Assembly: GCA_903859815.1 (NCBI GenBank) | Contig: CAIOOA010000190.1 | Span: 1 to 41,903 of the forward strand | Source: an uncultured Methylococcaceae bacterium | GTDB taxonomy: Bacteria > Pseudomonadota > Gammaproteobacteria > Methylococcales > Methylococcaceae | Reading direction: 5' to 3' | Length of the DNA stretch: 41,903 nt | Shown: in pieces, positions 1 through 41,903 of the stretch | How positions within the stretch are numbered: position 1 is the stretch's first letter | Layout of the letters: the number at the start of each line of letters is the position of its first letter | The notes under the pieces: model-generated | Databases searched by the model: none | The model's input: only the letters and a program-made list of their open reading frames with translations | Told to the model about the DNA's origin: nothing | Position numbers and translations under genes: made by a program

Positions 1-1
1 C

Positions 2-808
2 GGCGCGGACAACCCCGCGCAGGCACAACCCGGACTCAAGGCCCAATACAACACCGCGAAAGCGAACAAGGCGGCGATGACGGCAGCCTTGCGTTCCGCG
101 CAGAGCAACGGGCGGGCCTTGGCGATGGCTTGCATCGGCACGTTGAAGCCCAGGCTGGGCAACAAGTGGAGCGCGGCTTGGTAGGAAGCGGGCTTCGCCT
201 CCAGTTCCTTGCAAGTGCCGGCCAATCCGGTGTTCGTGCTGCAACATTTGCATTCGTTTTATCTGGCCCACGCCGATTACGAGGTCAAAGAGCTGACCCC
301 GGACATCTCCTGCACGGCTTTAGTTTGTGCCGGGGCGGTGAAAACCATCGCCGATGCGCAAGTCGCCAGCAATCGGAGCAATTTCGACACAGGCGAAGCG
401 CGGAACCGGCTCGAACAGGGTGTCAAAGCTGCAAGGATGCGCTTGTCCGGCTTGCGCGAGGAGCTTGCGCGTTTGATTGCCGACGACGACCACCGCTGGT
501 ATGCCTTCGGCTTTGACCGCCCGTCGCATGTCGGCAGTCCGGAGACACCGGACAATGTCGTGGTCACACCCGGTGCGGCGGGCAGCGGCCTATTGTTTGT
601 CGATTGGGACGATGCCCGCCGCGCCGACAGTTACCGGCTCCGCGCCATGGATGCCGACGGCAAAGTATTGGCCGAAGTGATGCCGCAGGACAGCGAGGCG
701 AAGCTGACCGGCTTGCCGACCGGGGCCACGGTGGCGTTGACCGTGACTGCGCGCAATGCGGCGGGGGAAAGCCCCGCCAGCGAGTTGGTTGAGGTGGAAG
801 TGCCGTAG
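2..808 (+). pseudogene. fibronectin type III domain protein, interrupted by in-frame TAG; 5' end outside window
   Basis: One frame reads from the window edge to a TAG at 806-808 and is broken only by a TAG at 182-184. The protein sequence before the stop (ending KWSAAW) and after it (starting EAGFASSSLQVPANP) reads as one continuous helical domain, so a sense codon, probably CAG, has mutated to TAG. The N-terminal part is Ala/Lys/Gln-rich. The C-terminal 90 residues or so form a fibronectin-III-like fold: a proline-rich lead-in, then VDWDDARRADSYRLRA, then a threonine/valine-rich strand and NAAGESPAS. The part after the stop has no ATG near it; TTG at 209 is the first usable start. No catalytic motif is visible and I do not know its role. 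Alternatives to mutation are restart at 209 or amber suppression. The relation to a longer upstream gene is certain from frame continuity; the domain call is moderately sure. Confidence 0.6.
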
Positions 809-850
809 GTAGTCAAGGAGTTAATTCTGCTGGTTCCCACGCTCCTGCGT

Positions 851-984
851 CACTGCCATTAAGTTAAGCCAAAATTGGAGTGCAAGATTTATCTTGCATA
901 GGGCGCAAACTCTTGAAAATACATGCAAGATAAATCTTGCACTCCAACGCTGGCAAACGGGAAATCCTTAACTTAATGGAAGTG
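851..984. mobile_element. 134-bp MITE-like element with 18-bp terminal inverted repeats
   Basis: The left end is CACTGCCATTAAGTTAAG (851-868). The right end (967-984) is its reverse complement with one mismatch. Both flanks carry the same 12 bases, ACGCTCCTGCGT (839-850 and 985-996), which look like a target-site duplication. Removing the element and one flank restores a perfect hairpin of the GTTCCCACGC-TCCT-GCGTGGGAAC repeat. Inside is a second palindrome (875-947). It has no coding capacity, so any movement would need a transposase from elsewhere. A further exact copy of the terminal repeat lies at 2516-2533. Confidence 0.6.
875..947. repeat. 24-bp perfect inverted repeat of the GGAGTGCAAG family
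   Basis: Arms 875-898 and 924-947 are perfect reverse complements, and each arm is itself a small hairpin (TGCAAGAT-TT-ATCTTGCA). A related palindrome with different inner bases lies at 11020-11075; degenerate relatives are near 5922-5947, 11733-11757 and 37627-37680. The shared outer word is GGAGTGCAAG or GGAGTG. Confidence 0.75.
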
Positions 985-1331
985 ACGCTCCTGCGTGGGA
1001 ACCAATCTGGGCCGTTTCACGGGTCCGGCGGCGCAGGAGCGTCGCTGTCTGCATTTCCACGTTGGAGCGTGGGAACGATGGAACCAGCTTGACAAAAAAA
1101 ATGATTGGGCTAGTATGGAAAAGTTTTTTTGCCGACATTTTTGTCGAGCAAAGGGTATTTTTAGCCTAAGCAAAAAATCTTATGAAGATAAGATGCATCC
1201 GTCAATTTCACCACGATCACGTATCTTAAGTTTTCAGCAAGAGTATCTGGCTAAGGCGGGAATGAATTGAGTCAATTACCTACCAAAATAATTAGGTTGG
1301 GTCACTTACCTATCCAAGCGAGGAAATAGCT

Positions 1332-2294
1332 ATGAGTAAGAACATCGTCGTCTGTTGTGATGGCACCGGCAATGAATACGGCAACAATAATACCAATGTG
1401 GTTGACATGTACGAACCCGTTGTCCGCGACAAAGATCAAATTGCCTATTATGACCCCGGCGTGGGGACTTTCAGCATCTTCGGACGTGAGTTTGGAAAAA
1501 AACTCGGCATTATTTTGGGTCAAGGTTTTGGTTATGGCTTAACCGAGAATATAGAAGATGCCTATTCCTATCTGATGGATCATTATGAACCGGGTGATCA
1601 ATTATTTTTGTTTGGGTTTAGTCGTGGTGCTTTCACGGTCAGGGCGCTCGCGGGCATGTTGCACAAAGTGGGTTTGTTACAAAAAGGCAGCAACAATCTA
1701 ATCCCCTATGCCAGTGGTATTTACAATACCCGAGGCAATGGGCCTATTGCCGAAGGGTTTAAAAATACCTATTGTCATGAATGCAAACCTTATTACATCG
1801 GGGTTTGGGACACCGTAGGCTCGCTTGGTTTATGGTTAGGCAGGGAGTTTTTTGATGACCGTCTGAATCACGATGTCGTCAATGCCTACCATGCCATTGC
1901 CATCGACGAAAAGCGGAAAAAATTCCCGGTCAGCCTTTGGGATGAAACGGAGCTTGCCCCAGAGCAAAATGTGCATCAAGTCTGGTTTGCCGGTGTGCAT
2001 TCGGATGTGGGCGGTTCCTACACGGAACGCGACTTATCCAATATTACGCTGATTTGGATGCTGGAGAATGCTGAGAAGCATGGCTTGCGGCTAAAGGAAG
2101 GATGGAAAGACAAGCTACAGTCCAATCCACTCGGCCCAATGCATGAATCGCGCACGGGATTGTGGCGTCTGTGGCCTTCTGTCATACGGAAAATCCCAGA
2201 AGGTGCGAAAATCCACAAGAGCGTATTAACCCGGACGCAGACTCTACCCGATTACACACCTCAACTGCCCACCCGCTATGAAGTGATTGAATGA
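1332..2294 (+). CDS. DUF2235-family alpha/beta hydrolase
   Basis: A 320-residue protein with the features of the DUF2235 (T6SS phospholipase effector-like, Tle1-type) alpha/beta hydrolase family. The N-terminus opens with VVCCDGTGN (residues 6-14). The nucleophile elbow is GFSRGAF with Ser98. The acid is probably Asp160 in GVWDTVG, and the histidine His223 in AGVHSDVGGSY. Members hydrolyse esters or phospholipids, and some are type VI secretion toxins. No signal peptide, transmembrane segment, immunity gene or secretion gene is adjacent, so here it is an orphan and its substrate is unknown. ATG at 1332 follows GAGGAAATAGCT, giving a good ribosome site. The gene is intact. It is flanked on both sides by palindromic repeats, which suggests a region of frequent rearrangement. 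Family call is firm; biological role is open. Confidence 0.88.
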   Translation: MSKNIVVCCDGTGNEYGNNNTNVVDMYEPVVRDKDQIAYYDPGVGTFSIFGREFGKKLGIILGQGFGYGLTENIEDAYSYLMDHYEPGDQLFLFGFSRGAFTVRALAGMLHKVGLLQKGSNNLIPYASGIYNTRGNGPIAEGFKNTYCHECKPYYIGVWDTVGSLGLWLGREFFDDRLNHDVVNAYHAIAIDEKRKKFPVSLWDETELAPEQNVHQVWFAGVHSDVGGSYTERDLSNITLIWMLENAEKHGLRLKEGWKDKLQSNPLGPMHESRTGLWRLWPSVIRKIPEGAKIHKSVLTRTQTLPDYTPQLPTRYEVIE

Positions 2295-2370
2295 TGGATT
2301 GGGCTTTTTAGGTTGCTTTTCTAGTTCCCAAGCTCCATCTCTCATCGTAATACACAAATGCAGAAGGACC

Positions 2371-2506
2371 GTCATTTCGGCAGGGATGCCGAAATCCAGA
2401 GTCCAGGGATGGCAATCTGTGAGCTTTGGCAGCGTCTAATCAGGCATAGGCGTAACCATCAAGTTACCATCCATGGCCTGGATTTCGGCATCCCTGCCGA
2501 AATGAC
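2371..2506. repeat. 29-bp perfect inverted repeat (GTCATTTCGGCAGGGATGCC type)
   Basis: Arms 2371-2399 and 2478-2506 are exact reverse complements separated by 78 bp. Each arm also folds on itself (TTTCGGCAGGGATGCCGAAA). It lies between the convergent ends of the DUF2235 and TPR genes, so the RNA hairpins could also act as a bidirectional terminator. Confidence 0.8.
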
Positions 2507-2515
2507 GAGGTTTTT

Positions 2516-2533
2516 CTTAACTTAATGGCAGTG
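2516..2533. repeat. solo copy of the 18-bp MITE end
   Basis: CTTAACTTAATGGCAGTG is the exact reverse complement of the left end of the 851-984 element. It is followed at once by GAGTTGGAACTTGGGAAC, half of a GTTCCCAAGCTCC-type palindrome whose other half is near 2329-2341. The left terminal repeat is not recognisable, so this may be a decayed element carrying the 2371-2506 palindrome as cargo. Confidence 0.55.
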
Positions 2534-2558
2534 AGTTGGAACTTGGGAACCCGCGCAA

Positions 2559-5411
2559 TCACCGCTGCCGCTTGGAAGCTGGCGGCGGGGTTGAAGCTGG
2601 AAGCTTGTCGCAAAGCGCATGGGCTGGGGTCAAGATGGCTTTAATCTCCTCGCCTTGTGCAAATCCCAAGCCTTCCTCCATGGCTAGGCAAGCTTGATTG
2701 ACATTTTCGCTGGCTTGCGCTAACAGAAATAAGATGTAAACCTGTCTATTACCAAACACACCCGGGGCTTGTTGGGCATAGGGTCTTAGTATATTAGCGG
2801 CTTTTTGCAAAGTAACCCGTGCCTGGGGTTTGTCTTGCCAGTGCAATTGGGCCTTTCCCAGCGCATACAAGGTGTTGGCTACATCCGGTTGAAACACGGG
2901 AGGATTGATTTTCGCCAATGACCGGCGTATATCCAGCGCCTCAAGATAAAGCTTTTCCGCCTCGCCGCGTCGATGGGTGTCGTCGCCGACCAAATTCGCC
3001 AGATTGTTAAGCGTCTGAGCCAATTCAAGTTGATACCCCTTCGGGTTGTCTTTTGCCAGTGCGCGGTAGATGTCCAGTGTCTCTTGGTACTGCTTTTCGG
3101 CCTCGGCGCGTCGTAGGGTGTCGTCGCCGACCAAATTCGCCAAATTTTTTAGAGTCTTTGCCACATCAGGCAAATACACCGCCGGGTTGTACTTCGCCAG
3201 TGACCGGCGTATGTTCAGCGCCTCTTGGTACAACTTTTCGGCCTCGCCGCTCCGCCGGGTGTCGTCGCTGACTAGATTCGCCAAATTGTTTAGCGTGGTT
3301 GCAACATCAGGTAAATACACCGCCGGGTTGTCTTTTGCAAGTGACCGACGTATGTCCAGCGCCTCAAGGTAAAGCTTTTCCGCCTCGCCTCGCCGCCGGT
3401 TATCGGCTTTAACCAAATTCGCCAGATTGTTCAGCGTGGTTGCGACATAGGGCAAGTACACCGTCGGATTGTCTTTCGCCTGTTTTCGGTAGATAACCAG
3501 CGCCTCATTAAACTGCATTTCTGCCTCGCCACGCCGTTGGGTGTCATATCTGATTAGATCGGCCAGATTGTTCAGCGTCATTGCCACACCAGACTGATAG
3601 ACTGCTGGATTCTCTTTAGCCAGTGCGCGGTATATGCCCAGCGCTTCTTGGTACTGCTTTTCGGCCTCGCCGCGCCGCAGTGTGTCGGCTTGAACCAAAT
3701 TCGCCAGATTGTTCAGCGTGATTGCGACATAAGGCAGATACACCGCTGGGTTGTCTTTTGCCAGTGCGCGGTATATGTCCAGCGCCTCAGTATATAGCTT
3801 TTCCGCCTCACCGCGTCGCCGGGTGTCGTCTGCGACCAAGATCGCCAGATTGTTCAACGTCATTGCCACATCAGGCAGATACACCGCCGGGTTGTCTTTC
3901 GCCAGTGACCGGAGTATGTCCAGCGCCTCTAGGTATTGCTTTTCGGCCTCGCCGCGCCGCCGGGTATCAGCTTTGACCAAAACCGCCAGATTGTTCAGCG
4001 TCATTGCCACATTAGGCAGAAACACCGCCGGATTGTCTTTTGCCAATGTCCGGAAGATATCCAATGCTTCCTGATACTGCATTTCGGCATCAGCGCGCCG
4101 CTGGGTATCGGCTTGGGCGAAATTCGCCAGATTGTTCAGCGACATTGCGACATCAGGCTGATACACCGCCGGATTGTCTTTTGCCAGTGCGCGGCGTATC
4201 TCCAGTGCCTCTTGGTACTGCTTTTCAGCCTCACCACGCCGTCGGGTGTCGTCATCGACCAGAATCGCCAGATTGTTCAGTACGGCTGCGACATAATGCA
4301 TATACACCGCCGGATTGTCTTTTGCCAGTGTCCGGTAGATATCCAGCGCCTCTTGGTACTGCTTCTCGGCCTCGCCGCGCCGCTGGGAGTCGGATTGGAT
4401 CAAGGTCGCCAGATTATTCAGCGCGACTGCGACATGAGAGAGATACTCCTTTGGATTGATTTTCGCCAGTGTACGGAAGATGTCCAGAGCCTCTTGGTAC
4501 TGCTTCTCGGCTTCGACGCGCCGCCGGGTGTCGGCTGCAACCAGAAGCGCCAGATTGTTCAGCGTGGTAGCCACATTAGGCAGATACACTGACGGGTTGT
4601 CTCTCGCCATTTTGCGGGAGATGTCCAGCGCGTCTTGGTATTGCTTCTCGGCCTCGCCGCGTCGGTGGGTATCCGCTGCGACCAGAAGCGCCAGATTGTT
4701 CAGTATGTTTGCCACCCGACCGGGTTTGCTAGATTCGGCATGGGCGGCTTTTAGCAAGTCTTGATAAACCGCTTCGGCTGGTTGGCGTTGGTTTTGATTT
4801 TGCAAAGCCACGGCATAGGCAAAACCATAGTCATAATCGTCGGGTTGGTAGCGATGGGCTTTTTCCAGATAGGGCAAGGCTTGCAAGGGCTTGAAAGCGA
4901 GTTGGAAAGCTTTGCCGACTTGGTAGGCTTCCGCCGCTAGTTTGGCGGTGGCTTTCTCCTCCCATTGCTGGAAGCGTTGTTCGCGCAGTTGTGCGGCTTT
5001 TTCCAAGTCGCCTTGTTGCAAAGCTTGTTGGGCGGCTTTCAGCAATTCGTCGTTGGGCATCAGAACCAAGGCTTCGCGCAAGTTGGTTTCTTGCTCGCGG
5101 AAGCGCTTTTCCCATTCGGCGGTTTCCTTCCTGAGCCGGTCTATATAGTCATTCTGGTTTTTGCTGGTGCGCAATTGCTCATTCAAATAGGCTTCCAGCT
5201 TTGCCAGTGCGGCGGCGGGGATGCCGGGTCCGCATTCGATCTTGACCGTGGTGTATTGCAAGTTGCCACTGAAAGTCGGGTTGCAGGTGCTGACATCGCC
5301 GCCGGCATTGATGTTGGTGCTTTTGTCGCCAGTTTCTTGGATGCTTTGTTTAGGTTGGTCATCGCAAGCGCTGAGCGATAACAATAGCCATAGCAAAAGG
5401 CTAACGCGCAT
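2559..5411 (-). CDS. TPR-repeat lipoprotein with 13 tandem 47-residue units
   Basis: A 950-residue protein. Residues 1-16 are a lipoprotein signal ending in LSAC, so Cys16 should be lipidated and the protein anchored in the periplasm. Residues 31-40 carry STNINAGGDV, a motif echoed in the gene just upstream. A charged, probably coiled-coil stretch follows to about residue 170, then classical TPRs, then 13 near-identical units of 47 residues (consensus LNNLANLVxADTRRRGEAEKQYQEALDI). These are longer than the usual 34-residue TPR or the 42-residue kinesin-type unit. A degenerate unit and a proline-rich, basic tail end the protein. It probably works as a protein-binding scaffold; no enzyme domain is visible. 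Its ATG overlaps the TAG of the preceding gene by 11 bp, so the two are co-translated. It is divergent from the TIR/STAND gene. Confidence 0.85.
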   Translation of the reverse strand: MRVSLLLWLLLSLSACDDQPKQSIQETGDKSTNINAGGDVSTCNPTFSGNLQYTTVKIECGPGIPAAALAKLEAYLNEQLRTSKNQNDYIDRLRKETAEWEKRFREQETNLREALVLMPNDELLKAAQQALQQGDLEKAAQLREQRFQQWEEKATAKLAAEAYQVGKAFQLAFKPLQALPYLEKAHRYQPDDYDYGFAYAVALQNQNQRQPAEAVYQDLLKAAHAESSKPGRVANILNNLALLVAADTHRRGEAEKQYQDALDISRKMARDNPSVYLPNVATTLNNLALLVAADTRRRVEAEKQYQEALDIFRTLAKINPKEYLSHVAVALNNLATLIQSDSQRRGEAEKQYQEALDIYRTLAKDNPAVYMHYVAAVLNNLAILVDDDTRRRGEAEKQYQEALEIRRALAKDNPAVYQPDVAMSLNNLANFAQADTQRRADAEMQYQEALDIFRTLAKDNPAVFLPNVAMTLNNLAVLVKADTRRRGEAEKQYLEALDILRSLAKDNPAVYLPDVAMTLNNLAILVADDTRRRGEAEKLYTEALDIYRALAKDNPAVYLPYVAITLNNLANLVQADTLRRGEAEKQYQEALGIYRALAKENPAVYQSGVAMTLNNLADLIRYDTQRRGEAEMQFNEALVIYRKQAKDNPTVYLPYVATTLNNLANLVKADNRRRGEAEKLYLEALDIRRSLAKDNPAVYLPDVATTLNNLANLVSDDTRRSGEAEKLYQEALNIRRSLAKYNPAVYLPDVAKTLKNLANLVGDDTLRRAEAEKQYQETLDIYRALAKDNPKGYQLELAQTLNNLANLVGDDTHRRGEAEKLYLEALDIRRSLAKINPPVFQPDVANTLYALGKAQLHWQDKPQARVTLQKAANILRPYAQQAPGVFGNRQVYILFLLAQASENVNQACLAMEEGLGFAQGEEIKAILTPAHALCDKLPASTPPPASKRQR
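2872..4704 (-). repeat. 141-bp tandem coding repeats, about 13 copies
   Basis: The DNA encoding the TPR array repeats every 141 bp with high identity, easily followed by the recurring word CGCCAGATTGTTCAGCG. Such an array can change copy number by recombination or slippage and may be mis-assembled from short reads. Borders are approximate. Confidence 0.8.
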
Positions 5412-5868
5412 GGCGTTTCGTCTCCGGTTTGGCAGGGGTTGGCGGGTTTAATTGCACATTGCCGCCGGCATTGATGGCCATGCCTTGATTGCCGTCGATG
5501 GTTTGGTTGATGGGTGGCGGCGGTGTTGTTGCAGGGTTGTTGGGTGTGCGTGCTTTGCCTTGGTTGACGTTGCCTAATGCATTGACTGCCGTGCCTGCAT
5601 TGTTGTGGATGGCTTGTTCGGGCGGTTTGGGGATGAAGCTTTGCCCCAAGCCGAGCAGGACGATCAACACCGCCAAAACAAAGGCGGCGTTGATGATTCT
5701 CCCATACAGTTTGCCGCTGTCTTTGCCGCTGAGTTTGTCGGTTGGCAGCCGTTTTGCCAAACCGACCAACAGCAACAACACAAAACCTGACAACACCAAG
5801 GGGTGGCGTATGCTTTCAACCCAAGGATTATCGAATAGCAGTTTTATCCAAGCAGTCAGGTTTTCCAT
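5401..5868 (-). CDS. small two-TM membrane protein with INAGGNV motif
   Basis: With the start at 5868 (MENLTAWIKLLFDN) the protein has 155 residues. Two hydrophobic segments (about 22-40 and 58-76) are followed by a low-complexity tail rich in Asn, Pro and Gly. The tail contains NNAGTAVNALGNVNQG (89-104) and GNQGMAINAGGNVQLN (126-141). The downstream TPR lipoprotein has the matching STNINAGGDV, so the two products share a short motif and probably act together at the inner membrane/periplasm. A longer reading to 5961 is possible, but those extra residues look non-coding. Its TAG stop overlaps the next ATG by 11 bp. I do not recognise the family. Confidence 0.6.
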   Translation of the reverse strand: MENLTAWIKLLFDNPWVESIRHPLVLSGFVLLLLVGLAKRLPTDKLSGKDSGKLYGRIINAAFVLAVLIVLLGLGQSFIPKPPEQAIHNNAGTAVNALGNVNQGKARTPNNPATTPPPPINQTIDGNQGMAINAGGNVQLNPPTPAKPETKRHAR

Positions 5869-6252
5869 GGTGTGCCTATGCGCGACAGGTTTTAATGATT
5901 TGGGGTGATTATAAATGATATGGGAGTGCAAGGCTTGACTTGCGAGGGAACTCATTGACAAGGCACCAAAGCCATTGGTTTAACTTGCCCCACCTTAACC
6001 CTCACAGCCATTGAGTTAATAAATGTAGGGTTTACGAGCAACAAACATCCCGGATTACGCCGCAAGGCGGCTACATCCGGGCTACTTTAAAGCCGGGTGT
6101 ATTCAAACCAAAAAAAGTCAAAAAATCAGATTTTTTCCGATATACGCCCACTGCTTTCTCCTGCATGATAGGGGAAGCCCCTGCATTGGCATGGCGCTAC
6201 ATTCAGAACATCCCCTTATCCAATCATTGCTTCTTGAGGTTTGCATCAGGCA
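5869..6252. other. 384-bp divergent intergenic region
   Basis: This separates the minus-strand membrane/TPR pair from the plus-strand TIR/STAND gene and should hold both promoters, though none is clear. It contains a degenerate GGAGTGCAAGGCTTG repeat (5922-5947) and a hairpin at 6049-6081. Confidence 0.5.
6049..6081. repeat. REP-like hairpin
   Basis: CCCGGAT (6049-6055) pairs with ATCCGGG (6075-6081), and inside them GCCGC-AAG-GCGGC forms an inner stem. Size and GC-rich palindrome are typical of extragenic palindromic repeats. Confidence 0.6.
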
Positions 6253-6465
6253 ATGCCGCCAGACCCTACCGCCTTACCCAATCAATCACCTGATATGGCG
6301 CAGGAAAAACCCATAGCCTCCACCGAGTGGGACTTGTTCCTAAGCTATAGCCGTGCTGACACCAAAGAGGTCATCGCCATTCGGTCCATTCTCCAAGCCC
6401 GTGGCATCAGTACGTTTTTCGACCGGGAGCAATTGTTGGCCGGCCTGTCTTGGCCACAAGCCTAG
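6253..6465 (+). pseudogene. N-terminal half of TIR domain, cut off by TAG from the STAND/WD40 gene
   Basis: From ATG 6253 (or a TTG at 6241) the frame encodes a short Pro-rich leader and the first half of a TIR domain: WDLFLSYSRADTKE, then a helix, then GISTFFDREQLLAGLSWPQA. A TAG at 6463-6465 stops it. The same frame continues without a gap into the next feature (EQGLRKAKGVAVFIGPSGLG), which is exactly the second half of the TIR fold. The original codon was probably TTG or CTG, as in the usual WPQALEQGL. Together with 6475-10965 this is one broken gene of about 1,570 codons, unless the TAG is suppressed. Confidence 0.7.
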
Positions 6466-6474
6466 GAACAAGGT

Positions 6475-9400
6475 TTGCGCAAAGCCAAAGGCGTGGCGGT
6501 GTTCATCGGCCCTAGCGGTCTGGGCTTGTGGCAAAAGCGGGAGATGGCCTTCGCCTTGGATCGGCAAGTGGCAGAGGAAAAGAATGAAGGCAATTTCCCG
6601 GTGGTTCCAGTGCTGCTGCCCGGCGCGGATGTGACACCGGGTTTCTTGTTCCTTAACACCTGGATTGATTTGCGTTCCGACCCGACCGACCCGGAGGGTT
6701 TGGATGCCCTATGCAAAGTCATGCGGGAAGGGGTTGATGTCGGCTATACGGCGGAAACCGGCAGCTTATGCCCTTACCAAGGTTTGCGACCGTTCAAAGA
6801 AGAAAGTGCTGCGTTTTTCTGCGGACGCGAAGTGTTTGCCCAGCGCATCAAAGAGACCTTGCTGCAACGCGGCCTCGTGGTGGTCATCGGCCCTTCGGGT
6901 AGCGGCAAGTCGTCCGTGGTCCAAGCCGGGTTGTTGCCCTTGCTGCGCCGGGAAAGGCCACCTGCCCTCACTTGGGATGTCGCCACCTTCATCCCCGGCG
7001 ACCATCCATTCCAGCAATTGGCGATGGCCTTGATGCCTTTGTTGGAACCCGATCTGGCGACTACGAATGTATTCGCCGAAGCCAACCAATTGGCGGAATT
7101 GCTTAGAGAAGGCAAAACCACGTTGTTGACTGTGGTGGATCGAATCTTGACCCGTTCCAAGGGAACCAACCGCCTGTTAATCATAGCCGATCAATTCGAG
7201 GAATTGTTCACCCTATGCGAGCAAGCCGAGCGCCAAGATTTCTTGGATAGGTTGTTCCAGACCGATGGGGAATCCCGTTTGGGCGTAGTCATTACCATGA
7301 GGGGATCGTTTTACGGGTATCTGATTGGTTCGAGCCGGTCGCTGAGCGACAGGATGGAAAATTCGGTCATCAATCTTGGGCCTATGACTAGGGAAGAATT
7401 AAACAAGGGCATCGTCGGCCCGGCCAAGCGTTTGGGGTTAAGCTTTGAACCCGGCTTGGCGAAGCAAATGCTGGATGAGGTGGGTGAGGAACCCGGCAAC
7501 TTGCCCCTGTTGGAGTTTGCCCTGACCGAACTGTGGACGAGGCGCGAGGGGAAGGTGTTGACCCATGCCGCCTACGGTGAGATCGGAGGCGTGGGAGGGG
7601 CCATTGTGCGCAGGGCAGAAACCATTTACGAAAGCTTGAATGCGGGGCAGAAGTCGGCGGCAAAACAAACCCTGATGCGCTTGGTTTGGATCAGTACGGC
7701 GGCAAACAACGCACAAGAAGCCGGGCAGCGCATTGCCTATGGGGAGTTCAGCCCGGACTCGCAAAAAGTCATCCAAATATTGGCGGATGCGCGGCTATTG
7801 GTGATTGGTCATCATGGAGTCGGGGGGGAATTCACTGTCGAGGTGGCCCATGAAGCCCTGATTCGTAAATGGTCGAGGCTGCGTACTTGGTTGGACGAAG
7901 ACCGCGAGTTCTTGCTATGGCGCAGAAGGCTGAAAGTCAGCCGGGAAATCTGGCAACAGAATCGGGATGACAACACCACACTATTGCGTGGGACACCCTT
8001 GCTGGAGGCGGAGCGTTGGCTCACTCTACGCGAAGATGCCTTGGATGGGGACGACTCCACTTATATACAAGCCTGTCTGTCGGTCGAACAGCGCAAACAC
8101 TGGATCCAGCACCGAAAAAGGCGAAGGGCTTTGGTGATTGCCAGCAGTCTGGCTGCGATTTTCATGCTGTTGGCCTGTTTGGCAATCATGGAATCCTTGT
8201 CCGCGCTCTCTCAAGAGTTGGTGGCGAAATCATTCCTCCATCTTAAGAGCGACCCGGAACTAAGCTTGTTTTTAGGCATTCAAGCCGTGAAGGCGAACCC
8301 TTCGAATGAATCCGCCGACATCTTAAAACTTGCATTGCAAAGCCCTTTGCTGGCCACTTTGGAATATAAGCGCGATTTCCTATTGAATGTGCGCTTCAGC
8401 CCGGATGGAAATCGCATTGCAGCGACGGGAAAGGATAGGCAACCCTTCATCGTGCATTGGGATGGTATGAGTTTGGGCGAAGCGAAGAAGCCGATGAATC
8501 TACCTGATCCAATCACGATCATTGGCTTGAAAGATGACTGGTCCATGGTTGTGGCAGCAGAAAAAGACTTCAATGCCCGGTTGATAGCCACGCCTTCGGG
8601 GAAGATGCTCGGTAAACTCGAAGGCCATCAGGGGCAATTGGTCACTGCGACATTCAGTCCTGACGGTACTCAAGTGGTGACTACCAGCGAGGACGACACG
8701 GCCAGGCTCTGGGATGTGCATAGTTTGCGCACCATCAAGGTATTTAAAGGGCACAAGGATGACCTGACCTCGGCGGAATTCAGTCCCGACGGAACCCGCA
8801 TTGTCACCGCCAGCCAAGATCAGACCGCCATCATCTGGGATGTGCAGACGGGCGCTAAACTGCTTGAATTAACCGGACACCAAGCGAAAGTGAACAATGC
8901 CCGTTATAGCCCGGACGGGAAGCATATCGTCACCTCCAGCGGGGATAACGCGGCGCGGATTTGGGATGCCAACACCGGCAAGCTGTCGACTTGGTTGGAA
9001 GGTCATGTCGATTCAATCACCTTCGCCACTTACAGCCCCGCCGACCCTAACTTGATTTTAACCGTCAGCCGGGACCGCACTGGCAAGGTGTGGAGAAAAA
9101 GCACGGATGGCAACCACACGGACTGGCATTCCATCAACGAATTGCACGGACATACGGACATCTTGACTTCGGCTGCATTCAGCCCTGACGGCAAATACAT
9201 CGTCACGGCGAGCCGGGATAGAAGCATTCGAATATGGAATTCACTGACCGAACATGGCCGGCTCGCCTATTACGGGCATACCGGGGCCGTCAATGATGCC
9301 GTATTTAGTCCTGATGGACGCTGGGCAGTGTCTGCCAGTAGCGACAACACCGCCAGGCTTTGGGACACGCAAAATCTGCTTCCACCTGTGATCCTAAACG

Positions 9401-10965
9401 GCCACAAGGACTCTTTGAATAGCGTGAATTTCAACCGGAATGGCAAACTCATCACCAGCAGTGACGATCACACCGCCAAAATTTGGGATATAGCCACCGG
9501 GGGACTGCTGCAAACGCTCAACGGTCACACCGACACGGTCAATAGGTCGAACTTTAACAATGCCAATGACAAGGCAATCACTGCCAGCGATGACACCACG
9601 GCAAGGATATGGGACATCAACAGTGGGAAAACGCTGATTGTTTTAGACGGCCTCTCTAACCAATCAGGAAAGCCCTATGTGCCTCAGGCACAAGACACGG
9701 CTTTTTCCGCCAACGGCGCGCTAGTCGCTACGCTTGAAAACGGTCATTCTGTGTTGATACGTGATGTGGAAACGCGAAAAATCCTAGCAGAATTGACGAT
9801 AGCAGACGCACTGTTCAGCGCATTGGATTTCAGCCCGAATAGTGAACGCATAGCAACCGCAGACAGACAAGGGAGAATACAGTTATGGGACACGAAAACT
9901 TGGCAAAGGGTTGCCAATATAAAGGCCCACCAAGGGGCAGTCAATAGCATCGCCTTTAGCAATGATAGCCAGTTCATGGCTACGGCGGGGGAGGATCATA
10001 CCCTAAGATTATGGAACACATCGACCGCCGAGCCAGCCGCCAAGCCGTTCATCCATTCGGCCCCGCTGTCCAAGGCAGAATTCAGCGATGACGGCAAAAC
10101 CCTCATTGGCACGACGATCCACGGTGAGTTTAGTGCATGGAATCTTGCCACGGGTTCGTTAATCGGCAGTATATGCAGCGACTGTTCTTCCTTGGGTGGG
10201 CATACCAAGCGGGTTCTGTCAGCAGAATTCAGCCCTGACGGCACTCTGGCGGTTACTGCAAGCCGGGACGGGACCGCTAGGGTGTGGGATACCGCTTCCG
10301 GGAGGCCGCTCAGTGTGTTGAATCACGATAAAGGTGTGGTGGGAGCCAAGTTCAGTCCGAATGGCAAGCTTGTACTGACGTTCAGCCGGGACGACACGGC
10401 AAGGCTCTGGCGACAAGATGGGGTGTCTTTCACGCTGATGCGTACTCTGAAAGGCCACATTGATGACGTGACCTCGGGTGAATTCAGCCCTGACGGACGA
10501 TTTGTCGCCACGGCGAGCCGCGACGCCACGGTCAAAGTGTGGGAAACGGCTACGGGGGAATTGGTATATAACCTGAAATATCATTACGATTGGGTTAACA
10601 GCGTCGAATTTAGCCCCGATGGTTCATTACTGTTGACGGCCAGCATGGACAGTACGGCCATCGTGTGGAACATGGCCGACGGTTCGATGAAATTGGAATT
10701 GCGCGGACATTCCGATGGTGTCAGGCGGGCGCGGTTCAGCATGGACGGAACCCAAGTAATGACTGCCAGCGAGGATGGCACCCTTCGAGTTTGGAATTTG
10801 AAAGAGATCGAAGACAAGAAAAGTTGCCCGGAATGCAGTGGCAGCATTTCAGATCTATGCGCCCAAGCCATTGGCCGTGTGAAACGGACATTCACCGCTG
10901 AAGAGCGAAAACGATTCCATGTCCCATGGTTCTTGCAACTGTTAAGTTATCGCTGTTCCGGGTAG
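6475..10965 (+). CDS. TIR (C-terminal half) - STAND NTPase - WD40 protein
   Basis: A 1,496-residue reading frame from TTG 6475; the real gene begins upstream (see the fragment at 6253). Residues 1-85 are the rest of a TIR domain and keep the likely catalytic Glu23 in WQKREMAF. Residues 100-245 start an nSTAND1-type NTPase: YQGLRPFKEE, CGREVF, Walker A GPSGSGKSS (139-147), Walker B LLIIADQFEE (234-243), then a helical arm region. A transmembrane-like helix lies near 552-575. From about 640 to 1440 come 16-18 WD40 units with the recurrent F-S-P-D-G and D-x-T-A-R-x-W-D words. A Cys-containing tail ends in TAG. In related STAND sensors the repeats bind a trigger, the NTPase oligomerises, and the TIR domain destroys NAD+. 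With the stop in place the sensor would lack half its effector. The reading frame is otherwise undamaged over 4.5 kb. Confidence 0.85.
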   Translation: MRKAKGVAVFIGPSGLGLWQKREMAFALDRQVAEEKNEGNFPVVPVLLPGADVTPGFLFLNTWIDLRSDPTDPEGLDALCKVMREGVDVGYTAETGSLCPYQGLRPFKEESAAFFCGREVFAQRIKETLLQRGLVVVIGPSGSGKSSVVQAGLLPLLRRERPPALTWDVATFIPGDHPFQQLAMALMPLLEPDLATTNVFAEANQLAELLREGKTTLLTVVDRILTRSKGTNRLLIIADQFEELFTLCEQAERQDFLDRLFQTDGESRLGVVITMRGSFYGYLIGSSRSLSDRMENSVINLGPMTREELNKGIVGPAKRLGLSFEPGLAKQMLDEVGEEPGNLPLLEFALTELWTRREGKVLTHAAYGEIGGVGGAIVRRAETIYESLNAGQKSAAKQTLMRLVWISTAANNAQEAGQRIAYGEFSPDSQKVIQILADARLLVIGHHGVGGEFTVEVAHEALIRKWSRLRTWLDEDREFLLWRRRLKVSREIWQQNRDDNTTLLRGTPLLEAERWLTLREDALDGDDSTYIQACLSVEQRKHWIQHRKRRRALVIASSLAAIFMLLACLAIMESLSALSQELVAKSFLHLKSDPELSLFLGIQAVKANPSNESADILKLALQSPLLATLEYKRDFLLNVRFSPDGNRIAATGKDRQPFIVHWDGMSLGEAKKPMNLPDPITIIGLKDDWSMVVAAEKDFNARLIATPSGKMLGKLEGHQGQLVTATFSPDGTQVVTTSEDDTARLWDVHSLRTIKVFKGHKDDLTSAEFSPDGTRIVTASQDQTAIIWDVQTGAKLLELTGHQAKVNNARYSPDGKHIVTSSGDNAARIWDANTGKLSTWLEGHVDSITFATYSPADPNLILTVSRDRTGKVWRKSTDGNHTDWHSINELHGHTDILTSAAFSPDGKYIVTASRDRSIRIWNSLTEHGRLAYYGHTGAVNDAVFSPDGRWAVSASSDNTARLWDTQNLLPPVILNGHKDSLNSVNFNRNGKLITSSDDHTAKIWDIATGGLLQTLNGHTDTVNRSNFNNANDKAITASDDTTARIWDINSGKTLIVLDGLSNQSGKPYVPQAQDTAFSANGALVATLENGHSVLIRDVETRKILAELTIADALFSALDFSPNSERIATADRQGRIQLWDTKTWQRVANIKAHQGAVNSIAFSNDSQFMATAGEDHTLRLWNTSTAEPAAKPFIHSAPLSKAEFSDDGKTLIGTTIHGEFSAWNLATGSLIGSICSDCSSLGGHTKRVLSAEFSPDGTLAVTASRDGTARVWDTASGRPLSVLNHDKGVVGAKFSPNGKLVLTFSRDDTARLWRQDGVSFTLMRTLKGHIDDVTSGEFSPDGRFVATASRDATVKVWETATGELVYNLKYHYDWVNSVEFSPDGSLLLTASMDSTAIVWNMADGSMKLELRGHSDGVRRARFSMDGTQVMTASEDGTLRVWNLKEIEDKKSCPECSGSISDLCAQAIGRVKRTFTAEERKRFHVPWFLQLLSYRCSG

Positions 10966-11303
10966 GCACTTTCCTGCGCATCTGCGAACAGTAACCCGGA
11001 ACTTTTTAAAATTGCGTTGGGAGTGCAAGGCTTGCCTTGCTGGAACATGCCCTCGCAAGGCAAGCCTTGCACTCCTACATTACTCTTAATCGTAAGCCCT
11101 TCAACTAATTCATGCCGATCATACTTGGCATAACAAGTGCTTCATTAATAATGAAACCCTTTTCCATTGTTTAACCAATCCCTCCCGCCGGAGGGGGCAG
11201 CCGATTTGATGACTAGAGGGAGTTTGTACCCTGCGCACCATAAGCGCTTCGGCCTCATTGTTAGTGGCTTATGGTGCATGGGCTAATGCTTTGGAGACAT
11301 GTT
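10966..11303. other. 338-bp intergenic region
   Basis: Between the WD40 gene and the DUF5658-like gene there is no coding signal. It holds the 21-bp inverted repeat at 11020-11075 and a separate 11-bp perfect inverted repeat (GCACCATAAGC at 11235-11245 with GCTTATGGTGC at 11267-11277, one base shifted), just upstream of the next gene's ribosome site. Confidence 0.5.
11020..11075. repeat. 21-bp perfect inverted repeat, GGAGTGCAAG family
   Basis: Arms 11020-11040 and 11055-11075 are exact reverse complements with a 14-base loop. Each arm contains an inner hairpin (GCAAGGC-TT-GCCTTGC). The same outer word occurs at 875-947. It may also end transcription of the WD40 gene. Confidence 0.75.
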
Positions 11304-11606
11304 ATGAACACATTTTTTATCGTATTGTTCGGGTTGTTGCAGATCGCGGACGGTATCGTGACTTTTTTTGGGCTGAAGTTCGCAGAAGTGGACGAAGTGA
11401 ACCCTGTGCTCAATTACTTTGCCGACTTCATAGGATTGGGATTTTCCATCACCCTGCTTAAACTGGCAGGGCTTGCCTTTATTATTTTCCTGTTCTGTGA
11501 CCGGCGCAAAATGAAAAGTCGCTGGATCACGACAACCCTTGCCTTGTCTGTGACTTTTTATAGCTGGGTTGTCAGCAACAACGTAATACTGGTTGTGGGC
11601 GCATAA
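11304..11606 (+). CDS. small DUF5658-like membrane protein
   Basis: A 100-residue protein with three hydrophobic segments. The first two thirds contain FGLLQIADGIVTFFGLKF and VDEVNPVLNYFADFIG, which match the DUF5658 pattern of an Asp-rich turn between membrane helices; a short basic loop (CDRRKMKSR) and a last helix follow. Start ATG 11304 is preceded by TTGGAGACATGTT, a good Shine-Dalgarno; the frame is open to 11271, but those residues do not fit the family. Function is unknown. It stands alone and is followed by a strong hairpin. Confidence 0.7.
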   Translation: MNTFFIVLFGLLQIADGIVTFFGLKFAEVDEVNPVLNYFADFIGLGFSITLLKLAGLAFIIFLFCDRRKMKSRWITTTLALSVTFYSWVVSNNVILVVGA

Positions 11607-11677
11607 GATACCCTGCTTACCCCGCAAGTCCGTAGGCTAGGCGCACAAGATGGCCCACCCTTGCAGTCTGCGAAAAA

Positions 11678-11704
11678 CCGGCTCGGCCTCCATGGTCGAG
11701 CCGG
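11678..11704 (+). terminator. hairpin downstream of the DUF5658-like gene
   Basis: CCGGCTCG (11678-11685) pairs with CGAGCCGG (11697-11704), extended inward by three pairs including one G-U, leaving a 5-base loop. The following bases are only moderately T-rich, so termination efficiency is uncertain. It is the most stable structure before selD. Confidence 0.45.
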
Positions 11705-11885
11705 CTTAAATTCGGTTATAATTCAAACTCATGTCAAAGCAAGCTTTGACGCTCCAATCCTAGATTACTAAGGTTTATCTTTTGCTTGCATGACTTGTTT
11801 CAATGAGTTGCATGATGCTTCATGCGAAACATCATGCAACCACTACACTTGACCGATTTCCTTCTGCTTCATCAAGCTGATTATC

Positions 11886-12929
11886 ATGAGTAAAATCCGA
11901 TTGACCACACTTTCCCATGGCGGTGGCTGCGGCTGCAAGATCGCCCCTGCCCTGTTGGCGCAAATGTTAGCCGAATTGCCCCAAGCGGGCCTATTTCCCG
12001 ACCTGTTGGTGGGTAGCGACAGCAGCGACGACGCGGCTGTGTATTGGCTGAACGAGCACCAAGCCATCGTCGCCACGACCGACTTCTTCATGCCCATTGT
12101 TGATGATGCGTTTGACTTTGGCAGAATCGCAGCAACCAATGCCTTGTCGGATGTTTACGCCATGGGCGGAAAACCGATTCTAGCCTTGGCTGTGGTTGGA
12201 ATGCCAATTAACAAGCTTCCGGTGGAGACCATCCGCCAAATCTTGGCTGGAGGGGCGTCGGTGTGTGCGGCGGCGGGGATTCCCCTAGCCGGTGGACACT
12301 CCATCGATGCGCCCGAACCCATTTATGGGCTGGTCGCACTTGGACTGGTGCATCCCGACAAAGTCAAACGCAACGATCAGGCAAAACCCGGCGATTATTT
12401 AATTCTAGGCAAACCCTTAGGGATCGGGATTTTGAGCGCCGCTTTGAAAAAAGGCCGACTGGACGAAGCGGGCTATGCGTTAATGATCGGGCATACTACC
12501 CGCCTGAACAGTGTCGGCCCGTTATTGGGAGAGATGGATGGCATTCATGCCATGACCGATGTCACCGGCTTTGGCCTGTTGGGGCATTTATTGGAAATCT
12601 GCCGGGGATCGGGTTTGGCGGCCAACATCGCCTTTGCCGACTTACCGCTCATCGACACAGTGGACCAGTTGGCAAGCCTAGGCTATGTCACGGGTGCGTC
12701 CGCCCGCAACTGGGACAGCTACGGGCAATCGGTCGAACTTGGTGCAGACATGCACGACTGGCAGCGTGATTTGCTCTGCGACCCGCAGACTAGCGGCGGC
12801 CTGCTAGTCGCCTGCGACCCAAGCTGCGCCGACGAAGTTTTGGCTTTGTTCCACCAACAAGGCTTTGCCCAAGCCATGGCAATCGGCAAACTGCGGGAGG
12901 GGAATGCCATGGTTAACGTGAGCATTTGA
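11886..12929 (+). CDS. selD: selenide, water dikinase SelD
   Basis: SelD makes selenophosphate from selenide and ATP, the selenium donor for selenocysteine and 2-selenouridine in tRNA. The 347-residue length is normal. The N-terminal loop SHGGGCGCK contains Cys15 and Lys18, equivalent to catalytic Cys17 and Lys20 of E. coli SelD, so this is the cysteine, not selenocysteine, form. The metal-binding Asp-rich VGSDSSDDAAVY, the TTDFFMPIVDD segment, AGGHSID and the C-terminal DPQTSGGLLVA are all present. No selA, selB, selU or tRNA-Sec lies in the window. The next gene is convergent, so selD appears to be a single-gene unit. Identification is secure. Confidence 0.95.
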   Translation: MSKIRLTTLSHGGGCGCKIAPALLAQMLAELPQAGLFPDLLVGSDSSDDAAVYWLNEHQAIVATTDFFMPIVDDAFDFGRIAATNALSDVYAMGGKPILALAVVGMPINKLPVETIRQILAGGASVCAAAGIPLAGGHSIDAPEPIYGLVALGLVHPDKVKRNDQAKPGDYLILGKPLGIGILSAALKKGRLDEAGYALMIGHTTRLNSVGPLLGEMDGIHAMTDVTGFGLLGHLLEICRGSGLAANIAFADLPLIDTVDQLASLGYVTGASARNWDSYGQSVELGADMHDWQRDLLCDPQTSGGLLVACDPSCADEVLALFHQQGFAQAMAIGKLREGNAMVNVSI

Positions 12930-12955
12930 GAATTTTCCATTGGCACTTGCAGCCG

Positions 12956-13309
12956 TCATGGCTTCACATCTCCGTCATCCATATGAAATTTGTGCAGCAT
13001 ACGATGCGTTATTGGAGTCAAAATGATACCCATGATGGCGATGAATATCAGTCCGCTGAATAAAGCATAGATTGAGGCAAATATTTTTGCTTCGTCGTCA
13101 TGAAGCGGATTGACAGGACCCATTCCCCCAAGAATCATGGATGCCTCTAGCAGGGAATTGACATAATCAAAGCCAGCTATCCAATGATAACCCATGATAC
13201 CAATGGATAATGAAATGGCTATCAGGGTGCCCGCTAAACTACAAGACTGAAATAGTCTTCTTAAAAAGACTAATCGCGTAGCCAGTTGTTGATTTTTTCG
13301 TTCATACAT
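12956..13309 (-). CDS. small two-TM, ion-channel-like membrane protein
   Basis: From ATG 13309 (MYERKNQQLATRLVFLRR) the protein has 117 residues. A GAGG ribosome site lies seven bases upstream, favouring this start over 13327. A basic N-terminus is followed by two hydrophobic helices (about 22-42 and 75-100). Between them a re-entrant-looking loop contains EASMILGGMGPV, placed where 2-TM channels hold the selectivity filter but without TVGYG. The C-terminus is THRMLHKFHMDDGD. It could be a channel-like protein of unknown selectivity; I would not go further. It is convergent with selD. Confidence 0.7.
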   Translation of the reverse strand: MYERKNQQLATRLVFLRRLFQSCSLAGTLIAISLSIGIMGYHWIAGFDYVNSLLEASMILGGMGPVNPLHDDEAKIFASIYALFSGLIFIAIMGIILTPITHRMLHKFHMDDGDVKP

Positions 13310-13440
13310 ATTAGAGCCTCGTGCCAAGCCATGGCTTGGTGTTAGTCGTTTATCACAAGATTGGGCTTAAGGCTTGAATTTTACTGGAATCATCAAATAT
13401 TAGCTAAACTATTCTGGTTGGTCAGAAGCTAGGGGTTTTG

Positions 13441-14664
13441 TTAAAAGCGGAAAGACACTAACAGCGCAAACATCTCCCAATATTTCGAGGGCAAAGGCGG
13501 GACAGGATTGTCCTGCGTCGGCAACCAAGCGGTTCCATTAATATAGTGATATTCACCTCGAATCATTAGCCAAGGGGTGACATCATACCTTATGCCTGTC
13601 GTCCAATCCTTGGCGTATTGGGTATAAGCAGGAATGCCTGTTTTCTGTTGAAGCTCCAACCCTTGGGGATCGTCACGGTCATTATATAACGCATCATACC
13701 TAGCCATGATTTCCCATTTTTCGAAAATTCGATAAGCCGCTTGGAAATAATAGCTTTCGCCAACAACATTATAATCCAAGAATGGCCCAAAGCCACTCTT
13801 GTTGATGGGTCTTAACGAGTATTCGCTGGTCAAGCTTAGTTTTTCACCCTTGTATTGAGCCGAAAAAATAACCGGCGAGAAAACATCAGTTCCCCTAGGC
13901 AATGGGTCAAAACTATTGAGTGGCGTATAGTGGGTTTGCACTCGTGCGCCTGTTATCGCAAACCTAATCCGACCATTGTCCAGCTCGTAATTCAAACGTC
14001 CAATGAAAGATAAATCTGCTTGCAAATTGCCGTTTGCATCGGAAGTACTTAGAACGGCAGACCTCGTTTCTGAATTATCGGTGCGAGGAAAGCCAGTGAT
14101 CATCTCCAAAGTCAGAGTGCCCCAGGGATGGCGATATTGACCATAGATCATGCCACCATCGCCTGACAAGGTTAAATCGCGGGTGCGTTCAAAGTATATG
14201 GACTGGGGCAGGAGTATGCTGGGGCGGGTGAAGGCCACATCCCTTGTGTCATTGTATAAGCCATAGGGTAACCTGACTCGGCCTAAACGAACCCCAATGC
14301 GATAGTCTTCTTTATCGAAAAAGCTATAGTCCAGCAATCCAAAATCAATCATGGGGGTGCCATCATTGGCATCGCCTGCCCGTCTGGAGATGATTTGCAT
14401 GGATAATCTCAATTTAGGCAGAGGAACCCAAGAGCCATTGATTCCGAGTTCGGTGAAATCAGGGCTTATCCCATCAGAACTATCACCAAATATATTATTA
14501 CGTGTTGTGGAAAATAAACCTTGAGTGGCAAAACCATGGATTTGGACGCTATTGAAAAGTTCAAATGCCGTTACTTGGAAACTTAGAAGGGCAAAACACA
14601 TACCTAACAGTGGCAAGAGTGTTTTTATCTGTGGTAAGTTTCTAATTGAAAAATCCACTTTCAT
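13441..14664 (-). CDS. outer-membrane porin-like beta-barrel
   Basis: A 407-residue protein with a signal peptide (about 1-33, ending FQVTA) and then alternating aromatic/polar strands through to a terminal FALLVSFRF. The final phenylalanine is the standard signal for outer-membrane barrel insertion. Internal landmarks include GVRLGRVRLPYGLYNDTRDV and TTGIRYDVTPWLMIRGEYHY, as in proteins annotated as putative porins next to phosphate-binding-like proteins. It starts 3 bp after the stop of the PstS-like gene, so the two form an operon. The substrate is not predictable from sequence; phosphate or another anion is a guess from the neighbour. Confidence 0.75.
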   Translation of the reverse strand: MKVDFSIRNLPQIKTLLPLLGMCFALLSFQVTAFELFNSVQIHGFATQGLFSTTRNNIFGDSSDGISPDFTELGINGSWVPLPKLRLSMQIISRRAGDANDGTPMIDFGLLDYSFFDKEDYRIGVRLGRVRLPYGLYNDTRDVAFTRPSILLPQSIYFERTRDLTLSGDGGMIYGQYRHPWGTLTLEMITGFPRTDNSETRSAVLSTSDANGNLQADLSFIGRLNYELDNGRIRFAITGARVQTHYTPLNSFDPLPRGTDVFSPVIFSAQYKGEKLSLTSEYSLRPINKSGFGPFLDYNVVGESYYFQAAYRIFEKWEIMARYDALYNDRDDPQGLELQQKTGIPAYTQYAKDWTTGIRYDVTPWLMIRGEYHYINGTAWLPTQDNPVPPLPSKYWEMFALLVSFRF

Positions 14665-14667
14665 GTT

Positions 14668-15159
14668 TTATTCCACAGGTAGGATGGCAACTGAATCATT
14701 GACCGTCTCCTTAGGCAAATATCCAATGGCTCCGGGCGTCGCGGCCAAGCGCTCGCGCATTTCATTCTCTGAACTCACCACTATAGGGGATTGCCCGGTT
14801 CCAGAAAAGACTAACCTATCCCAAGCCGCACGCAACTGATGGGGAAAAACATTTAAAACCTGTTTACAGAAATTGGAATGGGTAGGGTTGTTGTCCGCCA
14901 ACACAAACACCCTGATGGATGACCCATCCGGCCATGTGGTCATCCCCATGGCAAAAATGGTGGACATGACATAGCGCTTGATGGGCGTGGTCGGGACAGA
15001 ATTTTTTTGCACCGCGACGACAATTTCCTCGGCGAATAGGTCGGTGCTCGCTTGGAAAAAACACATGCAAAGGAACAGGGCTAAAATTAGCCTCTGAAGA
15101 TTGGTTGAGAACGGTGTCTCTTGGCTCTGACCAATGGAACTGAAAGGAAAGCTTCGCAC
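14668..15159 (-). CDS. small PstS-like periplasmic binding-domain protein
   Basis: A 163-residue protein with a hydrophobic signal segment (about 22-43, ending FAEE) and a half-size PBP-like domain. It has IRVFVLADNNPTHSNFCKQV, a tryptophan/arginine motif (AAWDRLVFSGTGQSP) and the terminal A-T-P-G-A-I-G-Y-L segment typical of the PstS-like substrate-binding family, where the last part lines the phosphate site. It is much shorter than true PstS (about 320 residues). It is probably a periplasmic binding partner of the downstream porin. The start used is GTG 15159; an internal start would shorten the leader. No pstCAB genes are present. Confidence 0.7.
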   Translation of the reverse strand: MRSFPFSSIGQSQETPFSTNLQRLILALFLCMCFFQASTDLFAEEIVVAVQKNSVPTTPIKRYVMSTIFAMGMTTWPDGSSIRVFVLADNNPTHSNFCKQVLNVFPHQLRAAWDRLVFSGTGQSPIVVSSENEMRERLAATPGAIGYLPKETVNDSVAILPVE

Positions 15160-15331
15160 CTTGCTTTTGCGCTGATGGGAAAGATTATCGAACGAGCATT
15201 CGTGAAGCTATTATATCGATAGTCAGCCTAAAATAAAATTTGGATTGAAGAATATTAGGCTCGAATCAAGCCGGTGCGGGCATGAATGGCTAATGACTCG
15301 GAATGTGGGAATAATCCAATAAGCTGGATAT

Positions 15332-15373
15332 GACAAGGCCGACGCGGATTTATAATCCGAGCCGGCCTTTGTC
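15332..15373 (-). terminator. hairpin after nifK
   Basis: An imperfect 17-18-base inverted repeat (GACAAGGCCGACGCGGA facing TCCGAGCCGGCCTTTGTC) starts 17 bp beyond the nifK stop. No long U-tract follows on the minus strand, so it may stabilise the 3' end rather than terminate alone. Confidence 0.5.
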
Positions 15374-15389
15374 TTAATGGCAGCTTGGT

Positions 15390-16961
15390 TTACCGGACTA
15401 GGTCGTAGTTGTAGTCCGTCGTCCCCATGCCTCGGGTCTCGTCGTCCAGCCTTTCTAGGATGGCGTTGACGATGGTGGTCAGCATGTACATCGCGCCTTC
15501 GTAGCCTAAGGTTGTCATCCTATGCAGATGATGACGGTCGAAGATTGGGAAGCCGATGCGGATTAACGGCACTTCAAACTCTTGGCCTTTATGTAAGGTG
15601 TCGCGCTGGATGAACTTGCCGTAGGAATTGCCAATCATGAAGTCCGGCTTGTTGGTGAACACCAGCGAACGCATGTGCCACAGGTCGCGCCCGATGTGAA
15701 CCTCGCAGTTCGTGCCAAAAGGTGAAGCCTTGAGGATTTCTTCCACCGCCTTCTTCCAACGCTTGTTGGCATGATGGCAAAGGATGTGGGTCGGTTCTGC
15801 GCCGAGTTCCAGCAGGAACTTAACCATCCCCATGACAAAATCGGCATCGCCCCACAGGGCAAACTTCTTGCCATGCAACCAAGAATGCGAGTCGGTAATC
15901 ATGTCCACCAAACGGCCGCGCTCAAGTTCCAAGGAAGCAGGAATCGGCTTGCCGGTGATTTCAGACACTTTCATCAGGAATTCATCGGTCCACTCCAAAC
16001 CCATCGGGATGTGCAGCTTGGGCACTTCGTGCTTCCAAGTGTTCTCGACGAATTTCTTGGTCTTTTCCAACTGCCAAGGCTGCAACAAGATGGTGTCATA
16101 GGCATTCGGCGCGTCTTTCATCTCGTCCTGAGTCGTGCCGCCAGAGTACATGCGGAACTGACCGTCGGCGGGGGTATCCAGCACTTCGGTGGGGTCGCTG
16201 AGCAAGGTATGCGGCACACCCATTTCATTCAACATGCGATGGATCACGCGGAAGTTGCCCAAGTAGGTTTCAAAGCCCGGCACGAGATTGAGCTTGCCGT
16301 TTTTGCCCGGCTCTTTGCCTTCCATGGTGTTGAGGGTGAAGTAGCGGGCGATGCCTTCGAACATATTATCCCATCCGGTGGTGTGGCTACCGACAAAGCT
16401 TGGGGTGTGGGCGAAGGGGGTCGGGAATTCCTGCTCGATATGGCCTTCCTTTTTGGCGTTGTTGATAAAGGCATTGAGGTCGTCGCCGATGACTTCCGCC
16501 ATACACGTGGTGGAAACCGCAATCATGTCGGGCTTGTACAGCGCTTTCGCGTTTTCCAGGCCGTCGAACATGTTCTTTTGACCGCCGAACACCGCCGCGT
16601 CCTCGGTCATGGAATCCGACACACAGGCAATCGGTTCTTTAAAATGGCGGTTGAAATAAGTGCGGAAGTAGGCGACACAGCCTTGCGATCCATGCACATA
16701 AGGCAGGGTTTTCTCGAATCCCAACGCACACAGCACCGCGCCGAGTGGTTGGCAGGCTTTCGCCGGGTTGATCGTCAATGCTTCACGATTGAAATTCAAC
16801 TCCTTGTATTCCTGACTGGTGCTCCATTGGAATACTTCGTCGATCTTTTCCTGTGGGTGACGCTCTTCGTATAGGTCACGTTTAAGGGCCAAGTTATCCT
16901 TGTACTCTTGATCGCGGAACAAGGGATAGCTGGGTTTTATGTTTTCAACTGCTTGGGTCAT
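15390..16961 (-). CDS. nifK: nitrogenase molybdenum-iron protein beta chain NifK
   Basis: NifK forms the alpha2-beta2 MoFe protein with NifD and shares the P-cluster that passes electrons to the FeMo cofactor. The 523-residue length is normal for the Mo enzyme. The three P-cluster cysteines are visible: Cys70 (NPAKACQPLGA), Cys95 (GSQGCVAYFR) and Cys153 (STTCMAEVIGDD). The N-terminal extension (YPLFRDQEYKDNLALKR) is that of group I/II NifK and is missing from Vnf/Anf forms. It follows nifD after 169 bp containing palindromic repeats. A GGAGGACACC ribosome site lies before the ATG. The gene is intact and the call certain. Confidence 0.98.
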   Translation of the reverse strand: MTQAVENIKPSYPLFRDQEYKDNLALKRDLYEERHPQEKIDEVFQWSTSQEYKELNFNREALTINPAKACQPLGAVLCALGFEKTLPYVHGSQGCVAYFRTYFNRHFKEPIACVSDSMTEDAAVFGGQKNMFDGLENAKALYKPDMIAVSTTCMAEVIGDDLNAFINNAKKEGHIEQEFPTPFAHTPSFVGSHTTGWDNMFEGIARYFTLNTMEGKEPGKNGKLNLVPGFETYLGNFRVIHRMLNEMGVPHTLLSDPTEVLDTPADGQFRMYSGGTTQDEMKDAPNAYDTILLQPWQLEKTKKFVENTWKHEVPKLHIPMGLEWTDEFLMKVSEITGKPIPASLELERGRLVDMITDSHSWLHGKKFALWGDADFVMGMVKFLLELGAEPTHILCHHANKRWKKAVEEILKASPFGTNCEVHIGRDLWHMRSLVFTNKPDFMIGNSYGKFIQRDTLHKGQEFEVPLIRIGFPIFDRHHLHRMTTLGYEGAMYMLTTIVNAILERLDDETRGMGTTDYNYDLVR

Positions 16962-17066
16962 GGTGTCCTCCTAACCCGCCACTAATCTGTGGACTAGGCT
17001 ATGGTTGGTAATCTGTTTCATCGTTCCCACGCTAGGCGGGGAATGTTTGCTGTGACGCGATGTGTC

Positions 17067-17118
17067 AGGTGAACGAGCCAAGTTCGTCACCTAGGTTCCC
17101 ACGCGGTGCGCGGGAACC
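17067..17118. repeat. two palindromic hairpins between nifD and nifK
   Basis: An AGGTGA...TCACCT stem (17067-17092) is followed by GGTTCCCACGC-GGT-GCGCGGGAACC (17094-17118, one mismatch). The second belongs to the same GTTCCCACGC repeat family that is interrupted at 839-996. Another half copy lies at 17024-17040. In the transcript they could stabilise upstream nifHD RNA. Confidence 0.65.
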
Positions 17119-17130
17119 ATGTCGGATGGC

Positions 17131-18624
17131 CTAGCCTCCTGCCGCTACTCGGGCCTGTTCTTCATTGGCCGCTGCTTTCTTCCAAGGTGGCTGGAGCTTG
17201 CTCCAGCAAGGATTGTTGATGGTCATATCCATGTCACGGGCAAAGATGGCAAAGCCGTCGTAGCCGTGATAAGGGCCGGAATAATCCCAAGAGTGCATCT
17301 GACGGAACGGCACACCCATTTTCTGGAAGATGTACTTTTCCTTGATGCCGGAACCAATCAGGTCTGGCTTGATCTTTTTGACGAACTCTTCAAACTCGTA
17401 GCCGGTCACGTCATCGTAAAGCAGGGTGGCATTGCCCATTTCCTTGATGGTGCGGTCATAGTCGTCGTTGTGGCCAAATTCATAGCCAGTGCCGACCACT
17501 TCCATGCCTAGATCCTCGTAAGCGCCAATGACATGGCGGGGACGCAGGCCACCAATGAACAGCATGACTTTCTTGCCTTCCAAGCGTGGCTTGTACTTGG
17601 CGATGACCGCCTCGTATTCAGCTTGGTAGCGGGCAATCACGCGCTCTGCGCCTTCTTTGATCGTATCGTCGAATTGCTCGGCGATCTTGCGCAAGGATTC
17701 GGCAATTTTGGTGGGTCCGAAAAAGTTGTACTCCATCCACGGAACCGAGTACTTCTCTTCCATGTGACGGGCAATGTAGTTCATCGAGCGGTAGCAGTGG
17801 ATCAGATTAAGCTTGACCTTGGGGGTCAATTCGATCTCTGACAAGGTGCCGTCGCCGGACCATTGTGCCACGACGCGCAAACCCATTTCTTCCAACAAGG
17901 TGCGGGAAGACCAAGCATCACCGCCGATGTTATAGTCGCCGATCACCGCCACGTCATAAGGCGTGGACTCGAAGCTGTTGTCGCCATCGCGATTGCCGAT
18001 CACATAGTCGCGTATCGCGTCGTTGGCCAAGTGATGGCCCAAAGACTGGGAAACGCCACGGAAGCCTTCACAACGCACCGGGATGACTGGCTTGCCGATT
18101 TCCTTCGCCGTCTTTTTGGAGACCGCTTCGATGTCGTCGCCGATCAAGCCGATGGGGCATTCCGATTGGACAGAAATGCCTTTGTGTAGAGGGAACAGTG
18201 TTTCGACTTCGCCGATCAACTTGGCAAGCTTCTTGTCGCCGCCGAACACGATGTCCTTCTCTTGGAAATCCGAGGTGAAGTTCATCGTAACGAAGGTGTT
18301 AACGCCCGTGGTGCCGATATAGTAATTACGGCGACCAGCGCGGGAGTACTGTCCACAGCCGACGGGTCCGTGGGAGATATGGATCATATCCTTGATCGGT
18401 CCCCATACCACGCCTTTGGAGCCGGCATAGGCGCAACCACGAATGGTCATTACGCCGGGTAGGGATTTACGGTTTGACGTGATGCATTTGCTCGATTTTT
18501 CAATCGACTGGTCATTGACCGTCAAATGTTTGGCACGATCTTTCTTGGCTTTGTCTGGATAAACCTCAAGCACCTCTTGGATGAGGGCTTCGGTTTCTTC
18601 GCGAGTCATGGCTGTCATAGACAC
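17131..18624 (-). CDS. nifD: nitrogenase molybdenum-iron protein alpha chain NifD
   Basis: NifD carries the FeMo cofactor where N2 is reduced. The 497 residues include P-cluster ligands Cys64 (IRGCAYAG), Cys90 (GPVGCGQYS) and Cys156 ([13 protein letters not shown]). The cofactor ligands are Cys277 ([11 protein letters not shown]) and His444 ([13 protein letters not shown]), so this is a functional Mo-type subunit. Start ATG 18624 has a CAGGAGGTGTCT ribosome site. It ends in TAG at its normal length, which shows that TAG works as a stop in this genome. It is in operon order nifH-nifD-nifK. Call certain. Confidence 0.98.
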
Positions 18625-18642
18625 CTCCTGGATTCAGTGGTT

Positions 18643-18675
18643 AGTGATTAGTGGTCAGTGATTAGTGGTCAGTGA
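18643..18675. repeat. 14-bp tandem repeat in the nifH-nifD spacer
   Basis: AGTGATTAGTGGTC occurs twice in tandem plus a partial third unit. Complementary stretches follow (TGACTGACCACTGAC near 18695-18709 and CACTCATCACTAACCACT near 18759-18776), so the 164-bp spacer can fold into hairpins. Structured nifH-nifD spacers are known in other diazotrophs to give more nifH than nifDK message. Confidence 0.65.
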
Positions 18676-18788
18676 ATGGTGGGACGGTGAAAAATGACTG
18701 ACCACTGACCTGTGCAATGGTGGGTGGCGAGCGATGAGTGGCTATGGCCTAAACCTAAGCACTCATCACTAACCACTACCCACTGCTG

Positions 18789-19718
<930 letters not shown>

Positions 19719-19726
19719 TTATTTAT

Positions 19727-19742
19727 TGCAACAGGTGTGCCA
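19727..19742 (-). promoter_or_regulatory. sigma-54 promoter of nifHDK
   Basis: The minus strand reads TGGCACACCTGTTGCA, with the -24 TGGCAC and -12 TTGCA elements at the exact spacing for RpoN. Transcription should begin near 19715-19718, giving a leader of about 37 bases. Confidence 0.92.
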
Positions 19743-19809
19743 AGAAGAATTATAACTATAAGATATTGATTTATTGTGATATTATTGATTTGTCGGCGAT
19801 GTCTGACGA

Positions 19810-19825
19810 TGTAACAAGTCAGACA
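19810..19825. promoter_or_regulatory. NifA upstream activating sequence
   Basis: TGTAACAAGTCAGACA fits TGT-N10-ACA, the NifA binding site. It lies about 100 bp upstream of the expected nifH start point, a normal distance for activation through DNA looping. Confidence 0.8.
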
Positions 19826-19904
19826 ATCGAGGTTTGACGGGGTGTTTGCGACAAAAAGCCTTTGTGCTGCTTAAGCCATTCCATGGTTCCGGCATGATTG
19901 CCGG

Positions 19905-22900
19905 TCAACCGTGCAGGGGTATCCTTGGGTTCTTCGCAATGGAAAAATCAGTTTCTTTCAGCGTAAGGTTAGGGTTGTAGGCAGGGTCAGCCTGTAACAA
20001 CTGCCCCCATTTTCTCATCATAAAAGCAACTTCGGTATGAAAGCGTTCAATCTGTATGGGTGACATATCAACCACCCTACTGGCAGATTCATAGTGGTAA
20101 AGCTCGGCATAGGGGGTCCAAATGTTGCGGTAGCCAGCCTCCCGCACTTTTAGGCAAAAGTCGACATCATTGAAATCCACCGCCAAGTTTTCTTCGTCGA
20201 ACCCGCCCACCTCGTTGTAAATGCTGCGCCTAACCAGTAGGCAAGCCGCAGTGACCGCCGACATGGTTTGCATCAAGCTGGCCCGCCCACAATATCCGGG
20301 TTGACCCCTTTTCAAACCATGGTGGGCGTGCGCGGCTACATCGTGTACACCTAACAAAACCCCACCATGTTGCAGGGTTTCGTTGGGGAACCAAAGCCTA
20401 GCCCCCACGGCTCCAATGCCGGGACGGGAAGCCACTGCCATCATTTCGCCCAGCCAATCCGGTGAAATGACCATCACGTCATTATTCATAAGAAGCACAA
20501 ATTCGGCTTCAGTCTTGGCGACCGCCCTATTATTCAAAGCAGAATAGTTAAATGGCCGATCATCCCTCAAAACACGGATTTTTTTCTGTTGTTCCAATTC
20601 TCGCAAATACCTGAGCACATCCGCCTGATCCGAATTATTATCGACCACTAGGATTTCATAATTGCCATACTCCGTGGTGCTGAGGATGCTATCTATGCAT
20701 GGGCTGATCAAATCCAAACGATTGCGGGTCGGAATAATGATAGACACCCTAGGCTCTGGGTCCGGCACTGGGAAACGTACCCTGTAATTGTTGAATTGCC
20801 TATCTACTTCTGCCTTAGCGCCAGGGCATGTCCGGGCCAAGTGTTCGTTGATGGCTTGAACCCCCGCTGTCAACGCGTAGGGTTTTGCGTCAATGCTGGA
20901 CGCCGTGCTTTCAGCATGCATCCGCCAGTGGTAAAGGATTCTGGGAATATGGATGATTTGGTTCGGTTGCAGCCGCTCAACACACCGCAACGCCAAGTCA
21001 TGGTCTTGTGAACCTTCAAACCCGACTCTAAAACCTTCGACCTCGTTGAGCAAGCTTCGACGGTAAACACCCAAGTGGCTGATCAGGTTTTGCCCCAAGA
21101 ATAATTCGTAATTCCAGTCTGGCTTGAAATAAGGCCCGAAGCGGTTTTCTTGCTCGTCAAGCTTGTCTTCATCGGAATAAATGATGCCGGCGTCGGGATT
21201 TTCCTGAATGGCTTTGGCAACATAGTAAAGCGCATACTCCGGTAAAATATCATCATGGTCCATCAAGCCGACAAACTCCCCTATTGCCATCGCCAGCGCA
21301 GTATTGCTGGCCTGTGAAATATGACCGTTTTCAGTTCGGTAATGAACCCGAATACGAGAGTCCAACTTCGCGAAATAGTCTAGCCAAGTTTTCACTTCCT
21401 CATTCGTTGATGCATCGTCTGCTATGCACAATTCCCAATGGGTGTAGAGTTGCGAACGCACCGATTCTATGGCTTTCTTTAGAAATTCGATAGGGGGATT
21501 GTAAACCGGCAATAATATAGAAATAAAGGGCTTTTGCCGCATGGCGCGAACTTTGACCATGATGCTCTGGCGCTGCGTGGGGGACAATGTGTCAAAGTCA
21601 CTAACCCAAAGAGTATAATTATCATATGAAATTGACTTGGCAGATTCGTCTTCGTGAACAGCGGGCTCTTCGTCAACCTGTTTTTTTTTCGGATGCCTTA
21701 GCCAAGTCAACAACGCCCGAGGAAACGCAGTCAAACGCCAAGCGCGTGAATTGAACACGGTCGCAAGCTCGCTTTTGATGGCCAACAATTCATTTTGATT
21801 GCTGGCAAGTTCTCCCCGAAGATATTCTGTCTCCCGTTTCAACAGGATCGATTTTTTTTTGAAGGTTTCCAATTCATTTTTCAACGCCGAAACCGTTTGC
21901 AATTCTTCCAAAGCTTTGTTTTCCAGCATTAGTGCCTTTCGCTCAGCTTCGAAAACATCGACCAGCCAATTGTCAGGCCATTGCTTTCGCCACTTGTCCC
22001 TTATTTTGATATATTCCTTGCTTCGTGGGCCCAAAATGCCATGAACACCCGATCCCTGAGGCTCAATCCGGTAAGTGGCAGAAACACCGCCTACATGATG
22101 GAAACGGCCTTGTAATTGGAGTTGAAGCCAGAAGTCCCAGTCCTCAAATACGTCGAAGCTTGGATCAAATCGACACTCGCCCGCTAACGCCACATTCCGG
22201 CGGAACATGGCCGCATGTATCGGAAACCGATTCCCAATCATCAGTTGATAAGGCTCGAATTTTCCTTCGAACCCCCCTATTTCATTCCCATCCACATCGA
22301 CCATTCTGCAATCTGTGTATGCCAAGACAGCCGAGTGGTTTGACTCAAGCGCTTGGATGAGTTTGGCAAGGTGTTCAGGGGAAATGTTATCGTCGTCGTC
22401 GAGAAATAAAAGGAATTCACCCGTGGCGTTATCAAGCCCGGCATTGGCCGCACCAACACGCCCCCTTCCCGGTTGTAGCGATTCGTAAACCGCTTTGCGG
22501 ACACTGCCCGTCGCATATTGACGGACAATGTCGCCCACATCGTTTCCGCCATCATTCACCACAACCAATTCAATGTCGCGATGGGTTTGGGCAGCCACCG
22601 ACGCAATGGCTTCTTGCAAGGAATTCGGCCTGTTTTTCGTGCGGATGATGACCGACACTGTGGCTACTTTGCTTGGCATGGCATCCGTGCCCCTGTATTG
22701 CGCCTGCAAAGCCAATAACATTGCATTCAATGGCCTGTCTTCTTTCGGCCACTCAAATAGCGCCTCCGCATGGCTTACATCCAACGGCAGTGACCATGCA
22801 CGAGATTGGTTCAAGCTCATGATGCGGCCCACATAATCATTTTGCGTCAACTGGCTGGCGTATATAGCCATTATTTCGCGTTTGCGCTTGGCAACTGATG

Positions 22901-23396
22901 TAATGTCGATCAACCGATTGACCGGGCCTTGTACCGATATTTCATAACTCCACGGATCGGCAGCAAACCCAGTCTTTCTCAATGCCTCCCAAGCGATGAC
23001 GCTGCTGACGCGGTGATCCGGGTGCGGCTCAAGAGGCGAAGGGAAGAAGACGCAAGCAGGCTTGGATAATGTGATGGTACTTGCCAACTGATCGATGACC
23101 GATGCATAAGCCAACAACTCACGGTCTGGCAAACGCCAGAAAAACACGTCCCTGATTCCCAACTGTCGCGCAGCCTCCCTAGCCTCGATTTCACGAATAG
23201 GGGCTCTCCCTTTGGCACCGCCCTTGTCACCACTCGTCAAAAACAACACGTCTACGGCAATGCCCTGTTCGGCGGCTAACAGTAGAGCACCCCCCAACCC
23301 AAACGATTCGTCGTCAGGGTGCGGGGAAATGATTAACCAAGGGCCTTGCGGCAGTTTTCCAGCGATAAACGGCAAATACGATTGCTCATTTAGCAT
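19905..23396 (-). CDS. PIG-L deacetylase fused to three family-2 glycosyltransferase domains
   Basis: A 1,163-residue multidomain protein. Residues 18-225 are a PIG-L/LmbE-type zinc deacetylase (SPHPDDESFG 24-33; EPHPDHR 123-129). Residues 247-460 are a first GT-A glycosyltransferase (VSVIIRTKNRP; DDDD at 333-336). A coiled coil spans about 482-550. A second GT2 starts near 624 (SILLPVYNPP; DHDD 713-716) and a third near 884 (VSIIIPTRNRL, later LLMNNDVMV). This architecture suits stepwise building of a surface or capsule glycan with deacetylation of an amino sugar. It has no signal peptide and is probably cytoplasmic or membrane-associated. It lies alone between the nif promoter and a 650-bp AT-rich gap, with no other polysaccharide genes nearby. 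Domain calls are firm, substrate unknown. Confidence 0.88.
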   Translation of the reverse strand: MLNEQSYLPFIAGKLPQGPWLIISPHPDDESFGLGGALLLAAEQGIAVDVLFLTSGDKGGAKGRAPIREIEAREAARQLGIRDVFFWRLPDRELLAYASVIDQLASTITLSKPACVFFPSPLEPHPDHRVSSVIAWEALRKTGFAADPWSYEISVQGPVNRLIDITSVAKRKREIMAIYASQLTQNDYVGRIMSLNQSRAWSLPLDVSHAEALFEWPKEDRPLNAMLLALQAQYRGTDAMPSKVATVSVIIRTKNRPNSLQEAIASVAAQTHRDIELVVVNDGGNDVGDIVRQYATGSVRKAVYESLQPGRGRVGAANAGLDNATGEFLLFLDDDDNISPEHLAKLIQALESNHSAVLAYTDCRMVDVDGNEIGGFEGKFEPYQLMIGNRFPIHAAMFRRNVALAGECRFDPSFDVFEDWDFWLQLQLQGRFHHVGGVSATYRIEPQGSGVHGILGPRSKEYIKIRDKWRKQWPDNWLVDVFEAERKALMLENKALEELQTVSALKNELETFKKKSILLKRETEYLRGELASNQNELLAIKSELATVFNSRAWRLTAFPRALLTWLRHPKKKQVDEEPAVHEDESAKSISYDNYTLWVSDFDTLSPTQRQSIMVKVRAMRQKPFISILLPVYNPPIEFLKKAIESVRSQLYTHWELCIADDASTNEEVKTWLDYFAKLDSRIRVHYRTENGHISQASNTALAMAIGEFVGLMDHDDILPEYALYYVAKAIQENPDAGIIYSDEDKLDEQENRFGPYFKPDWNYELFLGQNLISHLGVYRRSLLNEVEGFRVGFEGSQDHDLALRCVERLQPNQIIHIPRILYHWRMHAESTASSIDAKPYALTAGVQAINEHLARTCPGAKAEVDRQFNNYRVRFPVPDPEPRVSIIIPTRNRLDLISPCIDSILSTTEYGNYEILVVDNNSDQADVLRYLRELEQQKKIRVLRDDRPFNYSALNNRAVAKTEAEFVLLMNNDVMVISPDWLGEMMAVASRPGIGAVGARLWFPNETLQHGGVLLGVHDVAAHAHHGLKRGQPGYCGRASLMQTMSAVTAACLLVRRSIYNEVGGFDEENLAVDFNDVDFCLKVREAGYRNIWTPYAELYHYESASRVVDMSPIQIERFHTEVAFMMRKWGQLLQADPAYNPNLTLKETDFSIAKNPRIPLHG

Positions 23397-24053
23397 AGAT
23401 TTGAGTTCTTTGTGACTGTCATTCCAGCAGATAAATTCACGGAAATTGCATATGGTAAAGTAAAACGCTTCAGAAAAACAAACCTAAAGCAAACTCTGAT
23501 ACAGAAATTCAATATTTGATACTAGTCTCAAGCAGTTCAACACAGGCAATCCTGGGTAAAAACGATTGCCATTTCATTAGCTTATATCGTGCAAATCATT
23601 GAATGCTTAGACACTTAAGCATTCAATATTAACATGTTATTATATAATTTTCAAATAAAAATAGTAACTATGCCTTGATTCCCACCTTATGGTTAGACTC
23701 AAAAAATGTTTTATACCTAATATTAATTGAAAGCAATTCAAATTTCTGATAATCTTATATGTTTTGTGTAATCATCATACCTAACAAGAAAGATCCTCAA
23801 TGATATTGTGTTTTTCGCCCTACTGGAAAAACTACTGGATTATCACCCTAGCTTCTAACGAACCACATAGATACTCAGCAGCCCACCCTTTATTTCAGCA
23901 GCTTTACTGGACGGTGAGGTTAATGCGTTACGTTAAATGAAAATCGGCAAATCTGCGGAAAGCGAGAGGATAACCCCGTTAGAAACCGTGATAGACATCT
24001 TTGTAATCAGGTTAGTTTGTCCGTTTGGTCGCGGTAGATTTCAAACCAAACTT
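23397..24053. other. 657-bp AT-rich intergenic stretch
   Basis: Markedly AT-richer than its neighbours, especially about 23440-23780, without a credible gene. The only distinct structure is a perfect 12-bp hairpin, ATTGAATGCTTA (23598-23609) with TAAGCATTCAAT (23616-23627) and a 6-base loop, about 200 bp upstream of the glycosyltransferase gene. It may be an operator or a foreign-DNA scar. Confidence 0.5.
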
Positions 24054-25607
24054 TCAGCGCACCAACAATTCAGCGCCAAACCAGTCAACAAGAATTTGTC
24101 TATACTTTTCGGCTTTGGCAGTCTGTAGGTGTTCCAATGGATTGAGGTTGTCAGTCAGAATCATGCCTTGACTGGGGTCGACTGCAATCTTCCGTTCTTG
24201 CAACCAAGCCACTTGCTCATTTGATAGTGTCTTGGGGGCCAAGTCCAAAGGACGGTTTGCCGCCACGAAAATAAAATCATTGAACTCCTCGCCAGGCTCG
24301 GACACGAACGCCAACCAATCGGGAAAGACTTGGCCTACGGTCTTGGCGACGGAGGCCAAGGCAGGGTTGCGGCCCGATTGGAAAAAAGACACGAAATTAA
24401 GGGCAAGGATACCACGCTCAGACAACAACCCTCGCAATTGCGACAAAGTTTCGACCGTCAGCAAATGCGCCGGCTCGGAACCGCCAGTGAAACAATCATG
24501 GATAATGAGATCGTAAGGGCCTTGCAAGTGCCGAATTTCATGGCGGGCATCCCCCACAATGCTCTGCCCGGTCGGTGTGAAGCCAAAATAATCCACAGCG
24601 GCGTCTGCGACCGCCGGATCAATTTCCAAGGTGTCGGTTACGATCCCATAACGGTCATGCAAGACCTTGGCCATATGTCCCGCACCCTGACCGACAATCA
24701 AAGCACGAACCATGTTTGGCGACAAGGCCGGCAGCAAACCGACAATATTCTGGTAGGCAAGCCGACTTTTGCCATTGGAAATATTGGCCGCGCCAATCAT
24801 GGATGCGTCGGAAGTCAAGAAGCGCAAGTCGCGGCCCGGTTCCTCAATCACCCTGACCCACCCATACAAGCTTTCGCGCTCGGAAAGGATTTTGAACTGG
24901 TTGCCGCCAGTGTACGAATGCCCGGCACCCACGGCTTGGGGCAACAGGCAAAGGCCGACGAGGGACAGCAGTAGCGTGGGCAAAACGGAACGGTCCAATC
25001 CCAAGCGGGTTTTCTCATAGACAGCCAAGGCCAACGCCAGTCCAAGCAGGCACACCCCCATGCCGACCAAGATTTCCCTCGCCCCCACCAAAGGGAACAA
25101 ATAAAACCCCAACACCAAGGTTCCCACCACACTCCCCAAGGTACTCACCGCATAGATGGAACCAGAGCTAGTGCCCACGCCTTCCAAGCGCACTGTTGAC
25201 AGCTTGATGGCAAACGGACCCACCATCCCTAAGAATGTCAAACTGGGCAGGAACAGCACCAGCGCACTGACGAAAGCCCCCGCCCGCAGGCCCAAAGAAT
25301 CCGTCGCCAATAATACAAAACGGGTTGCCCACGGTATGGCAATCGTCAACACGGCTGCCAGTGCAACGATGATCGAAAGGCCAGTGCGTTGAGCCGTGTC
25401 CGCCCACCTGCCTCCGACAAAATAACCCGTGGCAAGGGCAATCATCGTCACCGAAATGAGTGACGACCAAACATACAAGCTAGTTCCATAGAAAGGCGCA
25501 ATCATCCGTGTTCCCAATAACTCAATCACCATGACCGCGGCGCCGGTCAGGAAGACACAGCAATAAAGTCCAATCCGCCCAATGCTGCCTATCGTTTTAT
25601 CAGTCAT
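24054..25607 (-). CDS. membrane-fused spermidine-synthase-like protein
   Basis: A 517-residue protein. The first 240 residues or so hold about seven membrane helices starting VFLTGAAVMVIELLGTRMIAP, a hallmark of the fused MFS/spermidine-synthase family. The C-terminal half is a SpeE-like Rossmann domain with ALIVGQGAGHMAK (nucleotide site), LEIDP (acidic residue for the ribose) and DLIIHDCFTGGSEPAHLLT. True polyamine activity is not shown for most such fusions, so the substrate is uncertain. It lies 27 bp after apbE and is the last gene of the TlpA-DUF4266-DUF3570-ApbE run; this family often accompanies ApbE/DUF3570 clusters. Confidence 0.85.
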   Translation of the reverse strand: MTDKTIGSIGRIGLYCCVFLTGAAVMVIELLGTRMIAPFYGTSLYVWSSLISVTMIALATGYFVGGRWADTAQRTGLSIIVALAAVLTIAIPWATRFVLLATDSLGLRAGAFVSALVLFLPSLTFLGMVGPFAIKLSTVRLEGVGTSSGSIYAVSTLGSVVGTLVLGFYLFPLVGAREILVGMGVCLLGLALALAVYEKTRLGLDRSVLPTLLLSLVGLCLLPQAVGAGHSYTGGNQFKILSERESLYGWVRVIEEPGRDLRFLTSDASMIGAANISNGKSRLAYQNIVGLLPALSPNMVRALIVGQGAGHMAKVLHDRYGIVTDTLEIDPAVADAAVDYFGFTPTGQSIVGDARHEIRHLQGPYDLIIHDCFTGGSEPAHLLTVETLSQLRGLLSERGILALNFVSFFQSGRNPALASVAKTVGQVFPDWLAFVSEPGEEFNDFIFVAANRPLDLAPKTLSNEQVAWLQERKIAVDPSQGMILTDNLNPLEHLQTAKAEKYRQILVDWFGAELLVR

Positions 25608-25634
25608 GTCAACCTAAGTCTGTCGAGTGTAATA

Positions 25635-26543
25635 TCAGGAGTTTGGCCCTTGCACCAAGGAGCCGCCAGTGTCGCCCTGCACATCCACCCATAAATGGGG
25701 TAAACCAAATTGCCTTAGCCAAGCAGGCCCATCCTCCTCCTTGAGCATGCCAATGGTGGAGGCACTGCCCGCCACTACGCAGAAATCACCCACCACACTG
25801 ACCGCCGCCAAAAACCTCACGGGCCAGCCAGTTTTCGGGTTTAGCACATGACCATAGCGGGTGCCGTCCACCGTAATGCAGCGTTCATAGTCCCCGCTGC
25901 TGGCCAGTGCACCGCCACGCAACAATATCGTCTGCATAAAGGCTTCTTTGCCCCGGGGGTCGCGTAGGCCAATCCGCCATGGGCTACCGTCCGCCCGTGG
26001 GCCGATGACCTTGATGTCACCGCCTAGATTGATCATGCCGTGGCGAACTCCAGCCTGCCAGCACAAGGCTGCCGCATGGTCAACGGCATATTCCTTGACC
26101 ACACCGCCAAAATCAATTTCCATTCCCGGAATTTGGAACTCAAGCAAAGGCGGAGCCCAATTCAGTTTGTGCCAACCGACTTTGGCGAGCAATTCTTGGA
26201 TGTGTGTTTGGTCAGGCAATTGACCCGAATCGAATCGCCATGCGCGACGCAGAATGCCCGAGGTAATGTCAAACAAGCCGTCGCTCTGCGCATGGCAGGC
26301 AGCGGCATAATTCAACAACCCAGTCGTTTCCTCATCGACCCTGATCCCACCCCCGTCAGCCGCAACCCGGTTGATGGCGGACAAAAAGCTGTCGCTGCGG
26401 TAGCGCGAATAAAGTGACTCAAGCCGATTGACATCGGCAATGGCCGCTTCTGCGGCCCGCCTAGCCAACCGATGCGTATTGGCAAAAAGCTGAATTTCGC
26501 AGTGTGTGCCCATTGCCTTGAACGCATGTTGCAAAAACTTCAT
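25635..26543 (-). CDS. apbE: FAD:protein FMN transferase ApbE
   Basis: ApbE moves FMN from FAD to a threonine or serine of a target flavoprotein, with Mg2+. The 302 residues contain the family words AMGTHCEIQL near the N-terminus, SRYRSDSFLSAIN, DFGGVVKEYAVD, INLGGDIKVIG and HVLNPKTGWPV. There is no signal peptide or lipobox, unlike many ApbE proteins, so it may act in the cytoplasm or have a missed leader. In this cluster no obvious FMN-accepting S(T)GA(S/T)-type target is adjacent; the DUF3570 partner has been linked to ApbE only by neighbourhood. The gap to the upstream DUF3570 gene is about 70 bp. Identification is secure. Confidence 0.93.
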   Translation of the reverse strand: MKFLQHAFKAMGTHCEIQLFANTHRLARRAAEAAIADVNRLESLYSRYRSDSFLSAINRVAADGGGIRVDEETTGLLNYAAACHAQSDGLFDITSGILRRAWRFDSGQLPDQTHIQELLAKVGWHKLNWAPPLLEFQIPGMEIDFGGVVKEYAVDHAAALCWQAGVRHGMINLGGDIKVIGPRADGSPWRIGLRDPRGKEAFMQTILLRGGALASSGDYERCITVDGTRYGHVLNPKTGWPVRFLAAVSVVGDFCVVAGSASTIGMLKEEDGPAWLRQFGLPHLWVDVQGDTGGSLVQGPNS

Positions 26544-26613
26544 GCCTAGTTCCTATTCGATTGACCACCAAGCGCAAAGCAAGCACACGCGACCGCGCCT
26601 AACCCGCCGTCGG

Positions 26614-29313
26614 TCAAAACCCGTAACTCCACGTTGCGGCAAGCGAACCCGTGCGTTGGAGTTGATAGCCATTCACGTCATCATAGACCGGCTGAATCCA
26701 TTCGAAACTAAAGCGGGTACCTTGCAAATTACCGGTTGGCACCATCGCGTTGATGCCAAACCCAACGTCCCAATAACGCCCACCATAGCTGTTGGCATAA
26801 TCCATTGGGCCAATGGGATAATAAGTCGAGTTGTACGCCCCTTTCAGCGCACCTTGCGTAATGAAGGCCCCTCGAACCGATGCGGTCAGCCAATCCAATA
26901 GGTCAAACCCACCCCACGCCGTAGCTTGTAAAATATCGCCGAACGCAAACCCTGATGAATTTTGATCTTCGAGCCGATGCGTGCCGCTAAGCTGCGCACC
27001 CCAAGACCATTTGTTGATCTGCCCGGTATAGGTGAGGCTCGGTTTGAAATCCCAAGTGCCACTCCCCAATTGCATACCGTAATGAATGAAACCGAGGGCT
27101 ATCCCGTGTGTATTTCTGAGAGTGATGCCCACATCGCCCGTTGGCGCACTGATGCCAAAGGTCGCATGGATATGATGCCCGGACTTTTCAAACAATCTGA
27201 ACAGCGCATACATGCCAACATCGCCTAGGCCGCCCGTCTGGTGTGTGTGGAAGGCATGCATCACGGCAGCGGAAGTCCCAGGGCTGGCATCTGCAATACT
27301 CGGCGCACCGTCCAAAGGCCGCATATCCATGTTCATATCGACAAATTGCGGCATCAGCATCAAGGTTAACCAATCCAGTGGCGCATACATCAGATCGAGC
27401 ATATGCATGTTCATATACATGCTCGTAGGCGTCACATAACAAGGATCTCCATAACATCCATTGTTCACAATGTCCTTGTCGATCACCCAGTCTTTCCCAT
27501 GCAGGATGTCGCCATTTTGCGAAGCCCACATATACCGGTAGCCAAGCATGAAATCACCCGCGTTGGCCAGCATATGGTCAAACATGACACCTGCCGGGCC
27601 ATGAACTCCGTGGTGATGGTGATGGGTTTCATGGCCTGCATGGTCTCCGTGACCGGCGTGTTCGCCAGATTTGGCATTGCCAAAACTTGCCATGGTGACC
27701 GCCGATAAATCAACGTTCACACCGGCATTAAAACGGTAATAATTAAAATCCGCATAAGAACCCTCGCCATCGCCACCCATTTTCAACGAGCCTGCATGGG
27801 TATAATATTCAGCACCGGCCTCAAGGGTGATGCCCTTGGCAAAGCGCTTGGAAACGGTTATCCCCGTACTAATTGCCCCGTAACCCGACAACCGTTGGTC
27901 ACTGGAGAAATTAGTCGGCAAAAGGCTAGGATTAAGCACCGCAACGGTGAATTTTTTGGTCACAGGGTCAAACGTGCGGCGTCCGGGATAATCTTGAAAG
28001 GACACCATATAGGGCTGGTAAAAGTCGGCTTCGTTCTGCGTGTAATAGCGTAGCATGGGGGTCACAGTCCAACCGTCCACCACTGGCTGCGCCCAATCGA
28101 CTTCAAAGGTATGGGATGTTATGCCCCAATCGTCGGTGTAGAATCGGTAGTCGCCATGCAAAGCCGCGCCATTCAATGCATCAATATGCTGGACATAACT
28201 CAGGTTGCCTATCCATTGATTGCGTTCGTCAGGCCGGACTTCCAACATCGACAGCGATGTTCCCGTGAGTATCGTCGTAGGGGTTATTTTTTGCGTTTGC
28301 TTGGGGTCGATGAAAACCGTAGTCACCGCTTTGTAAGGGTTTGCCAAATACCCCGTATTCCGGGTAAAGCCAAAACTCCCCACCAACAGTGCATTTTTAT
28401 TCAACACCTGAGTCACGCTTAAATTGGTAGCCCAATCTTCACGATTACCCGTGAGGAGTTTATTGTTGACTTGCGACCCACCAACAACTTCAATTTGACT
28501 TGTTCTGTGAGTGTCATTATAGGTTTTTAATCCAGTGGACGTATCATATATGTAGGGCGTGGCATCATGATCGAGTATGGAGTTGATATCACTATTGGTG
28601 TAACTCAACCCTACCATTAAACTAGTAAGCTTTTGGTTAAAGTCGAAGCGTCCCAGCACGTTGCCGAATCGCGATTCATAGTCATGCTCCGAGGAAACGC
28701 CCCCACCCACATCCAACGCCGCCTCGTCCCATTCGTAAGCAAATTTAAAATCACCTTGCTTGCGCGTCTCCGGCGAGGCCATCGCCAAGGTGTGAACTAA
28801 TTGCGTATTTGGGCTGTATTTGCCCGTGTTCGGATCTTGCTTAAGCGGGTTTAATTGAGCATCCAAACGCACCGTGCCTATCGATAAATAAGGCGATGCG
28901 CCGGATTCAGTATTGACATGGTTTCCCCCAAAAACTAAGGGGGCGGTGGCCACTGGCGTGGCACCGCCCCAAGTATCTTGGGTATAATTGAAAGCAAATT
29001 TTAGCCGGTCAGTCACACTGACTTGACCACCGCCTTGCAAAGTGTCGACCTGTATCGGCTTTAAATTGCTTTGCACACCGTAGGTATGGCGTTTACTTTC
29101 TTCGTAATGACCATACTGAAAACTGGCCTGCTCCTGCTCCACAGCCTGTGCTTGTGACATCAAACCCGGCAAGGCAAGGGCTGCTGCTGTCAGCGCATTC
29201 AATGCCATGCTGGCCGAAGCCAAAGGTTCAAGCTTGGCGAATTCGCAAGTTTCGACAGGGGCTACTGCTTGAAAAGGCTCACTTGGCGGCTTTGTATTGC
29301 CTGGACGAGACAT
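26614..29313 (-). CDS. DUF3570 barrel fused to a His/Met-rich transporter-like barrel
   Basis: Using ATG 29313 (MSRPGNTKPPSEPF) the protein has 899 residues; the frame is open to 29361, but that part overlaps the DUF4266 gene. A leader with a hydrophobic segment ends GLMSQAQA. Up to about residue 545 is the DUF3570 beta-barrel (VDTLQGGGQVSVTDRLKFAF, DLNYYR-type strands). Residues about 550-575 form a histidine-rich linker (GHGDHAGHETHHHHHGVHGP). From there the protein becomes another outer-membrane barrel family (MLGYRYMWASQNG) with a Met-rich stretch near 631-661 (MYMNMHMLDLMYAP, VDMNMDM). It ends in Phe. His and Met clusters suggest binding of copper or another soft metal at the cell surface. 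It probably inserts in the outer membrane. DUF3570 identity is firm; the fusion and the metal role are inference. Confidence 0.82.
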   Translation of the reverse strand: MSRPGNTKPPSEPFQAVAPVETCEFAKLEPLASASMALNALTAAALALPGLMSQAQAVEQEQASFQYGHYEESKRHTYGVQSNLKPIQVDTLQGGGQVSVTDRLKFAFNYTQDTWGGATPVATAPLVFGGNHVNTESGASPYLSIGTVRLDAQLNPLKQDPNTGKYSPNTQLVHTLAMASPETRKQGDFKFAYEWDEAALDVGGGVSSEHDYESRFGNVLGRFDFNQKLTSLMVGLSYTNSDINSILDHDATPYIYDTSTGLKTYNDTHRTSQIEVVGGSQVNNKLLTGNREDWATNLSVTQVLNKNALLVGSFGFTRNTGYLANPYKAVTTVFIDPKQTQKITPTTILTGTSLSMLEVRPDERNQWIGNLSYVQHIDALNGAALHGDYRFYTDDWGITSHTFEVDWAQPVVDGWTVTPMLRYYTQNEADFYQPYMVSFQDYPGRRTFDPVTKKFTVAVLNPSLLPTNFSSDQRLSGYGAISTGITVSKRFAKGITLEAGAEYYTHAGSLKMGGDGEGSYADFNYYRFNAGVNVDLSAVTMASFGNAKSGEHAGHGDHAGHETHHHHHGVHGPAGVMFDHMLANAGDFMLGYRYMWASQNGDILHGKDWVIDKDIVNNGCYGDPCYVTPTSMYMNMHMLDLMYAPLDWLTLMLMPQFVDMNMDMRPLDGAPSIADASPGTSAAVMHAFHTHQTGGLGDVGMYALFRLFEKSGHHIHATFGISAPTGDVGITLRNTHGIALGFIHYGMQLGSGTWDFKPSLTYTGQINKWSWGAQLSGTHRLEDQNSSGFAFGDILQATAWGGFDLLDWLTASVRGAFITQGALKGAYNSTYYPIGPMDYANSYGGRYWDVGFGINAMVPTGNLQGTRFSFEWIQPVYDDVNGYQLQRTGSLAATWSYGF

Positions 29314-29326
29314 GGGCTGTTTAGGT

Positions 29327-29551
29327 CTAATAACAGCCACAACCACCTCCGCCAGCGGCACCTCCGCCAGAGGACGCTTCGCGACTGCCGTACTGGTGGG
29401 AGCGTAGAGAATTTTGCAGAGGTGAAGGGTTTAAAGCCATGTGCGGCTTGGCAAGATTACCACGCTCCCAAGGGGCAACGTTCGCACAGGCTGTCATGCC
29501 AAAGGTAGCGGCGAGCAATATCGCAAGGATGGCAAACTTTACAAATTTCAT
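29327..29551 (-). CDS. DUF4266 lipoprotein
   Basis: A 74-residue lipoprotein. The signal ends GMTAC, so Cys22 is lipidated. The rest is the DUF4266 signature: ANVAPWERGNLAKPHMAL, then RSHQYGSREASSGG, and a glycine-rich tail ending CGC plus an aromatic residue. DUF4266 proteins are almost always next to DUF3570, ApbE and a TlpA-like thioredoxin, as here. The role is unknown; the C-terminal Cys pair and thioredoxin neighbour suggest redox or metal handling. Confidence 0.88.
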   Translation of the reverse strand: MKFVKFAILAILLAATFGMTACANVAPWERGNLAKPHMALNPSPLQNSLRSHQYGSREASSGGGAAGGGGCGCY

Positions 29552-29587
29552 GTTCTATACCGTACCGTATAAGCCCACTCATTGGGG

Positions 29588-30094
29588 CTAAGGTTTCTCG
29601 GCCAGCAACTGTTCAGCCAAACCTCGAAACTCTTTTGCCTCGTCGGGACGGAAACCTAAATGCACATAGCGAATGATGCCCTTGCGATCAACTAGGTAGG
29701 AGGAAGGCATGGCCTTAACGCCGAAATCCTTGGCACATTGCTGGGCTGCATCGGACACTATATGAAAGCTTGCAGGGTGTTGTTCCAAGAACGCCTTGGC
29801 ATCTTCGTCGGCTTCGTCCAAGTTAATGCCGATGATTTGCAAACCTTGACTCTTGAGGTCTCGATGCAACTCATTTAAAAATGGAAAGGATTGCGCACAA
29901 GGTCCGCACCATGAAGACCAGAAGTCCACATAAAGAACTTTGCCCCGAAATTGCTTAAGGTTGTAGTTTTGTGTCCCACCAATGGCAGACAATGCACAAT
30001 CGGGGGCGACACCCCCAACTTCTGCCGCCAGTGCGGTTGGCAAAGAGCAGGCCAATGCAATAACACCCAAAATCATCGATAAGCACTGAGTCAT
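29588..30094 (-). CDS. TlpA-like periplasmic thioredoxin
   Basis: A 168-residue thiol-disulfide oxidoreductase of the TlpA/ResA type. A signal peptide (about 1-24, ending ALAAE) sends it to the periplasm. The active site is WCGPC (Cys63, Cys66) within VDFWSSWCGPCAQSFPFLN, and the cis-proline loop is AMPSSYLVD. Such proteins keep cysteines of exported metalloproteins reduced. It lies 36 bp before the DUF4266 gene and 10 bp after a small secreted paralogue, so these may be one transcript. Family call is certain; the client is not known. Confidence 0.9.
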   Translation of the reverse strand: MTQCLSMILGVIALACSLPTALAAEVGGVAPDCALSAIGGTQNYNLKQFRGKVLYVDFWSSWCGPCAQSFPFLNELHRDLKSQGLQIIGINLDEADEDAKAFLEQHPASFHIVSDAAQQCAKDFGVKAMPSSYLVDRKGIIRYVHLGFRPDEAKEFRGLAEQLLAEKP

Positions 30095-30104
30095 GGGTGA
30101 TCAA

Positions 30105-30554
30105 TTATTGTAGTTGCAACACTTGAATATTAGTGCCTGTGCTATTATTATTAGCGTCTTGGCAATCCCATCCAATGGTGAAATTCCTCGCCCCGACATT
30201 CGTTTTACGGATTGAAACATAATAATTACCGGCACCCCCATTAACACTAATGATGTCACTCCATCCGCCATCTCCAGAAGCTGAGTCGGTAGCCGTAGTC
30301 ATTTTGTTTTCTTTAAAAATATGCACACTCACCAGCAATCCATTCACTGGCGATGAATTATCCTGAACCGCAGCGGAAAAATGGTGGGTCCCTTCAGGGC
30401 AAGATGCAACAGCAAGATCGGTTGCACTGGCATTGTTACCAGCCTGGTCCAATGTTGTTCCGGCAATGCCATAAGCCATTGCCGAATGGGTATAACCCGA
30501 AACAACTAAAACCAATATTGCGATTAAAGAAACTTTAAATACTGAGCGATTCAT
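30105..30554 (-). CDS. small secreted protein, paralogue 1
   Basis: A 149-residue exported protein with a signal peptide ending SAMA (cleavage expected before YGIAGTT). The mature part is about 120 residues and beta-rich. It shares with the next gene the words GNNASATDLA, SPVNGLLVSVHIF, NKMTTATD, SGDGGWSD and YYVSIRKTNVGARNF. Two cysteines are conserved (VASC and WDCQD), probably a disulfide. A GAGG ribosome site lies eight bases before the ATG. It is 120 bp after its paralogue and 10 bp before the TlpA-like gene. I do not recognise the family. Confidence 0.78.
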   Translation of the reverse strand: MNRSVFKVSLIAILVLVVSGYTHSAMAYGIAGTTLDQAGNNASATDLAVASCPEGTHHFSAAVQDNSSPVNGLLVSVHIFKENKMTTATDSASGDGGWSDIISVNGGAGNYYVSIRKTNVGARNFTIGWDCQDANNNSTGTNIQVLQLQ

Positions 30555-30674
30555 AAACTTAACCTCGTTACGCTAATAAACTAGCGATTATAAATTCTAT
30601 TCAAAAGCTAATAACCAAAAAAAAGCCACAAAATTCTTCGTTGATTCTTTTAATGGCACTTTTCTTGTTAAAGA

Positions 30675-31151
30675 TTACTGAACCTGCAAAACAGTAATAT
30701 CAGTACCTACATGAGTTGAAAAAGAGCCCATGCAATGGTATATTATTTCAAAATTTCTTACCCCAGCCTTGGTTTTGCTAACCGATATATAATATAACTG
30801 AACACCATCAGATAATCTTTCCCCACCCACCAATACCGCCTCATTACTAGCTGCCACATCCCCAGAAACAGTATCGGTGACATTCGTCATTTTATTGCCG
30901 CCATAAATCTGTGCGCTAAGCAATAAACCAGAGACAGGGGGTGATAAATCTTTTATCTGAACAACCAGATGATCAGGCTGACCATTGCCGTCATCGTAAC
31001 AAAAAACTTGAGCAAGATCGGTTGCACTGGCATTGCCTCCGCCACCGTCAATGGTTGCGCCAGCGCTATGAGCCATGAGTTGACTGGAATAGCTTGCCAC
31101 TATCAAAATTGATGCTGAAATAAAGGATTTTTTAAACAGTGCGCTTATCAT
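30675..31151 (-). CDS. small secreted protein, paralogue 2, predicted N-terminal His
   Basis: A 158-residue exported protein, clearly a duplicate of the 30105-30554 gene. The signal peptide ends SQLMA, so the mature chain would begin His-Ser-Ala-Gly. Shared segments are GGNASATDLA, SPPVSGLLLSAQI, NKMTNVTDTVSGD, YYISVSKTKAGVRNF and a late Cys (IIYHCMG). A GAGG ribosome site is eight bases upstream. The free N-terminal histidine parallels the larger secreted pair upstream and could be a metal ligand, but paralogue 1 lacks it. No known domain recognised. Confidence 0.78.
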   Translation of the reverse strand: MISALFKKSFISASILIVASYSSQLMAHSAGATIDGGGGNASATDLAQVFCYDDGNGQPDHLVVQIKDLSPPVSGLLLSAQIYGGNKMTNVTDTVSGDVAASNEAVLVGGERLSDGVQLYYISVSKTKAGVRNFEIIYHCMGSFSTHVGTDITVLQVQ

Positions 31152-31540
31152 AACTAAACCTCAAACCTCTTGAACAGAGGAATTTAAAACCAAATAAACC
31201 TGCCATCAACCACACACAGAATTACCCGGTTTGGATTGTTGCAACCACTTTCGCCCATGAGTAACTTAGGCACTGCCTCAATACAGTAGCAACGCCAGTC
31301 AGTTGCCTGATGCAAACCAACTGGCCATCCATTAACGCTATTCAATGCTTTGTTCGGTGATTATAACATCATGCCGATCAACTAGCCTAGCTATTATTTT
31401 ATATATCCATTAGCAATCTTACGTTAAAGGGAAAAATTGCAAAAATGAATTAGCATGGCAAGGCATCTGCTTGTCTGCCACCGATAGTGGAAGGCATGGC
31501 ATGATTGAACCTTACATAAATACATTATTCGGCTTAACCT
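31152..31540. other. intergenic stretch, no gene seen
   Basis: About 390 bp of AT-rich sequence upstream of the small paralogues; it must hold their promoter, but no clear elements were found. There is no coding potential on either strand. Confidence 0.4.
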
Positions 31541-31576
31541 AAAAAAAATCTACGGTACTATTCAGTACCGTAGATT
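31541..31576 (-). terminator. Rho-independent terminator of the larger secreted protein gene 1
   Basis: A perfect 13-bp stem (AATCTACGGTACT at 31547-31559, AGTACCGTAGATT at 31564-31576) with a 4-base loop is followed on the minus strand by eight T. It lies about 95 bp after the stop at 31671 and separates this gene from the small pair. Confidence 0.88.
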
Positions 31577-31670
31577 ATAAACAGTCCAGACATTGAAAGA
31601 CCGGAAAAAATTTTTTGTAAAAAAATCCCCGACTAATCTATCCGTAATGTAGGCAAGCCACTAATAAAGT

Positions 31671-32612
31671 CTATTGCCAATAAAGGGTTCCCGTCTGATC
31701 GGGTTTCGACCAAACCGGGATTTCCTTGTTAATTTGATCGGCAGATGGGTAAACATACACATCATCTCCCGCTCCACCATTACCTTGACAACCAGCAGGC
31801 AATGGGTTTTTCGCCACGTTTCTAGTGACTGTCAATGTAGCAGGCGATCCCCATCCATCACCGGGTATAGTGTGGGCTGCATCCTGATAACCATCATACT
31901 TGGAATAAGCTGACCCAACTGGGATTTTACGGGCGGGGTCTCCTGCCGGTGTGCCAAACGGTGAACCGGGAACACCCGTAAAATTAGGAATCGGGGACCA
32001 ATAAAGCACCTCATGATCCTTAGCAGTCGCGCTAGGCACGGAAACAGTACAAAAATCGGCTATCGCCAGTTCAAATGTCACGGAACGCGCACAGGATTTC
32101 GAATTAATAGTCATTGCGTGCGTATAAAAAGGTACATTGACAGGCGTGGACATGGTTTGATCATAATAATCACCACCCGCCCAGAACCCATCTACATTTC
32201 CTAGAGGATCAGCTTTATTATTATGGGGTCGCCACGGACCACCCGTGCGAATTATCTGACCAATACCAGTCAAGGGTGAATAAAAATCGGATGCGGGCTT
32301 AGTAGTATAGACTGTACCAGATCCCGAGTTTATCCCAATTACAGGAGAATAACTAACTGCATTGGGGAACACTACACTGGTCCCATAAGTGGGTTGCCGT
32401 TGAGTGCCAGGTGCTATATCGGGACAACCATGTGAAATGACCACTTGGTTTAAAACTTTTCCGACTTGAGCATGACCATTGGTTGTGCCTTCGACAACAA
32501 CGGGTATTTCAAGCCTTGTATGGGCCACCGCGTCGTGACTTATAATTGAGAAAATTGAGGCAGTCGCAACATAGCAAATCGCCAATTGCTTAAACCTTAA
32601 CGTGTTCATCAT
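31671..32612 (-). CDS. secreted protein with predicted N-terminal His, paralogue A
   Basis: From ATG 32612 (GGAGG ribosome site six bases upstream) the protein has 313 residues. The signal peptide ends SHDAVA, so the mature protein should start HTRLEIPVVVEG. Four cysteines, all shared with paralogue B, occur in ISHGCPD, SKSCARS, ADFCTV and PAGCQG. Other shared words are GTSVVFPNAVSYSP, NVDGFWAGGDYYDQT, VLYWSPIPNFTGVPG and YDGYQDAAHTIPGDGWGS; both end YWQ. The N-terminal part (H...HGC...FPN) recalls YcnI/DUF1775 proteins, where the mature N-terminal His binds Cu(II), but the match is distant and the length greater. Function unknown; export is secure. Confidence 0.8.
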   Translation of the reverse strand: MMNTLRFKQLAICYVATASIFSIISHDAVAHTRLEIPVVVEGTTNGHAQVGKVLNQVVISHGCPDIAPGTQRQPTYGTSVVFPNAVSYSPVIGINSGSGTVYTTKPASDFYSPLTGIGQIIRTGGPWRPHNNKADPLGNVDGFWAGGDYYDQTMSTPVNVPFYTHAMTINSKSCARSVTFELAIADFCTVSVPSATAKDHEVLYWSPIPNFTGVPGSPFGTPAGDPARKIPVGSAYSKYDGYQDAAHTIPGDGWGSPATLTVTRNVAKNPLPAGCQGNGGAGDDVYVYPSADQINKEIPVWSKPDQTGTLYWQ

Positions 32613-32789
32613 AGCGTACCTCCAGAATTTGAATATTGTTATCATTGATATTCATCTGTTTGACAATTAGGCAATGCCAAAAAGATGCAAATAAACAATA
32701 TCATATTACATGCCACCCCTTATAATACTGATAATTAACAAAAATGGATGTACTAATTCAGATCATGCTGAGTCAAATAACCAATGCTC

Positions 32790-32805
32790 TGTGTGATATG
32801 CCACA
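32790..32805. promoter_or_regulatory. CRP/FNR-like TGTG-N8-CACA site upstream of paralogue A
   Basis: TGTGTGATATGCCACA lies about 180 bp upstream of the paralogue A start. The same 16-mer with one change is found at the same distance upstream of paralogue B, so the word is probably a shared operator. Half-site layout matches the CRP/FNR superfamily, but the regulator is unknown. Confidence 0.5.
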
Positions 32806-32920
32806 GATATTATCACCAACTTATGTATTCGGTTCTGGCGATTAGCTTATAAACCATTGACACCCTTCAGAACACATTAATAAAACCTAGCATCAATATC
32901 TTTTCATGCCAATAAGTCAA

Positions 32921-32957
32921 AAACCCGGTATCCATAACAAGAATGGATACCGGGTTT
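32921..32957 (-). terminator. terminator of paralogue B
   Basis: A perfect 15-bp stem (AAACCCGGTATCCAT at 32921-32935 with its complement at 32943-32957), 7-base loop, ending on the minus strand in a run of five T. It lies 66 bp after the stop at 33023. Confidence 0.8.
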
Positions 32958-33022
32958 GTTTGGGGTCGGTCTATCCTTTCAGGTCACTAAAACGGGATAG
33001 CCTTTTGCAAAGGTTTAAACTA

Positions 33023-33913
33023 TTATTGCCAGTAAACCTCACCCGTTTGATTCGGTTTCTCATAAACAGGTAATTCAACATTGATCTGATTGGCTGAAGG
33101 GTAAACATGGATATCGTCGCCAGCACCGTTATTGCCTGTGCATCCTGAAGGCAGTGGGTTTGTCGTCAAATTACGAGTGACCTTGTAAGTTGCAGGTGAA
33201 CCCCAGCCATCCCCTGGGATTGTGTGGGCTGCATCCTGATAGCCATCATAGTTAGAAAATTTAGGCCCTACTGGAATGCTACGGGCAGCGTCGCCTTTGG
33301 CCGTACCGAACGGCTGACCAGGCACACCGGAGAAATTCGGAATTGGCGCCCAGTACAGGACCTGTTCGTCTGTTGCTGTAGTACTTGATACAGAAGGTTC
33401 GCAAACATCGGCAATCGCAGCGTAGAAGGTTACAGAACGGGCGCATGATGCCTTTGCAATGGTGACAGCCGCCGTATAAAACGGCGACTGCACATAAGTT
33501 GAAATGGTCTGGTCATAATATTTGCCGCCAGCCCAGAAACCATCTTTATTACCTGCCGCATCGACTTTCATATTGCCAGAAGGAAATGCACCACCACCGT
33601 TAATCATGACGGCTATGCCCGCCAATGGTGAATAATAAGTGTTTGCGGCATTGGTGGTATACACTTTGCCAGCACCTGAATCCACACCTATGATAGGTGT
33701 GTAGCTGATGGCATTGGGAAATACCACACTGGTTCCGAAGCTAGGCTTTCTAGCAGTAGCGGGTGGGCAACCATGCGATATGTTTACATAATTGTGAACC
33801 CTAGTCCCTTCAACGGCTGTCGCGGTTTCCAAGCGGGTATGGGCAAAAGCAGCTTGGCTTGCAACGAACGTAGCAATCGCTACCATTCCAAAAAAAAGTG
33901 GTTTATGTGTCAT
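33023..33913 (-). CDS. secreted protein with predicted N-terminal His, paralogue B
   Basis: ATG 33913 follows a textbook AGGAGG-ACAA ribosome site, which fixes the start against the longer frame to 33985. The product has 296 residues. Its signal peptide ends SQAAFA, giving a mature start HTRLETATAVEG, the same residues as paralogue A. It contains the same four cysteines (ISHGCPP, KASCARS, ADVCEP, PSGCTG) and the words GTSVVFPNAISYTP, KDGFWAGGKYYDQT and YDGYQDAAHTIPGDGWGS. Paralogue A lies downstream on the same strand with its own terminator, so each is a separate transcript. A free N-terminal His is needed for copper histidine-brace sites, but other ligands cannot be assigned. Unknown family, possibly YcnI-related at the N-terminus. 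Confidence 0.82.
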   Translation of the reverse strand: MTHKPLFFGMVAIATFVASQAAFAHTRLETATAVEGTRVHNYVNISHGCPPATARKPSFGTSVVFPNAISYTPIIGVDSGAGKVYTTNAANTYYSPLAGIAVMINGGGAFPSGNMKVDAAGNKDGFWAGGKYYDQTISTYVQSPFYTAAVTIAKASCARSVTFYAAIADVCEPSVSSTTATDEQVLYWAPIPNFSGVPGQPFGTAKGDAARSIPVGPKFSNYDGYQDAAHTIPGDGWGSPATYKVTRNLTTNPLPSGCTGNNGAGDDIHVYPSANQINVELPVYEKPNQTGEVYWQ

Positions 33914-34080
33914 TTGTCCTCCTGCGGACATATTGATAGTGAGTGAGGCTTGTATGACTGCACAATTAATTTGTTGGCAAGCCAAGCAGTTTTGAGTTTA
34001 TTACATTATCTGTGCCAACTATATAAATCATTGTTATTTATTAAATATTATTCATTGCTAGGTTCTACTACTCAAAATTA

Positions 34081-34117
34081 TGTGTTATTTGACATGTTTG
34101 ATGTGTGATATGACACA
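34081..34117. promoter_or_regulatory. tandem TGTG-N8-CA(C/T)(A/G) sites upstream of paralogue B
   Basis: TGTGTTATTTGACATG (34081-34096) and TGTGTGATATGACACA (34102-34117) start 21 bp apart, two helical turns. The second is nearly palindromic (TGTGT-ATAT-ACACA with two central exceptions) and differs by one base from the site at 32790-32805. They lie 170-205 bp upstream of the paralogue B start. Confidence 0.5.
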
Positions 34118-34392
34118 CTCTTATCGATTCGTTGGCATGCTGAAGAAACTGCTTGCGACAAGGTGCTATTAACACCAATAACTTGGTCTACTGTCTTGGA
34201 TCCGCCAGCGCACGTTGAATTGGCCTAGCCTTAGCGGATACGCAAGCTTTCTTGTTTTGTTGGGAATAAATGGAATCAATAACTGTCTGATGGAGCATTA
34301 AGCGATCAGTCAGCATCTCATGCTGCTTCTCCCTCGGCTAAGCTTAGTGGGTAGGCTTGATGTGGATTTGGTTGCTTGACACACACTAAGCA

Positions 34393-34881
34393 ATGGATGC
34401 GAGTAAAAAAACCGCCATCTTCATTGCAGATGGTAAAATACAAATTGCGCAATTGCACTTAGCAATAAAAAGAAAAGCCATGATTGTCTTACTAAAAAAC
34501 ATCCAAAAAGACACGCTACGAAGCGAAATCATAAAGTTTATTTCCCCTGTCGTCAAAGGAGGATTCTTTAGAGCGAAAGGGGAAATTAAATTCATTAGAA
34601 TCCTAGAGGCTAAGGATAGCCTTAGCAAACTTATTGAGTATCACGCTTTAGTTAGCATTGAACCGGACAAGGTCGCTATGAGAGTGATCGAAAAGCTTCA
34701 CAGCAAACACTTCAAAGGGAAAAGAATAACGGTTCGCGAATATCGTAAGCGAAGACCGCCAATCGATGGAGGGGTGTCGCATCATCATAATCAACGCAGG
34801 GAAATTGAGATTACGGAAATTGATTTTCCTCAGGTTGAAGGTGATCGTAAATTTCATCGCACCTATCAATCAAGGTTTTAG
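34393..34881 (+). CDS. RRM-like predicted RNA-binding protein
   Basis: A 162-residue, lysine/arginine-rich protein without signal or membrane segment. The middle (EYHALVSIEPDKVAMRVIEKLHSKHFKGKRITVREYRKRR) has the pattern of the second half of an RRM fold: strand, helix with I-x-x-L-x-x-x-x-x-x-G-K, then strand with basic residues. Poly-basic and His-containing stretches (SHHHNQRREIEITE) follow. I cannot name a family. The base composition is more AT-rich than that of its nif neighbours. It is convergent with nifS, with about 100 bp between the stops. The ribosome site is weak. Confidence 0.55.
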   Translation: MDASKKTAIFIADGKIQIAQLHLAIKRKAMIVLLKNIQKDTLRSEIIKFISPVVKGGFFRAKGEIKFIRILEAKDSLSKLIEYHALVSIEPDKVAMRVIEKLHSKHFKGKRITVREYRKRRPPIDGGVSHHHNQRREIEITEIDFPQVEGDRKFHRTYQSRF

Positions 34882-34980
34882 CCTTAATTGGTTCAAACTA
34901 AACAGAACAACGGAACAAACCTGGCTAGGGGCAGAAATACCTTCGTTTAACGAAAACATTACCGCCACTAGCCCAACTTC

Positions 34981-36189
34981 TTACCCATAAACAGGGGCAA
35001 ACGCCTTTTCTGGTTCAGTGACCGGGCCATCTTCGCCCCAGTAAGGCGACAGCCTGCGCAGTTCTGCGACAATCGGAGGAACCGCAGCAATCACCCTATC
35101 GACTTCCACTTGCGTGGTATAGCGCGACAATGAAAAGCGAATGGTGCCATGGGCCGCCGTATAAGGAATGTCCATCGCCCGCATGACGTGGGAGGGCTCC
35201 AACGAGCCAGAGGTGCAAGCAGAACCCGAAGAAGCCGCAATGCCAGCCTTGTTCAACAGCATCAAAATGCCCTCGCCTTCAATGTATTCAAAGGCAATAT
35301 TGGCAGTATTGGGCAAACGGTTGTTCGGGTCACCGGTGACAAAGCAGTTAGGCACTTGTGAGAGTATGCCCTGCTCCAAGCGATCCCGTAAAACTTTGAC
35401 CTGGGTGTTCTCATACTCGATATGCTCTAGTGCCAGTTCACATGCCTTGCCCAAACCGACCACGGAGGCGGCATTTTCAGTGCCGGCCCGCCGTCCGCGC
35501 TCTTGATGACCGCCGCGAAACAACGGACGGAATCGCGAACCCCGTTTCAAATACAGCACACCGATGCCTTTGGGGGCATGAAGTTTGTGACCCGACACCG
35601 AGAGCATGTCGATCTTGGTATTTTTTAGGTTGATCGGCACTTTGCCGACCGCTTGCACCGCATCTGTGTGAAATTGCACACCGACTGCATGGGCCATTTC
35701 CGCCATTTCCTCGACTGGAAACAGGTTGCCGGTTTCATTATTGGCCCACATGACCGACACAATCGCAACATTGGGGGTCAGCACCCGCTTATATTCCTCC
35801 AAATCCAATCGTCCTTTGCTATCCACGCCGAGTCTATGAATCGTATATCCTTCCTTTTCCAACTGGGTACACAAAGCCAACACCGCAGGGTGTTCGACTG
35901 TCGTGGTGATGATTTCCTTGCGGTTGGGGAAGCATTTCAAGGCCGACAAGATGGCGGTGTTATCCGATTCGGTGCCGCAGGAGGTGAGGATGATTTCCGA
36001 ATCATGCGCTGCGCCAAGCAAAGCTTGGATTTGCTTCCTAGCCTTGCCCAAAGCCCGACCCACGCCCGCGCCAAAGCTATGGATGGATGACGGGTTGCCG
36101 AACTGTTCCAGAAAAAACGGCAGCATCGCCTCGACGACCTTGGGGTCGCATTGAGTTGTGGCGTTATTGTCTAGGTAAATATCAGCCAT
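34981..36189 (-). CDS. nifS: cysteine desulfurase NifS
   Basis: NifS removes sulfur from cysteine, using PLP, to supply Fe-S clusters of nitrogenase. The 402 residues contain YLDNNATT at the N-terminus, ANNETGN, the PLP lysine Lys202 ([12 protein letters not shown]) and the catalytic Cys325 ([10 protein letters not shown]). The sequence around [20 protein letters not shown] is that of NifS rather than housekeeping IscS. The ATG overlaps the nifU stop by 8 bp, so the two are translationally coupled in iscA-nifU-nifS. It has an 11-residue extra tail after the usual end. Call secure. Confidence 0.96.
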
Positions 36190-37102
36190 GGGCCACCTTC
36201 CTAGGCGGTTGTGCCAATTTTTCCGCCGGGACGACTTTAATGAACTCGCCCAATTCTTCCATCAGCCTTTGCTGAATCCCGCCGATGGTCATGGAAGCCA
36301 TGCCACAACTGGAACAAGCACCGATCATCTTGATATAAATCGTGTTGCCGTCCACTTCAACCAGTTCGGCATCGCCTCCGTCCATGCGCAGATTCGGGCG
36401 GATGGATTCAATGACGGCTTCTATGCGGCGGATGCGCTGCACCGTAGTCATGCCGCCGGTTGCGGTTGCTGCAATGGGCAAGGGTTCTGGCTCGACGATG
36501 GCCGGCTTGCTGTCAGCATCGAAAATTTCACCGCGTTCTTCCATGACCCGCATCAGAATTTCCTCAATGCCTTCATGGCAAGCACAGCATCCGCCACCCG
36601 CCTTGGTATAATTGGTGACTTCTTGAACCGTATGCAAATTATTGGCGCGAACCAAGCCTTCAATCAGCTTCTCATCGACGGCAAAGCACTTGCACACCAA
36701 AGCGCCTTCCTCGTGGTCGTCCGCCCATTCCTCACCCTTGAAGTTGGCAATGGCGGCTTGCAGGGCTTCCCTACCCATCACCGAGCAGTGCATCTTTTCC
36801 GGCGGAAGCCCGTCGAGAAAATCGGCAATGTCATCATTGGTGACTTTCAATGCCTCTTCCACCTTCATGCCTTTGATAATTTCGGTCAAGGCCGAGGAGG
36901 AAGCGATGGCCGAACCGCAGCCGAAGGTTTGAAATTTCGCATCTTCGATAATATCGGTGTCAGGATCGACGATGATGCTCAAGCGCAGTGCGTCCCCGCA
37001 GGAGATCGAACCCACATCGCCGATGCCATTGGCACCCGGCAAAGCGCCGACATTGCGCGGTTGAAAGAAATGTTCTTTGACTTTATCTGAATAATCCCAC
37101 AT
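36182..37102 (-). CDS. nifU: Fe-S cluster assembly scaffold NifU
   Basis: NifU is the scaffold on which clusters are built before transfer to NifH and NifDK. The 306-residue protein has all three domains: an IscU-like part with Cys35, Cys62 and Cys106; a central permanent [2Fe-2S] domain with Cys137, Cys139, Cys172 and Cys175; and a C-terminal Nfu domain with the Cys263-x-x-Cys266 pair (ACSSCGMAS). The linker near 200-215 is Pro/Ala-rich as usual. It lies 18 bp after the iscA-type gene. Full-length NifU of this form is specific to nitrogen-fixing organisms and relatives. Certain. Confidence 0.97.
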
Positions 37103-37120
37103 GGTTAATATCTCCTAGCC

Positions 37121-37444
37121 TCAAGCGGAAAATGATTTGCCGCAAGAACACGGGTTCTTGGCGTTCGGGTTGGTGAATTTAAAACCTGAGCCTTCCATGC
37201 TTTCGACGAAATCGACGGTCACTCCGTCAATTTGCGGCGCACTAGTCGGGTCGATGTAAACCTTGACTCCACCCGTTTCGACCACCACATCCTCGCTGGC
37301 GGCAGTCTGTTCTAGCTTGAGTCCGTATTGCATACCCGAGCAGCCACCATCGCTGACCTGGATGCGCAATCCGCTGGCCCCGGTTTCGGAACCGGCAATG
37401 AATCTATTAATGGCCTTGACGGCGTTATCGGTCAATGTAAGCAT
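37121..37444 (-). CDS. iscA: IscA/HesB-type Fe-S carrier of the nif operon
   Basis: A 107-residue A-type carrier that accepts or passes on iron-sulfur clusters. The three ligand cysteines are Cys35 (GGCSGMQYGL), Cys99 and Cys101 (NPCSCGKSF). It is the first gene of the operon with nifU and nifS, as with the IscA-nif gene of Azotobacter, and has its own sigma-54 promoter. It could equally be written hesB or nifIscA. Identification of family is certain; the symbol is a choice. Confidence 0.93.
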   Translation of the reverse strand: MLTLTDNAVKAINRFIAGSETGASGLRIQVSDGGCSGMQYGLKLEQTAASEDVVVETGGVKVYIDPTSAPQIDGVTVDFVESMEGSGFKFTNPNAKNPCSCGKSFSA

Positions 37445-37493
37445 GATTTCTCCGGTTGCTTGGGGTTATGGCACTGTCTTTGTTATGTAATAT

Positions 37494-37509
37494 GGCAACC
37501 GCCGTGCCA
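37494..37509 (-). promoter_or_regulatory. sigma-54 promoter of iscA-nifU-nifS
   Basis: The minus strand reads TGGCACGGCGGTTGCC. The -24 TGGCAC and -12 GC elements have correct spacing; only the last base of TTGCA differs. Transcription would start near 37480, about 40 bases before the ATG. Confidence 0.85.
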
Positions 37510-37605
37510 TTTTTGATATTCATTGCAAGCCATTGACTTCATTAGATAATAGTCAAATGGCTGCAACGATGGCGCTGTAGGATGCCGACCAAGACCACGC
37601 AAGCT

Positions 37606-37621
37606 TGTAAGGTTTGCGACA
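37606..37621. promoter_or_regulatory. NifA upstream activating sequence between iscA and nifZ
   Basis: TGTAAGGTTTGCGACA fits TGT-N10-ACA. It lies about 120-130 bp upstream of the iscA start point. The motif is symmetric, so it might also serve nifZ on the other strand, 80 bp before its ATG, though no good sigma-54 site was found for that gene. Confidence 0.7.
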
Positions 37622-37626
37622 ACGAC

Positions 37627-37680
37627 TTAGGAGTGACAATGATTACTTTGCCTGCCATGGCAAGCCTTGACACTCCCTAA
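37627..37680. repeat. degenerate GGAGTG palindrome upstream of nifZ
   Basis: TTAGGAGTG at 37627-37635 faces CACTCCCTAA at 37671-37680, with partly complementary sequence between. The outer words match the GGAGTGCAAG palindromes elsewhere in the window. It sits in the nifZ leader directly before the ribosome site. Confidence 0.5.
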
Positions 37681-37700
37681 CAAACATCAGGAGACAAACG

Positions 37701-37955
37701 ATGATTAACGTGGAAACTTTGGAAGAAGGCGATGTGGTTTATGCCGCCACCCCCCTCTATAACGACGGAGGCTTGGAGAATTTGGCAGAAGGTGCATTGT
37801 TATACCCCGCCGACACACGCGGCGTGATTGTGCGCAAAGGCCATTTGGAAGAAGACGAGAAGACCAGCGTGTTCCTCGTGCGCTTTGAGGATGCGGAAAA
37901 CAACCTAGGCGAACCCATAGGTTGCTTTGTCGAGGAGTTGAAGGCGGGTGAATGA
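37701..37955 (+). CDS. nifZ: nitrogen fixation protein NifZ
   Basis: NifZ helps complete the second P-cluster of the MoFe protein. The 84-residue product shows the family pattern: EEGDVVYAATPLYNDGG, then TRGVIVRKGH, then VFLVRFED and the C-terminal PIGCFVEELKAGE. ATG 37701 has a CAGGAGACAAACG ribosome site. It is divergent from iscA-nifU-nifS with a NifA-type site between. Its stop is only 4 bp from the stop of the convergent HNH nuclease gene, and a second, truncated NifZ-like C-terminus lies beyond that defence pair at 40219-40308. Confidence 0.9.
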   Translation: MINVETLEEGDVVYAATPLYNDGGLENLAEGALLYPADTRGVIVRKGHLEEDEKTSVFLVRFEDAENNLGEPIGCFVEELKAGE

Positions 37956-37959
37956 TGGG

Positions 37960-38847
37960 TCAGGAAATCGAGGATAGGAATTGCAAGACCCGGTCATAGA
38001 TCACCCTAGCCTCATCTGGTAGGTCGTTAAACAAGCGCACAAAGGATTTGGCGCAGTTTAAATGGGCTAACGCCGGGGTCAACAAACCGTCCAATCGGTC
38101 TTTGGCCTGCTTTATCTCGGCGGGCGTGCCAACAGTGGTTTTTTCCAGCAACGCGAACAAGGCCATGATGATGAACGCCCGCTCACGATAAAGATTTTTG
38201 CGCTTTTCCGGTTCGTCCAACTTGAAGAACTCAATCGTCACCAAGGCTCGGTGTTGGGCGTGGCTGGCAACCGTCGCCACCGACTTTGGGGAAAGTCCGT
38301 AAAATGTGATCAACTGCTCTGGATCGTCGTCGATTGAGCCGATGGGATACACTAGATAGGCCAACTCGTCTGCCAACTTGGTCGGGTCGTCCACATCTAG
38401 CGCATATTGACCGGCAATCGGAAAATAGTCCTTTTTCAAAGTCGAGTTGCACGGCTTGCAGGCGGCGGCATAATTGAAGGGATGATAAGGCAATAAATAG
38501 TAGCCCTTGCCCGCATTCGGGGCGGGGGTTGCGGCTATGCCTTGGTCGGCCAGTTTCTTAGGGGTTTTCCAGTGTTTGATATTGCCTTTGGGGCGAAAAT
38601 GCTCAATGTCCTGCTCCACTTTGCCAAACGCCACCGACTCTAACTTGCGCTCGCAGTAGGCGCATTTCCCTTCTCCCTGTAGGCGCATGTAGACCGCCTT
38701 CACCTCGCTCCAGTCAGAACTGGCTTCATCGTAATGGCCGAGGTCGCGGAAGGTCTTTGTCTTCTTCGCTGCCTTTGCCAGCCAGCCGGGTTTCTCGGCT
38801 TCAATCAGTGCTTCAAGCTGGGCCTTGGAAACCGGGTAGCGAATCAT
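37960..38847 (-). CDS. ptuB: HNH nuclease, PtuB-like (Septu system)
   Basis: A 295-residue protein with an HNH core: zinc pair CAYC (about residue 67-70), the catalytic histidine in DIEHFRPK, a tyrosine-rich stretch (YYLLPYHPFNYAAAC) and a second zinc pair CKPC followed by N-STLKKDYFP. This order is that of PtuB, the effector nuclease of the Septu anti-phage system. The gene overlaps the upstream ATPase gene by 4 bp (ATGA), so both are made together. The ATPase is thought to hold PtuB in check until infection, when the complex cuts DNA. The 295 residues are somewhat long for PtuB. No reverse transcriptase is present, so it is not a retron. Pair identity is likely, activity untested. Confidence 0.82.
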   Translation of the reverse strand: MIRYPVSKAQLEALIEAEKPGWLAKAAKKTKTFRDLGHYDEASSDWSEVKAVYMRLQGEGKCAYCERKLESVAFGKVEQDIEHFRPKGNIKHWKTPKKLADQGIAATPAPNAGKGYYLLPYHPFNYAAACKPCNSTLKKDYFPIAGQYALDVDDPTKLADELAYLVYPIGSIDDDPEQLITFYGLSPKSVATVASHAQHRALVTIEFFKLDEPEKRKNLYRERAFIIMALFALLEKTTVGTPAEIKQAKDRLDGLLTPALAHLNCAKSFVRLFNDLPDEARVIYDRVLQFLSSIS

Positions 38848-40100
38848 TTTAACGACTCCATGCCGCTACTCATCGCTTCCAGCAAATCTATAGCGGCATC
38901 GCTGTCGCCGCCCCTCGCCTTTAGGCTTAATTCCTTCAGCGTCCGTTTCTTGCCCGGTGCCCGGGTGGATTCAAGCCCAAAGAAATCGGTCAACAAGATT
39001 TGGTCGGCATCCAGCCCATGCACCGCCCATTCGATGCGCTTGGCGACGCTGGCTTGCCGTGTGCCTGGCTGCATCATGATGATGTTCATCCATTCCAATG
39101 ACCCGACGATTAACGGACTGTGGGAGGTGACGATGAACTGGATGTTCGGCAATGCCGTCGCCAAGGTTTCCAGCACGGTCATTTGCCATTGTGGGTGCAG
39201 ATGCAAATCGATTTCATCGACCATGACGATGCCGCAATTGTCCCGCAGTTTCTTTCCCGAAGGCGCGGTCATGCAGACATGGTAGAGCAGGTCGCCTATC
39301 CAGCCGAGGAACGCACGATAACCATCCGACAAGACCCCGAATGGAACCTTAAGCCCTCCGCGCTCATATAGATATTCCCCTTCCTCCATCTCACCGTCAA
39401 AGCGGTAATGGCTGCTGCCCATCAGTTGGTTAACCAGATGTTTCACTTCCTCGTATCGGCTCGGATTGCTGTGGCTAATTTCCGGCAACCATGAGTTGAA
39501 CGGCAACAGTGAATAGGCATCCTCGAACAGGCTTTGCACCCTCAGCGCCCGGGCGAAAACCGTGCTACTGCGGCTACCCATGTCTACCCGCTCGCGCTTT
39601 TCCACCCGCCGGGTCGCGCCATAGCCGACAAAGAAGAAAGCAGCGGAACTGGAGCTGAAAATCGGATGCCATGGTTTCTCGTCGCGATGCGCCCAGTTCA
39701 GTTCTTCCAAGTCGCCTTTTCGCACCACTTCTACTCTCGACTCCAACTTGCCTATGCCCGACGGGATTTGATCCTGTGGGTGACTGGTGAAACGTGTCTC
39801 GATCACTGCTTTGTCGTGCAATTGAGGGGGTGTTTTAGCGTTAGCCGTTTCCGGTTCGCGGCGCACCAGCCGGTTGGGAAAAATCCCCGAAGACCGCACC
39901 GCCGGACCCAATGCCGCCAACGCGATGGCTTTCAGCAATGTGGTCTTGCCAAAGCCATTATTGCCTAGCAATAGATTGACATTGGGCAAGCGTGGCTTGG
40001 GCAACTTCAATCCTTCGAAATCCTGCTGCGGATGGACGAAATCGATCGTCGAACTGCGGAAGGTGCGGAAGTTTTCCAATTGGATAGAATCGATGAACAT
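38844..40100 (-). CDS. ptuA: AAA/ABC-type ATPase, PtuA-like (Septu system)
   Basis: A 418-residue SMC/OLD-like ATPase from ATG 40100 (MFIDSIQLENFRTF); the frame is open to 40169, but the family starts here and AAGG lies upstream. Walker A is GNNGFGKTT (46-54), the signature is LSDGYRAFL, Walker B is IVMVDEIDLHLHP and the switch is FIVTSHSPLIV. There is no TOPRIM domain, which separates it from OLD nucleases. In operon with an HNH nuclease it matches PtuA of Septu. This cassette of two genes lies inside the nif region between nifZ and a NifZ-like remnant. Other AAA-HNH pairs with different names exist, hence the moderate certainty on the exact system. Confidence 0.85.
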   Translation of the reverse strand: MFIDSIQLENFRTFRSSTIDFVHPQQDFEGLKLPKPRLPNVNLLLGNNGFGKTTLLKAIALAALGPAVRSSGIFPNRLVRREPETANAKTPPQLHDKAVIETRFTSHPQDQIPSGIGKLESRVEVVRKGDLEELNWAHRDEKPWHPIFSSSSAAFFFVGYGATRRVEKRERVDMGSRSSTVFARALRVQSLFEDAYSLLPFNSWLPEISHSNPSRYEEVKHLVNQLMGSSHYRFDGEMEEGEYLYERGGLKVPFGVLSDGYRAFLGWIGDLLYHVCMTAPSGKKLRDNCGIVMVDEIDLHLHPQWQMTVLETLATALPNIQFIVTSHSPLIVGSLEWMNIIMMQPGTRQASVAKRIEWAVHGLDADQILLTDFFGLESTRAPGKKRTLKELSLKARGGDSDAAIDLLEAMSSGMESLK

Positions 40101-40218
40101 GATGACTGGCCTTGTTGCACTCGCCGGATAGGGAAACTTTAAGTGGAGGATGTTCAGATGCGGAACCATTTTCTCGCTGATGAAGATTTTACACCAGCGT
40201 TGCGGCCCAAGTCCTCAA

Positions 40219-40308
40219 ATGGCTTGGCTTTCAGGTATTTTCGTCATCGACTTGTACAGGCTTCCCTTTGGATGCTTCGTGGACGAATTGAAGGCGGATG
40301 AAGCCTAA
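40219..40308 (+). pseudogene. remnant of a second NifZ-like C-terminus
   Basis: The frame ending TAA at 40306-40308 encodes IFVIDLYRLPFGCFVDELK and then ADEA. The last part aligns with the NifZ C-terminus PIGCFVEELKAGE at ten of thirteen residues, and IFVIDLY aligns with VFLVRFE. Most DNA differences fall at third positions, so this was a diverged coding homologue rather than a fresh copy. No N-terminal half or ribosome site is present. I infer a tandem second nifZ cut short when the ptuAB cassette arrived. Confidence 0.5.
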
Positions 40309-40502
40309 CGTCAATCGCTGTGATACAGAAAACTGGTAAAGCATCGGATTTTTGTCCAAGGCAATGAATTTAGGCATTCAATGCCGGTATGGTGGAGTTA
40401 TTGTCCAAATGAGAATTGCTGACCAGACTGGTGCTTTGTTGACAATCCTCTAGCGCTTTGGCATTCTGCCAGTCAATATCCCCACTGGACACTGGATTAC
40501 TG
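40309..40502. other. spacer before the TIR-CHAT gene
   Basis: About 200 bp with no gene seen; the promoter of the TIR-CHAT gene must be here. Nothing else recognisable. Confidence 0.4.
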
Positions 40503-41903
40503 ATGGCAAGCACGGGCAAGGTCTTCATCTCCCACAGTTCGCAGGACGACCCGCTCGTCCGCGAACTCCAACAGGCACTAGGCGACTTAGATCAAGACGT
40601 ATGGGTTGACTCCCGCGAACTGCGCGGCGGCGACCTTTTATGGAACGAGGTCAGCAAAGCCATCGATGAAGCCTCGGCCTATGCCGTGTTAGTTAGCCCT
40701 GACGGCTTGCAATCACAATGGGTAGGCAAGGAACTGCGTCACGCATTGCTGGAACAGGAACGGCGGGGCAAAGATCAACTCCCGATCATCCCGCTGTCGC
40801 TGAACAACACCAAGCTCGGTGTGTTGGAAGCATTTTTCGGCGAACAACCCGCCTACATCCCGATTAACAGCGACGATATTTGTGCGGCATTGAATGCCAT
40901 CCTCGTCGCACTTGGCAAAAGACTCCCAAGCGATCTACCTCCCACGCCACAACCCAAGGCCGAACCCTTGGAAGAACTGGTCCTCGAACTGACCGACCTA
41001 AAAATCCATGAACAAGACGGCATCCGCCGCGCCACCGGCAAGGCCCGTTTAGTCTACGAACCCGCCACGACGGGGCAGCGCGAAGTGACCAGTCTGCAAA
41101 ACTGGCGGTTCATCGCCCCGATAGGCCCGATTGAAGCGGAGGAACTGCGCTGGTATCTGGAGAAATATGCCATCTGGCCTAGCGATTATTTCAAAGACCG
41201 CGCCAACCAAGTCAAAGCCAACCTAATCGAATGGGGCAAACTGCTGTATCAAGCCGCCATGCCCATCGCGCACACCTACAACGTCTTGGAAGCTTGGGCT
41301 AAAATCGACGACCATGCCGGACGGCGGTTCTCCGTGCATGTCGATAAAGCACTGGAAGCCGAAGCCAGCCAAGCCGATCAAAACACCGCGCAAGAAGCCG
41401 CGACGCTATTGCTTGGCCTGCCTTGGGAGCTTTTATACAACGACGGGGCTTTTCTATTCCAAGGCGCGAAGCCGACCCGCGTCCGCCGTCGCTTGCCCAA
41501 CACCAAAGTATTGAATGTGCCGGCGGTCACCCCGCCGATCCGCATCCTGCTCGTCACCGCCCGACCGGAAGACGAGGCTTGCGGCTACATCGACCACCGC
41601 GCCAGCGCCTTGCCGCTGGTGGCTGCGATGGAAGCTTTGCCTTGCTTGGTCCGTTTGACCGTGCTGGACCCTCCGATCCTACCCGCCTTGCGCGAGGAAC
41701 TGGACCGCGCCCGCCGCAATAACACGCCTTATCATGTCGTGCATTTCGATGGGCATGGCGTATATGACCGCCGGGTCGGGCTAGGCGGGCTATGCTTTGA
41801 AGACCCGCAAGACATCGCCCAACTGGAACGCCGCCGCCATGCCACGGTGTACACCGACGAACTCGGTCCCTTATTGAACGAACACCGCATCCCGCTGGTG
41901 TTC
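40503..41903 (+). CDS. TIR-CHAT domain protein, 3' end outside window
   Basis: An open frame of 467 codons runs from ATG 40503 to the window edge without a stop. Residues 5-135 are a TIR domain (KVFISHSSQDDPLV; VWVDSRELRGGD; QWVGKELRHA with probable catalytic Glu77). A linker of about 150 residues follows. From about 300 on is a CHAT protease domain: LLGLPWELLYND, IRILLVTARP and the catalytic histidine segment VVHFDGHGVYD (His418). The catalytic cysteine should lie beyond the window. TIR domains degrade NAD+ or signal, and CHAT domains are caspase-like proteases; a fusion suggests a suicide or regulated-cleavage defence protein. The ribosome site is weak. Confidence 0.85.
   Translation, partial: MASTGKVFISHSSQDDPLVRELQQALGDLDQDVWVDSRELRGGDLLWNEVSKAIDEASAYAVLVSPDGLQSQWVGKELRHALLEQERRGKDQLPIIPLSLNNTKLGVLEAFFGEQPAYIPINSDDICAALNAILVALGKRLPSDLPPTPQPKAEPLEELVLELTDLKIHEQDGIRRATGKARLVYEPATTGQREVTSLQNWRFIAPIGPIEAEELRWYLEKYAIWPSDYFKDRANQVKANLIEWGKLLYQAAMPIAHTYNVLEAWAKIDDHAGRRFSVHVDKALEAEASQADQNTAQEAATLLLGLPWELLYNDGAFLFQGAKPTRVRRRLPNTKVLNVPAVTPPIRILLVTARPEDEACGYIDHRASALPLVAAMEALPCLVRLTVLDPPILPALREELDRARRNNTPYHVVHFDGHGVYDRRVGLGGLCFEDPQDIAQLERRRHATVYTDELGPLLNEHRIPLVF

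Follow-up and report, generated by a model that had tools for sequence, protein, structure and literature searches.

A gene cluster of methanotrophs linking two families of exported proteins with N-terminal histidine to a flavin/thiol redox module: a candidate copper-handling set

A conserved gene cluster, found here in DNA of an uncultured Methylococcaceae bacterium (GCA_903859815.1, contig CAIOOA010000190.1; the 41,903 nucleotides analysed are called the window), joins two families of exported proteins with a free N-terminal His to a flavin/thiol redox module. We give about even chances to the reading that the cluster encodes proteins which bind Cu(II) and carry out redox reactions outside the cytoplasm in the service of copper monooxygenases. 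Biological methane oxidation and nitrification depend on the enzymes pMMO and AMO, whose copper supply route is not settled, and we know of no redox step outside the cytoplasm that has been pinned down for it. The cluster offers a concrete, testable gene set.

Organization of the gene cluster

All genes of the cluster lie on the minus strand; signal peptides were called from A-x-A boundaries and the family alignment. HTRLE1 (33023..33913), an exported DUF1775-like protein, has a signal peptide (33842-33913) with the boundary ...QAAFA^HTRLE. Its mature His1 is encoded at 33839-33841, a second conserved His, that of an HGC motif, at 33773-33775 and Trp164 at 33350-33352. HTRLE2 (31671..32612) is a paralogue with 66% identity and the boundary ...HDAVA^HTRLE (mature part 31674-32522). 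A small exported protein of the His type (30675..31151; boundary ...SQLMA^HSAGA, mature part 30678-31070) carries co-conserved His 1, 112 and 120 (codons 31068-31070, 30735-30737 and 30711-30713), while its tandem paralogue of the Tyr type (30105..30554; mature part 30108-30473, starting YGIAG) is devoid of all three. The first-pass annotation had read the starts correctly, placing the ends of both HTRLE signal peptides right before HTRLE and a His at the start of the small protein.

The remaining genes encode a TlpA/ResA-like thiol-disulfide oxidoreductase of the Redoxin type (29588..30094, Pfam scan), a small exported DUF4266 protein with CxC at its C-terminus (29327..29551, Pfam and sequence), a DUF3570 domain fused to a His/Met-rich C-terminal half (26614..29361) and an ApbE of the FAD:protein FMN transferase family (25635..26543, Pfam). 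The first three correspond to the thioredoxin, DUF4266 lipoprotein and His/Met-rich barrel named in the first-pass annotation, which had omitted the strand, ApbE and the Tyr-type paralogue. A spermidine-synthase-like membrane protein (24054..25607), named by eye with no Pfam hit, is a recurrent neighbour of uncertain membership in the system. No CopC, CopD or PCuAC was found among the eight window genes scanned, and the plasmid collection gave no match.

Mature start and conserved residues of the HTRLE proteins

His is the first mature residue in 132 of the 134 HTRLE homologues readable at this position, a count that leaves out 12 further frames with no letter in the column; residue -1 is Ala in 127 of the 134. 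The other two homologues start with Asp; of their genes, one is located at the edge of a contig and one is interrupted by an internal stop. Chance was rejected as the origin of the His start, whose frequency far exceeds it. The four cysteines already noticed in the HTRLE pair proved near-invariant (C25 138/139, C133 143/143, C147 142/143, C234 141/142, each counted over sequences with a letter in the column). His23 of the HGC motif is kept in 136 of 139 sequences. The three exceptions carry Asp and come from G216, G217 and G221, whose proteins are fusions with the HTRLE domain in an internal position, lacking a free N-terminus. The Trp is aligned in 128 of 143 sequences and shifted in the alignment in the remaining 15. 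An AlphaFold model built from 11 close sequences (pLDDT 48.6, pTM 0.54) was too poor for testing a metal pocket or a cupredoxin fold. PDB matches of the A1 profile, to an antibody, MCM7, glutaminase and others, were discarded as chance (E 0.029 and worse).

Relation of the HTRLE proteins to DUF1775/YcnI

By profile comparison the HTRLE proteins are divergent relatives of DUF1775/YcnI. An hhalign comparison with eight DUF1775 proteins, all above the Pfam cut-off, gave a probability of 97.4% (E 9e-12) and brought together His1, HGC (His-Gly-Cys), Cys and Trp. Intermediates that score in both families matched the HTRLE profile at 99.3%, while the A2 profile, made of close HTRLE relatives only, reached just 77% over 41 columns against DUF1775. 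No Pfam or NCBIfam model matched the HTRLE proteins significantly; both window proteins and all 26 A1 members missed the gathering cut-off of DUF1775 (PF07987), which the intermediates L101, L102, L103, L107 and L091 passed. We therefore file the HTRLE proteins as divergent relatives and not as Pfam members; the YcnI link of the first-pass annotation stands for the HTRLE pair as kinship, and fails as membership under the Pfam model.

YcnI of B. subtilis (PF07987; PDB 7MEK, 7ME6) binds Cu(II) via His1, Glu50 and Trp137, and about 40% of DUF1775 proteins, mainly proteobacterial, miss at least one of the three residues, mostly the Glu, according to PMC8424229. The HTRLE Trp aligns with the conserved DUF1775 Trp, itself aligned with Trp137. 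The His-Gly-Cys lies at or beside the position of Glu50, and the Glu50 ligand itself is absent. For DUF1775 proteins without Glu50 we propose that the remaining ligand is a His, that of the HGC motif.

The family of small exported proteins

No Pfam or NCBIfam model matched the small protein, for whose family 165 frames were collected. A mature His start was found in 123 of the 158 family members with a letter at position 1. The three His occur together in 118 of the 158, are all absent in 33 and are mixed in 7, four of which are truncated. The first-pass annotation had taken a first mature residue other than His as evidence against its reading. Such starts (Tyr, Leu, Ala and others) occur in 35 of the 158 small-family sequences, 33 of which have neither of the other two His, and in the HTRLE family they are confined to the two Asp genes. 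Since the window's own paralogue at 30105-30554 starts with Tyr, not every member of the small family is an N-terminal-His protein. Judged by eye, most of the non-His members are either tandem paralogues or proteins with a double domain. Small-family genes often stand in tandem copies.

On the best tree the joint loss of the three His takes at least 7, 6 and 7 changes. Well-supported branches yielded only 3 independent pairs (on average 1.8 in the same direction, 1.2 with no difference and 0 opposite). The joint loss thus rests on few independent events, and the test is unable to reach significance.

The small protein is predicted to form a PPC-like beta-sandwich (model pLDDT 91). Foldseek had no hit at E ≤ 0.001, and what it listed were assorted beta-sandwiches. 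The best VIA-align match was Thermococcus Tk-SP residues 424-522 (Z 10.2, rmsd 2.5, 97 aligned residues, 8% identity); a collagenase PPC domain reached Z 7.5 and many unrelated rows lay at Z 7-9, so the modelled sandwich is a common arrangement. CopC- and LPMO-type PDB entries gave no sequence match and were not among the fold rows listed, and the A3 profile had no PDB match up to E 10.

With a probability of 0.1% against the DUF1775 profile, the small protein and the HTRLE proteins are treated as two unrelated His1 families. A single family of both was considered, as they fell into one cluster, and rejected on this value; the joint clustering is probably due to a fusion protein that joins both.

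The redox module and conservation of the cluster

ApbE, DUF3570 and DUF4266 lie next to each other and were identified by Pfam with E values of 7.9e-73, 3.3e-110 and 1.7e-21, respectively. The C-terminal half of the DUF3570 protein contains 22 His and 19 Met within its last 355 residues. The combination of ApbE, DUF3570, DUF4266 and thioredoxin is described as a flavinylation redox system in PMC8238504, where clusters free of DsbD are reported too. Thus the TlpA/DUF4266/DUF3570/ApbE half of the cluster is a published module. The first-pass annotation had suggested that the whole set may be undescribed, which does not apply to this half; its linkage to the two His1 families was met in none of the papers searched.

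The conserved order is HTRLE, in part a HEAT protein, small protein, TlpA, DUF4266, DUF3570 barrel and ApbE. The five-family block was found in 78 of 125 HTRLE regions, from 77 genomes. Among 311 Methylococcales genomes 102 have both HTRLE and small proteins, 33 only HTRLE and 16 only the small protein; Fisher p-values for this co-occurrence overstate its significance because genomes of one order are non-independent. TlpA, DUF4266 and DUF3570 are all absent in 36 of the 125 regions, several of them cut by contig ends. Neighbours in these 36 include a small-family gene (9 genomes), a HEAT-type gene (6 genomes) and, in a few, a di-haem peroxidase/MauG-like gene (Pfam run on one, L043); no other neighbour that would explain them was found. 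Conversely, HTRLE is absent from 77 of the 202 genomes with DUF3570.

Occurrence of pMMO and AMO

Outside Methylococcales, the strongest HTRLE genomes (G631 and G483) encode AMO or pMMO and have block genes near HTRLE, on both strands in G483; one HTRLE-block genome looks like that of an ammonia-oxidiser. PF02461 was absent outside the order in G608, whose HTRLE match is an intermediate-type gene (A1 hit, E 6e-21), and in G611, whose gene is a DUF1775 protein. G447, also outside the order, has PF02461, but a DUF1775 protein rather than HTRLE. No pmoA was seen in the window's own assembly, a draft of 315 contigs, while all ten other genomes tested have it. pMMO or AMO accompanies the cluster in most of the genomes tested.

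Proposed function and alternatives

From sequence comparison a copper-handling set is plausible. After removal of the signal peptide HTRLE1 and HTRLE2 would bind Cu(II) with His1, through both its amino group and its imidazole, and with the imidazole of His23, the Trp serving as a cap; the small protein may bind copper through His1 and its two further His. TlpA, the CxC protein DUF4266 and the DUF3570 barrel flavinylated by ApbE would act as extracytoplasmic sources of electrons or thiols, which could, for example, convert Cu(II) to Cu(I) or maintain the sites in their loaded state. Copper might thereby be acquired, buffered or passed to pMMO/AMO. More tentatively, and with the odds against so detailed a scheme, methane- and ammonia-oxidisers may share an undescribed extracytoplasmic copper system in which a bis-His YcnI (HTRLE) and a three-His PPC-fold protein cooperate with a flavinylated DUF3570/His-Met barrel and TlpA/DUF4266 that, at the outer membrane, reduce the copper used by pMMO/AMO or hand it on.

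The alternative that survives best, though we hold it to be unlikely, sees the cluster as a thiol/flavin redox system of general purpose outside the cytoplasm, for disulfide handling or iron reduction, in which HTRLE and small proteins are disulfide-bonded clients and His1 binds zinc or iron or is structural. The redox nature of TlpA, DUF4266 and flavinylated DUF3570 fits it, as do the VIT1 iron transporter in 25 published clusters of the DUF3570 type (PMC8238504), the near-invariant HTRLE cysteines and the two Cys kept in the small family. On the other hand, His1, the second His and the Trp of HTRLE are conserved about as strongly as these cysteines, the nearest characterised HTRLE relative is a Cu(II) protein, and the non-His small paralogues retain their Cys, whereas all three His are nearly always missing.

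A role as structural or surface-layer parts, with any metal site only stabilising, appears improbable. It would agree with a PPC-like sandwich that often occurs in tandem and with the S-layers on methanotroph envelopes described in PMC11784148; yet a structural protein would not be expected to stay linked to the redox module, as seen in 77 genomes. Slightly less credit still goes to catalytic His1 sites that would oxidise a surface polymer in the manner of an LPMO or peroxygenase instead of carrying copper. Histidine-brace proteins include oxygenases (PMC10952591), and carbohydrate-binding and collagen-binding domains are among the weak fold neighbours of the small protein, but LPMOs are absent from the sequence matches to solved structures and YcnI is described as copper-binding and as taking part in copper uptake (PMC8424229, PMC12154828). 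That His1 has no function and merely reflects shared ancestry at the signal-peptide junction of close homologues was already disfavoured and is very improbable: one bacterial order supplies most sequences, but His1 is kept down to about 21% whole-protein identity, the unrelated second family of the cluster keeps it too, and the three fusions whose domain is not N-terminal have lost His23.

No paper tying the flavinylation module to two His1 families was found in the open-licence literature searched. In that literature DUF3570 or DUF4266 led only to PMC8238504, and DUF1775 with methanotroph only to PMC8424229 and PMC10952591. Papers that mention methanotrophs together with ApbE did not concern the cluster, judged by title and start of abstract, and none combined ammonia oxidation with copper and a histidine brace. 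Under our reading the DUF3570 flavinylation systems, of uncertain function, would gain a candidate client.

Comparison with known systems

The cluster resembles those of PMC8238504 in ApbE, DUF3570, DUF4266, the SGAS motif, the CxC end and a thioredoxin-like partner. In contrast to them, its DUF3570 is fused to a His/Met-rich second half and has a single SGAS motif, at residue 153, where two conserved [S/T]GA[S/T] motifs are described, and two His1 protein families are added upstream. Its thioredoxin is of the Redoxin/AhpC-TSA (TlpA) type and had no hit to PF13899, a domain present in 183 of 285 published DsbD clusters and hence typical, not universal.

With DUF1775/YcnI the HTRLE proteins share export, mature His1, a Trp at the Trp137 position and a profile match across the domain. 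The spacing from His1 to HGC, 21 or 22 in 89 of the 132 sequences with both His, is like that of the DUF1775 protein L158 (22). Unlike YcnI, HTRLE contains a long insert, is extended at the C-terminus by a segment with two further Cys, has His where YcnI has Ser49/Glu50, and keeps company with DUF3570/ApbE/TlpA instead of a CopCD operon.

The predicted fold of the small protein is similar to PPC/collagen-binding beta-sandwich domains, from which it differs by the absence of a sequence match and of an attached protease; a His1 site is, to our knowledge, not a feature of PPC domains. Like the histidine-brace proteins CopC, LPMO and the PCuAC of PmoF, it has, within one exported domain, a free N-terminal His together with additional conserved His, whereas it gave no significant sequence match to solved structures and its predicted fold is PPC-like.

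Exported proteins of the window

The genes for all four exported proteins are on the minus strand. HTRLE1 (33023-33913) and HTRLE2 (31671-32612), 66% identical across 282 residues, each carry a signal peptide with an A-x-A end directly before HTRLE, as the first-pass annotation had proposed, and were the only HTRLE matches in their own genome. The small exported protein at 30675-31151 had likewise been expected to begin with His, which agrees with its boundary ...SQLMA^HSAGA. Its paralogue at 30105-30554 ends its signal peptide at ...SAMA^YGIAG; thus the small family does not start uniformly with His. The predicted His starts follow from signal-peptide logic and alignment. The named collection contains seven related contigs, labelled uncultured Methylococcaceae, Candidatus Methylumidiphilus alinenensis and Candidatus Methylobacter favarea.

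Residue conservation in the HTRLE family

A single-sequence search across 38 genomes of the family found HTRLE homologues in 18. A profile search across 311 genomes of the order found them in 135, a number that counts some genomes with an intermediate or a true DUF1775 protein as top match; PF07987, the DUF1775 model, matched in 8 of the 311, seven of them over the cut-off. From 141 regions (140 around matches plus the window) 146 HTRLE-family frames were aligned. The first mature residue (His1) was His in 132 of the 134 frames with a letter there and Asp in two, one of these genes running off its contig and the other having an internal stop; the remaining 12 frames are fragments, fusions or misaligned. 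Residue -1 was Ala in 127/134. The four cysteines, previously noted as common to the HTRLE proteins, were all but invariant, and Trp164 was present in 128 of 143 frames, the other 15 having a Trp that the alignment places elsewhere.

The His of the His-Gly-Cys (HGC) motif, His23, was kept in 136/139 frames. The three exceptions, each with Asp, are the proteins of G216, G217 and G221 (loci L152, L192 and L195), where a small-protein domain is fused ahead of the HTRLE domain in one frame of 390-405 aa, so that the HTRLE domain lacks a free N-terminus. The change is as expected if His1 and His23 act together; the three genomes are close relatives of one genus and may represent a single event.

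The small family

Twelve members of the small family gave no match to Pfam or NCBIfam at E 0.01, nor did four further members to Pfam. The predicted structure of the window's small protein (pLDDT 91.2, pTM 0.84) resembles PPC, collagen-binding, GOLD and calpain C2-like beta-sandwiches, a common arrangement; the best fold neighbour had Z 10.2 and rmsd 2.5 with 97 aligned residues, and Foldseek returned nothing at E <= 0.001.

Three histidines were followed in 165 homologous frames: mature residue 1 and those of the Y-H-C and H-T-G-T motifs. Among the 158 frames with a letter at position 1, all three were kept in 118 and all missing in 33. Of the seven mixed cases four are truncated frames; L041 reads H-H-Glu, and L205 and L254 read Asp-H-H. 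A minority of the small family begins with Tyr, Leu, Ala, Val, Gly, Ser, Asp or another residue instead of His. These non-His forms, by eye mostly tandem or double-domain paralogues, retain the Cys. On a tree built without the three His columns at least 7, 6 and 7 changes were needed. Only three independent pairs lay on well-supported branches (mean 1.8 changing the same way, 1.2 showing no difference, none opposite), so the apparent joint loss, though suggestive, falls short of statistical proof.

Gene neighbourhood

Pfam matched Redoxin/TlpA, DUF4266, DUF3570 and ApbE downstream of the window's small genes, in line with the thioredoxin, DUF4266 and barrel genes of the first-pass annotation. 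HTRLE was found in 125 regions from 112 genomes, including G631 outside the order; 16 regions lacked it. Its companions were the small family (96), DUF3570 (86), DUF4266 (85), TlpA (81) and ApbE (69), counts that are conditional because regions were picked around HTRLE or small matches and some stop at contig edges. A set of HTRLE, the small family, DUF3570, DUF4266 and TlpA was complete in 78 regions (77 genomes), and adding ApbE lowers this to 63; 36/125 HTRLE regions had none of TlpA, DUF4266 and DUF3570. The nearest HTRLE-small pair shared a strand in 91/96 cases, HTRLE being upstream in 88. A further exported protein, with HEAT repeats at its C-terminus according to Pfam (two members) and an N-terminal part STN-like by eye, was present in 51/125 HTRLE regions (e.g. 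L138, 8533-9426). It often lies near HTRLE, and many loci have it between the HTRLE and small genes; the window's own cluster lacks it.

Across the 311 genomes, HTRLE and the small family co-occurred in 102, HTRLE alone in 33 and the small family alone in 16, with differing sensitivities since HTRLE was sought by profile and the small family by one sequence. DUF3570 was present in 117/118 small-carrying and 125/135 HTRLE genomes versus 202/311 overall, 77 of the 202 lacking HTRLE; p-values are unusable because the genomes are related.

The His1 families are syntenic with a flavin/thiol module: ApbE, DUF3570, DUF4266 and a thioredoxin-like protein form a published cluster in which ApbE attaches flavin to DUF3570, its function being uncertain with some links to iron (PMC8238504). 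These links would fit a general redox or iron system, which we consider rather unlikely.

Several further genes were seen. The window's DUF3570 protein (26614-29361) has a linker rich in His, HAGHGDHAGHETHHHHH; the protein's second half, rich in Met and His, gave no Pfam match. A spermidine-synthase-like membrane protein (24054-25607; no Pfam match at E 0.01) recurs in 38/125 HTRLE regions. Relatives of a 1163-aa protein (19905-23396), by eye PIG-L/LmbE deacetylase-like with several glycosyltransferase stretches, occur in 10/125. Genes resembling nifK, nifD and nifH (15390-19679) and, on the other side, iscS, nifU and iscA (34981-37444) flank the cluster, all named by eye. Di-haem CCP/MauG-type peroxidase genes lie near HTRLE or small genes in L043 (Pfam CCP_MauG), L047, L051, L255 and L258. 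Peroxidases of this type modify Trp residues of other copper proteins from methanotrophs; HTRLE, too, conserves a Trp.

Copper monooxygenases in HTRLE genomes

In the class sample the HTRLE profile matched in 9/369 genomes, three from the order. PF02461, the model used for pmoA/AmoA, was present in four of the six outside it. The two strongest matches were G631 and G483, whose PF02461 proteins have ammonia monooxygenase subunit A and pMMO, respectively, as nearest PDB entries; HTRLE thus occurs in genomes with pMMO or AMO. G631 carries two HTRLE genes, then small, TlpA, DUF4266, DUF3570 and ApbE on a single strand, and the same set of families in G483 spans no more than 19 kb, with genes on both strands. 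The other two PF02461 genomes have an HTRLE fragment without other block genes on its 10.8 kb contig (G338) and a DUF1775 protein instead of HTRLE (G447). Two genomes count against the link: neither G608, which has an intermediate-type gene at E 6e-21, nor G611, which has a DUF1775 protein, carries PF02461. Within the order pmoA was found in 10/11 genomes tested. The exception is the window's own 99%-complete draft assembly from a methanotroph relative, without pmoA by PF02461; G028 of the same genus carries it, and the absence is perhaps an assembly gap.

Relation to DUF1775 and YcnI

HTRLE1 and HTRLE2 matched no Pfam or NCBIfam model significantly, nor did the 26 members of the family alignment save for one chance Pfam match (E 0.0048). 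Yet kinship with DUF1775, a family that the first-pass annotation named for its N-terminal His ligand, emerged for HTRLE in profile comparisons; the small family had no profile relation to DUF1775. In a profile-profile comparison with eight DUF1775 proteins that each pass the Pfam cut-off, the family alignment reached a probability of 97.4% (E 9e-12), and His1, Gly, HGC, Cys and Trp lined up; against intermediates it reached 99.3%. Close relatives alone reached 77% against DUF1775. Against the HTRLE profile, five intermediates (L101, L102, L103, L107, L091) had E values between 7.6e-22 and 2.3e-25, and they also exceeded the DUF1775 gathering score. His1, HGC and Trp were invariant in the eight-protein set.

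We hold with about even confidence that the HTRLE/small cluster is a copper-handling system. It would bind Cu(II), might reduce it and could serve pMMO or AMO.

In Bacillus subtilis YcnI, according to PMC8424229, the Cu(II) ligands are Glu50 and, from His1 (His27), both the amino group and the side chain, with Trp137 as a cap; many DUF1775 members, mostly proteobacterial, lack the Glu, and other ligands are considered possible. In our alignment of a DUF1775 protein with YcnI, His-Gly falls at Ser49-Glu50. Together with the Glu-less members this leads us to infer that the HTRLE site is a bis-His variant of the one in YcnI. That alignment has a gap here, so the His of HGC in HTRLE may lie at, or beside, the position of Glu50.
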